From Ralstonia pickettii DTP0602 (GTDB lineage: Bacteria; Pseudomonadota; Gammaproteobacteria; Burkholderiales; Burkholderiaceae), in assembly GCA_000471925.1 (NCBI GenBank), contig CP006667.1, positions 1,240,001-1,304,000 on the forward strand: a DNA stretch of 64,000 nucleotides, written 5' to 3'. A model generated the notes under the pieces. The model did not search any database. It was not told the DNA's origin and saw only the letters and a program-made list of their open reading frames with translations. Made by a program: the position numbers and the translations under genes. Below are positions 1 to 64,000 of this stretch, one piece after another. Within the stretch, counting starts at the first letter, position 1. The number at the start of each line of letters is the position of its first letter.

Positions 1-557
1 CTTCGCTCCAGGGCCTCGGTGTGCATGAGATTTCCCGGCGCGGCATTGCGATCTCCCCGGAGGGGAGGCGCGTCTTCCCTCGCATGACCGTGACCGAGAA
101 CCTGCTGATGGGCGCGACGTTCGCCGATCCCGCGACTCGCGGTACCGATATGCAGCGCATGTTCGACATGTTCCCGATCCTGTCACAGCGCAGCCAGCAG
201 CTCGCCGGTACCCTGTCGGGCGGCGAGCAACAGATGCTGGCGATCGCGCGCGCACTGATGAGCCATCCCCGGCTGCTGCTGATGGACGAGCCCTCACTGG
301 GTCTTGCGCCGATCTATATCCGGAAGGTCTTCGAGATCATCGAGATGCTCAACCGGGACCATGGCATGACGATCCTGTTGGTCGAACAGAACGCCAACCA
401 GGCACTGCGCGTGGCACACCGCGCCTATGTGCTTCAGCAGGGCAGCATCGTCATGAGCGGTACCGGGCGCGAACTGCTGCAGAGCCCGGAAGTCCGGGCG
501 GCATACCTCGAAGGCGGAAAGTCCCACAACGATCCCGCTGTGGCGGCCGTTGCCTGA
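1..557 (+). CDS. Branched-chain amino acid-type ABC transporter ATP-binding protein, LivF family (5' end outside window)
   Basis: This is the C-terminal part of an ATPase that powers import through a LivH/LivM-type permease. The reading frame is open to the left edge, so the Walker A region and true start lie outside the window; the GTG at 21 is only an internal codon. Visible are the LivF-typical GIAISPEGRRVFPRMTVTENL stretch, the ABC signature LSGGEQQ, the Walker B segment LLMDEPSLGLAP and the switch histidine region near LLVEQN. The FAD oxidoreductase gene follows 30 bases downstream on the same strand, which suggests one operon. The substrate of this transporter cannot be told from this fragment. 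A second, complete LivGFHM set lies at 26-30 kb. Confidence 0.9.
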   Translation, partial: SLQGLGVHEISRRGIAISPEGRRVFPRMTVTENLLMGATFADPATRGTDMQRMFDMFPILSQRSQQLAGTLSGGEQQMLAIARALMSHPRLLLMDEPSLGLAPIYIRKVFEIIEMLNRDHGMTILLVEQNANQALRVAHRAYVLQQGSIVMSGTGRELLQSPEVRAAYLEGGKSHNDPAVAAVA

Positions 558-587
558 TCCACCGATTCAACTCTCCTTTTTTCCACC

Positions 588-1760
588 ATGAACCAGCGAA
601 CTGCCACGGTCGTCATCATCGGCGGCGCCATCATCGGAAGCTTTACCGCCTTCTTCCTGCGCAAGGAGGGCTTTGCGGGACCCATCAAGGTGATCGAGCG
701 CGATCCCACTTATCAGTATTGTTCGACCGCACTGTCGGCTTCGTCCATCCGCACGCAGTTCGGTTGTCCCTTCAACATCGGCATGAGCCTCTTCGGCGCC
801 GGCATGTTCCGCGACATCAGGCAGTGGTTTGGCGATGATGCGGACATTGGCTTCGACGAGCGCGGCTACCTGCTGCTCGGCACAAAGGAGGGCGCCGATG
901 CCATGCAGGCGACGGCGCTATCGCAGATCGAAGCCGGCGCAACCATCGATATCATGACGCCCGCACAGGCAAAGGCTCGCTATCCGTGGCTCAATGTTGA
1001 CGATATCGGCATCGCGACATATGGCGCCGCCAGCGAAGGTTGGTTCGATGCCTGGGCGCTGCTCCAGCTCGTGCGGCGCGAAGCAAAGAAGCTTGGCGTT
1101 GAGTATGTCACGGCGGAAGCCAACGGCATCGAATCGCGCAATGGCAGAGTCACAGGCGTCAGGCTTGCCGATGACAGTGTCATCCCTTGCGACTGGTGTG
1201 TGAATGCTGCCGGCCCTGCAGGCGGGAAAGTGGCGAGCTGGCTGGATATCGCCCTGCCGGTCGAGCCGCGCAAGCGTACCGTTTTCCATATCAAGGCACC
1301 GGTTCCAACCGAGGGGTTCCCCATGCTGTTCGACAACTCCGGCATATGGGTCCGTCCTGAGGGAGATGGTTTCATTGCCGGCATTGCTCCGGAAGCGCAC
1401 AGGGATCCTCATGCTGAGGGCGACTTCGAACCGGATCACTACTTGTTCGAGGACATCGTGTGGCCGTACCTGGCGCACCGCGTCCCGGCGATGGAGAGCA
1501 CGCGGTTACTGCGCGCCTGGGCAGGCCATTACGAGATGAATCTGCTGGACCACAATGGGGTGGTCGGCGCGCATGACGAGATCGGGAACTTCCTGCTGGC
1601 GACGGGCTTTTCCGGTCACGGGGTCATGCACGCGCCGGCCACGGGCCGGGCGGTGGCGGAGTGGATCGTCCACGGGCAGTATCGGACCATCGATGTGTCG
1701 CCGCTGGGATACCAACGCATTCGCAAGCAGGAGCCGCTGCTGGAGTCGGTGGTGTACTGA
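588..1760 (+). CDS. FAD-dependent oxidoreductase, DAO (DadA-like) family
   Basis: This is a 390-residue flavoprotein of the D-amino acid oxidase/glycine oxidase/sarcosine oxidase superfamily, expected to oxidise an amine or amino acid C-N bond. The N-terminal dinucleotide-binding segment VVIIGGAIIGSFTAFFL (about residues 8-24) carries GxAxxG instead of the usual GxGxxG, a variant I recall from other COG0665 members. The C-terminal segment with LLATGFSGHGVMHAPATGR (about residues 337-355) is the typical FAD-contacting end of the family. The ATG follows a weak upstream purine stretch and gives a normal family length. It probably shares a transcript with the preceding ABC ATPase gene, so the imported solute may be its substrate; that is inference. 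A strong hairpin follows the stop codon. Confidence 0.85.
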   Translation: MNQRTATVVIIGGAIIGSFTAFFLRKEGFAGPIKVIERDPTYQYCSTALSASSIRTQFGCPFNIGMSLFGAGMFRDIRQWFGDDADIGFDERGYLLLGTKEGADAMQATALSQIEAGATIDIMTPAQAKARYPWLNVDDIGIATYGAASEGWFDAWALLQLVRREAKKLGVEYVTAEANGIESRNGRVTGVRLADDSVIPCDWCVNAAGPAGGKVASWLDIALPVEPRKRTVFHIKAPVPTEGFPMLFDNSGIWVRPEGDGFIAGIAPEAHRDPHAEGDFEPDHYLFEDIVWPYLAHRVPAMESTRLLRAWAGHYEMNLLDHNGVVGAHDEIGNFLLATGFSGHGVMHAPATGRAVAEWIVHGQYRTIDVSPLGYQRIRKQEPLLESVVY

Positions 1761-1778
1761 GTCGTGACTTGCTGAATC

Positions 1779-1820
1779 GGCCCTTGAGGTGGATGCCCTC
1801 AAGGGCCACTTTCTTTTGCG
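1779..1820 (+). terminator. Rho-independent terminator after the FAD oxidoreductase
   Basis: A perfect 11-bp stem (1779-1789 with 1797-1807, loop of 7) is followed by a T-rich stretch at 1809-1817. It sits 18 bases after the stop codon of the plus-strand gene. Confidence 0.8.
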
Positions 1821-1847
1821 TCGTGGCTGGTGCGGTTTGCGATCGTG

Positions 1848-1893
1848 AAAACCATCGGGCCCGGCAACGCTGGAGCGTTTGCCGGGCCCGATG
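1848..1893 (-). terminator. Terminator of the minus-strand VOC/quinone reductase operon
   Basis: A perfect 15-bp stem (1853-1867 with 1879-1893) is followed, when read on the minus strand, by a TTTT run at about 1848-1851. It lies 23 bases beyond the stop codon of the VOC gene. Together with the preceding hairpin it separates two convergent transcription units. Confidence 0.75.
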
Positions 1894-1915
1894 GAGCAGG
1901 TAAGGCTGGACGGCG

Positions 1916-2371
1916 CTAGGCCTTGCTTGCCCGGATCTCCAGCGTCACGCCGGCGCCTTTGTCCGCCGTGTCGAAGTAGGTGAAACCACTGCGGTTTGGC
2001 AAGCGCCCACGCAACATGATCGCCAGCCCCAGTGCGGTGGCCTCCGCTTCCGCCTGGTCGCAGTCCGGTACGGTGAAGCCGAGATGGAACACGCCTTCGC
2101 CACGCGTGTCCAGGAATTCCCGCTGTGGCGTACTTCCGGCCGGTGGCGCGCACAACTGAAGCTGGACGTTGCCGAGGTTCGCGTAGCGGTAGTGCAGCCT
2201 GACGAAGGCATCGGCATCGGGCACGTCGAGCTCGCCCCGGAATGCCTCGAGCGAGGGAAACGGGTGCCAGGGGCCCACGCCGATGGACTCGTAGCAGGCG
2301 ACGGACTTCTCCATGTCGCGTACCACGACGCAGACATGATGCAGGGTCTGGAACAGATCGGTCTTCATCAT
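1916..2371 (-). CDS. VOC family protein (glyoxalase/bleomycin resistance/methylmalonyl-CoA epimerase-like)
   Basis: This is a small metal-dependent beta-alpha-beta-beta-beta fold protein of about 151 residues. The N-terminal LHHVCVVVRDMEKSVACYE supplies the first metal-ligand histidine and the FHLGFTVPDCD segment supplies the second module; the ending GVTLEI places a Glu where the family has its last ligand. The pattern resembles methylmalonyl-CoA epimerase-type VOC enzymes, but the substrate is not determined. The start is uncertain: two adjacent ATGs end at 2371 and 2368, and a TTG lies at 2383. The gene is 27 bases downstream of the quinone reductase gene on the same strand, so both are likely co-transcribed. 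Confidence 0.8.
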   Translation of the reverse strand: MMKTDLFQTLHHVCVVVRDMEKSVACYESIGVGPWHPFPSLEAFRGELDVPDADAFVRLHYRYANLGNVQLQLCAPPAGSTPQREFLDTRGEGVFHLGFTVPDCDQAEAEATALGLAIMLRGRLPNRSGFTYFDTADKGAGVTLEIRASKA

Positions 2372-2398
2372 GACGGTATTCAAGTCTCCGCTGGTCGT

Positions 2399-3196
2399 TC
2401 AGTTGCTCTCTTGCTGGGCGTACGCCTGCGCCGAGTCATCGAAGCTCTGGCCGGCGCGCGGATTCCATTGCACGCCGGAGCGCGCCACCACGCCGGGCTT
2501 CAGGCGCTGGGTTTCGTCGTAGTCGCTCCAGGGATGGAAGAACAGCGGCTCGGTGTCGTCGAGAGACTTCAGTCGGGCGGCGTAGGCTTCCAGGTAGGCG
2601 TCACGGTCTTCATCCGTGACCCGTGCCGGCATCCAGGCCGCGAAGGGCGGCAACACCGTGAATCCGGTGTAGCCGAGGATGCCGTTGTGGATGGGCCAAA
2701 GCACGTGATGCAGGTCGCCATCGATGCCATTCGGCTCGTACAGCGTCGAGGCCGTTCCCGTGGTGAGGCAGATCATGGCGCGTTTGCCCTTGAAGTGCCC
2801 TGACTCGTACTTGCGGCCGGTGGAATATGCGAAACCGCGGCTGAACACACGGTCGACCCAGCCCTTCAGCATGGCCAGCATCGAGAACCACCAGACCGGG
2901 AAATGAAACAGCACCAGTTCTGCCGCCTTGACCTTCTCCTGCTCGGCGTGCACGTCGGCGCTGTGGGTGCGGTGGGCATACGCATGTTCCTGCTCGCGCG
3001 ACAGGTCCAGGTAGTCCGCGTCGGCGCGCGCTTGCGGGAAGTCCGCTTCGCCAAGCGTGGGCGACCAGCCCATCTGGTACAGGTCGCTGACGGTGACCTG
3101 GTGGCCCAGCTCCGTCAGCGTCCGCACGGCGGTGTTCTTCAGCGCGGCGCTGAACGAGTTCGGTTCGGGGTGTGCGAAAACAATCAGAACGTTCAT
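2399..3196 (-). CDS. NAD(P)H dehydrogenase (quinone), flavodoxin-like fold (MdaB/NQO1 family)
   Basis: The product is a cytoplasmic flavoprotein of about 265 residues expected to reduce quinones with NAD(P)H. The N-terminal MNVLIVFAHPEPNSFSAAL is the classic FMN/FAD phosphate-binding start of the family, followed by FHFPVWWFSMLAMLKGWVDRV, the conserved middle segment of NQO1-like proteins, and by the GYTGF region. I chose the ATG at 3196 because it places this motif at the very N-terminus; an in-frame upstream start at 3268 would add 24 residues with no family resemblance. No clear Shine-Dalgarno sequence is visible. It leads a two-gene unit with the VOC protein and is transcribed away from the decarboxylase operon at 3466. 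Confidence 0.85.
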   Translation of the reverse strand: MNVLIVFAHPEPNSFSAALKNTAVRTLTELGHQVTVSDLYQMGWSPTLGEADFPQARADADYLDLSREQEHAYAHRTHSADVHAEQEKVKAAELVLFHFPVWWFSMLAMLKGWVDRVFSRGFAYSTGRKYESGHFKGKRAMICLTTGTASTLYEPNGIDGDLHHVLWPIHNGILGYTGFTVLPPFAAWMPARVTDEDRDAYLEAYAARLKSLDDTEPLFFHPWSDYDETQRLKPGVVARSGVQWNPRAGQSFDDSAQAYAQQESN

Positions 3197-3357
3197 ATCG
3201 GTGTCGTCCAAGGAGTGCTCGATGCTGGCGGATTCTCCGCGCAAAGGCCATCCCTGTCTTGCACGCATCAGGGCCGGAACGTGCGGATTTTGGCATAGGC
3301 ATCGAGGCCTGCATGGCGGCAGATAGATCAGATATCGGAATAGTTAATCATTCAATT

Positions 3358-3516
3358 AAATCACTTTCGCGACGTTCTTCCTTGTTCCATGATTCGCTCA
3401 GAGCGGCCGATGGCCGACGATGAACCTGGCGGCGCGAAGGCGCTGCCAACTGGAGCGAGAAGACGATGTCGGCAAACTGGCCACGCGAGATTTTCCAAGA
3501 GTTGAAGGCGGCGAAC
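3358..3516 (+). repeat. Duplicated promoter, leader and N-terminal coding segment, copy A
   Basis: These 159 bases align without gaps to the minus strand of 8931-9089. Over the 118 bases from 3399 onward I count about 15 differences; the upstream 40 bases are less similar but still share AAATC, CTTTCGCGA and CCATGAT. The copy covers a candidate promoter (CATGAT at about 3388-3393 as a -10), the leader, the ATG and the first 17 codons of the decarboxylase alpha-subunit gene. AT-rich sequence just upstream (3341-3360, with a TTAAT/ATTAA inverted repeat) is also loosely shared and could be a LysR-type binding site. Confidence 0.85.
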
Positions 3517-3981
3517 GTCCGCCAGGTCTGCTACGTCCCGGACGCCGGGCACAGCGAACTGATCCGGCTGTGCGAAGCCGATCCCGAGATCAGCACGGTG
3601 TCGCTGACCACGGAGGAAGAAGGCGTGGCCATGGTCGGCGGCGCCTGGCTGGGCGGCGAGCGCGCCGTGCTGCTGATGCAGTCCAGCGGCGTGGGCAACT
3701 GCATCAACATGCTGTCGCTGCAGCACGAATGCCGCATGCCGTTCTTCGCCATCGTGACGATGCGCGGCGAGTGGGGCGAGTTCAATCCCTGGCAGGTGGC
3801 GATGGGCAAGTCCACGCAGGAGGCCCTGGAGTCGGCCGGTACATACGTGTACCGCGCCGACGAAGCCGAGGAGGTGGCGAAGACGGTGGGCGCGACGGCC
3901 CGCTTTGCCTACCAGACCGGCCGGCTGGCGGCGGTGCTGATCGCCCAGCGTGTGATCGGTGCCAAGAACTTCAACAAGTGA
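3466..3981 (+). CDS. TPP-dependent 2-oxoacid decarboxylase, alpha (pyrimidine-binding) subunit, ComD-like
   Basis: This 171-residue protein matches the N-terminal (Pyr) domain of thiamine diphosphate enzymes as a separate subunit, as in sulfopyruvate decarboxylase ComD and phosphonopyruvate decarboxylase. The segment VSLTTEEEGVAMVGGAWLGG (about residues 45-64) contains the conserved Glu that activates the TPP pyrimidine ring, and LLMQSSGVGNCIN matches the following helix and strand. A GGAG sequence 10 bases before the ATG supports the start. The partner subunit starts 7 bases after the stop. The first 17 codons are nearly identical to those of the aminotransferase at 8981, part of a larger duplicated segment. 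The natural substrate is unknown; sulfopyruvate, phosphonopyruvate or another small 2-oxoacid are candidates from the family. Confidence 0.85.
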   Translation: MSANWPREIFQELKAANVRQVCYVPDAGHSELIRLCEADPEISTVSLTTEEEGVAMVGGAWLGGERAVLLMQSSGVGNCINMLSLQHECRMPFFAIVTMRGEWGEFNPWQVAMGKSTQEALESAGTYVYRADEAEEVAKTVGATARFAYQTGRLAAVLIAQRVIGAKNFNK

Positions 3982-3988
3982 GACTGAG

Positions 3989-4588
3989 ATGAGTGAAGCG
4001 CAAAAGGCTGTTCTGAATCGCCGCACGACGATTGCCCGGATCTTGAAGCACCGGGGCGATGCCCTGGTGGTGACGAGCCTGGGCAATCCCACCTACGACG
4101 TGGCCTCGACCGGCGACTGCGCCGGCAACTTCTACCTGTGGGGCGCGATGGGTGGCTCGGTGATGGTGGGCCTGGGCATCGCGCGGGCGCAACCGAAGCG
4201 TCGCGTAGTGGTGGTTACCGGCGACGGCGAGATGATGATGGGGATCGGCTCGCTGGCCACGGCCGCGGTGGACAAGCCGCAGAACCTGGCGGTGATCGTG
4301 ATCGACAACGAGCACTATGCGGAGACCGGGATGCAGCCGGCGCACGCCGGGCGCGGTGTCGACATCGCGGGTGTGGCCAGAGCGGTGGGCTTTGACAACG
4401 CGCGCACGGTGCGCACGGAGCAGGAACTGGCGGTGCTGGCCGAGGAACTGTTCAGCACCGAAGGCCTGCTGCTGGCCACGGTGAAGGTGACCACCGAGCC
4501 GGTGCCCACCGTGCTGCCCCCGCGCGACGGCCCGTTCCTGCGCAGCCGCTTCCGCGAAGCGCTGCTCGGCAGCGACGCCCACAAGTAA
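3989..4588 (+). CDS. TPP-dependent 2-oxoacid decarboxylase, beta (diphosphate-binding) subunit, ComE-like
   Basis: This protein of about 199 residues is the TPP diphosphate/Mg-binding half of the enzyme encoded with the preceding gene. It shows VVVVTGDGEMMMGIGSLATA followed by NLAVIVIDNEHYAETG, which is the GDG...N motif that holds Mg-TPP, and GNFYLWGAMGGSVMVGLGIA before it. The ATG at 3989 is preferred over an in-frame upstream start at 3959 because that one would overlap the alpha-subunit gene and add non-conserved residues. Alpha and beta subunits would together form the active decarboxylase producing an aldehyde, which the next gene product could oxidise. Confidence 0.85.
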   Translation: MSEAQKAVLNRRTTIARILKHRGDALVVTSLGNPTYDVASTGDCAGNFYLWGAMGGSVMVGLGIARAQPKRRVVVVTGDGEMMMGIGSLATAAVDKPQNLAVIVIDNEHYAETGMQPAHAGRGVDIAGVARAVGFDNARTVRTEQELAVLAEELFSTEGLLLATVKVTTEPVPTVLPPRDGPFLRSRFREALLGSDAHK

Positions 4589-4634
4589 GCCCACTCGATC
4601 CCCCTTCCTGCAAGGGGAAAGCGACAGGACCGAC

Positions 4635-6113
4635 ATGAAAGCTTACAACCATTACATCGGTGGCGAGTGGGTGAAGCCCACTGGCAACGCCTACATCGAC
4701 AGCAAGAACCCGTTCGACGGTCAGCCTTGGGTGCAGATCGCGCGGGGCACGGCGGAGGATGCGAACGCGGCCGTCGACGCCGCCCACGCTGCGTTCCGCA
4801 ATCCCGCCTGGGCGGGCCTGACGCCGACGCAGCGAGGCAAGCTGCTGGCCCGGGTGGCCGACCTGATCGAGCGCGACGCGCAGCACCTGGCCGAACTCGA
4901 GACCCGCGACAACGGCAAGCTGTTCGCGGAGATGCACGCCCAGACCCGCTACATCCCGGAGTGGTTCCGCTACTTCGGCGGGCTCGCCGACAAGATCCAG
5001 GGCGCGGTGATCCCGCTGGACAAGAAGGGCTACTTCAACTTCACCCGGCGCGAGCCGCTGGGCGTCATTATCGCCATCACGCCGTGGAACTCGCCGCTGC
5101 TGTTGCTGACGTGGAAGCTCGCACCGCTGCTCGCCGCCGGCAATACGGTGGTGATCAAGCCTTCGGAGCACACCTCGGTGTCGACGCTGGAGTTGGCGAG
5201 GCTGTTCGACGAAGCGGGCTTTCCGCCGGGCGTGGTCAACGTGGTCACCGGCTTCGGGGCGGAAGTCGGCCAGCGCCTGGTGACCCATCCCAAGGTCAGC
5301 AAGATCGCGTTCACCGGTTCGGACGCGAACGGAAAGCTGATCTACCAGACCGCGGCGGCCAGCCTGAAGAAGGTATCGCTGGAACTTGGCGGCAAGAGCC
5401 CGAACATTGTGTTCGAGGACGCCGACTTCGACCAGGCCATCAACGGCGTGCTGTCCGGGATCTTCGCCGCCAGCGGACAGACCTGCATCGCCGGCTCGCG
5501 CCTGCTGGTGCAGCGCTCGATCTACAAGCGCTTCCTCGCGCGCCTGGTGGAGCGCGCGGCCACCGCCCGGCTCGGTAATCCGATGCAGCCGGATACCCAG
5601 GTCGGTCCGGTAACGACGGAAGTGCAACTGGCCAAAGTGCTTGACTACATCGAGATCGGCAAGGCCGAAGGCGCGGTGCCGCTGTGCGGCGGCAAGCGCG
5701 CAAGGGGCAGCGGCATCGACGACGGCTGGTTTGTCGAACCGACCATCTTTGCCGATGTCGACAACGGCATGCGGATCGCGCAGGAAGAGATCTTCGGCCC
5801 GGTACTGTCGGCGATTCCGTTCGACACGCAGGATGACGCCATCCGCATCGCGAACGACAGCATCTACGGCCTCGGTGCCGGCGTCTGGACCCAGAACATC
5901 CAGCGCGCGTTCGCGCTGTCGGAAGCGATCGAGTCCGGCATGGTCTGGGTCAATACCTATCGCGCGGTCAGCTTCATGTCGCCGTTCGGCGGCTACAAGC
6001 AGAGCGGTATCGGCCGGGAAAGCGGCATCGAGGCCATCGACGAATACCTGCAGACCAAGAGCGTATGGATAGCCGCCGGCGCGACGGTGGACAACCCGTT
6101 CATCATCCGCTGA
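4635..6113 (+). CDS. NAD(P)-dependent aldehyde dehydrogenase
   Basis: This is a full-length 492-residue aldehyde dehydrogenase. Visible are the cofactor-binding ITPWNSPLLLLTWKLAPLLAAG segment (about residue 145 on), the KPSEHTS strand, FTGSDANGK, the catalytic Glu in LELGGKSPNIVFEDAD and the catalytic Cys in ASGQTCIAGSRLLV, and the late EEIFGPVL motif. It is the third gene after the two decarboxylase subunits, with a 46-base gap. In that context it probably oxidises the aldehyde made by the decarboxylase to the acid (inference). An AGGGGAAAG stretch upstream of the ATG serves as the ribosome-binding site. Confidence 0.92.
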   Translation: MKAYNHYIGGEWVKPTGNAYIDSKNPFDGQPWVQIARGTAEDANAAVDAAHAAFRNPAWAGLTPTQRGKLLARVADLIERDAQHLAELETRDNGKLFAEMHAQTRYIPEWFRYFGGLADKIQGAVIPLDKKGYFNFTRREPLGVIIAITPWNSPLLLLTWKLAPLLAAGNTVVIKPSEHTSVSTLELARLFDEAGFPPGVVNVVTGFGAEVGQRLVTHPKVSKIAFTGSDANGKLIYQTAAASLKKVSLELGGKSPNIVFEDADFDQAINGVLSGIFAASGQTCIAGSRLLVQRSIYKRFLARLVERAATARLGNPMQPDTQVGPVTTEVQLAKVLDYIEIGKAEGAVPLCGGKRARGSGIDDGWFVEPTIFADVDNGMRIAQEEIFGPVLSAIPFDTQDDAIRIANDSIYGLGAGVWTQNIQRAFALSEAIESGMVWVNTYRAVSFMSPFGGYKQSGIGRESGIEAIDEYLQTKSVWIAAGATVDNPFIIR

Positions 6114-6186
6114 CGCAGGAAATGGCCGGGCGCGGTGCGTGGTGCTCCGCGTCCCGCTTCATCAGTAAGCTGCCGGGTCTTGCACA

Positions 6187-6216
6187 GAAAAAAATCCCTC
6201 GACACCGGTCGAGGGA
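6187..6216 (-). terminator. Rho-independent terminator of the aminotransferase-MmgE/PrpD operon
   Basis: Read on the minus strand, an 8-bp perfect stem (6208-6215 with 6196-6203, loop of 4) is followed by a run of seven Ts (complement of 6188-6194). It lies 35 bases beyond the MmgE/PrpD stop codon. The aldehyde dehydrogenase operon converges on it from the other side. Confidence 0.85.
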
Positions 6217-6250
6217 ACCCAAAGTCGCCAGGAGACAGCAGGCGAATGTC

Positions 6251-7618
6251 CTAGCTGGTAGCGTCCCGAAGGATCGCGCCGATGCGCGGCGCTGCTTCCA
6301 GTTGCCAAACTTCCCTGAAGAAGGCATGAATCTCTTCGACGCTGGCGGAGGCAGAGAAGTCGGCCAGGCGCGCGAACTTGTCCTGGATCTCCTCCCTCGA
6401 CAACGTGTTGCCCGGATCGCCCTTGGGCTCGTCGACACGCCCGGAGAAAGACTTGCCGTCTTCCGTGGTCACGCTGACCTTGCCGATCCAGCGGCGGGGG
6501 TAGGCACTATCCACTTCCTCATCGAGTTGCATGGAGACCTTGTCGCGGAACGCGACCACCGCGGCGTCCTGGAAGTGCGACTCGAAGTCACGGACGCTGG
6601 CACTGCCGCGTTCGGCAACCAGCCCGAGTACCGTGCCCATCGAGAACTTCGCCTGATGCACGGTGACCGGGTTCACCACGGGTCCCAGCACATCGATCGC
6701 GCCCTGGTGGACGTGGGTCACCACCTCGCGGATATTGGCCGGCTGAATCCGGTTGTCTGCCAGCACCCGCGCCAGCGCATCCGCAGCGGGGTGCGTGTGA
6801 CGGCACGAGGCATGGTATTTGAAGGACGTCTCGGCCACGGTCCAGCGTGAGCCGAGGCCGTCGACCAGCTTCGCGTCATCGGCATCGGTGGACATGCCGG
6901 CAGCCATGCCGCGCGGCCCTTCCAGGATACGCTTTGCGCCCTGGAAGCCGTTCTTGGCAAGGAAGGCGGACATCATGCCGTCGGCGGCTGCCTTGGCCGT
7001 ATGAAGTTGCTTGGAATCGGCGGCGTCGGCGAGGAATTCCCACAGGCCCGCTGCCTGCGTACCGGCCGAGCCGAAGGCGTCCAGCATCTGCGCCGGCGTC
7101 AGTCCCAGCAGGCGCCCGGCCGCCGCGGCGGCTGCCAGTGTGCCGGCGGTGCCGGTGGTATGGAATACGCGATAGTGCGAGCGCCCGAGGAACTCGCCGA
7201 CGCGGATCCCGACTTCGTAGCCCACGATGGCGGCCGTGATGAAGTCCTTGCCGCTGGCGCCCGCTTCCTGTGCGACCGCAAGCACCGCGGGAAAGACCAC
7301 GGCCGCCGGATGGAAGACCGAGCCGTTGTGCACGTCATCCTGCTCGGCGTAGTGGGAGCTGGCGCCATTGATGAAGGCGGCAAAGTAGGGCGTGGTGCGC
7401 TCGCGCGAGATCAGGACCTCGCAGGGACCCGATGCCGGCGCCATCCGTCGCGCAAAGGCGGCCAGCGCTTCGACCGGCCTGCCGCCTTTGCCTGCCAGCG
7501 CGGAGCCGACCCAGTCGGCGTACAGGTTCTTGGCGCGCTCGACGACTTCAGCCGGGATGTCTTCATACCGCAGCGTTGCTGCAAAACGCGCCAGCACGGC
7601 GCTATGTGTTTCACTCAT
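6251..7618 (-). CDS. MmgE/PrpD family protein
   Basis: The 455-residue product belongs to the family that includes 2-methylcitrate dehydratase, cis-aconitate decarboxylase and iminodisuccinate epimerase. The N-terminal helical part contains LYADWVGSALAGKGGRPVEAL and AAFINGASSHYAEQDDVHN, the family's conserved NG...H.D.D region; further on, PAVLAVAQEAGASGKDF, FHTTGTAGTLAAAAAAGRLLGL and the FKYHASCRHTHPAADAL segment follow. The ATG at 7618 is preceded by GAGGAAG and matches family length, whereas the longer in-frame extension to 7834 overlaps the aminotransferase gene. It is the second gene after the aminotransferase. The reaction cannot be assigned beyond the family. Confidence 0.9.
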   Translation of the reverse strand: MSETHSAVLARFAATLRYEDIPAEVVERAKNLYADWVGSALAGKGGRPVEALAAFARRMAPASGPCEVLISRERTTPYFAAFINGASSHYAEQDDVHNGSVFHPAAVVFPAVLAVAQEAGASGKDFITAAIVGYEVGIRVGEFLGRSHYRVFHTTGTAGTLAAAAAAGRLLGLTPAQMLDAFGSAGTQAAGLWEFLADAADSKQLHTAKAAADGMMSAFLAKNGFQGAKRILEGPRGMAAGMSTDADDAKLVDGLGSRWTVAETSFKYHASCRHTHPAADALARVLADNRIQPANIREVVTHVHQGAIDVLGPVVNPVTVHQAKFSMGTVLGLVAERGSASVRDFESHFQDAAVVAFRDKVSMQLDEEVDSAYPRRWIGKVSVTTEDGKSFSGRVDEPKGDPGNTLSREEIQDKFARLADFSASASVEEIHAFFREVWQLEAAPRIGAILRDATS

Positions 7619-7667
7619 CTGTCTTCCTCTTCCTCTTGCTCGATGTGGGGCGGATATGCCACCGGCT

Positions 7668-8981
7668 TCAGACCAGCACCACCTCGCCGTGGACGGTCTC
7701 CGCCGCGGCCAGTCTGGTGCAGATCGCAATTGCCTCGGCCGCTTCGCCGACCTGCTCCAGGCTGGGCGACGATGGGGCAATGCGCAGCGTGCGGTCATCC
7801 GGGTCGATCCCGCCAGGAAAGGGCGCGCCGGCATCGGTAAGGATCACGCCGGCGTTGCGGCAAAGATCGACAACCCGGCGTGCGGTGCCGGGTACAACAT
7901 CCAGCGTGATGAAGTAGCCGCCGGCGGGCTCGGTCCACGACACCTGAGCGAGCCCGCCCAGGTGCTGCCTGAAGGTCTCGATCACGCGCGCGAAGCGCGG
8001 CGCGAGGATCGCGCGATGCCGGCGCATCAAGGCCTTCAGCCCTGCCTCGTCCCGGAGAAAGCGCACATGGCGGAGCTGGTTGAGCTTGTCCGGCCCGACG
8101 CTGCGGAACGCGGCATGCTTGAGATACCACGCGAGGTTCTGGCTCGAGCTGCCCAGCAGGGCGAGGCCCGCGCCGGCAAAGGTGATCTTGGAGGTCGAGG
8201 CAAAGACCAGCGCACGGTTGGCATGGCCATGCGTCACGCAGAGTTCCGCGAGGTTGGCAATCTCCGTTTCGTGGTCGCCCAAGTGGTGCAGCGCGTAGGC
8301 GTTGTCCCAGAAGATTCGGAAATCCGGCGCGGCCGTCGGCATCGCAGCCAGCGCCCGGACCACCGCGTCGGCGTACACCGTGCCGGTCGGGTTGCTGTAC
8401 TTCGGCACGCACCAGATGCCGCGGATCGACCGGTCCTGCGTCACCAGCGTACGCACGACTTCCATATCGGGGCCGTCGTCGCGCAGCGGCACCGGGATCA
8501 TCCGGATGCCAAAGGCCTCGCACAGCTTGAAATGCCGGTCATAGCCCGGCACGGGGCACAGGAAGGCGATGCCTCCCGCCACGTTCTGCCACGGGCCGTC
8601 ACCGTCGGGCACGCCATTGCGGCACGCATACGCCAGGCAGTCATGCATCAGCGCCAGGCTGGAGTTGCCTTCCACCACGGTGTTCTCCGGCGGCACGCCC
8701 AGTACGCCGGCGAACAGCCGGCGCGCTTCCGGGATGCCCTGCTGCCCCATGTAGTTGCGGCAATCCGTACCCTCCTCGGTGCGGAAGTCGCCGGGGCCGG
8801 GCAGTGCCAGCAGTGCTTCTGACAGCGCAAGCTGTTCGGCGGATGGCACGCCCCGTGCCAGGTTGAGCTTCAGCTGTCTGTCGCGCAGTGCGCGGTATTC
8901 AAGCAGGCAGGTTTCAAGGCCAGGCACGCTGTTCGCCGCCTTCAACTCTTCATCAATCTTGCGTGGCCAGTTCGCTGGCAT
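7668..8981 (-). CDS. PLP-dependent aminotransferase, class I/II fold
   Basis: A 437-residue fold-type I enzyme of the Asp-aminotransferase-like (MocR-related, PF12897-like) group. GIWCVPKYSNPTGTVY is the NPTG motif region, FRIFWDNAYALHHL carries the cofactor-contacting Asp and Tyr, and FASTSKITFAGAGLALLG contains the Schiff-base Lys. GYFITLDVVPG lies near the C-terminus. It starts a two-gene operon with MmgE/PrpD. Its first 17 codons, start region and promoter are a near copy of those of the decarboxylase alpha-subunit gene, so the very N-terminus (PANWPRKIDEELKAAN) may be a grafted segment and not part of the ancestral enzyme. In context it may supply the 2-oxoacid used by the decarboxylase (inference). 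Confidence 0.9.
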   Translation of the reverse strand: MPANWPRKIDEELKAANSVPGLETCLLEYRALRDRQLKLNLARGVPSAEQLALSEALLALPGPGDFRTEEGTDCRNYMGQQGIPEARRLFAGVLGVPPENTVVEGNSSLALMHDCLAYACRNGVPDGDGPWQNVAGGIAFLCPVPGYDRHFKLCEAFGIRMIPVPLRDDGPDMEVVRTLVTQDRSIRGIWCVPKYSNPTGTVYADAVVRALAAMPTAAPDFRIFWDNAYALHHLGDHETEIANLAELCVTHGHANRALVFASTSKITFAGAGLALLGSSSQNLAWYLKHAAFRSVGPDKLNQLRHVRFLRDEAGLKALMRRHRAILAPRFARVIETFRQHLGGLAQVSWTEPAGGYFITLDVVPGTARRVVDLCRNAGVILTDAGAPFPGGIDPDDRTLRIAPSSPSLEQVGEAAEAIAICTRLAAAETVHGEVVLV

Positions 8982-9089
8982 CGTCTTCTCGCTCCGGGCG
9001 GCAGCGCTTTCCCGCGGCCAGGTTCATCCTCGGCCATCGGCCGCTCTGAACCCATCATGGGCGCTCGAATGGCTTCGCGAAAGCGATTT
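8931..9089 (-). repeat. Duplicated promoter, leader and N-terminal coding segment, copy B
   Basis: This is the inverted partner of 3358-3516, of identical length and ungapped. It covers the first 17 codons of the aminotransferase gene, its start, its 5' leader and a candidate CATGAT -10 element at about 9054-9059 on the minus strand. Looser similarity continues upstream to about 9107. The two copies sit at the heads of two separate operons facing each other. Confidence 0.85.
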
Positions 9090-9185
9090 ATTTGGATGGA
9101 TTTACATTCCCATGTGAGATGGTTTTCGTGCGCAGGGAGGCCACCCGCCAAGGCAGGCGGCATGCGGCTTTCCGGGGCGCGGGAA

Positions 9186-10091
9186 CTAGCCTAGCGATGC
9201 AGGCGCGCGCATCCGGGAGAAGTCGCAGCACTCGCGCGCCAGCTCCGCCACCGCGAGGCCAAGGGCGGCCTGTTCGGGATAGATGGCGCAATAGCGAACG
9301 GCAGGGGCGGGCGGGTCGGTCTCTACGATCTGCAGGCGGCCCTGCGCGACTTCGTTGGTGAAGAACTCGCGTGGCAGGCAACTGACGCCGATGCCGGCTT
9401 CGATCAGGCCGGCCAGCGTGATGATGCTGCGGCTGCCGCCGAGCCGGGTCGGCTCGACGCCAACCTGCTCGAACAGCCGCGCGCACAGCGCGGTGATGAT
9501 CGAGGTCCGGTCCTGTTCGATGACCGGCAAGCTCGCGAGCTGCTGCAGCGGAATCACTTCTCCGCGATTGAACGTTCCGGGCGGGCTGAACCAGGCGAAT
9601 TCGACCAGCTCAAGATTGACCCTGGCTGCCGAGCGCGTGACAAAGGCTTCGGGCAGGATGGCCACGTCGAGCTGCCCATCGATGATCTTGTCGCGCAGCA
9701 CCGCGGAGTGGTCGATATGCGGTTGCAGGGTCAGTTGTGGATAGACTGCCCTGACCTTGCGCACCAGCGCAGGAAACCACGACATGGCGACCAGCTCCGT
9801 GACCCCGACGTGCACGACGCGCGGGATATTGCGTGTCGATGCCTGGATCTCCTCGAGGTGCGCAACGCTTTCCAGCAGGTCGGCGCAGAGCAGCATCATC
9901 TCGTGGCCCCTGGGAGTGAGCGTGGCCTTGCGCCCGGCCTGTTCGAACAACGGCGAGGCGGACAGCCGCTCCACCTCCTGCAAGCGCTTGGTGGCGGCGG
10001 ACTGGGTCACGTGCAGCTTGTCGGCGGCGCGTTGCACCGTGCCGAGCCTTGCTACCCAGTAGAACGCCTCGATCTGCTTAATCGTCAGCAT
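9186..10091 (-). CDS. LysR family transcriptional regulator
   Basis: A 301-residue LysR protein with the N-terminal winged helix LTIKQIEAFYWVARLGTVQRA and helix-turn-helix recognition segment KLHVTQSAATKRLQEVE, then a periplasmic-binding-protein-like effector domain beginning at about residue 90 (VVHVGVTELVAMSWFPAL). The start at 10091 is chosen because it begins the DNA-binding domain; it overlaps the end of the upstream LysR gene by 14 bases, which suggests translational coupling. The upstream LysR shares the LGVTEL-x-A-x-x-W-x-P block and the final CDF-x-R, so the two are paralogues. Its position beside the duplicated operon promoters makes those promoters plausible targets. Confidence 0.9.
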   Translation of the reverse strand: MLTIKQIEAFYWVARLGTVQRAADKLHVTQSAATKRLQEVERLSASPLFEQAGRKATLTPRGHEMMLLCADLLESVAHLEEIQASTRNIPRVVHVGVTELVAMSWFPALVRKVRAVYPQLTLQPHIDHSAVLRDKIIDGQLDVAILPEAFVTRSAARVNLELVEFAWFSPPGTFNRGEVIPLQQLASLPVIEQDRTSIITALCARLFEQVGVEPTRLGGSRSIITLAGLIEAGIGVSCLPREFFTNEVAQGRLQIVETDPPAPAVRYCAIYPEQAALGLAVAELARECCDFSRMRAPASLG

Positions 10092-11022
10092 CGCGCAAGG
10101 CTCCGTGCATGGCGGCATCCATGCTTTGCTCGTAAGGCCGCTCGAAGTCACAGGTCTGTTGAGCCAGCGCGGCGATGGTGCGATGGAAGGGCGTGGCCGA
10201 GTCGGCGCGCAGTAACGCCACATAGCGGATGGGCGGCAGGCCGGGGGTGGCGTGGACTTCCCGAAGCAAGCCCTTGTTCACCAGCCCGCGCGACACGACC
10301 ACCGGCAGGTAGACCACGCCGAGCCCGGATACCGCAATACCGCCCAGCGCGGCAATGCTGTTGCTCAGCAACGTGTTCCTCGGTGTCAGGCCGTTCCTGG
10401 CAAACCAGTTTCGCATCAGCACGCCGGCGCCGGATTGGGGCCCCTGCATCAGCAGCGGATACTTGCCGAGCTCTGCCACTTTCATGCGGGTATGGGGCAG
10501 GCCGAGGGTCGGGCTGCAGAACCAGGCGTTCCTGACTTCCGCCAGCCGGGTGCGTAACAGTCCGGTCAGGTCGAATGCGTTCGGCACGACGATCAGGTCA
10601 AGCTGGCCGGTACGCAGGTGGTCATGCAGCGGGACACTGTGCTCGACCTCCAGTTCGACCACGACCTGGGGGAACTGCGAGCGGATCGCATCCACGAACG
10701 AGGGCAGCCAGGTGAGTGCGGTCAGCTCGGTAACGCCGAGCCGCAACTTGCGTACCAGTGCATCCTTGCGCACGAACTGGTCGAGCAGGACGTTGCGTTT
10801 CTTCAGCACGTCACGCGCACGGGCAAGGACCTCGGCCCCCTCCAGCGTCAGCCTGGCCGTGCGACCCGAACGGTCGAACAGCGGGTAGCCGAAACTGGTC
10901 TCAAACTCCTTGATATGCCGGGACACCGCCGACTGGGCGATGTCCAGCTTCTCGGCGGCGGCGTCGAACGACCCCATCTCGCTAATGGCGACGAATGCCT
11001 CCAACTGCTTGAATGTGCTCAC
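10078..11022 (-). CDS. LysR family transcriptional regulator, paralogue of the overlapping gene
   Basis: A 314-residue LysR protein. The DNA-binding domain is STFKQLEAFVAISEMGSFDAAAEKLDIAQSAVSRHIKEFE in sequence order over residues 2-41; the effector domain starts near residue 90 with LRLGVTELTALTWLPSF. It is the first gene of an overlapping pair with the LysR that ends at 9186. Both conserve P-x-AF and similar C-terminal ends, so a tandem duplication is likely. Two different but related regulators on one transcript could form heteromers or divide targets; this is inference. Confidence 0.9.
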   Translation of the reverse strand: MSTFKQLEAFVAISEMGSFDAAAEKLDIAQSAVSRHIKEFETSFGYPLFDRSGRTARLTLEGAEVLARARDVLKKRNVLLDQFVRKDALVRKLRLGVTELTALTWLPSFVDAIRSQFPQVVVELEVEHSVPLHDHLRTGQLDLIVVPNAFDLTGLLRTRLAEVRNAWFCSPTLGLPHTRMKVAELGKYPLLMQGPQSGAGVLMRNWFARNGLTPRNTLLSNSIAALGGIAVSGLGVVYLPVVVSRGLVNKGLLREVHATPGLPPIRYVALLRADSATPFHRTIAALAQQTCDFERPYEQSMDAAMHGALRDADD

Positions 11023-11103
11023 CTGCCGCTCCGCGTCATGCTGATCGTCTCATCAGTTTATGGAATGGGGCCGGAGCTGATTCTATCTCAAATAGTCGGC
11101 GCT

Positions 11104-11997
11104 TCAGGGCGCAAGCTGGCGGATGAACAGTTCGGCCAACAGCCGCGCTGACGTGCCAAGCGGCATGGCGCGCAGCCGGATGATGCCGGCCTGCATGGGC
11201 GGCGGCAACGGAGACAAGGACGTGAATGCCTGCATGCCGGTGCCGTACATCGGATCCGCAAGCAGCCGCGTCGGACAGAAGCCGATCGCGTCCGTGCGTC
11301 GCATCAGCTCCGTCATCAGCGTTGGCGACGTGCATCGCGTGATGTGGCGTGGCACGGGCAGGGCGCTGGCGCGCAACCACTCGAGCAGGGTTTCGCTCTG
11401 GCTGCCGGGCGAGAGGTTGAGGGTCCAGGGTGCATCCTGCAGGTCGTGCCAGCGAGTCGCGCCGGCGAGCGGGTGACCGGCTCTTCCTGCGGGGACGGCA
11501 CTGACCTCCAGCAGCGGCTCGAACATGAGCTCATGCGGCAGGTCAGCCGGATTGGCGATCGCGATCGCAAAGTCGAGGCGGCCTTCGGTCAGTCCGGGAA
11601 TCAGCTCGGCAAGGAAGCCCTCGCTCAATGACAGGCGTGCGTCGGGCTGCCGGGTGTTGAAGGCCTGCCAGACGCGCGGCAGCACATCCATTGCCAGCAG
11701 CGGCGTGACGGCGGCTGCAACGAGCGCGCCGGCACCGCCCTGCAAGGTGCGTATCTCATCCCGGGCCTTCTCCAGCGAAGCCAGGGCAAGCCGCGCATTG
11801 GTCAGCAGCACCCGTCCGGCAGCGGTGAACTCGACGCCCTTGTAGCTCCGTACCAGCAGTTCAGTCCCGACATCTTCCTCGAGTTCGCGCAACGCCTTGG
11901 TCAGCGCACTCTGGCTGAGATGCAGCTGGCGTGCGGCGGCGCGGATCGTGCCGCTTTCGGCAACCTGGATAAAGGCTCTGAGTTGATGCTGGCGCAT
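11104..11997 (-). CDS. LysR family transcriptional regulator (probable regulator of the M20/Bug genes)
   Basis: A LysR protein of 297 residues from the ATG at 11997, which opens the DNA-binding domain (RQHQLRAFIQVAESGTIRAA and LHLSQSALTKALRELEEDVG). An upstream in-frame start at 12036 would add 13 non-conserved residues. The gene is divergent from the M20 amidohydrolase gene at 12131, the classical arrangement in which a LysR protein controls its neighbour. A perfect 10-bp inverted repeat lies in the intergenic region. The effector domain ends with a PLGTSARLLAELFIRQL segment typical of the family. Confidence 0.9.
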   Translation of the reverse strand: MRQHQLRAFIQVAESGTIRAAARQLHLSQSALTKALRELEEDVGTELLVRSYKGVEFTAAGRVLLTNARLALASLEKARDEIRTLQGGAGALVAAAVTPLLAMDVLPRVWQAFNTRQPDARLSLSEGFLAELIPGLTEGRLDFAIAIANPADLPHELMFEPLLEVSAVPAGRAGHPLAGATRWHDLQDAPWTLNLSPGSQSETLLEWLRASALPVPRHITRCTSPTLMTELMRRTDAIGFCPTRLLADPMYGTGMQAFTSLSPLPPPMQAGIIRLRAMPLGTSARLLAELFIRQLAP

Positions 11998-12027
11998 GGG
12001 GCGGGGTGTCGTTTGGTCAGGGTATCT

Positions 12028-12050
12028 GGTGAACACCAGAGGTGTTCACC
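12028..12050. promoter_or_regulatory. Perfect 10-bp inverted repeat, candidate operator between LysR and M20 genes
   Basis: Left arm GGTGAACACC at 12028-12037 and right arm GGTGTTCACC at 12041-12050 are exact reverse complements separated by three bases. The site lies 31 bases upstream of the LysR start codon and 80 bases before the M20 start codon. Its position fits control of both divergent genes. Confidence 0.6.
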
Positions 12051-12130
12051 TCGGAAAATATATCGCTAATTGGCTTTCAGCCTGGCGCCATATGATGGTT
12101 CGTATCCCGAACCGTGTGGAATCCCCGACG

Positions 12131-13342
12131 ATGCAAGACACAGCCCGCAGCATTCCCGACCTTGAAGGCATGACGGCCTGGCGCCGTGGCTTCCATAGCC
12201 ATCCGGAACTCGGTTTCGAGGAATTCCAGACCAGTGCCTTCGTCGCCGGCAAGCTCGCCGAGTGGGGCTATGACGTCACAACCGGCATTGCCGGCACCGG
12301 CCTGGTGGGACGTCTGCGCTTTGGCGCAGGCGGCAGGCAGCTGGGGTTGCGTGCGGAAATGGACGCGCTGCCGATCCAGGAGGCAACGGGGCTGCCCTGG
12401 GCCAGCCGGATCCCCGGCAAGATGCATGGCTGTGGCCACGACGGCCATACGGCCATGCTGCTGGGCGCGGCACAGGCATTGGCGGCCTTGCACCAGCGCG
12501 GGGTGGGCTGGGCGGGCACCCTGAACCTCATCTTCCAGCCGGCCGAGGAGCTGGGAGGTGCCGGCGGCGCCCGGCGCATGATGAATGAGCAGCTCTTCGA
12601 GCGCTTTCCTTGCGACGCTGTCTTTGCCATGCATAACTATCCGGGCCGTCCGGTCGGGCACTTCTACGTACGGGAAGGCGCGTTCATGGCCTCGTCCGAC
12701 CGCGCCGTCATTACCTTCCACGGTGTCGGCGGCCATGGCGCGATGCCGCATCTTGCCGTCGATCCGACGGTCGCCGCGTCGGCCACGGTGATGGCGCTGC
12801 AGAGTATCGTGGCTCGCAATGTGGATCCGCAGGCTGCGGCGGTGATCACCGTCGGGCGCCTGCAGGCTGGCACGGCCTACAACATCATCCCGGAATCCGC
12901 CGAACTGGAGCTGAGTATCCGCACGCTCCTGCCAGAGGTGCGCGACCTGCTTGAGCAGCGCATCCGCGAGGTTGTTGAAGGCCAGGCCCGGAGCTTCGGC
13001 CTGAACCACTCGATTACCTATGAGCGCGGTTATCCGGTGCTGGTCAACGCCGCCGCAGAAACACAGCTCGCCGCGCGCGTGGCCCGCAAGCTTTACGGGG
13101 CGGACCGCGTCAACGACGACGCCACGCCGCTTTGCGCCAGCGAGGACTTTGCCTACATGCTGGCCGAGCGCCCCGGCTGCTACCTGATGATCGGCAATGG
13201 CGACAACGGGCATGCCGGAGGCGTACCGACCGGCCCGTGCAGCGTGCACAACCCCTCGTTCGATTTCAACGACCGCTGCCTGGATACGGGCGCGGCATTC
13301 TGGGTGGCGCTGGCCACCGAGTTCTTCAACCCCACTGCCTGA
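12131..13342 (+). CDS. M20 family amidohydrolase (hippurate hydrolase/IAA-amino acid hydrolase-like)
   Basis: A metallopeptidase-fold enzyme of 403 residues expected to hydrolyse an N-acyl or N-aroyl amino acid. The metal site and family motifs are visible: FHSHPELGFEEFQTS near the N-terminus, GCGHDGHTAMLLGAA, the Glu pair in FQPAEELGGAGGARRM, the His in MHNYPGRPVG, the dimerisation-domain segment VGGHGAMPHLAVDP and the late SEDFAYMLAERPG with GPCSVHNPSFDFND. The start at 12131 gives the normal family length; upstream in-frame ATGs at 12092 and 12095 are possible. It probably forms a transcript with the Bug binding protein gene, which begins 5 bases after its stop, so the two may handle the same compound. 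Confidence 0.88.
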   Translation: MQDTARSIPDLEGMTAWRRGFHSHPELGFEEFQTSAFVAGKLAEWGYDVTTGIAGTGLVGRLRFGAGGRQLGLRAEMDALPIQEATGLPWASRIPGKMHGCGHDGHTAMLLGAAQALAALHQRGVGWAGTLNLIFQPAEELGGAGGARRMMNEQLFERFPCDAVFAMHNYPGRPVGHFYVREGAFMASSDRAVITFHGVGGHGAMPHLAVDPTVAASATVMALQSIVARNVDPQAAAVITVGRLQAGTAYNIIPESAELELSIRTLLPEVRDLLEQRIREVVEGQARSFGLNHSITYERGYPVLVNAAAETQLAARVARKLYGADRVNDDATPLCASEDFAYMLAERPGCYLMIGNGDNGHAGGVPTGPCSVHNPSFDFNDRCLDTGAAFWVALATEFFNPTA

Positions 13343-13347
13343 CTGAC

Positions 13348-14337
13348 ATGAACCTGATCCGCAAGCTCCTGGCCAGTTGCACACTTGCCGCAGCCGCCAT
13401 CGCGCCCGCGATGGCGGGCGCGGCCGACGCGTATCCAGCCAAGCCCGTCATCCTGATGGTCCCGTATCCTGCGGGTGGCCTTTCCGATTCGATTGCGCGC
13501 AGCCTGAACACCCGTTTGTCCAAGGCCCTGGGTCAGCCGGTCCTGGTGGATAATCTCGGCGGCGTCAGCGGTGCGATTGCGGCGCAGAAGGTGCTGAATG
13601 CCCCGGCAGACGGGTACATGATCTTTCTCGGCTCACCGAACGAGGTCATCCTGTCGCCGCTGTCCAATGCAGCGGTCAAGCTGCGCACCGAGGATTTCCA
13701 GCTACTCACGCCGGTCACAGTCAACCAGCTCGTAATGATTGCGCGGCCCGACCTGCCGGTGCGCACCGTTGACGAACTCATCGCCCTCGCCAGGGCCAAC
13801 CCTGCAAAGCCCCTGACCTACGGCAGCGTTGGTCCGGGTTCCATGTATCACCTGGTCACCGAAGACATGGCGAAAAAGACGCGTATCGGCGTGAGCCATA
13901 TTCCGTACAAGGGCATGGCACCCCTGATGCAGGATCTGGCCGGCAAGAATGTCGACTTCGCCATCCTGCCCTATGCCACGAGCTTTCGCGGCCTCGCGGA
14001 TCAAGGCCGGCTGAAGCTCGTCGGCTGGGCCGGGAACCGTCGCAGCAAAGTGGATCCGGCCATTCCCGCATTTGGCGAAGGCACGCTGCTCAAGGATTTC
14101 GACCAGGCTACCTGGAGCGGCATCATGGTCCGGCAAGGCACGCCTGCAGCGGTGGTCGCCCGCTTGCACCAGGCACTGGTCGAAACCCTGCAGGATCCCC
14201 AGGTGGTCCGTGGCCTGGAAGCCACTGGCGCGGAGGTCGCCAGGGTGAGCTCGGTGGAGGAGGCGCAGCGCTTCCTGCAAGCCGAGACCACCAAGTTCCG
14301 CACGATGGCCAAGCGCATTGACCTTCAGCCTCGGTAG
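13348..14337 (+). CDS. Tripartite tricarboxylate transporter substrate-binding protein (Bug family)
   Basis: A periplasmic solute-binding protein of 329 residues. The first 25 or so residues form a Sec signal peptide (MNLIRKLLASCTLAAAAIAP, then AMAGAADA), followed by the family hallmark YPAKPVILMVPYPAGGLSDS and VDNLGGVSGAIAAQKV. Later segments include TYGSVGPGSMYHL and HIPYKGMAPLMQDL. No TctA or TctB membrane genes are nearby, so like most Bug proteins in Burkholderiaceae it may work as an orphan receptor. It is almost certainly co-transcribed with the M20 hydrolase, which suggests binding of an acylated amino acid or carboxylate (inference). Confidence 0.93.
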   Translation: MNLIRKLLASCTLAAAAIAPAMAGAADAYPAKPVILMVPYPAGGLSDSIARSLNTRLSKALGQPVLVDNLGGVSGAIAAQKVLNAPADGYMIFLGSPNEVILSPLSNAAVKLRTEDFQLLTPVTVNQLVMIARPDLPVRTVDELIALARANPAKPLTYGSVGPGSMYHLVTEDMAKKTRIGVSHIPYKGMAPLMQDLAGKNVDFAILPYATSFRGLADQGRLKLVGWAGNRRSKVDPAIPAFGEGTLLKDFDQATWSGIMVRQGTPAAVVARLHQALVETLQDPQVVRGLEATGAEVARVSSVEEAQRFLQAETTKFRTMAKRIDLQPR

Positions 14338-14506
14338 TCGAACCAGCCCTGCGCGGGCGGCTTGAGCGACGAGCACGGCCTGAAGTTCGGGACGGATCGG
14401 TGTGGCAGGCTTGGCATCGATCTATAGCATGATGTTGCGGGTGTCGCCTCCCGGAAATGGTGGAATCAAGGTTTACCTCTCCGAAAGCATTGTGTGTCGT
14501 CGTGAA

Positions 14507-14549
14507 TATATGTCATGATCTTGACGTATATGGTGGCCGGGCTTAAGAT
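14507..14549 (+). promoter_or_regulatory. Sigma-70 promoter overlapped by a MarR-type operator, site 1
   Basis: An imperfect 24-bp palindrome at 14507-14530 has 10 of 12 paired positions, with right half TCTTGACGTATA identical to that of a second site at 16361-16384. The -35 element TTGACG (14521-14526) lies inside the operator and is followed after 17 bases by TAAGAT (14544-14549). A repressor bound here would block RNA polymerase. The site lies about 130 bases upstream of the enoyl-CoA isomerase gene. The rest of the 14338-14677 gap shows no gene. Confidence 0.75.
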
Positions 14550-14677
14550 GCATTGGCACTGGGCGGCATGGGCGATCACGAGTCCGGGAGATCCCCCGCG
14601 AGATTGACGGTTCCAGTGCCATGCAGCGAATCCGGATTCACGACACCTTGGCCGACCTCGGAAGACAGGAGCTCACC

Positions 14678-15472
14678 GTGCACTTCACCAACATCGATTT
14701 GACGCTCCTGGACGGAGTGGCCACGATCACGCTGAACCGGCCCGACAAGCTGAACAGCCTCAATGAAGAAATCATGGTGGAACTCAGCCGCGCACTGGCG
14801 GCTGTCGAGGGAAATGCCGAAGTTCGGGTCCTGGTCCTGACCGGAGCCGGGCGCGCCTTCTGCGCAGGCCAGGACCTGGCCGATCCGGCCATGCAGGTGG
14901 TCGATGGCAAGCTGCCTGACATCGGCGCACTGGTGGAGCGGCACTTCAAGCCGATGGTGATGCGCCTGCAGAATCTCCAGGTGCCGACCATTGCGGCGGT
15001 GAATGGCCTCGCGGCCGGCGGCGGCGCATCGCTGGCACTGGCATGCGACCTGGTCGTGGCGGCGAAATCGGCCTATTTCCTGCAGGCGTTTTCCCGGATC
15101 GGGCTGACGCCGGATACCGGCAGCACCTGGTTCTTGGTGCACAAGGTGGGGATGCAGCGGGCGCTCGGTCTCGCTTACCTGGCTGACAAGCTGCCCGCCG
15201 AAAAAGCAGCGGAGTGGGGTTTGATCTGGCAGGTGTTCGACGACGCGCAATTCGAGGCGGAGGCAGATCGCCTCGCAGCCCAGGTGGCCGCCATGCCGAC
15301 CAAGGCCCTGGTGCGAACGCGCCAGCTGATGCACGCTGCCCGCGGCCATACCCTGGAGCAGCAGCTTTCGATGGAAGCCACCTTCATTCGGGAAATGGGC
15401 TGGAGTGAGGACTACCAGGAAGGCGTAAAGGCCTTTGCTGAGAAACGCCCCGCCAAATTCACGGGCTGCTAG
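14678..15472 (+). CDS. Enoyl-CoA hydratase/isomerase family protein, PaaG-like
   Basis: A crotonase-fold protein of 264 residues. It contains TLNRPDKLNSLNEEI, the oxyanion-hole segment FCAGQDLADP, ANGLAAGGGASLALACDL-type second oxyanion strand (here VNGLAAGGGASLALACD) and ISRIGLTPDTGSTWFL-like RIGLTPDTGSTWFLVHKVG. The first hydratase Glu is replaced (GGGAS in place of GGGxE) while the Asp in TPDTGS is retained, a pattern of isomerases such as PaaG (oxepin-CoA forming). I chose the GTG at 14678 because AGGAG precedes it and it gives the usual length; an ATG at 14621 lacks a good ribosome-binding site. It lies next to the MarR gene and under the same operator type as the ring cluster. Confidence 0.8.
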   Translation: MHFTNIDLTLLDGVATITLNRPDKLNSLNEEIMVELSRALAAVEGNAEVRVLVLTGAGRAFCAGQDLADPAMQVVDGKLPDIGALVERHFKPMVMRLQNLQVPTIAAVNGLAAGGGASLALACDLVVAAKSAYFLQAFSRIGLTPDTGSTWFLVHKVGMQRALGLAYLADKLPAEKAAEWGLIWQVFDDAQFEAEADRLAAQVAAMPTKALVRTRQLMHAARGHTLEQQLSMEATFIREMGWSEDYQEGVKAFAEKRPAKFTGC

Positions 15473-15527
15473 GCTGACCCGCTTTCCACTTCCTTGTCAG
15501 GCCGTCGCGTTGCCTTGCCTGCCGTGC

Positions 15528-16049
15528 TCAGTCATGCGCAGGCGTGACCGCCTGCTCGAGATCGTCGCCCGAAGCCTCTTCGTCAAGGCTCACACTCGCC
15601 ATCCCTGCATTGAGCTGGTTCAGGAAGTGAACGAGTGACACCTTGTCATCGAAGCGGAAGCTCGTGAGCGCCTGGCGATAGAACTCATAAATCTTCGGCT
15701 GAAGGCCGTTCCAGAATTCCCGCCCTTTCGGCGTCAGCACGACCTTCTTTGCGCGCCTGTCGACTGTGTCCGCAACGCGCAGGACGTGGTCGTCGCGCTC
15801 CAGCCGCTTCAGGACGCCGTCCAGGCTCTGCCGACTCACGACCAGGTACTCCGCAAGATCGGAGAACGACATGCCGTCCGCCACTTGCGAGCGCGACAGC
15901 GCGCCCAGGACGGACCACTGGACCGTGGTGATGCCGAGCGTCTTGATCGTCTGCCTGTCCAGCGTATTGCCCGCCTGGAACAAGCGAAAGAACAGCCGGT
16001 TGTGGACTGACGAGACGGACTGGTCGTACGAGGGATCGAAGTTTGTCAT
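15528..16049 (-). CDS. MarR family transcriptional regulator, BadR-like
   Basis: A 173-residue winged-helix repressor. The core shows TLGITTVQWSVLGALSRSQ, the recognition helix LAEYLVVSRQSLDGVLKRLE and the wing VADTVDRRAKKVVLTPKGRE, the DR-x-x-K-x-V-x-LT-x-x-G signature of MarR proteins. The gene lies between two palindromic operators that share a 12-base half-site. In Rhodopseudomonas palustris the MarR protein BadR controls cyclohexanecarboxylate genes (badHI, badK, aliAB), so the location beside badH and badI homologues suggests the same role and a CoA-thioester effector. The orthology is inferred from context, not shown. Confidence 0.88.
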   Translation of the reverse strand: MTNFDPSYDQSVSSVHNRLFFRLFQAGNTLDRQTIKTLGITTVQWSVLGALSRSQVADGMSFSDLAEYLVVSRQSLDGVLKRLERDDHVLRVADTVDRRAKKVVLTPKGREFWNGLQPKIYEFYRQALTSFRFDDKVSLVHFLNQLNAGMASVSLDEEASGDDLEQAVTPAHD

Positions 16050-16360
16050 GGATTGGCTCGAGGCCGGCGCGGGGTCCTGCGCTGCGCCGTAACGCCGTCT
16101 ATTTTAAGGCGCCGCGAGGCGCGCACCTATTTTGATGCCGGCCCGGCGGTCTCGCCGGGGCCGGGCCAGTGCGCTTTGGCCTCGGCGGGCAGTACGTCCG
16201 GGCGCCAGGCTGCCAGGTCAAGGCGGGTGGCAGCACCGCCTGTACGTGCTTGTTAGGCAACAATGGTTCGCAAAGTATGACATGTAAGTGATATGAAGTG
16301 CGTCGCGGCAGTGCCTTGTACCTCAATATAGATCAGGATTTTCCCCAGATCGATCTTAAA

Positions 16361-16403
16361 AATACATCAAGATCTTGACGTATATTCCGGGCGTGCCTAG
16401 TAT
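16361..16403 (+). promoter_or_regulatory. Sigma-70 promoter overlapped by a MarR-type operator, site 2
   Basis: The palindrome at 16361-16384 pairs at 10 of 12 positions and contains the perfect 12-base core TCAAGATCTTGA. TTGACG (16375-16380) and TAGTAT (16398-16403) form a strong promoter with 17-base spacing, reading into the FadH-like gene at 16439. The architecture matches site 1. In the rest of the 389-base gap 16050-16438 I see no gene; part of it must carry the promoter of the divergent MarR gene. Confidence 0.75.
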
Positions 16404-16438
16404 GTGTTCAACCCTCTCAAAACACATAGAGACACCCC

Positions 16439-18460
16439 ATGCAGACGCTCGACAAGATCCTTACCCCGCTGGCCGTCGGCTCGACTGTGCTGGCCAACCG
16501 CATGGTCATGGGGGCGATGCATACGCGGCTTGAGACGCTGGATCGCCCCCATGAACGACTTGCAGCGTTCTACGCGGCCAGGGCTGCGGGCGAAATCGGC
16601 CTGATCCTCAGCGGCGGCTTCTCCCCGAACCCGGAAGGCGTGATGGAAGAAGGCGGGCCCATGTTCAACAGCCCGGAGCAGCTCGATGAGCACCGGGCGG
16701 TGACGCAGGCAGTGCATCAGGCCGGCGGCAAGATCATCCTGCAGATCCTTCACGCCGGCCGCTATGCCAAGGTGCCGACTTGTGTTGCCCCGTCGCCGGG
16801 CAAGGCGCGGATCAACACCTATCCGCCCCACGCGCTGAGCACCGAAGAGGTGTGGCGCACCATCGCAGACTTCGTCAACACCGCGGCCCTTGCCGTCGAG
16901 GCGGGTTACGACGGGGTGGAGATCATGGGATCGGAGGGCTACCTGATCAATGAATTCACCGCGGCCCTGACCAACCAGCGCAGCGACGAATTCGGCGGCA
17001 GCTTCGAAGGGCGTATCCGCTTTCCGCTCGAGGTGGTGCGCGCCGTCCGCGAACGCCTCGGGCAGGCCCCGATGCTGATCTATCGCATCTCCTCGATTGA
17101 CCTGGTCGAAGGCGGAATGACCGGCGCGGAGATTGCGTCGTTCGCCAGGCAAGTCGAAGCAGCGGGCGCCGACATGATCAATACCGGCGTCGGCTGGCAC
17201 GAATCGGCCGTGCCGACGATCGGGGCCACCGTGCCGCGTGCGGCATGGCGCGAGGCCATCCGCAATGTCAAGCAATCGGTCGGTATTCCGGTGATGGCTT
17301 CCAACCGTATCAATACGCCGGAGGTTGCCGAGGAACTGATCGCTTCCGGGGTGGCGGACCTGGTCTCCATGGCGCGCCCGCTGCTGGCGGATCCGGACTT
17401 CGCCAAAAAGGCGCGCCTCGGCATCAGCGATGAGATCAACACCTGCATCGCCTGCAACCAGGCCTGCCTTGACCGCATCTTCACCGAGCGCACCGCAACC
17501 TGCCTGGTCAACCCGCGCGCCGGTCGCGAGATCGAGTTCCCGATCGGGCTGGCGTTGAAGCGCAAGCGGATCGCGGTGGTCGGCGGCGGTCCCGCCGGGA
17601 TGGCCTTTGCGATCAACGCCACGGAGCGTGGGCATGACGTCACGCTGTTCGAAGCCGACAAGCAACTGGGTGGCCAGCTGAACCTGGCCAAGTCGGTGCC
17701 GGGCAAGGCGGAATTCCACGAAATGCTGCGGTACTTCCGGGTCCGGCTGGAAAAGCTGGGCGTCACGCTGCGCCTGGGCCAGCCGGCTACCGCGGACGAG
17801 CTGAGCGGGGGCGCATTCGACGAGATCGTGCTGGCGACCGGCGTGAGGCCGCGCGTACCGGACTTCGCTGGTGTCGACCATCCGAAAGCCGTGTCCTATA
17901 TCGATGTCCTTTCCGGCAAGGTCGAGGTCGGCCAGCGGGTCGCGATCATCGGGGCGGGGGGCATCGGCTTCGATGTCGCCGAGTTCCTGCTGGGAGATGC
18001 CGAGGAGTCGCTCGATGCGCAAGCGTTCTTCCGCGCCTGGGGCGTGGACGCATCGAACGCGAACTCCGGCGGACTCGCGCCCGCGGCGGACCATCCCGCA
18101 CCGCGGCGCAGCGTCCACATGTTCCAGCGCAAGGCGGAGCCGCTCGGCAAGCGCCTCGGCAAGTCGACGGGCTGGATTCTCAAGGCGAAGCTGCGCAAGG
18201 CCAATATCGCGATGACCGCCGGTGCCACGTACGACGCCATCAACGATGAAGGGTTGCACTACACGGTCGATGGCAGGGCGCATGTGCTGCCGGTGGACCA
18301 CGTGGTGCTGTGCGCGGGCCAGAGCTCCAATCGCGATCTCTACGACCAGCTCATGGCCCGGGGCGCAGCGCCAAGGCTGATCGGTGGCGCCGATGTCGCC
18401 AGCGAGCTGGATGCCCTGCGGGCCATCGACCAGGCCACCCGACTTGCCGTCACAGTTTGA
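16439..18460 (+). CDS. 2,4-dienoyl-CoA reductase-like NADH:flavin oxidoreductase (FadH/OYE family, FMN-4Fe4S-FAD)
   Basis: A 673-residue iron-sulfur flavoenzyme. The N-terminal TIM barrel belongs to the old yellow enzyme family; Tyr168 in SEGYLINEF and His254 in GVGWHESAV occupy the FadH catalytic positions. Cys336, Cys339, Cys343 and Cys355 form the 4Fe-4S site between barrel and C-terminal half. VGGGPAGMA at 381-389 begins the FAD/NADH part, and AIIGAGGIGFDVAEFLLG marks the second dinucleotide fold. It is the first gene of the MarR-controlled unit, with the ligase gene 25 bases downstream. Next to ring-degradation genes it may reduce an unsaturated ring-CoA such as a cyclohexadiene carboxyl-CoA; that is inference, and ordinary dienoyl-CoA reduction is the alternative. 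Confidence 0.9.
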   Translation: MQTLDKILTPLAVGSTVLANRMVMGAMHTRLETLDRPHERLAAFYAARAAGEIGLILSGGFSPNPEGVMEEGGPMFNSPEQLDEHRAVTQAVHQAGGKIILQILHAGRYAKVPTCVAPSPGKARINTYPPHALSTEEVWRTIADFVNTAALAVEAGYDGVEIMGSEGYLINEFTAALTNQRSDEFGGSFEGRIRFPLEVVRAVRERLGQAPMLIYRISSIDLVEGGMTGAEIASFARQVEAAGADMINTGVGWHESAVPTIGATVPRAAWREAIRNVKQSVGIPVMASNRINTPEVAEELIASGVADLVSMARPLLADPDFAKKARLGISDEINTCIACNQACLDRIFTERTATCLVNPRAGREIEFPIGLALKRKRIAVVGGGPAGMAFAINATERGHDVTLFEADKQLGGQLNLAKSVPGKAEFHEMLRYFRVRLEKLGVTLRLGQPATADELSGGAFDEIVLATGVRPRVPDFAGVDHPKAVSYIDVLSGKVEVGQRVAIIGAGGIGFDVAEFLLGDAEESLDAQAFFRAWGVDASNANSGGLAPAADHPAPRRSVHMFQRKAEPLGKRLGKSTGWILKAKLRKANIAMTAGATYDAINDEGLHYTVDGRAHVLPVDHVVLCAGQSSNRDLYDQLMARGAAPRLIGGADVASELDALRAIDQATRLAVTV

Positions 18461-18485
18461 GTAAAAGCAGCAGCCGGAGACACTA

Positions 18486-20129
18486 ATGCTGACGAAATAC
18501 GATCAAGGCCTGCATAAACGCCAGGCGAACTTCGTACCCCTGACACCGCTGCATTTCCTGCGCCGCGCGGCGGATGTCTTCCCCGACCGGGATGCGGTCA
18601 TTTACCAGGATCGGCGCTATACATGGCGCCAGTACGCGGACCGGTGCTACCAGCTGGCCCGGGCGCTGATCACGGCCGGCGTGGAGCGGGGCGATACGGT
18701 CTCCGTCATTGCCCCGAACGTTCCCGAGATGCTGGAGGCCCACTTTGGCGTGCCGCTTTCGGGCGCCGTGCTGAACAGCATCAATATCCGCCTTGACGCG
18801 CCCGCCATCGCGTTCATCCTGCAGCATTCGGAAACGCGCATCCTGCTGGCCGATACCCAGTTCGCCGCGACCGTGCGCGAGGCGGTGGCGCAGACCGGCA
18901 TGCCGATCCAGGTGATCGACATCCGCGATCCGGCCTCCGGTGCGGAGGACACTGTCGGCGCCCTCGACTACGAGGCCTTCCTGGCATCGGCTGCTGACGT
19001 CGAGTTGCGCTACCCGGAAGACGAATGGGATGCCATCGCGCTGAACTACACCTCCGGCACTACCGGCAGCCCCAAGGGCGTGGTCTACCACCATCGCGGT
19101 GCCTACCTGAACGCCCTGGGTCAATCGATCAACGCGGGCCTCGCCGGCGCCGACCCGGTCTACCTGTGGACGCTGCCGCTGTTCCACTGCAACGGATGGT
19201 GCTTTGCCTGGGCCATGGCGGCCATGGGCGGCACCCACATCTGCCTGCGCAAGGTGGTGGCAAAGGATATCTACGACGCCATCGCCACGCATGGCGTGAC
19301 GCATCTGTGCTGCGCGCCGACCGTGCTCGATTTCCTGATCGACGGCAAGCCTGAAGGCTGGTCGAAGCCGTCGCGGCCAATCCGGATCGTCTGTGCCGGG
19401 GCCTCGCCGCCGACGGCGGTGCTGCGCAGGATCTCGGCCCTCGGCTTTGCGCTGCTGCACGTGTACGGCATGACGGAAATGCACGGCGTCAACACCCTTT
19501 GCCAGCCGCAGCGGGAATGGGAAGGCGAAGGCGAGGACGGCTACTTTTCCCACCTGTCGCGCCAGGGCGTACGCAGCGTGGTGATGGAAGAGATGACGGT
19601 GGTCGATGCCGCCTTCAACCCGATCCCGCGCGACGGCAAGGCCATTGGCGAAGTGATGTTCCGCGGCAACCTGGCCATGAAGGGATACCTGAAGAATCCC
19701 GAGGCTACCGAGGATGCGTTCGCCGACGGCTGGTACCACACCGGTGACCTGGCCGTGGTCCACAGCGACGGCTATATCGAAATCAAGGATCGCGCCAAGG
19801 ACATCATCATTTCTGGCGGCGAGAACATTTCCTCCCTTGAGGTCGAGGAGGTTCTCTATACCCATCCGGCAGTGCAGAACGCGGCGGTCGTGGCCGTGCC
19901 CGATGCGAAGTGGCGCGAGGTGCCGTGCGCGATGCTGGAACTCAAGCCCGAATACGCCGGCACGCTCAACGCGGAAGACGTCATCCAGTACTGCCGCCAG
20001 CGGCTGCCCGGATTCAAGACGCCCCGGCACGTTGTATTCGAGCCGTTGCCGCGTACGGCAACGGGCAAGCTCCAGAAGTTTGCGCTGCGCAAGATGGCCG
20101 CGGAAATCTTGTCGAATCGAATTCAGTAG
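18486..20129 (+). CDS. AMP-forming acyl-CoA synthetase (probable alicyclic/medium-chain acid CoA ligase)
   Basis: This 547-residue enzyme activates a carboxylic acid through an acyl-adenylate to the CoA thioester. It carries the P-loop NYTSGTTGSPKGVVYHHRG, the core motif HVYGMTEMHGVN, the hinge and ATP-ribose motif YHTGDLAVVHSDGYIEIKDR, KDIIISGGENISSLEVEEV and the C-terminal catalytic Lys in RTATGKLQKFALRK. Its place between the FadH-like gene and badH/badI suggests the cyclohexanecarboxylate-CoA ligase role (AliA role), although by sequence it resembles the general medium-chain ligase group. The gene is 23 bases upstream of badH. Confidence 0.9.
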   Translation: MLTKYDQGLHKRQANFVPLTPLHFLRRAADVFPDRDAVIYQDRRYTWRQYADRCYQLARALITAGVERGDTVSVIAPNVPEMLEAHFGVPLSGAVLNSINIRLDAPAIAFILQHSETRILLADTQFAATVREAVAQTGMPIQVIDIRDPASGAEDTVGALDYEAFLASAADVELRYPEDEWDAIALNYTSGTTGSPKGVVYHHRGAYLNALGQSINAGLAGADPVYLWTLPLFHCNGWCFAWAMAAMGGTHICLRKVVAKDIYDAIATHGVTHLCCAPTVLDFLIDGKPEGWSKPSRPIRIVCAGASPPTAVLRRISALGFALLHVYGMTEMHGVNTLCQPQREWEGEGEDGYFSHLSRQGVRSVVMEEMTVVDAAFNPIPRDGKAIGEVMFRGNLAMKGYLKNPEATEDAFADGWYHTGDLAVVHSDGYIEIKDRAKDIIISGGENISSLEVEEVLYTHPAVQNAAVVAVPDAKWREVPCAMLELKPEYAGTLNAEDVIQYCRQRLPGFKTPRHVVFEPLPRTATGKLQKFALRKMAAEILSNRIQ

Positions 20130-20152
20130 GAATGGAAACAGGAGATAACAGT

Positions 20153-20920
20153 ATGCGAGGTCTGAACGAAAAGCTCGTCGTGATCACCGGCGCTGCCGGT
20201 GGCATCGGCAAGGCATTGTGCAAGCGCTTCTGCGACGAAGGCGCGCATGTGGTCGCGGTGGATGTCAATGCGGGCGCGCTGGAAAATCTGAGCGCCGAAC
20301 TGAAGGAACACAGCAGGCAGCTCACGCAGCTGCAGCTCGACATTACCGATCATGCGGCCGTGACCGCGGCGATCGGCAAGGTCGCTGAGAAACACGGCGG
20401 CATCGATGCGCTGGTCAACAACGCGGGCTGGGACGTCGCCATGCAGTTCCTGGAGACCACCCCGGAATTCTGGCAGAAGGTGATCGGCATCAACCTGCTG
20501 GGGCCGCTGAACCTGCACCACGCTGTGCTGCCGTGGATGGTCAAGCGCAAGCAGGGGAAGATCGTCAATATCTCGTCGGATGCGGGCCGGGTCGGCTCGT
20601 CGGGCGAGTCGGTGTATTCGGCGTGCAAGGGCGGCGTCATCGCTTTCAGCAAGACCATCGCCCGCGAATGCGCGCGCAACAACATCAACGTCAACGTGGT
20701 GTGCCCTGGCCCGACCGATACGGCGCTGCTGCAGTCCTTCCTCGGCGAGGGCGAGTTCGGCCAGAAGATCTATGAAGGGCTGAAGCGCGCGATCCCGCTC
20801 AAGCGCCTGGGCCAGCCCGAGGACATTCCCGGCATCGTGGCATTCCTCGCCAGTGACGACGCCAACTTCATTACCGGCCAGGTTATCAGCGTCTCTGGCG
20901 GCCTGACCATGCACGGTTGA
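20153..20920 (+). CDS. badH: 2-hydroxycyclohexanecarboxyl-CoA dehydrogenase, SDR family
   Basis: A 255-residue short-chain dehydrogenase. The cofactor motif TGAAGGIGKA (residues 12-21), the NNAGWD strand end, ISSDAGRVGSSGESVYSACKGG with catalytic Ser, Tyr and Lys, and the PGPTDTALL loop are visible. NNAGWD, SSDAGRVGSSGE and the C-terminal GFITGQVLSVSGGLTM-like ending (here NFITGQVISVSGGLTMHG) match my memory of BadH of Rhodopseudomonas palustris, which oxidises 2-hydroxycyclohexanecarboxyl-CoA to the 2-keto compound. The start at 20153 is preceded by AGGAG. The badI homologue follows 5 bases downstream, as in R. palustris. Confidence 0.88.
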   Translation: MRGLNEKLVVITGAAGGIGKALCKRFCDEGAHVVAVDVNAGALENLSAELKEHSRQLTQLQLDITDHAAVTAAIGKVAEKHGGIDALVNNAGWDVAMQFLETTPEFWQKVIGINLLGPLNLHHAVLPWMVKRKQGKIVNISSDAGRVGSSGESVYSACKGGVIAFSKTIARECARNNINVNVVCPGPTDTALLQSFLGEGEFGQKIYEGLKRAIPLKRLGQPEDIPGIVAFLASDDANFITGQVISVSGGLTMHG

Positions 20921-20925
20921 GAACC

Positions 20926-21747
20926 ATGAACGAATATACCGACATCCTCTATGAAGTGCGCGAAGGTGTGGCGCGCATCACCATCAACCGTCCGCAGAAG
21001 TACAACGCCTTCCGTGGCCGCACCTGTGACGAGCTGATTCACGCGCTGAATGCGGCCTCGTGGGACAAGTCGGTCGGCGTGGTCGTGCTGACCGGTACCG
21101 GCGAGAAGGCATTCTGCACTGGCGGCGACCAGTCCGCGCACGACGGTGGCTACGACGGCCGCGGCGTGATCGGCCTGCCGGTCGAGGAGCTGCAGGGCAT
21201 CATCCGGGAATGTCCCAAGCCCGTGATCGCGCGCGTCAATGGCTATGCCATCGGCGGCGGCAATGTGCTGGTGACCTGCTGCGACCTGGCGATCGCTTCC
21301 GAAACCGCGCAGTTCGGCCAGGTCGGCCCCAAGGTTGGCTCGGTCGATCCCGGCTTCGGTACGGCCTTGCTGGCTCGCGTCGTCGGCGAGAAGCGTGCCC
21401 GCGAGATCTGGTTCCTGTGCCGGCGCTACACCGCCGCCGAGGCGCTGGCCATGGGTTTGATCAACGCCGTGGTACCCGCCGACCAGCTCGACGCCGAGGT
21501 GGACAAGTGGTGCCAGGAAATCCTCGCCATGAGCCCGACCGCCCTGGCGATCGCCAAGCGCTCCTTCAATGCCGATACGGACTCGATCCGCGGTATTGGC
21601 GGGCTGGGCATGCAGGCCCTGGCGCTTTACTACGGCACGGCTGAGTCGCAGGAGGGCGTCCATGCCTTCCTGGAGAAGCGCAAGCCGCGTTTCCGTGACG
21701 TCTACCAGGGGAAGGTTGCCGGCGACGGTGGGGAGAACAAGTCATGA
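20926..21747 (+). CDS. badI: 2-ketocyclohexanecarboxyl-CoA hydrolase, crotonase family
   Basis: This 273-residue protein would hydrolyse the ring C-C bond of 2-ketocyclohexanecarboxyl-CoA to pimelyl-CoA. It matches BadI in long blocks: NRPQKYNAFRGRTCDELI, the CTGGDQSAHDGGYDGRG loop, GYAIGGGNVL and FGQVGPKVGSVDPGFGT. Ser139 and Asp141 occupy the positions of the MenB catalytic Ser/Asp pair. It differs from ordinary hydratases, which have Glu residues there. The ATG at 20926 is preferred to a TTG at 20917. Its stop codon overlaps the start of the next gene (ATGA), so the two are translationally coupled. Confidence 0.9.
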   Translation: MNEYTDILYEVREGVARITINRPQKYNAFRGRTCDELIHALNAASWDKSVGVVVLTGTGEKAFCTGGDQSAHDGGYDGRGVIGLPVEELQGIIRECPKPVIARVNGYAIGGGNVLVTCCDLAIASETAQFGQVGPKVGSVDPGFGTALLARVVGEKRAREIWFLCRRYTAAEALAMGLINAVVPADQLDAEVDKWCQEILAMSPTALAIAKRSFNADTDSIRGIGGLGMQALALYYGTAESQEGVHAFLEKRKPRFRDVYQGKVAGDGGENKS

Positions 21748-22514
21748 CGATCGGCCTGCACTATATCGACGACGTGGCGGTGCTGACACTCGACCGGCCG
21801 GCGGCGCTCAATGCGCTGAACTCCGGCATGATCCAGACACTGTCGAAGTGCATTGATGCCATCACCGATTCCGACGTCCGGGCGGTACTGGTGGTCGGCG
21901 GCGGCGACCGGGCATTCTGTGCCGGTGCCGACATCGGTGAGCTGTGCGGCAGGACGGCATCGCAACATGGTGACGGCGCTGCGCTGGGACAGGGCACGTT
22001 CTCCAGGCTGGCTGCCCTGCGGGTACCGACGGTTGCGGTGATCCGCGGCGCGGCGCTGGGCGGCGGCCTGGAGCTGGCCATGTCCTGCAGCCACCGGGTG
22101 GCAGTCGCCGGCGCCAGGCTGGGTTTGCCGGAGATCAAGCTCGGCCTGATCCCCGGCTATGGCGGGACCCAGCGCCTGCCGCGCCTGGTCGGAACCGACA
22201 AGGCGATGGAACTGATCCTCTCCGGTCGCCTTGTCTCTGCCGACGAGGCGCTGGAGATCGGCCTGGTCGACAAGCTGGTCGAGGATGGCGATGCCGTGAG
22301 CATTGGCCTGGCATTCCTCGCCTCGCTTGCGGAAGGGCGGCCCGCCGCGGTCCACCTCGCCCGCGAGGCGGTCCGGCGTGCGGCAACGCTGGACCTTGAG
22401 GCCGGCCTGCGGGCGGAAGCCGAACTCTTTGTCCTGGCCACACAGACAGGCGACGCCGGCGAAGGCATCAACGCCTTCCTGGAAAAGCGGGCCCCACGCT
22501 TCACCGGCCGCTGA
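21744..22514 (+). CDS. badK: Enoyl-CoA hydratase, probable cyclohex-1-ene-1-carboxyl-CoA hydratase (BadK-like)
   Basis: A 256-residue crotonase-fold hydratase with both catalytic Glu residues in GGGLELAMSCSHR and LPEIKLGLIPGYGGTQRLP, plus the oxyanion-hole segment FCAGADIGEL. In the ring pathway it would add water to cyclohexene-carboxyl-CoA, giving the substrate of BadH. Assignment as BadK rests on position immediately after badH and badI and on a hydratase active site; the sequence alone would also fit a general short-chain enoyl-CoA hydratase. A closely similar paralogue lies at 36873-37643 in the second cluster. No gene lies in the 204 bases after its stop. Confidence 0.82.
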   Translation: MTIGLHYIDDVAVLTLDRPAALNALNSGMIQTLSKCIDAITDSDVRAVLVVGGGDRAFCAGADIGELCGRTASQHGDGAALGQGTFSRLAALRVPTVAVIRGAALGGGLELAMSCSHRVAVAGARLGLPEIKLGLIPGYGGTQRLPRLVGTDKAMELILSGRLVSADEALEIGLVDKLVEDGDAVSIGLAFLASLAEGRPAAVHLAREAVRRAATLDLEAGLRAEAELFVLATQTGDAGEGINAFLEKRAPRFTGR

Positions 22515-22718
22515 AATGCAGTTGCCGGAGGGCGGCATCTACGCCCGCCCCCGGCGTCCCCCTGCGCATATCGGGTATTGCCCTGCCACAGGGCGCGAAT
22601 CAGACGGCGCTCCTCAGCCGCACGCCTGATTCAGGGACACCCGAGCTCCTCCAATCCCGGACGCGTTTGCCCGACGAACTGAACCGGCCAGGCGTGTCCC
22701 CCCATACGCGAGACCCCA

Positions 22719-24509
22719 ATGACATACGTAGCACCGCTCAAGGACCTCCTCTTCAACATCGAGCACCTGGCTGGCCTGGACGAACTCGCCCGGCTGGATG
22801 GCTTCGAGGACGCCGGCATCGAGACGGCAGCCGCCGTGCTGGAAGCGTGCGCCCGTTTCAACGAGGCGGTGATCGCGCCCCTCAACGCCAGCGGCGACCG
22901 CGAGCCTGCGACCCTGGTCGATGGGGGTGTGAAGACGAGCCCCGGCTTGCGGCAGGCCTTCCGCCAGTACGCGGAAGCCGGATGGCTGGGCGTCCAGCAT
23001 CCTCCGCAATACGGCGGGCAAGGTTTGCCGAAGGTGATCGGGGCAGCGTGTTCGGAGATGGTGAACTCCGCCAACCTGAGCTTCGCGCTGTGCGCACTGC
23101 TCAGCGACGGCGCCATTGCCGCGCTGGCCGCAGCTGGCTCGGAGGCGATGCGCCAGACGTACCTGCACAAGCTGGTCTCGGGACAGTGGACGGGCACCAT
23201 GAACCTGACCGAGCCGCAGGCGGGCAGTGACCTGTCGCTGGTGCGCACGCGCGCCGAGCGCCAGGAGAATGGGACCTACAAGCTGTTCGGCACCAAGATC
23301 TTCATCACCTACGGCGACCATGACCTGACCGAGAACATCGTGCACCTGATGCTTGCCCGGGTCGCAGGCGCGCCCGAGGGCATCAAGGGCATCAGCATGT
23401 TCATGGTGCCGAAGGTCCTGGTCCAGGCGGACGGGAGCCTGGGCGAACGCAATGACGTGCATGCCACCAGTCTCGAGCACAAGCTTGGCATCAAGGCGAG
23501 TCCGACGGCGGTGATGCAGTACGGGGACCATGGCGGCGCAACCGGCTACCTGATTGGCGAGGAGAACCGCGGCCTGGAGTACATGTTCCAGATGATGAAC
23601 TCGGCACGCTTTGCCGTCGGCGTGCAGGGCGTCGCCATTGCCGAGCGCGCGTACCAGCAGGCCGTGGCGTATGCGAGCGAGCGCGTGCAGGGCCGTCCGG
23701 TGGATGGATCGGCCGCGGGCAGTGTCGCCATCATCCGGCACCCGGACGTCCGCCGGATGCTGATGGAAATGCGCGCCCGCATCGAGGGCTGCCGGGCGAT
23801 GCTGCTGGTCGCGGCTGCCGCCGACGACCAGGCCTGCCGCCACCCTGACGCCGGGGTCAGGCAGGCCCAGCATGCGTTCTACGAGTTCCTGCTGCCGCTG
23901 ATCAAGGGCTACTGCACGGAAATGGGCGTGCAGGTCACGTCGCTGAATATCCAGGTCCATGGTGGCATGGGCTTCATCGAGGAAACCGGCGCCGCGCAGT
24001 ACTACCGCGACGCCCGCATCCTCCCGATCTATGAAGGCACCACCGCCATCCAGGCAAACGACCTGGTGGGTCGCAAGACGATCCGCGATGGCGGTGCGAT
24101 GGCGCGGGCGATCGCCGCGCAGATCGAGCAGACCGAGGCGCAACTCGCGCAGCGGGATGGCGCGGCCGCGGCCTCGGTCAGGGCCGGCCTGGCACATGCG
24201 CGGGAGGCCTTCCTCGATGTCGTCGGGTATGTCGTGCGCGAGGGGGCACAAGCCCCCAATGCGGTCTATGCCGGAAGCGTTCCTTACCTGACCCTGGCGG
24301 GTGAACTGGTGGCTGGGTGGCTGTTGGCACGTGCGTTGCTTGTTGCCGACGAGTATGCGGCGCGTGGTGAAGCGAAGGCATTCATGGAGGCGAAGGTGGC
24401 CACCGCGCGTTTCTTCGCGGAGCACATCCTCGCGCAGGCCGGCGCACACCGCCATCGCATCCTGCATGGGGCCGACTGCGTGCTGGCTATCCCGCCGGAA
24501 CTGTTCTGA
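22719..24509 (+). CDS. Acyl-CoA dehydrogenase, long form with C-terminal extension
   Basis: A 596-residue FAD enzyme that introduces an alpha-beta double bond into an acyl-CoA. NLTEPQAGSDLSLVRTRAER and KIFITYGDHD are the FAD/substrate-contacting central beta-domain motifs, HGGMGFIEETGAAQYYRD and ILPIYEGTTAIQANDLVG carry the FAD-binding and catalytic Glu region, and about 130 further residues form the extra C-terminal helical domain seen in the 590-600 residue class. That class differs from the shorter AliB of R. palustris, but it is the only dehydrogenase in this cluster and is therefore the candidate for cyclohexanecarboxyl-CoA oxidation. A 204-base gap separates it from badK, so it may have its own promoter. 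Confidence 0.9.
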   Translation: MTYVAPLKDLLFNIEHLAGLDELARLDGFEDAGIETAAAVLEACARFNEAVIAPLNASGDREPATLVDGGVKTSPGLRQAFRQYAEAGWLGVQHPPQYGGQGLPKVIGAACSEMVNSANLSFALCALLSDGAIAALAAAGSEAMRQTYLHKLVSGQWTGTMNLTEPQAGSDLSLVRTRAERQENGTYKLFGTKIFITYGDHDLTENIVHLMLARVAGAPEGIKGISMFMVPKVLVQADGSLGERNDVHATSLEHKLGIKASPTAVMQYGDHGGATGYLIGEENRGLEYMFQMMNSARFAVGVQGVAIAERAYQQAVAYASERVQGRPVDGSAAGSVAIIRHPDVRRMLMEMRARIEGCRAMLLVAAAADDQACRHPDAGVRQAQHAFYEFLLPLIKGYCTEMGVQVTSLNIQVHGGMGFIEETGAAQYYRDARILPIYEGTTAIQANDLVGRKTIRDGGAMARAIAAQIEQTEAQLAQRDGAAAASVRAGLAHAREAFLDVVGYVVREGAQAPNAVYAGSVPYLTLAGELVAGWLLARALLVADEYAARGEAKAFMEAKVATARFFAEHILAQAGAHRHRILHGADCVLAIPPELF

Positions 24510-24548
24510 CAACCCACAGGCGAGGCGCTGCAATACAAGGAGTGGACG

Positions 24549-24929
24549 GTGGCAGGCGCAAGGCAATCGATACGGTCAACGCAGTCCGAGATGTGTATTG
24601 CAGAGATGCTCCACCACATCCGGGCCGCGGTGCGTGCCATCCAGTCGGAAGCCAGGCAGCAAAGGCCGGACGATGGCAACGCAGTGACGCGGCGGCTTAG
24701 CCGCCTGCTGGCGCTGGCTATCCAGCAGGAATCCCCACTCGATATCGCGGTGATCCTCGGCAGTGCCGCGGAGCTTCGGTATTTTCCGGATGACGTGGCG
24801 TTCGAGCGCTGCACGCGGACGGTCCAGTGCCTTGGAAGCAAGGCAATGCGCGCCGTGGTCTGGGCGGTACGCCATCGGTGTGCCCGCGCTGGCGGCGCCG
24901 AACACCGGCGCTTTGTCGTTGAGTCCTGA
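24549..24929 (+). CDS. Hypothetical protein, unrecognised
   Basis: I do not recognise this 126-residue product. It is predicted to be helical and basic in its second half. Support for it being real is modest: AAGGAG at 24538-24543 lies 5 bases before the GTG start, and it is on the same strand as the genes on either side. An overlapping antisense frame (24576-25142) is longer, but it would run through the enhancer sites and sigma-54 promoter of the ABC importer, so I prefer this one or no gene at all. Confidence 0.35.
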   Translation: MAGARQSIRSTQSEMCIAEMLHHIRAAVRAIQSEARQQRPDDGNAVTRRLSRLLALAIQQESPLDIAVILGSAAELRYFPDDVAFERCTRTVQCLGSKAMRAVVWAVRHRCARAGGAEHRRFVVES

Positions 24930-24970
24930 GCCGCTGTCGCGGCCTTCGAGAGCACCAGGACTGTAGTTTC

Positions 24971-25038
24971 CGAGGACATGTGCGTGGGCACGAATGTCCT
25001 CGTCAAGCCGGCGAAGACACAGAAATCCCCGATTTCTG
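24971..25038 (+). promoter_or_regulatory. Candidate activator (enhancer) sites upstream of the ABC importer promoter
   Basis: CGAGGACAT (24971-24979) and ATGTCCTCG (24994-25002) are perfect inverted repeats, followed by CGAAGACA at 25012-25019. The half-site CGARGACA recurs beside the sigma-54 activator gene at 41583-41599. A further inverted repeat, CAGAAATC/GATTTCTG, occupies 25020-25038. The sites are centred roughly 70-115 bases before the expected transcription start, a usual distance for sigma-54 enhancers. Confidence 0.55.
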
Positions 25039-25061
25039 CCGGTTTTCAGGGGTTCCAGGGC

Positions 25062-25076
25062 TGGCATCGTTGTTGC
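25062..25076 (+). promoter_or_regulatory. Sigma-54 (-24/-12) promoter of the ABC importer operon
   Basis: TGGCAT (25062-25067), five bases, then TTGC (25073-25076) match the RpoN consensus TGGCAC-N5-TTGC with one substitution and correct GG-to-GC spacing. It lies about 70 bases upstream of the binding-protein start codon. Confidence 0.72.
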
Positions 25077-25145
25077 AGAGAAAGAAGAAGGCTGCCCTGT
25101 CCGCAGCGGCAGCCCACGACGATAACGTACGACTGGAGACATTCA

Positions 25146-26345
25146 ATGAAGACTACGGTGCTGCGCACATGCGCGCTGGCTTGCCTGGCAACGCTCTGCC
25201 ATCCGGCGCTGGCGGAGGAGCCCTTCCGGATCGGCGCCCTCGTAGATATGACGGGCGTGTACTCAGGTATTGGCGGGCCGGGCGGGGTCGCCGCGGTCAA
25301 GATGGCGGTCCAGGATTTCGGCGGCAAGGTTCTCGGCAGGCCCATCGAGGTCCTGAGCGCGGACTACCAGAACAAGGTCGATGTGTCCGCGACCCGGGCG
25401 CGGGAGTGGTATGACCGCAATAACGTCGAGATGATCATCGAGTCCACCGACTCGGCTTCGGCGCTGGCGCTGCAGAAGCTCGGCGCAAGCAAGAAGAAGA
25501 TCACCATCTTCGCGGGTTCCGCCACGACCGAACTCACGGGCAAGCAGTGCTCGCCTTATGGTGTGCACTACGTCTACAACACCTATGCTTTGGCCAACGG
25601 CACGGCGCGGGCGATCGTCGAGGAAGGCAAGAAGGACTGGTTCTTCGTGACCGCTGACTATGCCTTCGGCCATTCGCTGGAAGCCAGTGCCGTCGCGGTG
25701 GTCGAGCAATCCGGCGGCAAGGTGAGCGGGAAGGTCCGACACCCGCTCTCGGCATCGGATTTTGCTTCGTTCCTGCTGCAGGCGCAGTCGTCCAAGGCGC
25801 AGGTCATCGCACTGGCCAATGCCGGGCGCGATACCCAGAACGCGGTGCGCCAGGCCGCGGAGTTCGGCCTGGGAACAGGAAAGCAGGTGGTTGCGCCCCT
25901 GCTGATTTTCGATAGCGACCTGAAGGGTATGGGCCTGAAGGCGTCGCAGGGCCTCCAGTTCACCACGGCCTTCTACTGGGACTACAACGACGAGACCCGG
26001 GCTTTCGGGAAGAAATTCTTTGCCCAGACCAAGTCGATGCCGACCATGGTCCAGGCCGGCATGTACTCCGCCGTTATCCACTACCTCAAGGCCGTGCAGA
26101 CCGTCGGCAGCGCGGACCCCGACAAGGTCATGGCGAAGATGCGCGAGACGCCGGTCAACGACTTCTTTGCCAAGGGCGGCCGTATCCAGGCCAACGGGCA
26201 GATGGTCCACGACATGTACCTCGCCGAAGCCAAGGGACCGGCGGAGTCGAAGGGCGAGTGGGACCTGATGAAGATCCGCAAAGTGATTCCGAAGGACAAG
26301 GCGTTTGAACCGCTGGCACAGAGCGCCTGCCCGCTGAAGGGCTGA
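25146..26345 (+). CDS. ABC transporter substrate-binding protein, LivK/BraC-like (aromatic or alicyclic acid type)
   Basis: A 399-residue periplasmic binding protein. The signal peptide covers about the first 23 residues and ends in HPALA. The mature part begins EEPFRIGALVDMTGVYSGIG and follows the type I periplasmic fold (GGPGGVAAVKMAVQDFGGKV, VEMIIESTDSASALAL, WFFVTADYAFGHSLEASA). Such proteins next to CoA ligases often bind aromatic or alicyclic acids and not leucine. The start at 25146 follows GGAGACATTCA. It opens a five-gene importer operon and is separated from livG by a hairpin that may reduce downstream expression. Confidence 0.92.
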   Translation: MKTTVLRTCALACLATLCHPALAEEPFRIGALVDMTGVYSGIGGPGGVAAVKMAVQDFGGKVLGRPIEVLSADYQNKVDVSATRAREWYDRNNVEMIIESTDSASALALQKLGASKKKITIFAGSATTELTGKQCSPYGVHYVYNTYALANGTARAIVEEGKKDWFFVTADYAFGHSLEASAVAVVEQSGGKVSGKVRHPLSASDFASFLLQAQSSKAQVIALANAGRDTQNAVRQAAEFGLGTGKQVVAPLLIFDSDLKGMGLKASQGLQFTTAFYWDYNDETRAFGKKFFAQTKSMPTMVQAGMYSAVIHYLKAVQTVGSADPDKVMAKMRETPVNDFFAKGGRIQANGQMVHDMYLAEAKGPAESKGEWDLMKIRKVIPKDKAFEPLAQSACPLKG

Positions 26346-26384
26346 CGCGCCGCGTCTGTCCCTGATCCCCGCTTGAAGGGAATC

Positions 26385-26417
26385 CCGGTGGCCAAGGCCA
26401 CCGGAGGCCCTGTTTTG
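26385..26417 (+). terminator. Attenuator-like hairpin between binding protein and ATPase genes
   Basis: CCGGTGGCC at 26385-26393 and GGCCACCGG at 26396-26404 form a perfect inverted repeat, followed by a TGTTTTGT stretch at 26411-26418. It lies inside the operon, so partial termination would give more binding protein than membrane components. Confidence 0.6.
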
Positions 26418-26444
26418 TCCTTCATCCGAGCGCTTCCACTTCCC

Positions 26445-27215
26445 ATGTCAGATCTCATCCTGCAGACAACGCAACTGTCGAAGGCCTTCAGGGGCTTTAC
26501 GGCGGTCAGCGATGTCAACCTGCAAGTACGCCGCGGGTCGATCCATGCATTGATCGGGCCCAACGGCGCGGGCAAGACCACTTGCTTCAACCTGCTCACC
26601 AAGTTCCTGGAGCCGACCACCGGCACCATCCTATTCAACGGCATCGACATCACCCGCGAGAAGCCCGCGCAGATCGCGCGCCGCGGCGTGATCCGTTCCT
26701 TCCAGATCTCGGCGGTGTTCCCGCACCTGACGGTGATGGAGAACGTGCGCATCGGCCTGCAGCGCCAGCTTGGCACCGCGTACCAGTTCTGGCGCAGCGA
26801 GCGCTCGCTGAACGTGCTCAACGACCGCGCCATGGAGCTGCTCGAGCAGGTCGGGCTGACCGAGTTCGCGCACACCGTCACGGTGAACCTGCCGTACGGC
26901 CGCAAGCGCGCGCTCGAGATCGCCACGACGCTGGCGATGGAGCCCGAGCTGATGCTGCTGGACGAACCCACGCAGGGCATGGGCCATGAGGACGTGGACC
27001 GCGTCACGCAGCTGATCAGGAAGGTCTCGGCGGGCCGCACCATCCTGATGGTGGAGCACAACATGAGCGTGGTGTCGTCGATCGCGGACAAGATCACGGT
27101 GCTGCAGCGCGGCGCGATCCTGGCCGAGGGCCCTTACGCTGAAGTGTCGAAGGACCCGCGCGTGATGGAGGCCTACATGGGCACCGTCGACGCGGAACTG
27201 CAAGGCGCGCACTGA
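26445..27215 (+). CDS. ABC transporter ATP-binding protein, LivG family
   Basis: A 256-residue ATPase. It has Walker A GPNGAGKTT, the LivG-typical GVIRSFQISAVFPHLTVMEN segment, a signature-region helix VNLPYGRKRALEIATTLAMEP where the canonical LSGGQ is replaced by LPYGRKR as in many LivG proteins of aromatic-acid importers, Walker B LMLLDEPTQGMG and the switch His in MVEHNM. The ATG at 26445 begins the conserved fold; the frame extends upstream to 26373 but that would run into the hairpin. The LivF-type partner starts 10 bases downstream. Confidence 0.92.
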   Translation: MSDLILQTTQLSKAFRGFTAVSDVNLQVRRGSIHALIGPNGAGKTTCFNLLTKFLEPTTGTILFNGIDITREKPAQIARRGVIRSFQISAVFPHLTVMENVRIGLQRQLGTAYQFWRSERSLNVLNDRAMELLEQVGLTEFAHTVTVNLPYGRKRALEIATTLAMEPELMLLDEPTQGMGHEDVDRVTQLIRKVSAGRTILMVEHNMSVVSSIADKITVLQRGAILAEGPYAEVSKDPRVMEAYMGTVDAELQGAH

Positions 27216-27225
27216 GGGGCACGAC

Positions 27226-27951
27226 ATGACGACATCGAATACACCTGCCCTCGAAATCAAGGGCCTGGAGGCCTGGTACGGCGAATCGCACATCCTGCAC
27301 GGCGTGGACCTGACGGTGAACCGCGGTGAAGTGGTCACGCTGCTGGGCCGCAACGGCGCCGGTCGCACCACCACGCTGCGCGCGATCATGGGCCTGACGG
27401 GTGCGCGCAAGGGCTCGATCAAGGTCAATGGCCATGAAACCATCAGCCTGCCCACGCACAAGATCGCGCACTACGGCATTGGCTATTGCCCCGAAGAGCG
27501 CGCCATCTTCTCCAGCCTCTCATGCGAAGAAAACCTGATGCTGCCGCCCGTGCTCAAGGGCGCGGACACCAGCAAGGGCATGAGCGAGGCGGATATCTAC
27601 GAGATGTTCCCGAACCTGAAGGAGCGCCGCCAGAGCCAGGGCACGCGTCTTTCCGGCGGCGAGCAGCAGATGCTGGCGGTCGGGCGCATCCTGCGCACGG
27701 GTGCCAACCTGCTGTTGCTCGATGAAATCTCGGAAGGGTTGGCACCGGTGATCGTGCAGGCGCTCGCGCGCATGATCCTGATGCTCAAGCAGAAGGGGTA
27801 CACGGTGGTGATGGTGGAGCAGAACTTCCGCTTCGCCGCGCCGCTGGCCGACCGCTTCTACGTGATGGAGCATGGCAGCATCGTCGAGCGCTTCGCGGCC
27901 AGTGAGCTGCAGGCCAAGATGCCGGTGCTGCACGAACTACTTGGAGTGTGA
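27226..27951 (+). CDS. ABC transporter ATP-binding protein, LivF family, with Arg in Walker A
   Basis: A 241-residue ATPase paired with the preceding LivG-type protein. The P-loop reads GRNGAGRTT, so the nucleotide-binding Lys is Arg47. The remaining motifs look intact: LSGGEQQMLAVGRIL signature, Walker B LLLLDEISEGLAP (with Ile-Ser after Glu) and MVEQNF. The neighbour LivG has a normal Lys, so the heterodimer would keep at least one standard site. Its stop codon TGA overlaps a GTG, and the next gene's ATG follows at 27960. Confidence 0.92.
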   Translation: MTTSNTPALEIKGLEAWYGESHILHGVDLTVNRGEVVTLLGRNGAGRTTTLRAIMGLTGARKGSIKVNGHETISLPTHKIAHYGIGYCPEERAIFSSLSCEENLMLPPVLKGADTSKGMSEADIYEMFPNLKERRQSQGTRLSGGEQQMLAVGRILRTGANLLLLDEISEGLAPVIVQALARMILMLKQKGYTVVMVEQNFRFAAPLADRFYVMEHGSIVERFAASELQAKMPVLHELLGV

Positions 27952-27959
27952 GGCTGACG

Positions 27960-28850
27960 ATGCCCATTGAAATCTTCGGAATACCGCTGCCGGCATTGCT
28001 CTCGCAGGTCCTGCTCGGACTGGTCAACGGCGCGTTCTACGCCATGCTCAGTCTCGGCCTGGCCGTGATCTTCGGACTGCTGAACGTCATCAACTTCGCC
28101 CATGGCGCCTTGTTCATGCTGGGCGCGGTGCTGGCGTGGATGGGCACGACCTACCTGGGACTGTCCTACTGGGCGATGCTGGTGCTTGCCCCACTTGCCG
28201 TTGGCATCCTGGGCGTGGTGCTGGAGCGTCTGCTACTGCGGCGCATCTACAAGCTGGACCATATCTATGGCTTGCTACTGACGCTCGGTGTGACGCTGGT
28301 GGTGGAAGGTGTATTGCGCTCGGCCTACGGGGTCTCCGGCCTGCCGTACTCGACGCCGGAAGCGCTCTCCGGCGGGACAAACCTGGGCTTCATGATCCTG
28401 CCCAACTACCGCGCCTGGGTCGTCGGTGCATCGCTGTCGGTGTGCCTGGGTTCCTGGTTCCTGATCGAGAAGACCAGGCTCGGCTCCGTGCTCCGCGCGG
28501 GAACCGAGAACCCGAAGATCGTGGAGGCGTTCGGCGTCAATGTGCCGCTGCTGATTACGGCGATCTATGGCTTCGGGGTGGCGCTGGCCGGCCTCGCCGG
28601 TGTGCTCGCCGCGCCGGTCACGCAGGTTTCCCCGCTGATGGGGCAGAACCTGATCATCCTGGTGTTTGCCGTGGTGGTGATCGGCGGCATGGGTTCGATC
28701 CTTGGCGCGGTGCTGACCGGGCTCGGCCTGGGTGTCGTCGAGGGCCTGACCAGGGTGTTCTACCCGGAAGCCTCCTCGACCGTGGTGTTTCTCGTGATGG
28801 TCATCGTCTTGCTGTTTCGGCCTGCAGGACTGTTTGGTAAGGAAAAATGA
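27960..28850 (+). CDS. Branched-chain-type ABC transporter permease, LivH family
   Basis: This inner-membrane permease of 296 residues has about eight hydrophobic segments. LVNGAFYAMLSLGLAVIFGL followed by NVINFAHGALFMLGA is the LivH hallmark, and VVVIGGMGSILGAVLTGLGLG is the cytoplasmic EAA-like coupling loop. The ATG at 27960 is preceded by GAGG; a GTG at 27948 is an alternative. It overlaps the next gene by four bases (ATGA). Confidence 0.92.
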   Translation: MPIEIFGIPLPALLSQVLLGLVNGAFYAMLSLGLAVIFGLLNVINFAHGALFMLGAVLAWMGTTYLGLSYWAMLVLAPLAVGILGVVLERLLLRRIYKLDHIYGLLLTLGVTLVVEGVLRSAYGVSGLPYSTPEALSGGTNLGFMILPNYRAWVVGASLSVCLGSWFLIEKTRLGSVLRAGTENPKIVEAFGVNVPLLITAIYGFGVALAGLAGVLAAPVTQVSPLMGQNLIILVFAVVVIGGMGSILGAVLTGLGLGVVEGLTRVFYPEASSTVVFLVMVIVLLFRPAGLFGKEK

Positions 28851-29893
28851 TGAGCGGATACTTCTCCACCTCCCGTCTTGCCATGCCGGCCGGATCCGCA
28901 CCGGGCTCCGCCACGCGCGTGTCCAGATACCTTGGCATCCTGCTGCTGGCCATGCTGGTGCTGGCGCCCCAGGCGGGCGTCTACCCGGTGTTCGTGATGA
29001 AGATCCTTTGCTTCGCACTGTTCGCCGCGGCCTTCAACCTGCTGCTCGGCTTTACCGGCCTGTTGTCGTTCGGGCATGCCGCGTTCTTTGGCGGGGCTGG
29101 CTATGCAACCGGTTACGCGATGAAGACCTGGGGCGTTTCCGCGGAAGTCGGCCTGCTGGCGGGCGTCGCGACTGCCACGGTAGTTGGCTTGCTGATGGGC
29201 TCGCTCGCCATTCGCCGGCAAGGCATCTACTTCTCGATGATTACGCTCGCGCTGGCGCAGATGTTCTTCTTCGTGTGCCTGCAGACGCCGGCCACCGGCG
29301 GCGAGGACGGGATGCAGGGCATCCCGAGGGGCAGCCTCTTCGGCGTACTGCCGCTGTCCTCCGACATGACGTTCTACTACGTTGTCGTAGCGATCTTCGT
29401 GGCTGCCTTTGCGTTGATCGTGCGCGTCGTCCATTCGCCGTTCGGGCAACTGCTCAAGGCGATCAAGGAGAACGAGGCGCGTGCGGTGTCGTTGGGCTTT
29501 GACGCCAACCGTTTCAAGCTGCTGGCCTTTGTTCTGTCGGCGGCGCTGGCTGGCCTGGCGGGGTCGATAAAGGCGTTGGTGCTTGGCTTTGAGACGCTGA
29601 CGGATGTCCACTGGACTATGTCGGGGACGGTGATCCTGATGACGCTGGTGGGGGGCATGGGTACGCTGACTGGGCCGGTGATTGGCGCGCTGGTCATTGT
29701 CGTGCTGGAGAACAAGCTCGGCGATATCGGCGTCGGGCTGGCAAGCCTGACGGGGGTGGAATGGTTCGCGACGCTGGGCGAGTCGGTGACGCTGGTGACC
29801 GGGGTGATCTTTATCCTGTGCGTGCTTGCGTTCCGCCGCGGGATCATGGGGGAAGTGCAGGCGTGGATGCGTCGTGCGCCAAGACAGGGCTAG
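28847..29893 (+). CDS. Branched-chain-type ABC transporter permease, LivM family
   Basis: The second permease of the importer, 348 residues, with multiple membrane segments. FNLLLGFTGLLSFGHAAFFG and LAIRRQGIYFSMITLALAQM are the characteristic LivM segments, and VGGMGTLTGPVIGALVIV is the coupling loop. It is the last gene of the operon; a repeat-borne hairpin follows about 93 bases after the stop codon. Confidence 0.92.
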   Translation: MMSGYFSTSRLAMPAGSAPGSATRVSRYLGILLLAMLVLAPQAGVYPVFVMKILCFALFAAAFNLLLGFTGLLSFGHAAFFGGAGYATGYAMKTWGVSAEVGLLAGVATATVVGLLMGSLAIRRQGIYFSMITLALAQMFFFVCLQTPATGGEDGMQGIPRGSLFGVLPLSSDMTFYYVVVAIFVAAFALIVRVVHSPFGQLLKAIKENEARAVSLGFDANRFKLLAFVLSAALAGLAGSIKALVLGFETLTDVHWTMSGTVILMTLVGGMGTLTGPVIGALVIVVLENKLGDIGVGLASLTGVEWFATLGESVTLVTGVIFILCVLAFRRGIMGEVQAWMRRAPRQG

Positions 29894-29933
29894 GATTGCG
29901 CGATCGGCTGGTCGTTGCGCGACGGCTCGCGCG

Positions 29934-29993
29934 GCTGGTGACATGTCGTCGTTGTTTGAACCGCTTGGTTCCGCCCTCCTGGGCGGGTCACTT
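29934..29993 (+). repeat. 60-bp inverted repeat, left arm
   Basis: This arm matches the reverse complement of 31201-31260 at 59 of 60 positions by my alignment, with no gaps. It contains an internal hairpin (CCGCCC/GGGCGG, 29971-29986). The two arms face each other around an IS110 transposase remnant. Confidence 0.85.
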
Positions 29994-30016
29994 TTGTCCG
30001 AGCGACAAAAGTAACC
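29986..30016 (+). terminator. Hairpin terminator-like element after the importer operon
   Basis: ACTTTTGTC (29990-29998) pairs perfectly with GACAAAAGT (30004-30012), and the stem extends to GGT/ACC with one mismatch. I recall this ACTTTTGTC...GACAAAAGT element recurring in Cupriavidus and Ralstonia intergenic regions. Confidence 0.6.
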
Positions 30017-30312
30017 AAAAGCGCGTCGCCTGCGGCTGGCCTTCATCAAGGGGGCGGCGTTGGTGGTTCGGGGCGGTGGTGATTTCCGTTTCTATGTGGT
30101 CAGCCGTTCGAGCCTGCTACGCCAGGTGAGTGAGTGACAGTGCCTTGCGAAGGCCCACTTTTGAACGATCCCCATGCAGGGCGTAGGCCGCCTGCTGACT
30201 GGGGCATCGCGTCAACGCCTACGGCTGCGCTGCGCGCGGCGCATCAGCTGGGGCGAGGCGGCGGCGCCGGGAAGTGCGTCGCTGCGCTCGCACAGCGCCG
30301 ACGCACGGGCGC

Positions 30313-30885
30313 GTGCTCAAGAACAATCGCTGGAGTAATAGGCACAGGACCGATGCTGCCGACGCCAAGGCCATCTGGACCGCGGCGCAGCTGCCCGGCA
30401 TGCCTGTCGTTGCCCCCAAGAACGAGTCGCAGCAGTGCGTGCTCAGCCTGCACGCACTGCGCCAGTTGCGCGTGAAGATGCGCACCATGCTGGTCAACCA
30501 GTTGCGGGGCACGCTGTTTGAATTCGGCGTCCACTTCCCGCGCGGACTGCGCACCGGCCTGCATGAAATCGTCGAGCACATGGCCGACATCGAGCAGAGC
30601 GTGCCGCCCATGCTGTTCGAGTTCGTGCACGAACAATTGCAAAGCATCGAACGGCTCGATCAGGAGATTGCCCGCCTCGACCAGCGTATCAACGCCTGGG
30701 GCCGGCAGAACCAGGCTTGCCAGACCATCCTCGCTATCCCGGGCATCGGCATGCACACCGCCACGGCCAATGTTGCCACCATTGGCGATGTCCACACCTT
30801 CAAGTCCGGCCGGCAACTGGCGGCCTATCTTGGCTTGGTGCCCAAACAAACCGGCACCGGCGGCAAGGTCTGGCTGGGCGCATGA
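30313..30885 (+). pseudogene. IS110-family transposase remnant, truncated at both ends
   Basis: The frame encodes the middle of an IS110/IS1111 transposase. RTDAADAKAIWTAAQLPGM corresponds to the end of the N-terminal DEDD domain, followed by the long helical linker, then the C-terminal domain's start IPGIGMHTATANVATIGDV and FKSGRQLAAYLGLVPKQTG. About 70-80 N-terminal residues are missing, and the frame stops right after GGKVWLG where intact proteins continue for about 80-100 residues with the catalytic Ser. It cannot be an active enzyme. An inverted repeat pair of 60 bp lies outside it on both sides. Confidence 0.8.
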
Positions 30886-31200
30886 CCGGGCTTATGACCG
30901 CGACTACGTCTCGGTCAGGCCTGCCTGATGGCAGGCCGGGCTGCAGAGGAGGAAGGCAGGACCCGCCCGCAGGTTGCGACGGTGAGATGAGCATCATGGC
31001 AAGACAGGTCGGACCGCGAGAGCGTAAGCCCAACGAGTCACAGGTGCCTCAAAGCACGACCAAAAGATAGGGACGCTGCCGGCGGATATCCATGAAGGCC
31101 CGCAGGCTCGCCTGCACCGCAAGGCCGGATATAAGTCTGCAACCAGTCCTGCTCGAGCCAGAATGGTCGTCATACCTTGCAAACCGGGGCGCGTTCATAT
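30886..31200. other. Non-coding remnant sequence after the IS110 fragment
   Basis: I see no supported gene here. The stretch with GACAGGTCGGACCGCGAGAG and downstream AAAGATAG resembles the non-coding end of IS1111-like elements, so it is probably further element debris. Confidence 0.35.
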
Positions 31201-31260
31201 AAGTGACCCGCCCAGGAGGGCGGAACCAAGCGGTTCAAACAACGACAACATGTCACCAGC
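31201..31260 (-). repeat. 60-bp inverted repeat, right arm
   Basis: This is the reverse-complement partner of 29934-29993 with a single difference. Beyond the arm the two flanks diverge (the left continues with TTTTGTCC, the right with TATATGAA on the complementary strand). It lies 42 bases before the stop codon of the last gene of the minus-strand operon. Confidence 0.85.
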
Positions 31261-31302
31261 AGCGACAGTTGAAAGGCCCGCGGTACATGACGCCGCTTGA
31301 GA

Positions 31303-32292
31303 TCAATCGATTGTGAGAACGTACTTGCCAGCGACCTGCCCCGATGCCAGTTTGGTCAGCGCTTCCCCAGCACGGCCCAGCGGCAGCACGCCGGCAATCG
31401 GCGGCCGGATAGCCCCTTGCTCATACAGGCTGAAGAGCTTTTCCTGCACCGCCTGGACCTTCCCGGGTTGCCGCTCCCGATAGTCGCTCCACTGCAGCCC
31501 GCCTACGCTGATGTTCTTGACCAGCAGGTAGTTGGCCTTGATCTCCGGGATGCGGCCGGCGGCAAAGCCGATGACCACCGCACGACCGCACCATGCCATC
31601 GCGCGCAAGGCCGCATCGAACACGTCGCCGCCAAGCGTGTCGAGCAGAACATCCGCACCGTGCCCGCCCGTTGCGGCGCGCACCTGGTCGCGCAGGGCAT
31701 CCCGCAGGTTCGGCGCCGCCAGGTCGATGACAGCGTCCGCGCCCATCGCCATGACGGCCTTCGCATGTTCGGCGCCGCTGACGCCGGTGAGCGCGGTACC
31801 ACCAAGTCCCTTCACGATCTGCAGCGCCGCAGAGCCGACGCCACCGGCAGCGCCGGTCACCAGTACCGTTTCACCTTCCTGGTATCCCCCTCGTTCGACA
31901 AGAGCGAAGTATGCAGTCTGGTAGACGAGCCCCATCGCCGCGGCATCTTCGAACGACATGCTGTCCGGGATCCGGAAACAAGCGTTCTCGCTGGCACTGA
32001 CGAGTTCCGCGTACGCACCGTATTCGAGTTGCGCCACCACGCGATCGCCGGGACGCAGCTTCCTGACATCGCTGCCGACCGCGCGCACGACTCCTGCTGC
32101 ATCCTTGCCCGGTGCAAAAGGGCGCTCGGGCAGTATCTGGTACTTGCCGCGCACCACCAGCAGGTCGGGATAGTTGACCGCGGCGGCGCGGACTTCAATC
32201 AGGACACCATCGGCAGGGAGCACCGGATCCGGCAACTCGCCAATGGACAGATGCTCGGGTTCATTGAACTCCTGGATAACGATAGCTTTCAT
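31303..32292 (-). CDS. Zinc-free quinone oxidoreductase/enoyl reductase, MDR superfamily
   Basis: A 329-residue medium-chain reductase without the structural-zinc Cys cluster. N-terminal [20 protein letters not shown], the [18 protein letters not shown] catalytic-domain segment and the nucleotide-binding [20 protein letters not shown] (about residue 146 on) are visible. It probably uses NADPH to reduce a quinone or an activated alkene. It is the last of ten consecutive minus-strand genes and starts 2 bases after the stop of the CoA-transferase, so it probably belongs to the operon and could act on an unsaturated CoA intermediate (inference). Confidence 0.88.
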
Positions 32293-32294
32293 AT

Positions 32295-33407
32295 TTATGG
32301 TTCTAGAAGATGGTTGTCGGCGCCAAGGGCGGGCGAGGCCTGCTCGGGGCTAACGTTGCGGAACGCCGCGTCCAACGGAACGGGCAACGCGGACAATGTG
32401 GTGCCGGCTGCGGTCCTCACTGTCCGGTCAAACAGATGCCGTGCAGCGAAATGCGGGTCCGCCGCCGCCTCCTCCAGGCTGACCATGCGGCTGGTGCAAA
32501 CGTCCTGTCCCGCGAAGCGGTCCATCCAGTAGTCAGCTGTATGCTTTGCCACGGCGGCGGCGACAGCCTCGGTCGCCTCTGCCGGCGCGAGCCGATCGAG
32601 TGCCGCGGCGTCCAGTCCGATCAGCGTGGTGAAGTTGCCCCAGAACTTTTCTTCGATCGGTGCCGCGGCGAGGAAAGCGCCATCGGCGGTCCGGTAGACC
32701 TGATACCGCGGCGAGCCCCCAGTCACAAGGTCCGAGGCGGGGCGGGGCCACTGGCCCCGGGCACCGGCGCCGAGTCCCCAGTACTGGAACGCAAACAGGT
32801 TGTCGGCCATGGCGATGTCCAGATGGATGCCTTTGCCGGTCTGCTCGCGTTGGCGCAGGGCCAGCAGGATATTGATCATGGCCGGATACGCGCCGCCGGC
32901 AATGTCGGCGATCAGCGCCGGCGGCAGCCCCGGCTTGCCGTCAGCGCCGGCGGTCAGCGACAGCATGCCGGCAGCGGCGACGTAATTCAGGTCATGCGCG
33001 GCCTCGTTCGCCCTCGGGCCGTGCTGGCCAAAGCCCGTGATCGAGCAGTACACCAGCCGCGGATTGATCTTCGCGACATCCGCATAGCCAAGCCCCAGCC
33101 GGTCCATCACACCGGGCCGAAACTGCTCAAGCAGCACGTCGGCTTCCTGGATCAGCGGCACAAGGCTGTCGATCGCAGCCGGCGATTTCAGATCGATGGC
33201 GACGGACTTCTTGCCGCGATTGAGGAGCACGAAGTTGGTACTGTCCGCGTCCGCCTTGGGCTCGTACGATCGCATTTCGTCGCCGCGGCCGGGTCGCTCG
33301 AACTTGATGACCTCGGCCCCGGCCTCGGCCAGCAGCAGGGAACACAGCGGCCCGGGCAGCAGGGTGCTGAAGTCCAGCACCTTCACCCCAGTCAATGGTT
33401 GGGTCAT
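32295..33407 (-). CDS. CoA-transferase, CaiB/BaiF (class III) family
   Basis: A 370-residue class III CoA-transferase that would move CoA between two acids. [34 protein letters not shown] is the family N-terminal block (residues 6-39), [12 protein letters not shown] follows, and [15 protein letters not shown] holds the catalytic Asp. The ATG at 33407 overlaps the stop of the upstream gene as ATGA and starts the conserved block. Together with a second member at 40137 and the ligase at 37646 it gives this operon three possible CoA-activation routes. Confidence 0.9.
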
Positions 33408-34060
33408 GGCGTCCCTGCCTTGGCGCGTTCGGCGGCTACGCGGGCCCGGCGAGCGGGTGCATAGGGTTCCTGGCCCAGCGCCTCGTAGAGCGCCTGGGTA
33501 ACAGCGTAGTGCTGCGCCAGCCCGGTGCGCTCGAGCAGCGAGATCGGGCCTTCCGGATAGCCGAGGCCCAGGCACAGGGTCTTGTCCAGGTCCGCGGCGC
33601 TGGCCAGTTTTTCGTCCAGACGCCGCAGTGCCGCGTTGAAGTAGGGCCTGATCAGCCGGTCGACGATGCGGCCGGGAAAGTCATTGCAGACCGCCACCAC
33701 CAGGCCACTGGCCTGGAATGCCGCCTTGGCAGCCTCGATCGCCGCTGGATCCGTGCCCGGTTGCCGCACCAGTTCAACCAGCGGGCTGGGATCGGCATTG
33801 CCCAGCCGGAAGCGGGCGAAGCCAACGACATTCGACCCTTCCAGGCCGCGGCTTTCGCCGGTGTGGAAACCCAGACACTCGGTATCGAGCTCAATGGCCA
33901 CGAAGGTGCGGGCCTCATGGCCGGTACCGCAGGCATAGGCTGCGCCGGCGCTGGCGCCGAGGTAGACCAGGCCCTCGCCGTCCGCAGTGGATTGTTCCAG
34001 GAAGGCGTGCGGGGCAGGGAAGGAGCGGCTCTCGCCGGCTCGAACGATCTCGTATCGCAT
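33404..34060 (-). CDS. 3-hydroxyacyl-CoA dehydrogenase C-terminal-domain protein (second half of a split PaaH-like enzyme)
   Basis: A 218-residue protein lacking a Rossmann nucleotide-binding domain. Its second half, CNDFPGRIVDRLIRPYFNAAL then LDKTLCLGLGYPEGPISLLERTGL, is a 3HCDH C-terminal domain. Its first half resembles the linker region of long (about 500-residue) PaaH proteins. With the 291-residue neighbour at 34062 it adds up to the length of one PaaH. The start codon follows the neighbour's TGA after a single base and lies in another frame, so the arrangement is a gene fission or a frameshift relative to fused relatives. It may assemble with its neighbour into one enzyme. Confidence 0.78.
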   Translation of the reverse strand: MRYEIVRAGESRSFPAPHAFLEQSTADGEGLVYLGASAGAAYACGTGHEARTFVAIELDTECLGFHTGESRGLEGSNVVGFARFRLGNADPSPLVELVRQPGTDPAAIEAAKAAFQASGLVVAVCNDFPGRIVDRLIRPYFNAALRRLDEKLASAADLDKTLCLGLGYPEGPISLLERTGLAQHYAVTQALYEALGQEPYAPARRARVAAERAKAGTP

Positions 34061-34061
34061 A

Positions 34062-34937
34062 TCAGGCTCCGAACATCTTGGTATCGCCGTAGACGTGAAA
34101 ACCTCTGCCGGTCTTCTTGCCAAGGCGGTTGGCGGCGATCATGCGCCGTACCAGCGGCGGGCAGGCGGCGCGCGGCTCATGGGTCAGGCCATGCATGGCC
34201 TCGCACAGCAGCTTCTGGGTATCCATGCCGACCAGGTCGAGCAACTCGAGCGGGCCCATCGGATAGCCGAGCGCGGTCTTGATCGCCAGGTCGATATCGG
34301 CGGGCTCGGCCACGCCTTGCTCAACCAGCCTGATGGCGTCGTTGTTGAACGGGATCAGGAAGTAGTTGAGGATGAAGCCCGGTGTGTCCTGCGTGGTCAC
34401 AGGCTTCTGTCCCATGGCTTCGGCAAAGGTCCAGGCACGCCGGAAGGTTTCGTCGGATGTCGCCAGCCCCGGCGACATCTCGATCAGCTTCATCAGTTGC
34501 GCCGGCAGGCAGAAGTGCATGCCGACGAAGCGGTCCGGCCGGCCTGAGCCGCCGGCGATCTCGGTGATGGAGATCGTGGAGGTGTTCGACGCAAAGATGG
34601 TGCGCTCCGGGCAGACCTGGTCGAGCGCCTGGAACAACTGGTGCTTGACCGCGAGATCCTCGAACACGGCCTCGATGACGATGTCGCACGCCGCAAGGCT
34701 GGCCAGGTCGGTGGTGCCTTGCCACCGGTCCAGCGCGGCGGCGGCAGCGCCCGGCGGCAGCTTGCCGCGTTCCTCCGATTTCTTCAGGAATGCCTCGGTC
34801 TGGCCTCTGGCGCGGTCAAGCGCCTCTTGCCTGGCATCGAACACGATGGTCCGGAATCCGGCGCGGGCCGCCACGATGGCGATCCCGGCCCCCATGGTGC
34901 CGGCGCCGGCCACGCCGACGGTTTGGATAGTTGTCAC
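34062..34937 (-). CDS. 3-hydroxyacyl-CoA dehydrogenase, NAD-binding (Hbd/PaaH N-half)
   Basis: A 291-residue enzyme oxidising a 3-hydroxyacyl-CoA. The N-terminal VGVAGAGTMGAGIAIVAARAG is the NAD site; ASNTSTISITEIAGG and FVGMHFCLPAQLMKLIE (with His where family members have HFFNP) follow, and the C-terminal domain has TPGFILNYFLIPFNNDA and ALGYPMGPLELLDLVGMD. The HFF-N-P motif reads HFCLP here, a visible deviation in the active-site strand. The end KKTGRGFHVYGD is a normal C-terminus. It lies between the acyl-CoA dehydrogenase and the C-half protein. Confidence 0.88.
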   Translation of the reverse strand: MTTIQTVGVAGAGTMGAGIAIVAARAGFRTIVFDARQEALDRARGQTEAFLKKSEERGKLPPGAAAAALDRWQGTTDLASLAACDIVIEAVFEDLAVKHQLFQALDQVCPERTIFASNTSTISITEIAGGSGRPDRFVGMHFCLPAQLMKLIEMSPGLATSDETFRRAWTFAEAMGQKPVTTQDTPGFILNYFLIPFNNDAIRLVEQGVAEPADIDLAIKTALGYPMGPLELLDLVGMDTQKLLCEAMHGLTHEPRAACPPLVRRMIAANRLGKKTGRGFHVYGDTKMFGA

Positions 34938-34946
34938 CGTTGTCTC

Positions 34947-36113
34947 CTACTTCTTCAAGAAACTGCGTCCGATCAGCTGGCGGTGCACCTGGTTCGTGCC
35001 CTCCCAGATCTGCGTGATCTTGGCGTCGCGCATCAGCCGTTCGACGCGATAGTCGTTGCAGTAGCCGTAGCCACCCAGAAGCTGCACGGCATCCGTCGTG
35101 ATCCGCATGGCGGCATCCGATGCGCGCTGCTTCAGCATCGAGGCCTCCACGCCGAAGTCTTTCTCGCCGGCGTCGACCATCTCGCCGACGCGCCATAGCC
35201 ACGATTCGCACAGCGCCAGTTCCGAGGCGAGGTCGGCCAGCATGAACTGGATGCCCTGGAATTCCAGGATCCGCTTGCCCGATTGCCGGCGCTCGTTGAT
35301 ATACGCAACGGCATCCTCGAAGGCCGCGCGGGCGATGCCCAGCGCATGCGCAGCGACGCTGGGCCGCGAGCGGTTCAGCGAGCCGAACAGGATGCGCAGG
35401 CCATCCCCGGGATTGCCGATCAGGTTGGCGCGCGGCACGCGGCAGCCATCGAATGCCAGGCTGGCGGTGCTGGAGGCGCGTGTGCCCATCTTGTGCTCCG
35501 TGCCCAGCACGCGCAGCCCCTCGGTGCCTTTCTCCATGATCAGCACCGAAATGGCTGCCTTCGGATCGCTGATCTCCGACCACTTGCCGAACAGCAGGTA
35601 CTGGTCGGCGACGTCGCCGTTGGTGATAAAGGTCTTGCCACCGTCGATGACGATGTCGTCGCCGTCAGGGGTAAAGCTGGTGCGCATGCCGGTCGCGTCG
35701 GAGCCGGCCGACGGCTCGGTGATCGCCAGTGAAGCGAGACCGCCCTCTGCAATCCGTGGCAGCAGACGGGCCTTCTGTTCCTCGCTGCCGTATTCGATCA
35801 GCGGCTTGATGGCATGGAAGTTTGTCGCCCAGACGATGCCGGTCGAGGCGCACGCTTTGGAGATCTCCCGCACGCAAGCGAGGTAGCAGAGATAGGAGAG
35901 TTGAGCGCCACCGTAGGCGTCGGGGATGAACATCGCGTTCAGCCCCAGCGCATTGATCGCCTGCACGTTCTCCCAAGGGAAGGCGCCAGTGCGGTCATAC
36001 TCGGCCGCGCGCGGTGCGATCTGCGTTTCACAGAGATGCCTGACGCTGTCGAGGATCATCCGCTCTTCATCGGAGAGGGGCAGGCGGGCGTCCAGTCGTT
36101 CCAGAATGTTCAT
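34947..36113 (-). CDS. Acyl-CoA dehydrogenase
   Basis: A 388-residue acyl-CoA dehydrogenase of normal length. LSDEERMILDSVRHLCETQIAP opens the N-terminal helical domain, ITEPSAGSDATGMRTSF is the FAD/substrate beta-domain motif, TFITNGDVADQYLLFG follows, and DAVQLLGGYGYCNDYRVERL with ITQIWEGTNQVHR contains the FAD contacts and the catalytic Glu. The upstream in-frame extension to 36497 overlaps the SDR gene and is rejected. In the operon it would introduce the double bond used by the hydratase at 36873. Confidence 0.92.
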   Translation of the reverse strand: MNILERLDARLPLSDEERMILDSVRHLCETQIAPRAAEYDRTGAFPWENVQAINALGLNAMFIPDAYGGAQLSYLCYLACVREISKACASTGIVWATNFHAIKPLIEYGSEEQKARLLPRIAEGGLASLAITEPSAGSDATGMRTSFTPDGDDIVIDGGKTFITNGDVADQYLLFGKWSEISDPKAAISVLIMEKGTEGLRVLGTEHKMGTRASSTASLAFDGCRVPRANLIGNPGDGLRILFGSLNRSRPSVAAHALGIARAAFEDAVAYINERRQSGKRILEFQGIQFMLADLASELALCESWLWRVGEMVDAGEKDFGVEASMLKQRASDAAMRITTDAVQLLGGYGYCNDYRVERLMRDAKITQIWEGTNQVHRQLIGRSFLKK

Positions 36114-36127
36114 GCGTGCATCCTTGA

Positions 36128-36872
36128 TCAAAGGGCCATGCCCTGGCCACCGTCGACATAGAGCGTCTCGCCGGTCAGGAAACGTCCGGGCAACTGGAAC
36201 AGCATGGCGACAAGCCGGCCAATGTCGGCGGCTTGCCCCGGTCCGCCGGCCGGAATGCGTTTCTTCAGGAACGCTTGCAGCGCCTCCCCGTTCAGCTCCT
36301 CCCGGTTCAGGTCCGTCTCGATATACCCGGGCGCGATATTGAGGACGCGGATGCCGTTGCGGGCCCATTCCACGGCGAGGCAGCGCGAGATCGCACCCAC
36401 GGCGGCCTTGGATGCGCAGTAGGCGGCGTTGCCCTTGACGCCCAGCTTGTCGTAGAACGATCCGATATTGACGATCAGCGACGAACCGCTCTCGCACAGG
36501 TAGGGGTAGGCGGCCTGGCTGGCGAGCAGCACCGAGGTGGCATTGGTCGTCATCACCCGCTCGAAGTCTGCAATCGGAAAGGTTGCGGACGCGCCTTGCA
36601 GATGGATGCCCGCGTTGTTGACCAGGCCCACCACCGGCTTGCCGAACATTGCCGGCACCGCGGCGAACGCAGCCTGGACCGAGTCCGGGTCAGTGATATC
36701 GCAGCGCCTGGCGCGCACCCTGCTTTGCGCTGCTTCGTCCAGCCCTTGCAGATCGGGAAGCTCGCCGGAGCGGGACAGGCATGCCACGTGCAAGCCGGCG
36801 CTGGCAAGCTCGATTGAGATGGATGCACCGATACCGCGGCTGCCGCCCGTCACGATGACCGTACCGTTGATC

Positions 36873-36880
<8 letters not shown>
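36128..36880 (-). CDS. Short-chain dehydrogenase/reductase
   Basis: A 250-residue SDR with cofactor motif VTGGSRGIGASI, NNAGIHLQG, the catalytic Ser in IVNIGSFYDKLG and YCASKAA with Tyr and Lys, and C-terminal GRFLTGETLYVDGGQGM. It is smaller in resemblance to BadH than the gene at 20153 (it lacks NNAGWD and SSDAGRVGSSGE), but it takes the same place in an otherwise parallel gene set and could oxidise a ring hydroxyl. It overlaps the hydratase gene by 8 bases. Confidence 0.88.
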
Positions 36881-37643
<763 letters not shown>

Positions 37644-37645
37644 GT

Positions 37646-39328
37646 TTATGCTCCCGCGACGGCCCGTGCCCGATACCGGACCGCCGTCGGCTTCAGTTGT
37701 CCGCGCAGGGTCATCTCGACCAGTTCGCGTTTGAGAATCTTCCCGCTGGCAGTCAGCGGGAAGCTGTCGAGTCCGAGGAAGTACTCGGGCATGTCGTACT
37801 TGGACAGGCCGCAGCCCGCGAGGTGTTCCAGCATGTCGCTCGCCGGCAGCTCCTGCCCGGCGCGCACGATGACCGCCAGGCAGACCTTCTCGCCCAGTCG
37901 CTCGTCCTGCACCGGGTAGGCCGCGGCGCGTTCCACCTTGGGATGGCGCATGGCGAGTTCCTCGATCCGTGCCGGGTGGATGTTGTGTCCGCCCCGGATG
38001 ATCAGGTCCTTCTTGCGCCCGACGATCACCACGCAGCCGTTCTCATCGACGATGCCGAGGTCCCCACTCATAAACCAGCCATGGATGTTGAACGAGGTCT
38101 CGGTAGCGACCTGGTTGCTGAAGTACCCGAGCATCAAAAGGCCGCCGCGCCCGCCGATCTCGCCGACTTCGCCGACTTCGGCTTCTTCGTCGATGTTGTC
38201 CTGCTTCCAGAGCTTCACCTCGTAGCCCCGGCACGCGCGACCGCAGGTGGACACGATGGTGTCCTGCGTGTCGGTCGGAACGGTGTAGTTGTGCGACCCG
38301 TTCTCGGTCATGCCATACACGTTCTGCGGCGTCACGCCCAGGCTGACGAACTTCTGCGCGACTTCGCGGGGAATGGCCGCACCGGCCATGTAGAAGGTGC
38401 GGACCTCGCCCAGCGACGTCATGTTGCGGTCGCGTAGCGCCTGCAGGATGTCCATCGCATGGGTGGGTACGCCCATCACGTAGGTCGCGCCCGTTTCAAG
38501 GATCCAGTCGAGCGCGTGCTTGCCGGCGCGCAGGTTGGTCATCACCATCTCCAGCCCGGCCACCAGCATCTGCTCCATGGCGACCGTCGCAATGTGGTGG
38601 CTCATGGGGCTGAGTGTCAGCAGCGTGGTATCGGCCGTGTGGCCCCAGTCTTCGACCAGCGCACGGCCATTCGCCAGCAGCGTGTTGTCGCTGTGCATGA
38701 CGCCCTTGGGCAGGCCGGTTGTGCCCGATGTGAAGGCGAGATAGACGATCTTGTCCGGATTCAGGTCCGGGGTGGAAAGGGCAGAGGGGGGCTGCCTGTC
38801 CGGGAACGGCAGGGCGCCCTCCGGCAGTGCGGCATCGCCGGCAGCCGGATTGGGCAGCGCAAGCACGCAGGCCAGCGTCGGGATATCCGCCACCCTGGCG
38901 AAGATGGAGTTGCGATCGGCGTCGGCGCCATAGCCCGGCATCGCGAACAGCGCGCGGCACTGGATGCGGTTCAGCAGCGTGCAGATCTCGTCGACAGTGT
39001 AGTTCTGGTGCAGCGACGGGCAGCAGACGTAGCCATTGCGCGAGCACGCCAGGAAAATGATGGTCGCATGCACGACGTTGGGCAGCCAGATGCCGACGCG
39101 GTCGCCGGGCTTCAGGCCCTGGCGATGGAGCGCTTCGGCGACGCTGTCGACCCAGTCGACCACTTCCCGCCAGGTCAGCCTGACATCGGCATCGCGCAAT
39201 GCGCAGGAGGTGGGACGCTCGCGCGCATGGCGCCGGGCCAGCGTGTACAGCGTCTCCTGCTGCCAGATGCCCGATAAATAGTAGTCCCTCGCATTCTGCG
39301 GGTTGTGAAGGGTCAGGATGTTCTGCAT
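37646..39328 (-). CDS. AMP-forming acyl-CoA synthetase
   Basis: A ligase of about 560 residues. It has the P-loop LAFTSGTTGLPKGVMHSDN, YGMTENGSHNYTVPTDT (an unusual insertion-like GSHNY after the MTE core), GDLGIVDENGCVVIVGRKKD, LIIRGGHNIHPARIEE with His in place of the common Glu (GGxNI), and the C-terminal catalytic Lys in LTASGKILKREL. The start is uncertain between ATG at 39328 and an in-frame GTG at 39337. The 'HNIHPARIEE' type motif is found in ligases for benzoate-like and cyclohexane-type acids, but the substrate is not determined. Confidence 0.88.
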   Translation of the reverse strand: MQNILTLHNPQNARDYYLSGIWQQETLYTLARRHARERPTSCALRDADVRLTWREVVDWVDSVAEALHRQGLKPGDRVGIWLPNVVHATIIFLACSRNGYVCCPSLHQNYTVDEICTLLNRIQCRALFAMPGYGADADRNSIFARVADIPTLACVLALPNPAAGDAALPEGALPFPDRQPPSALSTPDLNPDKIVYLAFTSGTTGLPKGVMHSDNTLLANGRALVEDWGHTADTTLLTLSPMSHHIATVAMEQMLVAGLEMVMTNLRAGKHALDWILETGATYVMGVPTHAMDILQALRDRNMTSLGEVRTFYMAGAAIPREVAQKFVSLGVTPQNVYGMTENGSHNYTVPTDTQDTIVSTCGRACRGYEVKLWKQDNIDEEAEVGEVGEIGGRGGLLMLGYFSNQVATETSFNIHGWFMSGDLGIVDENGCVVIVGRKKDLIIRGGHNIHPARIEELAMRHPKVERAAAYPVQDERLGEKVCLAVIVRAGQELPASDMLEHLAGCGLSKYDMPEYFLGLDSFPLTASGKILKRELVEMTLRGQLKPTAVRYRARAVAGA

Positions 39329-39344
39329 GATGGTCACCCGTACT

Positions 39345-40124
39345 TCAATGTCCGAACTTCGAGGGGTCGGGCTTGCGGCGCTCGGCGAAGGCGGCTGCCA
39401 GCTCGTCGTGCTCGTTCGATTCGAGGTAGCCGCGCAACAGCAGGTCGTGCGCCATCCGGGACAGGCCGCTCACGCCGCCGTGGCGCGCATTGAAGGCGCT
39501 CTTCAGCGAGGCCAGCGCAAACGCGCCGCGCTCGGCGACCTCCAGGGCATACTCCCGGGTCGCCGCGCGCAACTGGTCATCGGGGACGACACGGTTGATC
39601 AAGCCGATCTCGACCGCCTCCTGAGCGGTGATCTTCGGGTTGCGGTACCAGATGTCCTTGGCGCGCTTCTTTCCGACCAGGTCCTCCAGGTACCACGTGC
39701 CGTAGCCAGCGTCGAAGCTGCCGACCATCGGGCCCACCTGGCGGAAGATCGCGGACGCCTTCGCGATGGTCAGATCGCAGACGACCTGCAGCACATTGCC
39801 CCCGCCGACCGCAAAGCCATTGACCGACGCAATGACGGGCTTTTGCAATCGGTCGATGCTCTCGTACATCTCAAGCGTCGGCAGCACCCCGGCATAGAGC
39901 GTGGTGTCCTGCATGCCGTCCTTGCGGCCACCGGTGCAGAAGAACTTGTCGCCGGCACCGGTGATCACGATCACGCGCGTACGGGTTTCACGGCGGATCG
40001 CGTTGATGCAATCGCGAATCTCGTGGCACATGGTCTCCGTGAACATGTTGCCGTCATCCGGCCGGTTCAGCGTGATCGTGCCGATGGGGCCGTCTTCTTC
40101 GTAGAGGATTTCCGAGTAGCTCAT
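39345..40124 (-). CDS. BadI/MenB-like C-C bond hydrolase or cyclase, crotonase family
   Basis: A 259-residue crotonase of the MenB/BadI branch, not a hydratase. It carries FCTGGRKDGMQD (compare CTGGDQ in BadI), FAVGGGNVLQVVCDL and FRQVGPMVGSFDAGYGTWYL, with Ser136 and Asp138 in the positions of the MenB/BadI catalytic pair. GKKRAKDIWY and AVEIGLINRVVPDDQL continue the likeness to BadI. In an operon with dehydrogenase, hydratase and hydroxyacyl dehydrogenases but no thiolase, hydrolytic cleavage of a cyclic 2-ketoacyl-CoA is the most likely job. A naphthoate synthase role is unlikely because no menaquinone genes are near. Confidence 0.85.
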   Translation of the reverse strand: MSYSEILYEEDGPIGTITLNRPDDGNMFTETMCHEIRDCINAIRRETRTRVIVITGAGDKFFCTGGRKDGMQDTTLYAGVLPTLEMYESIDRLQKPVIASVNGFAVGGGNVLQVVCDLTIAKASAIFRQVGPMVGSFDAGYGTWYLEDLVGKKRAKDIWYRNPKITAQEAVEIGLINRVVPDDQLRAATREYALEVAERGAFALASLKSAFNARHGGVSGLSRMAHDLLLRGYLESNEHDELAAAFAERRKPDPSKFGH

Positions 40125-40136
40125 TTTGTCTCCTGG

Positions 40137-41366
40137 TTAGACGATTTCTGAGTCGATGAGGCCTGCGATACACGTCGCGGACATGGCAAGACGTTCCGCG
40201 AGAATGCGTTCGGTGTCCTGCCCGAGGGCGGGGGGAGGGGTGCGGTAGACGGCGCTGGCGCCGTCGAAGCCGACGCCGAGGCCAACCTGCGGGACACGCC
40301 CCGCGGCACCCTGGCCGGCAAAGAACATGCCGGCGTCGCGCAACGGCGCGTCGTCGACCAGTTGGTCGATGCTGTTGATCGGGCCGGCCGGGATCCGGTG
40401 CCTGGCGAACAGCGCCAGCCAGTGTTCGCGCGGCTGGGTAGCCAGGAGCTCGGCAATGGCGGCGACGATCGTGTCTCGTGCCTGGCGACGCTTCGCATTG
40501 GTTTCAAAACCGGCCTGCTTGCCGTAGGCGGGGTGTTCAACCGCGTCCCAGAAGCGCTGCCAGATGGCGTCGTTGCCCAGGCCGAGCGTGATGGGGAAGT
40601 CGGCGGTCTCGAACACCTGGTAGATGGCAATGACCGAGTCGGTGCCGCCCGAGCGCATCGGCGGCTCACCGGACCCGAGGTACGGGACGATGCGCGGTGC
40701 CATGAAGCGCGTGGCGGTGGCAACCATCGATACATCGACCTGCTTGCCGGCACCGGTGCGTTGCCGCTCGAACAGTGCGGCGAGCGTGGCCATGGCAATA
40801 TCCTGGCCCGCCAGCAGGTCGGCCGCGGGGGTGCCGACCTTCTGTGCGGGCCGGCCTGCCTCACCGGTCAGATGCATCACGCCGGAGTAGCCTTCGGCGA
40901 TCAGGTCATAGCAGGGCAGGTCGGCACGCTCGCCCTGCAGGCCGAAGCCGGTCACGGACACATGGATCAGCGCCGGGTGAATCGCCTTGAGCGTGGCGTA
41001 GTCCAGCCCGAGCTTTTCCTGCACCCGCTGCGTCGTATTCAGGACGACGACATCGGCCTGGCGCACCAGTTGATGGGCGATGCCGCGACCCTCGGCCCGG
41101 GTCAGGTCGACCGTCATGCTCTGCTTGTTGCGGTTCATGCTCAGGAACCACAGCGACTCGCCATCCAGGAACGGCGGGCCCCAGCTGCGCGTATCGTCGC
41201 CGCCGGCGCGCTTTTCGATCTTGATGACTTCCGCGCCAAGATCGGCGAGCAGCAAGGTGCCATAGGGGCCAGCGACTGAGGTGGTGAAGTCCAGCACGCG
41301 TACGCCTTCGAGGCATCGCATTCCAGGACCCTGGGGCATCAGCGGGAGTGTATTCAGGGCGTCCAT
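40137..41366 (-). CDS. CoA-transferase, CaiB/BaiF (class III) family, first gene of the sigma-54 operon
   Basis: A class III CoA-transferase of about 409 residues. GVRVLDFTTSVAGPYGTLLL and ADLGAEVIKIEKRAGGDDTR form the N-terminal block, followed by MNRNKQSMTVDLTRAEGRGI, and the catalytic Asp lies in GKQVDVSMVATATRF. Several starts are possible (41366, 41339, 41321); I chose 41366, 35 bases after the sigma-54 promoter, but the conserved block begins only near the last one. It shares fold and motifs with the gene at 32295 without being a close copy. It is transcribed divergently from the activator gene. Confidence 0.88.
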   Translation of the reverse strand: MDALNTLPLMPQGPGMRCLEGVRVLDFTTSVAGPYGTLLLADLGAEVIKIEKRAGGDDTRSWGPPFLDGESLWFLSMNRNKQSMTVDLTRAEGRGIAHQLVRQADVVVLNTTQRVQEKLGLDYATLKAIHPALIHVSVTGFGLQGERADLPCYDLIAEGYSGVMHLTGEAGRPAQKVGTPAADLLAGQDIAMATLAALFERQRTGAGKQVDVSMVATATRFMAPRIVPYLGSGEPPMRSGGTDSVIAIYQVFETADFPITLGLGNDAIWQRFWDAVEHPAYGKQAGFETNAKRRQARDTIVAAIAELLATQPREHWLALFARHRIPAGPINSIDQLVDDAPLRDAGMFFAGQGAAGRVPQVGLGVGFDGASAVYRTPPPALGQDTERILAERLAMSATCIAGLIDSEIV

Positions 41367-41400
41367 TTCGGGTCGGTTGAACAAGGTCGCACCGATAACC

Positions 41401-41415
41401 GCAAAGGGCGTGCCA
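41401..41415 (-). promoter_or_regulatory. Consensus sigma-54 (-24/-12) promoter of the ten-gene operon
   Basis: On the minus strand the sequence reads TGGCACG-CCCT-TTGC (41415 down to 41401), an exact match to the RpoN consensus TGGCACG-N4-TTGC. Transcription would start near 41389, shortly before the first CoA-transferase gene. An RpoN-dependent activator gene lies immediately across the intergenic region. Confidence 0.85.
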
Positions 41416-41421
41416 GTGTTT

Positions 41422-41436
41422 TGGCATGCGCTTTGC
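41422..41436 (+). promoter_or_regulatory. Divergent sigma-54 promoter reading toward the activator gene
   Basis: TGGCATG-CGCT-TTGC (41422-41436) matches the RpoN consensus with one substitution and correct spacing. It lies only six bases from the minus-strand promoter, so the two divergent sigma-54 holoenzymes would occupy adjacent DNA. The activator start codon is 200 bases downstream. Confidence 0.65.
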
Positions 41437-41581
41437 AGTGATCCCTTGCGAGTTCCCGAGACCCAATTCCCGCTTGGCCTGGAAGCCGCCATGGGCCAGC
41501 ATCGTTGCGGCAGACAGCCGTGGCAGGACTTAGAATTGGACTGTATTCGTGCTGTACTCGAGCGTAGTCGGAAAGGCACTT

Positions 41582-41600
41582 GTGTCGTCGGCGAAGACAC
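41582..41600. promoter_or_regulatory. Candidate activator-binding palindrome upstream of the sigma-54 operon
   Basis: Arms GTGTCGTC (41582-41589) and GAAGACAC (41593-41600) pair at 7 of 8 positions around GGC. CGAAGACA (41592-41599) is identical to a half-site at 25012-25019 upstream of the ABC importer. The site is about 170 bases upstream of the minus-strand promoter, in the normal enhancer range. Confidence 0.55.
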
Positions 41601-41635
41601 TTGGCTTCCGGCAAGGCTCACCTTGTGGTGGAGAC

Positions 41636-43312
41636 ATGAAACGAGAATCGGAAGGCATCCTCGTCCTGGACAACGAGGGCAAGACGACATTTGCAAGCGG
41701 ACTGGGCCGCGACACGCTGGTCTCCGGTTCGCTCAGCCGCATGTGGCAGAACCGTGCCCGCGTTCCCGTCAAGCGGCTTTCCGCCATGACGGAACTGGAA
41801 CGCCCGCTGACGGTAGCGGCCATTCCTACGCGCGATGCCGTCTGCTTCCTGATCTTTGCCGTGCAGGAAGCCGACGAACTGACGGAATTCCTGGCCAGCG
41901 TGGATTCGGCCGAGGACATCCTCAGGCACTTTGTGACCGACCCCTACAAGGCCATGGTGGTGGTCGATACCGCGGGCAAGATCACCTACATGAGCCCCGT
42001 CCATGAGCGCTTCTTCCGGCTCAAGCATGGCGAGGCAATCGGCCGTCCGGTGACCGAGGTCATCGAGAACACCAAGCTCCAGGAGGTAGTGAAGACTGGC
42101 AAGGCGCAGGTCGCACAGCTGCAGGAGATGAATGGCGTCACGCGCGTCGTATCCCGCCTGCCGATCTTCGACAGCAACAAGCGGCTGGTGGCCGCCATCG
42201 GGCAGGTGATGTTCAAAGGGCCGGAGGCGATGCGGGAGCTGACCGGCGAGCTGGCGCGCGTCAAGCAGGAGCTGGACTTCTACAAGCGCGAGCTCTCAGG
42301 CATCCGCAATCGCAGTTACGGACTGGACCAGATTGTCGGCAGCAGCGATGCGGTACGCCGGCTCAAGGAGGACATCCTGCGGGTCGCGCCGCTCGACGTG
42401 CCGGTCCTGTTGGCCGGCGAGAGCGGCACGGGCAAGGAGATGGTCGCCCATGCCATCCATATGCTGAGCCCCCGCAGTGACAAACCGCTGATCCTCGTCA
42501 ATGCGGCGGCGATGCCCCCGAATCTCGTGGAAAGCGAGTTGTTCGGCTATGAGCCCGGGGCGTTTACGGGGGCGGACCGGAAGGGGCGGAAGGGCAAGTT
42601 CGAGGCCGCAGATACCGGCACCATGTTTCTGGATGAAATCGGCGACATGCCGATCGACATGCAGGTGAAGCTGCTGCGCGTGCTGCAGGACGGGCAGTTC
42701 GAGCGCATCGGCGGCGAACGGGCCCGGCATTCCGATTTCCGGCTGATTTCAGCCAGCAATCGTGACTTCAAGTCCATGATCGCCAGCTCGACGTTCCGGC
42801 TGGACCTGTTCTACCGGATCAGTGCGGTCACCTTGCGCCTGCCCGCGCTGCGCGATCGCCTTGAGGACATCCCGGAACTTGCTGACACCTTCCTTGAGGC
42901 ATTTGCGTCGCGCCACGGTGCCCCCAAGAAGGCCATTTCCGAGTCGGCCATCCGCTACCTGCAGTCTTGCGCCTGGCCGGGCAATATCCGGCAGTTGCAG
43001 CACGCGATCGAGCGTGCGGCGATCTTCTGCGATGGTCCTGCGTTGTCCATTGCCGACTTCGGCAGCCTCGAAGGTGCCGACCAGCCGCCGGGCAGGCGCC
43101 CGGCAGGCACCGAAAGCCTGGCCGGAAAGGGCAAGGCGGATATCCGCGAGGCCAAGGAACGGGTGGAGTGCGAGCTGATCCTCGAGGCCATGCGGCGCAC
43201 GGGTGGCAACAAGAAGCGCGTGGCGGAAGAGCTCGGTATCTCCCGCTCTTATCTCTACAAGCGGTTGAGCATGATGGAGGAGGCTCGCGATGACGAGCCG
43301 GCCTCCCGCTGA
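41636..43312 (+). CDS. Sigma-54-dependent transcriptional activator (PAS, AAA+, Fis-type HTH)
   Basis: A 558-residue bacterial enhancer-binding protein. A PAS domain lies at about 93-200 (AMVVVDTAGKITYMSPVHERF), followed by a helical linker at 200-222. The AAA+ domain has Walker A GESGTGKE (261-268), the sigma-54 contact loop GAFTGA (308-313) and Walker B TMFLDEIGD (329-337). The C-terminal HTH is around RTGGNKKRVAEELGISRSYLYKRL. No receiver domain is visible, so it probably senses a ligand or CoA intermediate through its N-terminal region and is not a phosphorelay partner. The ATG at 41636 follows GGTGGAG. Its divergent neighbour is the RpoN-promoted catabolic operon, the obvious target. Confidence 0.93.
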   Translation: MKRESEGILVLDNEGKTTFASGLGRDTLVSGSLSRMWQNRARVPVKRLSAMTELERPLTVAAIPTRDAVCFLIFAVQEADELTEFLASVDSAEDILRHFVTDPYKAMVVVDTAGKITYMSPVHERFFRLKHGEAIGRPVTEVIENTKLQEVVKTGKAQVAQLQEMNGVTRVVSRLPIFDSNKRLVAAIGQVMFKGPEAMRELTGELARVKQELDFYKRELSGIRNRSYGLDQIVGSSDAVRRLKEDILRVAPLDVPVLLAGESGTGKEMVAHAIHMLSPRSDKPLILVNAAAMPPNLVESELFGYEPGAFTGADRKGRKGKFEAADTGTMFLDEIGDMPIDMQVKLLRVLQDGQFERIGGERARHSDFRLISASNRDFKSMIASSTFRLDLFYRISAVTLRLPALRDRLEDIPELADTFLEAFASRHGAPKKAISESAIRYLQSCAWPGNIRQLQHAIERAAIFCDGPALSIADFGSLEGADQPPGRRPAGTESLAGKGKADIREAKERVECELILEAMRRTGGNKKRVAEELGISRSYLYKRLSMMEEARDDEPASR

Positions 43313-43324
43313 CAGTCCATCGCG

Positions 43325-43795
43325 CTATAGCATCGGAGACGTACGGTTCAGCACAGCCTTGAGGGCAAAGCTGGACCGTATGTGCTCGACGCCCTTGATG
43401 CGCGTCAGCGTCCGGGTCAGGAAGTTCTGATACGAGCCCATATCCGGTACCACCACGCGCAGGATGAAGTCCGCATCGCCGGTCATGGTGAAGCAGCTCA
43501 TGACTTCCGGGGCGACAACAATTTCCTTCTCGAAGCGGGCGATCGCGGCCTCTGACTGGTTCTCCAGTGTGACGGATACGAACACATTGAGTTCCCCGAT
43601 CAGCTTGCCTTCGTCCAGCCGCGCCACGTAGCCGCGGATATACCCCTGTTCCTCGAGCCTGTGGACGCGCTTGAGCGTAGGGGTCAGCGACAGCCCGATC
43701 CGTTCCGACAGTTCCCGCCAGCTCAGCCGCCCGTCGCGCGCCAGTTCCCGCAGGATCTGCAGGTCGGGTTTGTCGAGATTGTGGACATAGTTCAT
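43325..43795 (-). CDS. Lrp/AsnC family transcriptional regulator
   Basis: A 156-residue Lrp-like protein: HTH at LDKPDLQILRELARDGRLSW and LSERIGLSLTPTLKRVHRLE, then the RAM domain (LNVFVSVTLENQSEAAIARF, CFTMTGDADFILRVVVPDM, IRSSFALKAVLN). It is divergent from the indolepyruvate oxidoreductase gene, with 140 bases between. Lrp-type regulators in this arrangement usually sense an amino acid that the neighbouring enzymes degrade. Confidence 0.92.
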   Translation of the reverse strand: MNYVHNLDKPDLQILRELARDGRLSWRELSERIGLSLTPTLKRVHRLEEQGYIRGYVARLDEGKLIGELNVFVSVTLENQSEAAIARFEKEIVVAPEVMSCFTMTGDADFILRVVVPDMGSYQNFLTRTLTRIKGVEHIRSSFALKAVLNRTSPML

Positions 43796-43935
43796 TTGCT
43801 CTGTGCGCTCATCTTGCGATAGTTCAAACGTACTACAAAACGACTCAAATGTAATTCACTTTGGTGCAGATCGCTCCGGGCCGAAACCTAAACTAACTCA
43901 TCCATTTTCAAGATGAAATCCCCCCGGAGACACGC

Positions 43936-46900
43936 GTGGTTAATCAAGCGACGTTGCCCAGCGCATCGGGTTCGGCGGCAGCCGAGCAACGAACATTCCT
44001 GACCGGCATACAGGCACTTGTTCGCCTGCCGATGATACAGCGCGAGCTCGACCGTGCGCGCGGCCTCAGCACCGCCGGCCTGGTATCGGGCTACCGGGGG
44101 TCGCCGCTCGGCGCGTACGACCAGCAACTGTGGAAGGCATCGAAGCAACTCGCTGCCCATGATGTGGTGTTCCAGCCGGGCCTCAACGAAGACCTCGCCG
44201 CTACCGCCCTATGGGGTGCACAGATGCACCGCGCCTTCGGGGAAACGAAGGCCGACGGCGTCTTTGGCATCTGGTACGGGAAAGGCCCGGGCGTAGACCG
44301 CACGGGCGACGTCTTCCGCTGCGCCAACATGCTTGGCACGTCGAAACTGGGCGGCGTGCTCGCCGTTTCCGGCGACGACCACGCCGCGCAGTCGTCCACG
44401 TTTCCGCACCAGACCGACGGCATCTTTCATTCGGCATCGATTCCCGTGCTGCAGCCGGGCAATGTGCGCGAGGTCATCGAACTCGGCCTGGCCGGCATCG
44501 CGATGTCGCGCTTCTCCGGGCTATGGGTGTCGCTGAAGACGATCGCGGAGGTGGTTGAAACTGCTGCCACCGTCGACCTGGGTAGCTGGCCGGCCTTCGT
44601 CGAACCTGCCGACTTTGTCGCGCCCGCGCACGGACTTAACTGGGATCCGAGTGTGGCATGGCCGGGCCAGCGCGCGGAACTCGAGCGCCGCCTGATCGAA
44701 GAACGCCTTCCCGCCGCGCGCGCATGGGCACGGGCGAACCGGCTCGACCGGGTCGTGGTCGAGGCGCCCGCCAGGCGGCTTGGGATCATCACCGTCGGCA
44801 AGGCGCACCAGGACCTGATGCAGGCGTGCCGCGACCTTGGCCTGGCCGATGCCGACCTGCGCGCCATGGGTGTCTCCGTCTACAAGGTGGCGATGAGCTG
44901 GCCGCTGGAAACCGAGGGCGCGTGCGCGTTCGCGTCGGGGCATCGGGAAGTGCTCGTGGTGGAAGAGAAGCGCGCCAACGTCGAGGCCCAGCTCAAGCAG
45001 GCGCTGTTCCACCGGCCTGCATCGGAACGCCCCGTCGTCACCGGCAAGACCGACCAGGATGGCGCGGCGCTGCTGCCGGAAATTTCGGAGCTGAGTGCCC
45101 ACCTGGTTGCCGGCGTACTGGTGCGCCGGGTGCTGGCCAACGGCATCGACGCACCCTGGATGCAGGATCGCCTTGCCGTCCTCGACGCCGCCGCGAAGAA
45201 GCCTTCCGCCGCCGTCATCCCCATCCGCCAGCCGTACTTCTGCTCGGGCTGCCCGCACAACACCTCGACGCGCACACCTGACGGCTCGATCAGCAGCGGC
45301 GGGATCGGCTGCCACGTGATGGCGATCTCCCAGCCGGAACTGAAGACCAGGGTGATGAGCCACATGGGTGGCGAGGGCGCGCAGTGGGTCGGCGCGGCTC
45401 CGTTCTCCCGGACGGCGCACGTGTTCCAGAACCTCGGCGACGGCACTTACCAGCACTCCGGCCTGCTTGCCATCCGTGCCGCCATCGCCGCGAAGACCAA
45501 CATCACCTACAAGATCCTGTACAACGACGCGGTCGCGATGACCGGCGGGCAGCCGGCGGAGGGCGTGAACGATCCCGCCCGCATCACGCGGCAACTGCAC
45601 GCGGAGGGCGTGGGACGGATTACGCTGGTCACCGACGATCCCGCGCGCTGGCAGGGCAATAAGCCGCTGGCGCCAGGGGTGGAGGTCTTCCATCGCGACC
45701 AGCTCGATACGGTGCAGCGCCAGTTCAGGGAGATCGCCGGCGTCACGGCGATCGTCTATGAGCAGACCTGCGCGGCCGAGAAGCGGCGGCGCCGCAAGCG
45801 CAAGGAGATGCCGGATCCGGACCAGCGCCTGTTTATCAATCACCAGGTCTGCGAGGGTTGCGGCGATTGCTCGGTGCAGTCGAACTGCATCGCCATCGAG
45901 CCGCTCGAGACCGCGCTCGGGCGCAAGCGCACCATCAACCAGAGCGCCTGCAACAAGGACTTCTCCTGCGTCAAAGGCTTCTGCCCGAGCTTCGTCGAAG
46001 TGGAAGGTGTCGCGCTGCGCAAGCCGGACAAGCGACGGCTGGCCGCCATGGAGGCGGAGCTGGTTGCGCAACTCCCCGCACCGGCACTCCCCGCGCTGGA
46101 CGAGCCGTTCAATATCTACATCACCGGCATCGGCGGCACCGGCGTCCTGACGATGGGCGCCTTGCTCGGTGCGGCGGCAAGCTGCGATGACCTGTCGGCT
46201 ACGGTGCTCGACTTCACCGGCATGGCGCAGAAGAACGGTGCCGTTGTCAGCCAGGTGCGTATCGCCATGGCCGACTTCCAGATTCCGGCGTCGCGCATCG
46301 GCGAAGGGAAGGCCGACCTGTTGCTGGGCGCCGACCTGGTGGTGTCAGCGGCGGTCGACTCGCTGACCCGGCTGGCACCGGGCCGCACTGCCGCCGTCCT
46401 CAACCTTGCCGAAACGCCCACGCCGGATGTGATCCGCAACCGGGACGCCGCATTGCCGGTCAGGCTGATGCATGACCGGGTCCGCAGCCGGTGCCACGGC
46501 GCATCGTTCCATGCCATGGATGCAGGCGCGCTGGCGCAGCGCATCTTCGGCGATACGTTGCCGACGCATACCATGATGCTCGGTTATGCGTGGCAGCAGG
46601 GGCTGGTCCCGTTGAGCCGCGAAGCGATCGAGCAAGCAATCGAGCGCAATGGCGCGGCCGTCGAGATGAACAAGTCGGCGTTCAACTGGGGACGTATCGC
46701 CGTAGCCAGGCCAGAGGCACTGGATGCCATTGGGCAGCAGCCGCTTGCATCGAACCCGGAAGTGGACTCGCTGGACGCGCTGATCGATCTGCATCGACGC
46801 CAGCTCATCGCATACCAGGGCAACGACTATGCAAAGAAGTATCTCGACCTGATTGCCCTGGTGAGGGCTGCCGAGACCCAGGCGAAGCCCGGTAGCGAGG

Positions 46901-47451
46901 CATTCACGACGGCCGTGGCCCGCAGCGCCTACAAGCTGATGGCCTACAAGGACGAGTATGAGGTGGCCCGCCTGTACACCGCGCCGGCATTCCGGGAATC
47001 GTTGCAACACCAGTTCTCGCAGGCGGACAAGGTATCGATCTGGCTGGCACCGCCGCTTCTTTCCCGTACCGATCCGAAGACCGGCCGGCCGCAGAAGCGC
47101 AAGTTCGGGCCGTGGATCTTCCCTGTGCTCAAGGCGGTTTCCTGTCTTCGCGGGCTGCGGGGAACGCCGCTGGATGTCTTCGGCTACACCACCGAGCGAC
47201 GCGCGGAGCGACGCCTCATCGCGGAATATTTCCACGATATCCGCAAGGTTTGCTCGCGCCTCACGCCCCAGAACCTCCATCAGGCGGTCGAGTTTGCGGC
47301 AATGCCGATAGAGATTCGCGGCTTCGGTCCGGTGAAGGCGCAGGCCATGGAGGCCCATGCCGCGCGGCGTCCCGCGGTGCTGGCGGGGCTGATGGACCGG
47401 CCCGGCAGTGAAAGTGGCAAGCAACAACTCAGCAGCGTCAACGCTGCATGA
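43936..47451 (+). CDS. Indolepyruvate ferredoxin oxidoreductase family protein (fused alpha/gamma-type subunits)
   Basis: A single 1171-residue polypeptide that would oxidatively decarboxylate an aryl or branched 2-oxoacid to an acyl-CoA. The N-terminal part has LVSGYRGSPLGAYDQQLW and FQPGLNEDLAATALWGAQM (TPP pyrimidine domain), a central part has FCSGCPHNTST and GIGCHVMAI with ITYKILYNDAVAMTGGQPAEG (TPP diphosphate domain), then CEGCGDCSVQSNC and NKDFSCVKGFCPSF bind an iron-sulfur cluster, and NIYITGIGGTGVLTMGALLG begins the gamma-type domain. This fused form is typical of aerobic proteobacteria. The GTG start follows GGAG. The aminotransferase gene is 34 bases downstream. Confidence 0.93.
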   Translation: MVNQATLPSASGSAAAEQRTFLTGIQALVRLPMIQRELDRARGLSTAGLVSGYRGSPLGAYDQQLWKASKQLAAHDVVFQPGLNEDLAATALWGAQMHRAFGETKADGVFGIWYGKGPGVDRTGDVFRCANMLGTSKLGGVLAVSGDDHAAQSSTFPHQTDGIFHSASIPVLQPGNVREVIELGLAGIAMSRFSGLWVSLKTIAEVVETAATVDLGSWPAFVEPADFVAPAHGLNWDPSVAWPGQRAELERRLIEERLPAARAWARANRLDRVVVEAPARRLGIITVGKAHQDLMQACRDLGLADADLRAMGVSVYKVAMSWPLETEGACAFASGHREVLVVEEKRANVEAQLKQALFHRPASERPVVTGKTDQDGAALLPEISELSAHLVAGVLVRRVLANGIDAPWMQDRLAVLDAAAKKPSAAVIPIRQPYFCSGCPHNTSTRTPDGSISSGGIGCHVMAISQPELKTRVMSHMGGEGAQWVGAAPFSRTAHVFQNLGDGTYQHSGLLAIRAAIAAKTNITYKILYNDAVAMTGGQPAEGVNDPARITRQLHAEGVGRITLVTDDPARWQGNKPLAPGVEVFHRDQLDTVQRQFREIAGVTAIVYEQTCAAEKRRRRKRKEMPDPDQRLFINHQVCEGCGDCSVQSNCIAIEPLETALGRKRTINQSACNKDFSCVKGFCPSFVEVEGVALRKPDKRRLAAMEAELVAQLPAPALPALDEPFNIYITGIGGTGVLTMGALLGAAASCDDLSATVLDFTGMAQKNGAVVSQVRIAMADFQIPASRIGEGKADLLLGADLVVSAAVDSLTRLAPGRTAAVLNLAETPTPDVIRNRDAALPVRLMHDRVRSRCHGASFHAMDAGALAQRIFGDTLPTHTMMLGYAWQQGLVPLSREAIEQAIERNGAAVEMNKSAFNWGRIAVARPEALDAIGQQPLASNPEVDSLDALIDLHRRQLIAYQGNDYAKKYLDLIALVRAAETQAKPGSEAFTTAVARSAYKLMAYKDEYEVARLYTAPAFRESLQHQFSQADKVSIWLAPPLLSRTDPKTGRPQKRKFGPWIFPVLKAVSCLRGLRGTPLDVFGYTTERRAERRLIAEYFHDIRKVCSRLTPQNLHQAVEFAAMPIEIRGFGPVKAQAMEAHAARRPAVLAGLMDRPGSESGKQQLSSVNAA

Positions 47452-47485
47452 CTCAGGCGGCCAAGGAAACAAGGAAAACCACGAA

Positions 47486-48691
47486 ATGAAAAGCAACGAC
47501 ATCCAATTCTCGCGCCGGGCGCAGGCACTGACGAGTTCCGTCATCCGCGAAGTCCTGAAGCTGACGGAGAAGCCGGAAATCATCTCCTTCGCCGGTGGCC
47601 TGCCGTCCGCGCAGACCTTCCCTGTGGCGGCGCTCCGGGCCGCCTGCGAGCGCCTGTTTGCCGACGCTCCGGCAGCGGCGTTGCAGTATGCGCCGACCGA
47701 GGGGTTGCAGCCGCTGCGCCAGTGGGTGGCAGAGAAGCACGGCGTGGATGTTGCCAATGTGCTGATCACCACGGGCTCGCAGCAGGCATTAGACCTGCTG
47801 GCGAAGGTCTTCATCGACCCGGGCAGCAAGGTGCTGGTGGAAGCGCCGACCTACCTTGGCGCCTTGCAGGCGTTCTCGCTTTCCGAGCCGGCCTACACCG
47901 AGGTGCCGACCGACGACCAGGGCCTGCAGCCAGAGGCGCTGAGCGAAGCGCTCGTGGCCGGCGCTAGGTTCCTGTACACGATCCCGAACTTCCAGAATCC
48001 GACGGGGCGACGGCTGCCGCTCGAGCGCCGCAAGGAACTGGTGGCGCGAGCGCAGGAGTTCGGTGTCCTGCTGGTCGAGGACAACCCCTATGGCGAGTTG
48101 CGCTACAGCGGTTCGCCGCTGCCGTCGCTGCATTCGCTGAACCCGGAAGGCGTGATCTACATGGGGTCGTTCTCCAAGGTCCTGGCGCCGGGCCTGCGCC
48201 TGGGCTACATGCTGGCGCCGCCGGCGATCCACGCAAAGCTGGTGCAGGCAAAGCAGGCTTCCGACCTGCACACGCCCAGCTTCACGCAGCGCGTGGCCTA
48301 TGAAGTCCTGAAGACCGGCATGCTCGACAGCCATATCGCCTCGGTCTGCGATCTCTATGGCAAACACTGCGCGGCTATGCTCGATGCGCTGTCGCGACAC
48401 ATGCCCGAGGGGGTGCGGTGGAGCCGGCCGGAAGGGGGGATGTTTATCTGGGTCGAATTGCCGGCGGCCATCGACACCATGGCCTTGCTTGAGGATGCGG
48501 TAGCCAGGAACGTGGCCTTCGTTCCTGGCGCGCCGTTCTATGCCATCACGCCGCGCAACAACACCCTGCGGCTCGCCTTCGTCACGGTACCGCCGCAGAA
48601 GATCGAGGAGGGCATCGCCAGGCTCGGCGAGCTGGTTGCGAGCCATCTCCGGGCGCTGCAGCCGGCCGACCCGGTCGCGGAAGTCCAGTGA
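47486..48691 (+). CDS. PLP-dependent aminotransferase (2-aminoadipate/aromatic aminotransferase-like)
   Basis: A 401-residue fold-type I aminotransferase. IISFAGGLPSAQTFPVAAL and LQYAPTEGLQPLRQWVAE open the fold, ITTGSQQALDLLAKVFIDPG follows, YTIPNFQNPTGRRLP holds the NPTG motif, EDNPYGELRYSG the cofactor Asp/Tyr region, and YMGSFSKVLAPGLRLGYM the Schiff-base Lys. ATG at 47486 follows AAGGAAAA. In the operon it would convert an amino acid to the 2-oxoacid that the preceding oxidoreductase turns into acyl-CoA. Confidence 0.92.
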   Translation: MKSNDIQFSRRAQALTSSVIREVLKLTEKPEIISFAGGLPSAQTFPVAALRAACERLFADAPAAALQYAPTEGLQPLRQWVAEKHGVDVANVLITTGSQQALDLLAKVFIDPGSKVLVEAPTYLGALQAFSLSEPAYTEVPTDDQGLQPEALSEALVAGARFLYTIPNFQNPTGRRLPLERRKELVARAQEFGVLLVEDNPYGELRYSGSPLPSLHSLNPEGVIYMGSFSKVLAPGLRLGYMLAPPAIHAKLVQAKQASDLHTPSFTQRVAYEVLKTGMLDSHIASVCDLYGKHCAAMLDALSRHMPEGVRWSRPEGGMFIWVELPAAIDTMALLEDAVARNVAFVPGAPFYAITPRNNTLRLAFVTVPPQKIEEGIARLGELVASHLRALQPADPVAEVQ

Positions 48692-48700
48692 GGAGAAGCC

Positions 48701-49003
48701 ATGCGTAAAGGCTACTGGATCGCCTTGGTCGACGTCACCGATGTCGAGGGTTACAAGGGGTATATCGCGGCCAATAAGGCCGTGTTCGAGAAATTCGGCG
48801 GGCGCTTTATCATCCGCAACGGCGAGAAGGAAGTCGTGGAGGGATCGCTTCGTTCGCGCGTGGTGGTGATCGAGTTCAGGGACTACCAGACGGCCCTGAC
48901 ATGCTATCGGTCGCCCGAATATCGAGCAGCGATGGCGCTGCGCGAGCCTTATTCGCAAGGAGACATCGTCGTGATCGAAGGATATGAGGGGCTGCCCGCA
49001 TGA
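48701..49003 (+). CDS. DUF1330 family protein, paralogue 1
   Basis: A 100-residue dimeric alpha-beta barrel type protein of unknown role. KGYWIALVDVTDVEGYKGYI and FGGRFIIRNGEKEVVEGSLRSR are the family core, and VVVIEFRDYQTALTCYRSPEY follows. It is the same family as 50021-50338 and very similar over its full length. GAGGAGAAGCC precedes the ATG. It overlaps the quinone reductase gene by four bases (ATGA). Confidence 0.88.
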   Translation: MRKGYWIALVDVTDVEGYKGYIAANKAVFEKFGGRFIIRNGEKEVVEGSLRSRVVVIEFRDYQTALTCYRSPEYRAAMALREPYSQGDIVVIEGYEGLPA

Positions 49004-49980
49004 GCAAGACAAAGGCAATCAGGATCCGCGAGACCGGCGGACCGGAGGTCATGGAGTGGGTAGACGTTGACCTTGGCGAGCCACGCGCAGGCGAGGTCCA
49101 GGTCAGGCATCACGCCGTGGGGGTCAACTTCATCGACGTGTATTTCCGTACGGGCTTGTATCCGATGCCACTTCCCGGCGGCATCGGCATGGAGGCGTCG
49201 GGCGTGGTCACTGCCGTCGGCGACGGCGTGACCAGCTTCCGGGTTGGCGATCGGGTGGCCTATGCGGGCAGCGTGCCGGGCTCGTACGCGCTGGAACGCG
49301 GGGTTCCGGAGGGCGAGCTGATCCATATCCCGGACGGCGTGGGCTTCGAAGAGGCTGCCGCGGTGACGCTGCAGGGCCTGACGACGCAATACCTGCTGCG
49401 CAGGGCATATCGCGTGAAGGCCGGCGACACGATCCTGATCCATGCCGCCGCGGGAGGGGTGGGTTTGCTGGCCTGCCAGTGGGCCAGGGCGCTGGGCGCG
49501 CGGGTCATCGGCACGGTCAGCACCGATGAGAAGGCGGAACTGGCCCGCGCAAATGGATGCGACTTTCCCATCGTCTATTCCCGCGAAGACTTCGCCAGCC
49601 GAGTGCGTGAGATCACCGGCGGGGAAGGGGTGCCGGTGGTCTATGACTCCATCGGCAAGGACACCTATGTCGGATCGCTCGACTGCCTGGCCCCGCTCGG
49701 CACGTTCGTCAGCTTCGGGAACTCGTCCGGGCCGTTGCCGCCGATTGAGGCATTCGAGTTCACCAAACGAGGTTCGCTCTTCTTCACGCGGCCGCAGTTG
49801 TTCCACTATGCGGCCCGCCGAACCGATCTCGACGAGATGGCCGACGACCTGTTCTCCATGATGCAAAGCGGAACGGTGAAGGCGAACATCGGCAATCGCT
49901 ACGCACTCGACGATGCCGCACAGGCTCACATCGCCCTCGAGGGCAGGAAGACTACCGGATCCAGCGTATTGATTCCGTAG
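49000..49980 (+). CDS. Quinone oxidoreductase, QOR-like MDR family
   Basis: A 326-residue zinc-free NADPH:quinone reductase. KAIRIRETGGPEVMEWVDVD opens the catalytic domain, VNFIDVYFRTGLYPMPLPGG is the QOR-typical segment, ILIHAAAGGVGLLACQWARA is the NADPH site and GSLFFTRPQLFHYAARRTDL a late conserved block. It is closer to classical QOR than the enzyme at 31303. It lies between two DUF1330 genes in the indolepyruvate oxidoreductase operon. Confidence 0.9.
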   Translation: MSKTKAIRIRETGGPEVMEWVDVDLGEPRAGEVQVRHHAVGVNFIDVYFRTGLYPMPLPGGIGMEASGVVTAVGDGVTSFRVGDRVAYAGSVPGSYALERGVPEGELIHIPDGVGFEEAAAVTLQGLTTQYLLRRAYRVKAGDTILIHAAAGGVGLLACQWARALGARVIGTVSTDEKAELARANGCDFPIVYSREDFASRVREITGGEGVPVVYDSIGKDTYVGSLDCLAPLGTFVSFGNSSGPLPPIEAFEFTKRGSLFFTRPQLFHYAARRTDLDEMADDLFSMMQSGTVKANIGNRYALDDAAQAHIALEGRKTTGSSVLIP

Positions 49981-50020
49981 ATACAAGCACCAACCAAACG
50001 AAAACAGCCAGGAGCAATAG

Positions 50021-50338
50021 ATGCCCAAGGGATATTGGATCGGTCAGGTAGAGATTACCGACCCGGAGAAGTTCGCGGCGTATAGCGAAGCCAATCAGAT
50101 CGCCTATCGGAAGTATGGGGGCCGGTATCTGATCAGGGGTGGCAATGCCGACGTGGTCGAAGGCAGTTTCCGGTCGCGCCTGGTGGTGATCGAGTTCGAG
50201 AACTATGAAACCGCGCTCGCCTGCTACCGGTCACCGGAGTATCAGATCGCAGCCAGCCTGCGCAAGGCCGGATCGACCGGGGATGTCGTGGTGGTCGAAG
50301 GCTACGCTGGCGTGCAACCCGAGGACGTGAGCCTGTAA
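50021..50338 (+). CDS. DUF1330 family protein, paralogue 2
   Basis: A 105-residue DUF1330 protein. KGYWIGQVEITDPEKFAAYS, YGGRYLIRGGNADVVEGSFR and VVIEFENYETALACYRSPEY align residue by residue with the paralogue at 48701. CAGGAGCAA precedes the ATG. It is the last gene of the unit before a hairpin terminator. Confidence 0.88.
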   Translation: MPKGYWIGQVEITDPEKFAAYSEANQIAYRKYGGRYLIRGGNADVVEGSFRSRLVVIEFENYETALACYRSPEYQIAASLRKAGSTGDVVVVEGYAGVQPEDVSL

Positions 50339-50346
50339 GCGTGAAC

Positions 50347-50372
50347 GGTGGCGCACCTTGCGATGCGCCACC
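50347..50372. terminator. Bidirectional hairpin between convergent genes
   Basis: GGTGGCGCA (50347-50355) pairs perfectly with TGCGCCACC (50364-50372) in the short gap between the DUF1330 and MFS genes. No clear T-run is present. Confidence 0.55.
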
Positions 50373-50376
50373 ATGC

Positions 50377-51747
50377 TCAGATCCGCGCGTCCGCGGCCGC
50401 CGGCGCCGGGATCGAACTGACCGCCGTATCGGCACGCTGCCCGGATGCAGACAACCGATGGTTGATGCAGGCCAGTGCCAGGGCGCCCACGATGCCCGCC
50501 GCACCGATCACCAGGAAGTTCTGTTCCAGCGGCAGCTTGAGCGAGACGATCAGCCCGATCAGCACCGGTGCCACGATGGCACCCAGGCGCCCGATACCCG
50601 AAGCCATGCCGACACCCGTGGAGCGGATCGACATGGGATAGAACTGTCCGCTGTAGGCATACGCCACGATCTGCGCGCCGGTGGTGCAAGCGCCGACAGC
50701 GCCGATAAGCAGGTAGAGCACGTCAGTCGAGGTCTTGAACGTCATCAGGTACAGGAAGAAGGCGCCAAGTGCGTACATGCTTACCAGCACCCACTTGATG
50801 TGGAAACGGTCGGCAAGCCAGCCGCCACCAATCGCACCGACCACTGCCCCCAGGTTCAGCGCAATGACAAAGCTCAGCGCGGAGCCAAGGCTGTACCCCG
50901 ACATCGCCATCAGCTTGGTCAGCCACGTGCTGAGCGCGTAGACCATGAACAAGCCGGTAAAGAAGGCGATCCAGAACATGATCGTACTGACACCGCGGCC
51001 CTCCTGGAACAACCGCGCCACCGGTGCGCCGGCGGCGCGGTCCTGGCGCGGTACCTGGAAGGTGGCGCCAGAATCGAGCCTCAGTTGCGGATCGATGCGG
51101 CGCACGACTTCACGCAGGTCGCGCTCGTTCTGGCGCGACACCAGGAACGACAGCGACTCCGGCATCGTCTTCAGGATGAAGGGGATCAGGAGCACCGGCA
51201 CACCCGCGGCAAAGAAGACGACCTGCCAGCCGAATCCGGCAATGAACTGCTTGCCGATCACGGCGGCCAGGATGCCGCCGATCGCATAGCCGGAGAACAT
51301 CACGGTCGTCATGAAGCTGCGGATCCGGCGCGGCGAATACTCGGTCATCTGCGCAACGATGTTCGGCATGACGCCGCCGATCCCGAGGCCTGCGATAAAG
51401 CGCATCACGCTGAACGTGACCGGGTCGCTGGTGAGGCCCGCTGCCGCGGTGAACACGCTGAACAGGAACACGCACAGCGAAATGGTCCAGCGGCGTCCGA
51501 TCTTGTCGGACAGGGCGCCCAGGAAGATGGCGCCGAACATCATGCCAAACAGCGCTGAACTTGCCATGAAGCCGGCCGTCGAGGCAGTGACGCCCATTTC
51601 CTTCATGATCGACGGCAGCGCGGCGCCCGCCACGGCAATGTCGTAGCCGTCAATGATGATCACCAGCAGGCACCAGGCCAGGACCCGCGCGTGGAATTTG
51701 TTGAAGCTGGCTTCGTCGGCCAGTTTATGTACATCTATGTGCTGCAT
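50377..51747 (-). CDS. MFS transporter, aromatic acid:H+ symporter (AAHS)-like
   Basis: A 456-residue inner-membrane protein with about 12 hydrophobic segments. WCLLVIIIDGYDIAVAGAAL carries the DGYD motif of the AAHS family in helix 1, GALSDKIGRRW is the loop 2-3 motif, and VVGAIGGGWLADRFHIKW the loop 8-9 repeat. The ATG at 51747 is preceded by GGAGGAG at 8 bases, so the slightly longer frame from 51762 is not used. The aromatic or alicyclic acid it imports is not determined. No gene lies between it and 52079. Confidence 0.9.
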   Translation of the reverse strand: MQHIDVHKLADEASFNKFHARVLAWCLLVIIIDGYDIAVAGAALPSIMKEMGVTASTAGFMASSALFGMMFGAIFLGALSDKIGRRWTISLCVFLFSVFTAAAGLTSDPVTFSVMRFIAGLGIGGVMPNIVAQMTEYSPRRIRSFMTTVMFSGYAIGGILAAVIGKQFIAGFGWQVVFFAAGVPVLLIPFILKTMPESLSFLVSRQNERDLREVVRRIDPQLRLDSGATFQVPRQDRAAGAPVARLFQEGRGVSTIMFWIAFFTGLFMVYALSTWLTKLMAMSGYSLGSALSFVIALNLGAVVGAIGGGWLADRFHIKWVLVSMYALGAFFLYLMTFKTSTDVLYLLIGAVGACTTGAQIVAYAYSGQFYPMSIRSTGVGMASGIGRLGAIVAPVLIGLIVSLKLPLEQNFLVIGAAGIVGALALACINHRLSASGQRADTAVSSIPAPAAADARI

Positions 51748-51896
51748 ATGGGTCTCCTCCATCAGTTACGCTCTCGGAATCGTTCGTGACTTCCCGGTGT
51801 GGCACCGTCCGGGCAACGACGCCCATGCCGATGGAGCGAAATATGGTGGATGGAGGGATATGCGTCAATATCATGATGCATAAATCTGGGCGTACT

Positions 51897-51940
51897 ACGG
51901 GTAATTCCCGTGTTTGTGCTTTGTAGACAAAACAACTACA
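51897..51940. promoter_or_regulatory. Two inverted repeats upstream of the MFS transporter gene
   Basis: ACGGG/CCCGT around TAATT (51897-51911) and TGTAG/CTACA around nine bases (51922-51940) lie in an AT-rich stretch of the 331-base gap 51748-52078. They are 150-195 bases upstream of the transporter start, a range where a regulator could act. No other element was seen in this gap. Confidence 0.4.
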
Positions 51941-52078
51941 TCAATATGACGATATGAGTGGGGCCTCTAAGGGCTGGTTCTGTGACGTTGCCGGCACTGT
52001 CAAGCAGGACACCCGGCGCCTTGCAGTCGAAGCAAAGCCCCTACAATTGGCCCCCGAGATCCCTATCGCCGCGATTCG

Positions 52079-52672
52079 TTGCCAGCCATCTCCCTTTCCC
52101 CGTTCGACAGCCTGCTCGGCGACATCGCCGACTGCCGCGCGTGCACCTTGCCACACGAGCCGCGCCCAGTCGTGCGCGCCGCTGTCGGCGCACGCCTGCT
52201 GATCGTTGGCCAGGCGCCCGGGCGGCGCGTACACGAAACGGGGATTCCATGGAACGACCCCTCCGGCGATCAATTGCGCACCTGGCTGCAACTGACGCCT
52301 GAGCAGTTCTACGACGACAGTCGGGTGGCGATCGTGCCGATGGGGTTCTGTTATCCGGGCAAGGGCAGCCACGGCGACCTGCCGCCGCGGCGCGAATGCG
52401 CGCCCCTGTGGCATGCGCGGCTGCTTGAATTCATGCCCGATATCCGCCTGACGCTGCTGATCGGTCGCCACGCCCAGGCGTACTACCTGAAAGGCAGGAG
52501 CAAGCCGACGCTCGCGGACACCGTTGCGGCATATGCCGACTATCTGCCGCAGTGGATGCCGCTGCCGCACCCGAGCCCGCGCAACCGCTTCTGGCTGCGC
52601 CAGAACCCATGGTTCGAAGCGGACGTGGTGCCGGTGCTGCGACAGCAGGTGGCGATGGCGCTGGCGGATTGA
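52079..52672 (+). CDS. Uracil-DNA glycosylase family protein
   Basis: A 197-residue protein of the uracil-DNA glycosylase superfamily. LLIVGQAPGRRVHETGIPWND is the GQ-x-PG motif with water-activating region, FCYPGK follows, TLLIGRHAQAYYL is the central strand, and LPHPSPRNRFWLRQNPW is the HPSPRN loop. Cysteines DCRAC near the N-terminus are a remnant-like pair; no full iron-sulfur set is seen. The only in-frame start is TTG at 52079. It has no functional link with the neighbours. Confidence 0.82.
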   Translation: MPAISLSPFDSLLGDIADCRACTLPHEPRPVVRAAVGARLLIVGQAPGRRVHETGIPWNDPSGDQLRTWLQLTPEQFYDDSRVAIVPMGFCYPGKGSHGDLPPRRECAPLWHARLLEFMPDIRLTLLIGRHAQAYYLKGRSKPTLADTVAAYADYLPQWMPLPHPSPRNRFWLRQNPWFEADVVPVLRQQVAMALAD

Positions 52673-52805
52673 CCCGGGCAGCGCCATCAGCATCCGGATC
52701 CGGATTGTTCAATCCACTAAACAGTAAATCGAGTCAACGTCGATTGTTGCCGGCCTGACCCGCTCCTACACTCGAATCCTCAACATTCCACACGAGGAGC
52801 ACGAG

Positions 52806-54326
52806 ATGAGCGCAGCGCACAGCTATGACGATCAAGGCGATGTCACCCACTACATTGGCGGACAACGAACCACGGGCGAAGCCACTCGCCGCCAGGAAGT
52901 CTTCAACCCGGCCACGGGCGTGGTAGCGCGCCATGTGGTCCTCGGCACCCGCGGTGATGTCGAGTCCGCCGTCGCCGCCGCGGCCAAGGCGTTCCCCGCC
53001 TGGGCGCAAACGCCGCCGATTCGTCGCGCACGGATCATGCAACGCTTCCTGCAACTGATGAATGCGCGCCGCGATGAACTGGCCGCGATCATTACGGCCG
53101 AGCACGGCAAGGTGTTCTCGGATGCGCAGGGTGAGGTGGCACGAGGCATCGACGTGATCGAGTTTGCCTGTGGCATCCCGCAGTTGCTGAAGGGCGATTA
53201 CACGGACCAGGTCAGCACGGGCATCGATAACTGGACGCTGCGCCAGCCGCTGGGCGTGGCGATTGGCATTACGCCGTTCAATTTCCCCTGCATGGTGCCG
53301 TGCTGGATGTTCCCTGTCGCGATTGCCGCGGGCAACACCTTTGTGCTGAAGCCGAGCGAACGCGATCCGAGCGCAAGCCTGCTGATGGCCGAGCTGCTCG
53401 CTGAAGCCGGGCTGCCCGCCGGCGTCTTCAATGTCGTGCAAGGCGACAAGGACGTGGTCGAGGCACTGATCGATCATCCGGAGGTGAAGGCGGTCAGCTT
53501 TGTCGGCTCCACGCCGATTGCGCAATCGATCAGCGAGCGCGCCAGCCGTGCCGGCAAGCGGGTGCAGGCGCTCGGCGGCGCCAAGAACCACCTGGTGGTG
53601 ATGCCTGATGCCGATATCGACAAGGCGGTGGATGCGCTGATCGGTGCCGCGTACGGCTCCGCGGGCGAGCGTTGCATGGCGGTGTCGGTCGCGGTGCTGG
53701 TGGGCGATACCGCCGAGCGGCTGATTCCCGTGCTGACGGAGCGTGCCCGCAACCTTAAGATCGGCAACGGCGTGCGCCCGGAGGTGGAGATGGGCCCCGT
53801 TGTCACCCGTGCGGCGCTGGAGCGTATCGAAGGCTATATCGGCCTCGGCGTGGAAGAGGGCGCTTCGCTGCTGCTGGACGGCCGTGGCTTGCGTGTCGAC
53901 GGGCACGAGGCGGGCTTCTTCACCGGGGCAACGCTGTTCGATCACGTCAAGCCGCATATGCGGATCTACCAGGAAGAGATCTTCGGTCCGGTGCTGGGTT
54001 GTGTCCGCGTCAAGGACTTTGCCGAAGCCGTGGCACTGATCAACGCGCACGAGTATGCCAACGGCGTGTCCTGCTACACCAGCGACGGCGGCATTGCCCG
54101 CGCCTTCTCGCGGCAGATCGAAGTCGGCATGGTCGGCATCAACGTGCCCATCCCCGTTCCCATGGCCTGGCATGGCTTCGGTGGCTGGAAGCGCAGCCTG
54201 TTCGGCGACATGCATGTCTACGGGGAAGAGGGCGTGCGCTTCTATACCCGCCAGAAGTCGGTCATGCAGCGCTGGCCGGACAGCATTGCCAAGGGCGCGG
54301 AGTTCGCGATGCCCACTGCCAATTAA
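52806..54326 (+). CDS. mmsA: CoA-acylating methylmalonate-semialdehyde dehydrogenase
   Basis: A 506-residue aldehyde dehydrogenase of the MmsA/IolA branch, which turns methylmalonate or malonate semialdehyde with CoA and NAD into propionyl- or acetyl-Co[48 protein letters not shown] and [16 protein letters not shown] with catalytic Cys in [16 protein letters not shown] are diagnostic; GGAKN replaces the ELGGK of ordinary ALDHs. Late [17 protein letters not shown] completes the family pattern. Valine and inositol routes use this enzyme, but here it stands alone. Confidence 0.92.
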
Positions 54327-54349
54327 GGGAGGCGATGCATCGCCAGCGG

Positions 54350-54378
54350 CATCACCGGCGGTGATGGATGGCATCACC
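54350..54378 (+). other. Three-segment alternative hairpin downstream of mmsA
   Basis: CATCACC (54350-54356), GGTGATG (54360-54366) and CATCACC (54372-54378) are arranged so that the middle segment can pair with either flank but not both. No T-run follows. It lies between mmsA and the DUF485 gene (gap 54327-54524), in which I see no gene. Confidence 0.4.
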
Positions 54379-54524
54379 AGATATCGTTGTACATGAGGTC
54401 TGGCGCGACATAACTTAGTGGGGACCCCCGCCCTCCGTGGGGGCAACCCCGGGGCACATGCGAACCCATGGCCCGCCACAAGACAGCACTCGACCGACAT
54501 AGGCGAGGCGCATAAGGAGGAGAC

Positions 54525-54839
54525 ATGCCTGACACGATTGCTTATTCCAGCATTCGCACCCACGCAATCTTTGCAGAGCTGGTCACGCGCCGGAAGCGGC
54601 TGGTGGTCCTGCTATCGCTGCTGACCATCGTTCCCTACTACCTCTTCGTCATGGTTGCCGCCGTGCGCCCGGAGATGCTGGCCAGGCCGGTTTCCGCGCA
54701 GAGCAGCATCACCGTAGGCTGGCCAGTCGGCATCGCGATGATCGTCGGCGGCTGGCTCCTGACCGGCCTGTATGTGCGGCGCGCCAACGGTGAGTTCGAT
54801 CGCCTCAACAAGCAACTGCTGGTGGAGACGACGAAATGA
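54525..54839 (+). CDS. DUF485 domain membrane protein (YjcH-like)
   Basis: A 104-residue protein with two hydrophobic segments ([20 protein letters not shown] and [20 protein letters not shown]) and the charged end [12 protein letters not shown], which is the DUF485 pattern. Such proteins are encoded directly before acetate-type sodium symporters and probably help them. AGGAGGAG precedes the ATG. The symporter gene overlaps it by four bases (ATGA). Confidence 0.9.
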
Positions 54840-56509
54840 GGGCCAATGCGAAGTCAGCCGTGGCCGCCGCCACGTTGCCATGGGCGGCCGCTGCCGAGGC
54901 CGCGCCAGGCGCGCTGCAGGCCGTGCAGACGCAGCCGACCAACAGCGTTGCCATTGTGATGTTCCTGGTGTTCGTTGTCGCGACCCTGGGCATTACCTAT
55001 TGGGCCGCGGAGAAAACCAGGTCCTTGAACGACTTCTACAACTGCGGCGGTGGCATTACGGGATTCCAGAATGGCCTTGCCCTGGCCGGCGACTATATGT
55101 CGGCGGCCGCGCTGCTCGGTGTCACGAGCACGATCTTTGCCAAAGGCTACGACGGCTTTATCTACTCGATCAGCTTCTTTATCGCGTGGCCGTTGCTGCT
55201 GTTCCTGTTCGCGGAGAAGATCCGCAATCTCGGCAAGGTGACCGTCGCCGATATTGCCTCCTATCGGCTGGACCAGGAGAAGATCCGGACCTTCATGTCC
55301 TTCGGCTCGCTGACCATCGTCTGTTTCTACCTGGTCGTGCAGATGGTCGGCGCCGGGCAGCTGATCCAGCTCCTGTTCGGTCTCGACTACAACTACGCCG
55401 TGATCGGCGTCGGGCTGCTGATGATGATCTATGTCACCTTCGGCGGCATGGTGGCGACCACGTGGGTGCAGATCATCAAGGCGGTGCTGCTGCTGGCGGG
55501 CGGCACCTTGCTCGCCATCCTGGCGCTCTGGAAGTTCAATTTTTCGTTCGAGTCATTGCTGGCCGAGGCCGTGGCGAGCCACAAGGATGGCGTGAAGATC
55601 CTTGCGCCGGGCACGCTGGTATCGGACCCGCTCTCCATGCTGTCGCTGTCGGTGGGCCTGGTGTTCGGTACGGCGGGGCTGCCCCATATCCTGATGCGGT
55701 TCTTTACGGTGCCGGATGCCCAGGAGGCGAGGAAGTCGGTGTTTGTCGCAACCGGTTTCATCGGGTTCTTCTACCTGGTGGTGGCGGTGCTTGGCCTTTC
55801 GGCAATCGTGATCGTCGGGCGGGATCCCGCGTTCTACGAAGGTGGAATCCTGGGAGGAAAGCTGATCGGCGGCAGCAACATGCCAGTCATGCACCTGGCC
55901 AAGGCGCTCGGTGGCGACCTGCTGCTGGGCTTCCTCTCGGCGGTAGCCTTCGCGACCATCCTCGCGGTGGTTGCCGGCCTCACGATGGCGGGCACGTCGG
56001 CGGTTTCGCACGACCTGTACGCCAAGGTGATCAAGAAGAACCGGGCCAGCCCGGCGGCCGAGATGCGTGTCTCGCGCGTGGCCTCGGTATCGATCGGCAT
56101 GGTCGCGGTTGCCCTCGGCATCCTGTTCAAGGACCAGAACATCGCGTTCCTGGTGGCGTTGGCCTTCGGCGTCGCGGCATCGGTCAATTTCCCGATCCTG
56201 GTGCTGTCGATCTATTGGAAGGGCCTGACGACACGCGGCGCGCTGATGGGCGGCATCGCAGGACTGGTCTGCGCGGTCGGGCTCGTGGTGCTCTCCCCCG
56301 CGGTCTGGGTCAAGATCCTGGGCTTCCGGCACGCGGTCTTTCCGTACGACTATCCGGCGCTGGTTTCGATGAACGTGGCACTGCTGGTCACCTGGCTGGG
56401 ATCGGTCACTGACCGCAGCGCGCGGGCAGAGTGGGAACGCAGCGCCTACGAAGACCAGTTTGTCCGCGCGCACACCGGCATTGGCGCGTCCGGTGCGGTG
56501 AGTCACTAA
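54836..56509 (+). CDS. Sodium:solute symporter, ActP-type (SSS family)
   Basis: A 557-residue carrier with 13 or so membrane segments. [31 protein letters not shown] is the SSS core (about residues 64-95), and [20 protein letters not shown] with [20 protein letters not shown] later follow. The N-terminus to residue 30 looks like a cleaved or re-entrant hydrophobic leader as in ActP. Substrates of close relatives are acetate, glycolate or other short monocarboxylates. It follows its DUF485 partner. Confidence 0.9.
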
Positions 56510-56522
56510 TCGGGAGTAGGAA

Positions 56523-57077
56523 ATGCAGATGAGGGATACCGGGCTGCGGTTCTCGCCCATCACGATCGTATTGCATTGGCTGATCGCGGCGACGGTGGCG
56601 GTCATGGTCTGGCTCGGCTTGTCGGCGGGCCAGTTGGAGGCCGGAGCCGGCAAGGCCGAGCTGATCCGGATGCACAGCACGCTGGGGACACTGCTGTTCG
56701 CGGTGGCCAGCTACCGCTTATGGGCGCGGCTCACTTCCTGGCATCCGCTTCCGGTCGGCTCGCCCAATCCCATCGAGGTGATGATCAGCCGGTCGGTTGC
56801 CGTGGCGCTCGCGCTCGCGCCGGTGCTGTTGCCGCTGGATGGCTGGCTGGCGATGTCGGCCGCTGGCGATGTGGTGCGGCTGCCAGGCGGGATTGCGCTA
56901 CCCGCCCTGATGGCGCCGAATGCCGACGTTGAGTATGTGGCGAAGCTGCTCCACAAGATCGGAGCCTATGCGTTCCTGGCAGGGCTGGCGCTGCATATCT
57001 TCGGTGCCATGAAGAATCACTTCGTTCTCAGGAACGACACGCTGAAACGTATGCTTGGCAAGCAAGTGGAGCTCTGA
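56523..57077 (+). CDS. Cytochrome b561
   Basis: A 184-residue diheme membrane protein with four hydrophobic segments. ITIVLHWLIAATVAVMVWLG supplies the first His, RMHSTLGTLLFAVASYRLW the second, and LHKIGAYAFLAGLALHIFGA two more, the arrangement of the b561/YodB family that passes electrons between quinol and periplasmic acceptors. The gene lies 13 bases after the symporter and 2 bases before the nitronate monooxygenase gene, so all are probably co-transcribed. Confidence 0.9.
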   Translation: MQMRDTGLRFSPITIVLHWLIAATVAVMVWLGLSAGQLEAGAGKAELIRMHSTLGTLLFAVASYRLWARLTSWHPLPVGSPNPIEVMISRSVAVALALAPVLLPLDGWLAMSAAGDVVRLPGGIALPALMAPNADVEYVAKLLHKIGAYAFLAGLALHIFGAMKNHFVLRNDTLKRMLGKQVEL

Positions 57078-57079
57078 CG

Positions 57080-58063
57080 ATGACGCATGACAATGTATCG
57101 GCCCGCGGCATGGGCCTAGCACACGCGCTGTGCGGTATCGAGTATCCGGTGTTCCAGGCCGGCATGGCGGGAATATCCGGGCCCGCGTTGGCCGCTGCCG
57201 TATCGAATGCTGGCGGACTGGGGCATCTGGGCGGGCTCCGCCTGCCGCCCTTGGCGCTACGCAAGTGGATCCGGGAGACCAGGGCGCTGACGGACAAGCC
57301 GTTTGGCGTGAATATCGTCCCGTCCTTTGGCGGCCCGGAGGTATTCGAGGCGCAGTTCCGCGTCATCCTTGAAGAAAAGCCGCGAGTCGTCTCGCTCTTC
57401 TATGGCGATTTCGCGGAGATGATTCCCCGCGCAAAAGCGGCCGGCATTACGGTGATCGTGCAGGTCGGCTCGGTGGCGCTCGCCAGGCAGGCAATCGCCT
57501 GGGGCGCGGACATCCTGGTGGCCCAGGGGGCGGAAGGCGGTGGGCATCTCAACCAGGGAACCATTGGCGTGTTGTCGTTGGTGCCCGCCTTTGTCGAGAT
57601 CGCCGAGGGGCGCCCGGTACTGGCCGCGGGCGGGATTGTCAACCGTGCCGATGTCAGGGCCGTGCTGGAGGTGGGGGCTGCGGGCGTATGGGTCGGGACT
57701 GCCTTCGTCGCGGCGACGGAGTCGCTCGCCCATGACCTCTACAAGCAAAAGATCGTCGAGGCCACCATCGACGATACCGAGTATCGCACCGGCTATTCGT
57801 TCGGGTGGCCGTTCGGCACGCCGCACCGGGTGATTCCGAACCGGAAGAAATGGAACCCGGTCAAGTACGTCGGCGGCGGCGCCCGGGTGATCGACAAGCC
57901 AGAGATGGCGGAGAAGTTGTCGCTGTATGCAGGGCAGGGCGTCGGGAAGATCCACAGCGTCGTTCCGGCCCGGGAGCGTGTTGCGGAGCTGGTTGCGGGA
58001 TTCTCTTCGTGGCAGGCCGGGGAAGCTGCAGGTACGCTTCAGGCATTGCCCGTGGCTGCCTGA
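57080..58063 (+). CDS. Nitronate monooxygenase/2-nitropropane dioxygenase family, FMN-dependent
   Basis: A 327-residue TIM-barrel flavoprotein. YPVFQAGMAGISGPALAAAVS with GGLGHLGG form the N-terminal FMN loop, VNIVPSFGGPEVFEAQF follows, and ILVAQGAEGGGHLNQGT contains the catalytic His (G-GH). VLAAGGIVNRADVRAVLEVG binds the FMN phosphate. A second, less similar member lies at 59773. Such enzymes oxidise nitronates such as propionate 3-nitronate and can also be enoyl reductases. Confidence 0.88.
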   Translation: MTHDNVSARGMGLAHALCGIEYPVFQAGMAGISGPALAAAVSNAGGLGHLGGLRLPPLALRKWIRETRALTDKPFGVNIVPSFGGPEVFEAQFRVILEEKPRVVSLFYGDFAEMIPRAKAAGITVIVQVGSVALARQAIAWGADILVAQGAEGGGHLNQGTIGVLSLVPAFVEIAEGRPVLAAGGIVNRADVRAVLEVGAAGVWVGTAFVAATESLAHDLYKQKIVEATIDDTEYRTGYSFGWPFGTPHRVIPNRKKWNPVKYVGGGARVIDKPEMAEKLSLYAGQGVGKIHSVVPARERVAELVAGFSSWQAGEAAGTLQALPVAA

Positions 58064-58082
58064 GCTGGCGGCACGCTCAACG

Positions 58083-58110
58083 GCTGACCCTGGCGATCGT
58101 CAGGGTCAGC
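58083..58110. terminator. Bidirectional hairpin between convergent genes
   Basis: GCTGACCCTG (58083-58092) and CAGGGTCAGC (58101-58110) form a perfect 10-bp stem with an 8-base loop in the 54-base gap between nitronate monooxygenase and LysR genes. Confidence 0.65.
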
Positions 58111-58117
58111 GGCAAGA

Positions 58118-58999
58118 CTACCGCGGGCTAGCCGTCTGTTCATGCGCGACGCTCACAATGGCGCGCAGCGCCGACGTCTCGAAGCCGTCTTTGCAGCGAA
58201 TAAATACCGTGGCGACGTTGGCGAACGCATCGGGCAGGCGGTGGCAAGCAATCAGGTCGCGCGATTCGTGACGCTCGACCACCGCCTTCGGCAGGATCGT
58301 GATGCCCATGCCCGCGGCGGTGCAGGACAAGATGCCGTCCAGCGTGCCAAGCTCAAGGATCTGTCCCGGAATCAATCCGGTCTGATAGAGCCATTGCTCC
58401 AGTGTGGAACGATAAAAGCAGCCGGAGCGAAACACGAGCACGGTCTGCTGCGTCATCGCCTTGGTGAGTTCGGCCAGGGTGCGGTACTTGTTGCTGCTGA
58501 CCAGGACCAGCTCCTCGTTGAGGATGGCCACCTGATGCAGCGCGGGATTCTGATGGAATCCGCCGACAAAGGCGCCGTCCAGGCGATGCGTCTCTACCGC
58601 CTTGATCAGTTCCGCCGTGGTGCCTGTGGTCAGCGACAGTTGCACGCGAGGATATTTCTCGCGGTAGGTGGCCAGCACCCGCGGAAGGCGGACGGCGGCG
58701 GTGGTTTCCATCGAACCGAGCCGCAAGGTGCCGGTCGGTGTGGTGTCGTCAAGCAATGCGTTGCGGCTTTCCTCGGTCAGCTGGAGGATCCGCTGGGCAT
58801 AGCCAAGAAAGGTCTGTCCTGCGGAAGTGAGGGTGATACCGCCCTTGTGCCGGATGAAGAGCGGCTGCTGCAGTTCGGTCTCCAGCTCCTTGACCCGCAT
58901 GGTGATGTTCGACTGCACGCAGTGCACGACTTCAGCGGCCGCGGTAAAGCTGCCGTATTCCGCGGCGGCACAGAACATCTTCAGTTGGCGCAACTCCAT
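58118..58999 (-). CDS. LysR family transcriptional regulator
   Basis: A 293-residue LysR protein with MELRQLKMFCAAAEYGSFTA and VVHCVQSNITMRVKELETEL as DNA-binding domain and an effector domain beginning near residue 92 (LRLGSMETTAAVRLP). The LGSMET-x-A block recurs in the LysR at 61009, so both belong to one subgroup. It is divergent from the MOSC gene 43 bases away, where a small inverted repeat lies. Confidence 0.92.
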   Translation of the reverse strand: MELRQLKMFCAAAEYGSFTAAAEVVHCVQSNITMRVKELETELQQPLFIRHKGGITLTSAGQTFLGYAQRILQLTEESRNALLDDTTPTGTLRLGSMETTAAVRLPRVLATYREKYPRVQLSLTTGTTAELIKAVETHRLDGAFVGGFHQNPALHQVAILNEELVLVSSNKYRTLAELTKAMTQQTVLVFRSGCFYRSTLEQWLYQTGLIPGQILELGTLDGILSCTAAGMGITILPKAVVERHESRDLIACHRLPDAFANVATVFIRCKDGFETSALRAIVSVAHEQTASPR

Positions 59000-59018
59000 G
59001 TTCTTAATCCTTTAATCA

Positions 59019-59031
59019 GTGTGATCCACAC
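59019..59031. promoter_or_regulatory. Small inverted repeat between LysR and MOSC genes
   Basis: GTGTG (59019-59023) and CACAC (59027-59031) flank ATC in the 43-base divergent intergenic region, 12 bases before the MOSC start codon. It may be the LysR binding site. Confidence 0.4.
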
Positions 59032-59042
59032 CGGAGATTCGG

Positions 59043-59726
59043 ATGGTTGAAGCTGTAGCAGATGTCGTCGTCGATGCCCTCTTTGCGGGCGGCATCGGGA
59101 TTCTCGGGGAGGAGGGGCATCGCAGCGGCATCTTCAAGCGGCGGGTCGAAGGCGATGTGCAGGTCTTTACAGAGGGCATCGCCGGTGACGAACAAGCCGA
59201 TCGGCGCGTCCATGGCGGGCCGGAAAAAGCGGTGCATCATTTTGCGGCGGAGAACTATGCAAGCCTGGCTTCATACTTTCCGCAGATTGCCGATGCATTG
59301 GTGCCAGGAAGCCTGGGCGAGAATATTTCGACGTCCGGCCTTACCGAACGCAACGTCCATATCGGCGATATTTATCGGGTTGGCGGTGTGACGCTGCAAG
59401 TGTCGCAACCGCGCAGCCCTTGCTGGAAAATCAATCATCGCTTCTCGACCGAGGGCATATCGCTCGTGGTTGCCCGGGAACGTATTACCGGCTGGTATTA
59501 CCGCGTGATCAAGGTGGGAACGATCCGGCCAGGCGATCGGTTGGAACTGGTCGGTAGAACATCGGAGCGGTTCTCCATCGACGAGTTCTGGAACGTGCAG
59601 TCGGCGCATTCGCCGCGGATCGAGGACATGCTGGATCTGGCTGCGGTCGGCGGGCTCGCGCACGACTGGAAGGTGCGGTTGACGGAGCGGGTGCGCTGGA
59701 TTCGCGAGCGCCGCCAGGCACAGTAA
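59043..59726 (+). CDS. MOSC domain protein, YiiM-like
   Basis: A 227-residue soluble protein with a MOSC (molybdenum cofactor sulfurase C-terminal) fold. DRRVHGGPEKAVHHFAAENY and the conserved Cys in VSQPRSPCWKINHRF match YiiM of E. coli in length and motifs; YiiM reduces N-hydroxylated bases and needs molybdenum cofactor. GGAG precedes the ATG. It lies under a divergent LysR gene and ends at a strong terminator. Confidence 0.88.
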   Translation: MVEAVADVVVDALFAGGIGILGEEGHRSGIFKRRVEGDVQVFTEGIAGDEQADRRVHGGPEKAVHHFAAENYASLASYFPQIADALVPGSLGENISTSGLTERNVHIGDIYRVGGVTLQVSQPRSPCWKINHRFSTEGISLVVARERITGWYYRVIKVGTIRPGDRLELVGRTSERFSIDEFWNVQSAHSPRIEDMLDLAAVGGLAHDWKVRLTERVRWIRERRQAQ

Positions 59727-59737
59727 GGCGCGAGAGG

Positions 59738-59764
59738 CTGGGGGACATGTCCCCCAGGCATCTG
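59738..59764. terminator. Rho-independent terminator between MOSC and nitronate monooxygenase genes
   Basis: A perfect 20-base palindrome (CTGGGGGACA at 59738-59747 and its complement to 59757) is followed on the plus strand by a short T-rich stretch ending near 59768. It separates two convergent genes. Confidence 0.7.
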
Positions 59765-59772
59765 TTTTCACG

Positions 59773-60891
59773 TCAGGCCAGTTCTTTCCCCAGCGTCGCC
59801 ATCCGCTCAAGCGCCTCCTTCATTTCCGCCTTGAGCTGCGCAACCAGCTCCCCGGCCGGAACTGAGCGGGCCAACAGCGCTGCCTGGCCCGCCCACTGCG
59901 CCGCGTATTCCACGCTGCCCTGGGCCTTGGCGGTGGCGTGAAGCGCCTTGCCTGCATCGTAGGCGATCGGATAGTCGGGGGCCGGAGGCGCGCCGGCGGC
60001 AACGCCGAGTTCCGTGAGCCGGTTCTTGAAGCCCCTGGCCGCGCGGCCAGAGACGGCGCGAGTGAGCGTGGTCGGGCGCGGGGTGGGTGCGGTCAGGGCC
60101 GCGCGATAGGCTGCGTCGGCGGAGGACTCGGGGCAGGCGACGAATGCCGTGCCAAGCTGCGCGGCGTCCGCACCGAGCGCCAGCACCGCGGCAATGCCGG
60201 CGCCGTCCATGATGCCGCCCGAGGCAATCACGGGAAGCTGCGTGTTTCGCACGAGGACGCGCACCAGTGCCAGCGTCCCGAGGCCCTCGTCATATCCGCT
60301 CGTGTCGAAGACGCCGCGGTGCCCGCCCGCTTCGATCCCCTGCGCGACGATGGCGTCGACGCCCGCGGCTTCGGCCTGGCGGGCCTCTTGCAGCGACGTG
60401 GCGCTGGCCAGCAGGACAATGCCGGCGGCGCGCAGCGCGTCGATCTTCTGCTGGGCGGGCAGGCCGAAGTGGAAACTCACCACCGCCGGCTTCTCTTCCA
60501 GCAGCATGCGGAACATCGCATCGTCGGCGACAAAGCTCTTGTAGATCTCCCGCAGGCTTGTGGGCGCGGTGCCGCCATGCTCGGCGAAGTGCGTGGCGAG
60601 GTAGTCCAGCCAGGCCTTCTCGCGCGCGATATCGGCCTTGGCCGGGGCATGGCAGAACAGGTTGACGTTGAACGGTTTGCCGGTCAGGGCGCGCGTCTCG
60701 CGAATCGCCTTGCGTGCGGTTTCCGCGTCCATCGCGCCCACGCCGAGCGAGCCCAGGCCGCCGGCCTCGGAGACGGCGGCCGCCATGGCCGGTGTGCTGA
60801 CGCCGGCCATCGGCGCCTGGATGATGGGCGTGGAAATGCCGAGCAGCGAGAGCAGGCTGCGGGGCTTGTCGGAGGGCGTTGCGGTGTTCAT
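59773..60891 (-). CDS. Nitronate monooxygenase, class with large C-terminal part
   Basis: A 372-residue FMN enzyme. [22 protein letters not shown] and [12 protein letters not shown] form the N-terminal FMN loop, [20 protein letters not shown] is specific for the class I nitronate monooxygenases, and [17 protein letters not shown] holds the catalytic His, with [20 protein letters not shown] for FMN phosphate. The ATG at 60891 begins the conserved block; the frame up to 60927 is non-conserved. It lies head-to-tail with the LysR at 61009. Confidence 0.9.
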
Positions 60892-61008
60892 GGCAGTGCT
60901 TCCTGTTTGAACGGTTTGAAGTACCAACGTTGTTCCTGAATCTGGCGGAAGGCGGCGATCACGCCACCTCAGAGCATCCGCGTTCCTGTACGCTGCATGG
61001 TCGGCCAG

Positions 61009-61896
61009 CTAGTCATGGCGCAACTCCCGCAGGAAGGCTTCATATGCTGACGTCGTGAAACCCGAGCGCCTGACCAGGAAGGTGTGGACTGGGCGCACCG
61101 GCACGGTCTGGAGTTCGGTCACATCCCGGTGCAGGGCCAGCAGCGAGCGCGGCAGGATCGCCACGGCCGATCCCGCCGACACGTAGGCCAGGATGGCGTG
61201 ATAAGAGGGCATTTCCACGACGGAAAGCTGGCGGCGGATATCGTCGCCGGCTTGCTGCAGCCAGTCCTCGGCACATTGCCGGTAGGTGCAGCCGCGCGCG
61301 AAGGCCGCGAGAAACCGCAGGTTCACGTCTTGCGGCCGGCGCACCTTCGGGTGGCTGGCGGGCAGCACCAGGACCAGTTCCTCGGTCTGCAGGAAGATGC
61401 CGTGGAGTCCCTCGCCGAGTTCGGCGATATCGAGGTTGCGCGGCGCCGCCGAGCCTGGGTGGGCCACGACCGCGCAATCGAGCGCGTGGCTGAGCACGCC
61501 GTCGACCAGGGCCTGCGTCGTGCCCGTTGAAACTTTCAGTTCGACCTCCGGCCACGCCGCATGGAAACGCCCGAGCGGCTTTGGCAGCATCGTCGCCGCG
61601 GAGCTCTCCATCGACCCGACGCGCAGGACGCCGGTCGGTGCATTGGCGCGCATCGACTGGCGTGCCTCTTCCGCCAGGGCCAGCAGTTGCTCCGCATAGC
61701 CGAGCAGCCGGTGTCCCTCCGGCGTCAGGGTCATCTTCTTGCTGTCGCGTTCGAACAGGGTGACGCCAAGGCTCTCTTCGAGCTGCTTCACACGGGTCGT
61801 GACGTTCGACTGCACGCGTTCAAGCGCCCGGGCGGCCCGGGTAATGCTCTGTTCGCGTGCTACGGTCCGGAAGATCTCAAGTTCGGCTAGATCCAC
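61009..61896 (-). CDS. LysR family transcriptional regulator
   Basis: A LysR protein of 295 residues from a GTG at 61896, which places VDLAELEIFRTVAREQSITRAA at its N-terminus; an ATG at 62010 would add 38 residues of no family likeness. ALERVQSNVTTRVKQLEESLG is the recognition region, and LRVGSMESSAATMLPKPLG begins the effector domain. It is transcribed toward the nitronate monooxygenase gene. A 17-bp palindrome lies just before the chosen start. Confidence 0.85.
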   Translation of the reverse strand: MDLAELEIFRTVAREQSITRAARALERVQSNVTTRVKQLEESLGVTLFERDSKKMTLTPEGHRLLGYAEQLLALAEEARQSMRANAPTGVLRVGSMESSAATMLPKPLGRFHAAWPEVELKVSTGTTQALVDGVLSHALDCAVVAHPGSAAPRNLDIAELGEGLHGIFLQTEELVLVLPASHPKVRRPQDVNLRFLAAFARGCTYRQCAEDWLQQAGDDIRRQLSVVEMPSYHAILAYVSAGSAVAILPRSLLALHRDVTELQTVPVRPVHTFLVRRSGFTTSAYEAFLRELRHD

Positions 61897-61903
61897 GCTA
61901 GGT

Positions 61904-61920
61904 ACGACACTAAGTGTCGT
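61904..61920. promoter_or_regulatory. 17-bp palindrome just upstream of the LysR start codon
   Basis: ACGACACT (61904-61911) and AGTGTCGT (61913-61920) are exact complements around one A, seven bases from the GTG start. The position fits an autoregulatory site that would also cover the ribosome-binding region. Confidence 0.5.
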
Positions 61921-62028
61921 TCTCGTTATGGGAATGATGTTAAGATAAGTATTATTTTTTGAGAACGAAAAGTCAAGGCTCCGCGGCGCCGCGCGCGGGA
62001 GCGCTGGCATCCGGCCGGCAGCGCCCCG

Positions 62029-62967
62029 CTAGGCGCTGACCGAAAAACCGTCCTTCATCGTCTGCTTCAGGTAGTCGACAAAACTGCGCACGGCCCGCGG
62101 CACAAACGGGCTGTAAGGCCGGATCGCAAAGATAAAATCGCCAAATGCGCCGGCGGCCCGCCATCCTGGCAAGACCCTGACCAGCTTGCCGCTCGCCAGG
62201 TCGGCCTGCGCAGTGAAGTCGGGGACCAGGGCGATGCCCAGGCCGTTCAGCGCGGCGTCCCGCAACGCCTCGCTGTTGTTCGCCGCGAAGCTGCCGTGAA
62301 TGCCGACGCTCTGCCGGCTGGCGGCGCCACGGGTGGGCACGAAGCTCCAGCTCGGCTGCTCGCCGCGGCGGAAGTAGTGCAGGCAATTGTGCTCCGCCAG
62401 GTCGGCGGGTGACTGGGGATTGCCGGCCCTGCGCAGGTAGGCGCGCGACGCTACCAGCACGGCCTGCGTGCGGCACAGGGTCCAGGCAATATGCGTATCC
62501 GGCGCGGTCGAGGCGTGCCGCACGGCGAGGTCGAAGCCTTCCCGGGCCAGCGAAGCAAAACTGTCGGAGAGTTCGATCTCGATCCGCACCTGCGGGTGCG
62601 CATCGAGGAAGGCCGGCAGGCGCGGCACCAGCTGTTGCCGGCCCAGCGCCACCGGAGCCGTCACGCGCACCAGGCCGCGCGGGTGGCCGATGGCATCGGT
62701 CACATCGCTGAAGCCTTGCTCGATGGTTTCAAACGAGGCCCGCGTGGCGTCGACCAGCTTCTGGCCGGCCTCCGTCAGGCGCACGCTCCGGGTGGTGCGC
62801 TGCACCAGCGCAACGCCGGCGGCACGCTCGAGCTCCGAGATGCGCAGGCTCATGGCCCCTTTGCTGATGCCGAGCTGGACCGCGGCCGCGGTGAAACTGC
62901 CAGCCTCGCTCAGCTTGATCAGGCTGTGCAGCTGGGGCCAGAGGGTGTCGAGTTTTTCGTAGCGCAT
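62029..62967 (-). CDS. LysR family transcriptional regulator (efflux-associated)
   Basis: A 312-residue LysR protein with LHSLIKLSEAGSFTAAAVQL and GISKGAMSLRISELERAAGV at the N-terminus and SFAANNSEALRDAALNGLGI in the effector domain, typical of the PP1262/DsdC-like group with an N-terminal extension. It precedes the efflux gene on the same strand. An 8-bp inverted repeat covers its start codon. Confidence 0.9.
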   Translation of the reverse strand: MRYEKLDTLWPQLHSLIKLSEAGSFTAAAVQLGISKGAMSLRISELERAAGVALVQRTTRSVRLTEAGQKLVDATRASFETIEQGFSDVTDAIGHPRGLVRVTAPVALGRQQLVPRLPAFLDAHPQVRIEIELSDSFASLAREGFDLAVRHASTAPDTHIAWTLCRTQAVLVASRAYLRRAGNPQSPADLAEHNCLHYFRRGEQPSWSFVPTRGAASRQSVGIHGSFAANNSEALRDAALNGLGIALVPDFTAQADLASGKLVRVLPGWRAAGAFGDFIFAIRPYSPFVPRAVRSFVDYLKQTMKDGFSVSA

Positions 62968-62994
62968 CGTTCATTGTTCAGTCGGGTGAACGAT
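62966..62994. promoter_or_regulatory. Inverted repeat overlapping the LysR start codon
   Basis: ATCGTTCA (62966-62973) and TGAACGAT (62987-62994) are exact complements 13 bases apart. The left arm overlaps the ATG of the LysR gene that ends at 62029, suggesting autorepression. Confidence 0.4.
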
Positions 62995-63070
62995 GGCGTC
63001 AAGCAGCACCGCTTAGTCTTGCGGGGCCTGTGCGTGGAACAGCCTGCAGCGCGTTCCACGCCAGGCTTGC

Positions 63071-64000
63071 TTACTGCCTTGCTACCGCCTCCGGCGGCGT
63101 CCCCCAGCCGCCACCAAGGCTGCGCACCAGCGACACGGTCGCGGCTGCCCGCAACCCGGCGACCTGGTTGGCCTCGCGTTGCGCCTGCAGCACCGTGCGG
63201 TCCGCGTCGATCACGGTCAGGTAGTCGACGGCACCTGCGTCATAGCGGCTGCGCGAGATGCGTTGCGCACGTTTCGCGCCGGCCAGTGCGCTGTCGAGCG
63301 CAGTGCCTTGCTGGCTCAGCCAGCGCACATCGGCCAGGCTGTCCTCGACCTCGCGGAAGGCCACCAGCACGCTCTGGCGGTAACGCGCGACGCTTTCCTC
63401 GTGCGCGGCGCGCGCGCCCGCCAGGTTGGCGCGGTTGCGGCCGCCGTCGAACAGGGTCTGGGCGATGGTGGAACCGACCAGCGGTCCGAGCAGCCAGGTG
63501 CGCGACGACCACTTGAACAGGTTCGAGAGATCCGCCGACTCGAAGCCGAACAGCCCGGTCAGCGTAATGCGCGGGAAGAACGCGGCCTTGGCCACGCCGA
63601 TGGTGGCATTGGCCGCGGCCATCTGGCGCTCGGCCGCGGCGATGTCGGGACGGCGCTCGAGCAGTTCCGACGGCAGGCCCGCCGGAATCGCCACGGGCTC
63701 GGTATCGAGCGGGCGCGCGGCCAGCGCGAACTGCGCGGGGGCCACGCCCGTCAGCACGGCCAGCGCATGTTCCTGGTTGGCGCGGCGGCGCTCGATGCCG
63801 GCCAGGTCGGCGCGAGCGTTGCCGAGTTCGGCTTCAGCGCGGGCCGGGTCCAGGTCGGTGGTTTCGCCGGCGTCGTACCGCTTCTTCAGCAGCGACAGCG
63901 CATCCTCGCGCAGCCGGATGGTCGCCTTGAGCAGTTCGCGCTCGCTGTCGAGCGTGCGCAGCGCGAAGTACGCCTGCGCGGTGTCGGCCTGCAGCGCCAG
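63071..64000 (-). CDS. RND efflux outer-membrane factor, NodT family (N-terminal part outside window)
   Basis: The C-terminal 310 or so residues of an outer-membrane channel protein of a multidrug RND pump. The frame stays open to the right edge, so the start lies outside; an ATG-like GTG at 63757 is internal. NARADLAGIERRRANQEHAL, ELLERRPDIAAAERQMAAAN and IGVAKAAFFPRITLTGLFG are the hallmark segments of the family. The pump's adaptor and transporter genes must lie beyond the window. Confidence 0.9.
   Translation of the reverse strand: MALQADTAQAYFALRTLDSERELLKATIRLREDALSLLKKRYDAGETTDLDPARAEAELGNARADLAGIERRRANQEHALAVLTGVAPAQFALAARPLDTEPVAIPAGLPSELLERRPDIAAAERQMAAANATIGVAKAAFFPRITLTGLFGFESADLSNLFKWSSRTWLLGPLVGSTIAQTLFDGGRNRANLAGARAAHEESVARYRQSVLVAFREVEDSLADVRWLSQQGTALDSALAGAKRAQRISRSRYDAGAVDYLTVIDADRTVLQAQREANQVAGLRAAATVSLVRSLGGGWGTPPEAVARQ

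Follow-up and report, generated by a model that had tools for sequence, protein, structure and literature searches.

The question raised by this locus is which compound is degraded by a compact block of ten genes that reads from position 41366 to 31303 on the minus strand of the 64,000-nucleotide stretch of DNA analysed here (the window). The initial annotation had proposed a tightly packed, thiolase-free operon that opens the ring of an alicyclic acid. All ten open reading frames lie where it had placed them (Table 1) and, with the likeliest starts chosen, the gaps from g1 to g10 are 12, 16, 2, −8, 14, 9, 1, −4 and 2 bp, so the tight spacing and overlaps are borne out. The ten-gene operon is real; it goes beyond chance because the block is found again in other genera and the catalytic residues checked for its families are kept throughout.

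Table 1. Features of the window, in window coordinates.
Feature	Coordinates	Strand	Evidence
Linked BadI cluster: OYE-type reductase, ligase, BadH-like SDR, BadI, hydratase, 596-aa acyl-CoA dehydrogenase	16439..24509	+	
ABC transporter substrate-binding protein	24978..26345	+	Peripla_BP_6, 348.6 bits
ABC transporter ATPases and permeases, four genes	26373..29893	+	Urt/Liv-type families, below cut-off, from three genes scanned
IS110-family transposase fragment	30274..30885	+	PF02371
g10, PIG3-type NADPH:quinone oxidoreductase, 329 aa	31303..32292	-	TIGR02824, 236 bits, below cut-off of 296.8
g9, second class III CoA-transferase, 370 aa	32295..33407	-	PF02515
g8, C-terminal part, same dehydrogenase type as g7, 218 aa	33404..34060	-	PF00725
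g7, 3-hydroxyacyl-CoA dehydrogenase, NAD-binding part, 291 aa	34062..34937	-	PF02737, PF00725
g6, acyl-CoA dehydrogenase, 388 aa	34947..36113	-	PF00441, PF02771
g5, SDR dehydrogenase, 250 aa	36128..36880	-	PF13561
g4, enoyl-CoA hydratase, 256 aa	36873..37643	-	PF00378
g3, AMP-forming acyl-CoA ligase, 560 aa	37646..39328	-	PF00501
g2, MenB/BadI-type crotonase-fold protein, predicted ring-opening hydrolase, 259 aa	39345..40124	-	Family scores and residues
g1, class III CoA-transferase, 409 aa	40137..41366	-	PF02515, 394.4 bits
σ54 −24/−12 promoter TGGCACGCCCTTTGC, upstream of g1	41401..41415	-	10/10 consensus positions
Possible second σ54 site TGGCATGCGCTTTGC, facing activator gene, putative function	41422..41436	+	9/10 positions
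σ54 activator, PAS, AAA and Fis-type HTH, divergent from operon	41549..43312	+	PF00158, 218.3 bits; PF02954, PF00989

The family names originally given to the ten genes fit their profile matches, including two CoA_transf_3 proteins, a split hydroxyacyl-CoA dehydrogenase (HCDH) and a quinone oxidoreductase, and the families of a self-contained set of ligase, dehydrogenase, hydratase, hydroxyacyl-CoA dehydrogenase and retro-Claisen-type hydrolase are all present. Catalytic residues were counted over clusters of ORFs that include a second copy of the operon in the same genome (L008). Both g1 and g9 belong to the class III CoA-transferases by their PF02515 match and by an aspartate, Asp154 in g1 (54 of 55 members, one gap) and Asp139 in g9 (45 of 45), which we take to be the catalytic Asp of this class. 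Against succinate-glutarate CoA-transferase (NF052585, the nearest NCBIfam model to g1), they score 280.5 and 175.5 bits, respectively, below the cut-off of 750. The ligase g3 keeps Lys208 in 73 and Lys530 in 71 of 74 members, the remainder being gaps, while the hydratase g4 has Glu110 in all 65 members and Glu130 in 64 (one gap), g5 has Tyr154 and Lys158 in 54 of 54 and g6 has Glu371 in 62 of 64 (two gaps). g6 lies below the cut-offs for acryloyl-CoA reductase (345.7 versus 640 bits) and cyclohexane-1-carbonyl-CoA dehydrogenase (310.5 versus 650 bits). In g7, His141, Glu153 and Leu144 (HFCLP) are kept in all 54 of the short sequences in the cluster, the 15 long ones having been set aside for this count. 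g7 and g8 are fused in some relatives, one ORF matching both in L097 and L099, and in L104 and L105 their place is filled by one HCDH gene, roughly 500 aa long; here, the parts are split and fall short of PaaH (PRK08268, cut-off 508), with 311.1 bits for g7 and 66.0 for g8. A candidate terminator-like site after g10 was rejected, since two such sites in the stretch, against 1.4 expected from shuffles, are no better than shuffles.

The predicted ring-opening enzyme, g2, scores below the cut-offs of BadI (TIGR03210, 219.2 versus 467.6 bits) and MenB (TIGR01929, 208.9 versus 342.7 bits), and also below that of PRK07396 (237.9 bits). Tyr77, Gly131, Ser136 and Asp138 are present in 75 of 75 cluster members and Tyr233 in 74 of 75; these positions align with Tyr97, Gly156, Ser161, Asp163 and Tyr258 of E. 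coli MenB, which we take to be its active site. Both hydratase glutamates, kept in g4, are absent from g2 in the alignment. With the Tyr/Gly/Ser/Asp/Tyr set present and the Glu pair absent, g2 falls in the MenB/BadI-type branch of the crotonases. MenB carries out ring closure in menaquinone synthesis; the E. coli enzyme is 39–41% identical to four aligned g2-family proteins, with equal active-site positions, whereas g2 has GGR and FRQ in place of the GGD and FGQ of the aligned MenB and BadI. An AlphaFold2 run with 14 close relatives gave a mean pLDDT of 41.5, too low for the model to be informative. Over 50 loci, g2 is the most conserved gene of the block, its median identity of 82% being the highest.

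A search of other genomes, which the initial annotation had proposed as a check, finds the block on plasmids as well as on chromosomes; in the class sample, the present genome was the only match. The best 80 of 349 confirmed loci were surveyed, prevalence counts including the present genome, and in 50 of them the flanks cover 3 kb before g2 and 9 kb after it; the identity thresholds were chosen manually. All ten genes occur in 18 of these 50 loci, in identical order in 17 of the 18. Besides g2 (50, by selection), g3 is found in 47, g6 in 44, g4, g5, g7 and g8 in 43 each and g1 in 40. g9 (32 loci) and g10 (26) are missing from 18 and 24, respectively, and thus may not be core. Reduced loci indicate that the chemistry around g2 can differ: L049, L056 and L074 retain only g2, g3, g5 and g10, and L088 retains only g2. 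Two further loci, L037 and L096, are without g3, g5 and g6 and keep g1, g2, g4, g7 and g8 together with a further CoA-transferase match, so that the role of the ligase may be taken over by CoA transfer in these two; another ligase-like gene lies 7 kb downstream in L037. A racemase beside L037 (N-acetyl-D-Glu racemase, 436.6 bits) was judged unrelated, and a gene beside it that looks IpdA-like by eye had no NCBIfam match at E 1e-20. The description thiolase-free holds for the ten genes but not for some relatives, where the block has a thiolase and/or a full-length PaaH-like gene in its neighbourhood. A thiolase was seen in 5 of the 90 loci used for this count, which comprise L008, the 80 named loci and nine plasmid loci, L108 having been dropped as near-identical to L102.

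The operon is predicted to be σ54-dependent, from a −24/−12 element next to an activator gene. The site upstream of g1 is one of two perfect σ54 sites on both strands of the window. The activator probably starts near 41636, because the ORF of the relative L023 begins there. A site matching at least 9 of 10 positions is found next to the activator in 23 of 26 loci, compared with 5 of 31 loci that have g1 without a member of the activator ORF cluster (a set that includes L023, which does have activator pieces) and 241 of 4000 random 570-nt stretches. In the three misses, the activator lies several kb from g1 (L022) or at the far end of the block (L076 and L080).

The functional unit probably includes this activator and the neighbouring ABC transporter, both outside the coordinates of the initial annotation. 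The transporter (24978–29893) and the BadI cluster at 16–24 kb are syntenic with the operon on plasmid pRK1-1, whose transporter shares 79% DNA identity over 26445–29835. The substrate-binding protein, with a true start probably near 25.1 kb, is 57.6% identical to its counterpart beside the operon in Azospirillum and has a relative of at least 30% identity in 25 of 90 loci. The place of the IS110 fragment after g10 is taken by a full-length PaaH-like gene on pRK1-1 and in several Cupriavidus relatives (L023, L025 and L026). The operon does echo the logic of the 16–24 kb ring cluster, as had been suggested: the latter holds a BadI that passes its cut-off (20917–21747, 471.3 versus 467.6 bits) and a BadH-like SDR, below its own cut-off (349.0 versus 431.2 bits).

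From these genes, we lean with moderate confidence towards a CoA-dependent, oxygen-independent route that ends in hydrolytic ring opening of an alicyclic carboxylic acid, probably of the cyclohexane or cyclopentane type. The σ54 activator would switch the operon on. The acid, probably imported by the adjacent transporter, would be activated by g3 with ATP or by CoA moved on by g1 or g9. g6 would then produce a 1-ene-carboxyl-CoA, to which g4 would add water, and the ring hydroxyl would be oxidised by g7 and g8, or by g5 for the other stereochemistry. Hydrolysis of the cyclic 2-oxo-carboxyl-CoA by g2 would yield an open dicarboxylic mono-CoA ester, whose CoA the transferases could hand to a new substrate or shift within the product. 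Against this route stand the g2 scores below both the BadI and MenB cut-offs, the loci lacking g9 or g10, the reduced loci around g2 and a second copy that has no σ54 site. In addition, two hydroxyacyl dehydrogenases (g5 and g7 with g8) are redundant for one alcohol unless they serve different stereoisomers or steps.

The claim that no described pathway has this gene set agrees with our finding none in open-licence papers; the CoA-transferase mentioned in the relevant part of a root-exudate transcriptome paper is another one. We read the operon as resembling the bad-ali kind, apparently a modified CoA-dependent β-oxidation ending in hydrolytic ring opening, but with different parts. According to excerpts of PMC9795900, bad-ali opens the ring of cyclohexane carboxylate via AliA, AliB, BadK, BadH and BadI in Rhodopseudomonas palustris and Aromatoleum sp. 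CIB, runs aerobically as well in strain CIB and, like the operon, has a ring-opening hydrolase clustered with a ligase, an acyl-CoA dehydrogenase, a hydratase and a dehydrogenase. However, g3 scores below the AliA cut-off (TIGR03208, 257.2 versus 792.3 bits) and g6 below that of AliB (TIGR03207, 143.1 versus 575.35 bits), the operon has an HCDH besides the SDR as well as two class III CoA-transferases, and its σ54 element and activator contrast with the BadR repressor of CIB. By description, the operon is also like Geobacter metallireducens, where a succinyl-CoA:cyclohexane carboxylate CoA-transferase is followed by cyclohexane-carboxyl-CoA dehydrogenase; that route differs in going on by 1,4-dehydrogenation to a dienoyl-CoA (told in part of PMC9795900). 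In the thn operon, a cyclohexane dicarboxylate is the substrate of ThnP, a CoA-transferase, and of ThnO, an acyl-CoA dehydrogenase, and ring cleavage follows later (excerpt of PMC11659651); this operon is set apart by description, since ThnP is a family I transferase and the pathway is anaerobic, with ring reductases. EchA20, likened to g2 by description, belongs to the crotonase superfamily, clusters with MenB and hydrolyses a cyclic CoA ester (PMC5380842, in part). It acts with IpdF, IpdC and IpdAB on steroid remnants, a set not seen in the ten-gene block. Among the families listed for the ten proteins (for g2, the best 25 of 72), neither an IpdAB nor an EchA20 model appears, and the IpdE2 model matched g6 weakly; since some of the lists stop at the best 25 matches, the steroid route is disfavoured rather than fully excluded.

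Ligase, dehydrogenase, hydratase and HCDH are also the ordinary parts of β-oxidation, the HCDH is PaaH-like and the best solved relatives of g3 are aryl-AMP ligases, all of which would suit an acyclic or arylalkanoic acid, with g2 replacing thiolase: its hydrolysis of an open-chain β-ketoacyl-CoA would release acetyl-CoA along with a free acid for the CoA-transferases to reactivate. We consider this unlikely: a thiolase could serve an acyclic substrate and save the thioester, and MenB, BadI and EchA20 all either form or cleave a ring, as described in part of PMC5380842. More doubtful still is a bicyclic acid, degraded by the operon and the 16–24 kb cluster in series, with one hydrolase per ring and a CoA-transferase moving CoA between carboxyls in between. 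ThnP makes such an intramolecular transfer in anaerobic naphthalene degradation (part of PMC11659651), and, of the 12 same-genus genomes that carry g2, 6 have a BadI copy of 85–100% identity no more than 32 kb from it; the present genome is one of the six, and plasmids pRK1-1 and pMTS2, recognised from coordinates, account for two. Each cluster nevertheless looks complete alone, and, among 38 other genomes or bins with g2 that were hand-chosen from the 80 named loci and include some drafts, 23 show no BadI at E 1e-100.

An extension of the alicyclic route, compatible with it, is conceivable though tentative: the operon would be a lower funnelling module, neighbouring enone-forming and enone-reducing enzymes first converting oxygenated ring compounds into saturated ring acids. 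Upstream satellites in the 90 loci, counted at 30% identity and half coverage, comprise a PRISE-type reductase (9), a flavocytochrome c/KSTD-type FAD enzyme (8) and an AroQ-like dehydratase (4), and the two copies in the present genome differ in σ54 site and neighbours. The second copy, diverged and 0.76 Mb away, has no σ54 site within 500 nt before g1, and an FAD enzyme, a GMC enzyme and a TctC protein lie near it. A recent duplication was rejected, since the copies belong to separate clades that each include other Cupriavidus, in a tree built by a quick method with four forks open. The satellites, however, occur in a minority of loci, those of L025 and L102 are identical and thus not independent, and none of the three types was found in the window. 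The AroQ-like protein passes one subfamily cut-off (133.5 versus 130), misses the aroQ equivalog (121.8 versus 169.85) and has a three-residue loop gap relative to its best solved relative; as it is present in just 4 of 90 loci, a quinate route is a lead only. It would be a long shot that g2 founds a third functional branch of MenB/BadI hydrolases, dedicated to a widespread non-aromatic route: aerobic bacteria would use it to open ring acids that are oxygenated (hydroaromatic or enone-derived), bypassing any aromatic intermediate, and a class III transferase would shift CoA inside the ring-opened dicarboxylate.

If the alicyclic route towards which we lean is right, a function could be assigned to a conserved catabolic block, parts of which carry generic labels ('enoyl-CoA hydratase-related', 'naphthoate synthase' and 'CoA transferase') in the records seen. 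Hydrolases that open alicyclic rings without using oxygen form a small group, which would be extended by a further branch, and the route would bear on the turnover of naphthenic, terpenoid or hydroaromatic acids.

The operon consists of ten minus-strand genes running from 41366 to 31303 of the window, with successive gaps of 12, 16, 2, −8, 14, 9, 1, −4 and 2 bp. The initial annotation had described ten tightly spaced genes here, and this is borne out, with the families as listed in the table. Together with its sigma-54 element and activator, it is a real, conserved, catabolic operon.

Features of the operon and its surroundings (window coordinates)
Feature	Position	Description
BadI cluster	16439-24509	BadI, BadH-like SDR, OYE-type reductase, ligase, 596-aa acyl-CoA dehydrogenase
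ABC transporter	24978-29893	
g1	1st in operon	class III CoA-transferase
g2	2nd in operon	MenB/BadI-type crotonase
g3	3rd in operon	acyl-CoA ligase
g4	4th in operon	enoyl-CoA hydratase
g5	5th in operon	SDR
g6	6th in operon	acyl-CoA dehydrogenase
g7 + g8	7th and 8th in operon	PaaH-like 3-hydroxyacyl-CoA dehydrogenase in two parts
g9	9th in operon	second class III CoA-transferase
g10	10th in operon	quinone oxidoreductase
Sigma-54 activator gene	41549-43312	with PAS domain; divergent from operon
Lrp/AsnC regulator	43325-43795	beside the oxidoreductase gene below
Indolepyruvate ferredoxin oxidoreductase	43936-47451	single-chain; 1559.9 bits
MFS transporter	50377-51762	nearest to the aromatic acid/H+ symport family

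The sigma-54 element, TGGCACGCCCTTTGC, matches at 10/10 positions, ends 35 nt 5' of the g1 ATG and has just one other counterpart of this quality when both strands of the window are scanned. Among the 26 loci carrying a member of the activator family, 23 have a site matching at 9 or more of the 10 positions (12 at 10, 11 at 9), and in the three that lack one (L022, L076 and L080) the activator does not adjoin g1. As controls, such a site occurs in 5/31 g1 loci that have no activator-cluster member and in 241/4000 random stretches of 570 nt; the activator loci were scanned over 750 nt, so their chance rate is somewhat above that of the random control.

The g2 protein scores 237.9 bits against PRK07396, 219.2 against BadI and 208.9 against MenB, in each case below the respective cut-off. 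In an alignment, E. coli MenB is 50–53% identical to three BadI-type sequences and 39–41% to four g2-family sequences, and since MenB is thus closer to the BadI type than to the g2 family, g2 lies outside the BadI/MenB pair. Tyr77, Gly131, Ser136 and Asp138 are kept in 75/75 members of the g2 cluster and Tyr233 in 74/75; these residues align with what we take to be the MenB active-site positions. The two hydratase glutamates are absent from g2 and present in g4, and the family is distinguished by the motifs GGR (73/75 members) and FRQ (75/75). All catalytic residues checked in the remaining operon enzymes are kept, the check covering those other than g8 and g10. In g7, HFCLP is found in 54/54 short cluster members and in both fused members; at the same place, HFFNP is present in four full-length PaaH-like proteins, and a further nine do not match the search pattern. 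In L097 and L099, a single ORF matches both g7 and g8.

Most likely, the operon works in an order leading from activation to ring opening. The substrate would enter through activation by g3 or through CoA transfer, be desaturated by g6, hydrated by g4 and oxidized by g7 and g8 or by g5; g2 would then open the ring, with CoA handed on by g1 or g9. The cyclohexane carboxylate (bad-ali) pathway, as described in PMC9795900, follows the same logic; the operon uses different parts. For CoA transfer on a cyclohexane dicarboxylate, ThnP is a precedent, and intramolecular CoA transfer is reported for family III enzymes too (both from PMC11659651). CoA transfer as the entry would fit the gene content of L037 and L096, which retain g1, g2, g4, g7 and g8 and lack g3, g5 and g6; L037 has a separate ligase-like gene further on. 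Counting against the proposed route are the redundancy of g5 with g7 and g8, the absence of g9 and g10 from many loci, and cases such as L088 with little besides g2.

The ABC transporter has 79–83% DNA identity to the one that adjoins the operon on plasmid pRK1-1. Of 90 operon loci, 25 contain a relative of its substrate-binding protein. The BadI of the 16–24 kb cluster scores 471.3 bits, above the curated cut-off of 467.6, and the cluster is 72.5% identical to that of pRK1-1 over 5.8 kb. A BadI copy (85–100% identical) lies at most 32 kb from g2 in 6/12 same-genus genomes with g2, this one counted. At E 1e-100, BadI is absent from 23/38 other genomes and bins with g2, and the operon is therefore independent of BadI. 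A further BadI-type locus of this genome (L009, C2:1985000-2003000), 74% identical to the window BadI, has a BadH-like match (56%) and ligase-like and dehydrogenase-like matches as neighbours. The MFS transporter (380.5 against a family cut-off of 418.55) has 78% DNA identity to one adjoining the pRK1-1 BadI cluster. In L023 and L024, too, the region upstream of the operon contains an indolepyruvate ferredoxin oxidoreductase match. After g10, a PaaH-like gene follows in pRK1-1, L023, L025 and L026, and an IS110 fragment in the window. Upstream satellites, namely a PRISE-type enone reductase (9/90 operon loci), an FAD enzyme (8/90) and an AroQ-like dehydratase (4/90), give a hint of cyclic enone intermediates feeding the operon; those of L025 and L102 are identical, and none of the three is found in the window. 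The AroQ-like protein at L102:10539-10982 stands within a row of catabolic genes and has a loop gap against its best solved relative; it is perhaps a dehydratase of another substrate.

The entire block occurs again in the same genome at C1:2033262-2043359 (L008), with 78–94% protein identity. A tree of four joined proteins groups C. necator A5-1 and UYPR2.512 with the window copy, and places other Cupriavidus with the L008 copy; C. necator A5-1 has one copy of each kind. No sigma-54 site (at least 8/10) is found in the 500 nt before g1 of L008, near which lie a TctC protein, a flavocytochrome c/KSTD-type FAD enzyme and a GMC oxidoreductase.

Among the 50 loci with enough flank, g2 is present in 50 (by selection), g3 in 47, g6 in 44, g4, g5, g7 and g8 in 43 each, g1 in 40, g9 in 32 and g10 in 26; 18 have the complete set, 17 of them in identical order. 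Median identity is highest for g2 (82%), followed by g6 (76%) and g7 (73%). Three Burkholderia loci (L049, L056, L074) have only g2, g3, g5 and g10 of the operon genes, surrounded by other crotonase, SDR, acyl-CoA dehydrogenase and thiolase-like genes (named by eye). Relatives of g2 at 79–98% identity, among the best 80 of 349 confirmed loci, lie on contigs titled Beta-, Alpha- and Gammaproteobacteria and one Terriglobia. The operon proteins of L051, L054 and L077 group with betaproteobacterial bins; these loci lie in metagenome bins that bear the title Bordetella parapertussis or Klebsiella pneumoniae, and the titles may be wrong. In whole genomes (E 1e-90, this genome counted), g2 is found in 12/60 of the genus, 11/299 of the family and 1/369 of the class, and the operon is plasmid-borne in 12 records. 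Because its distribution is patchy and it is also plasmid-borne, we take the operon to be accessory.
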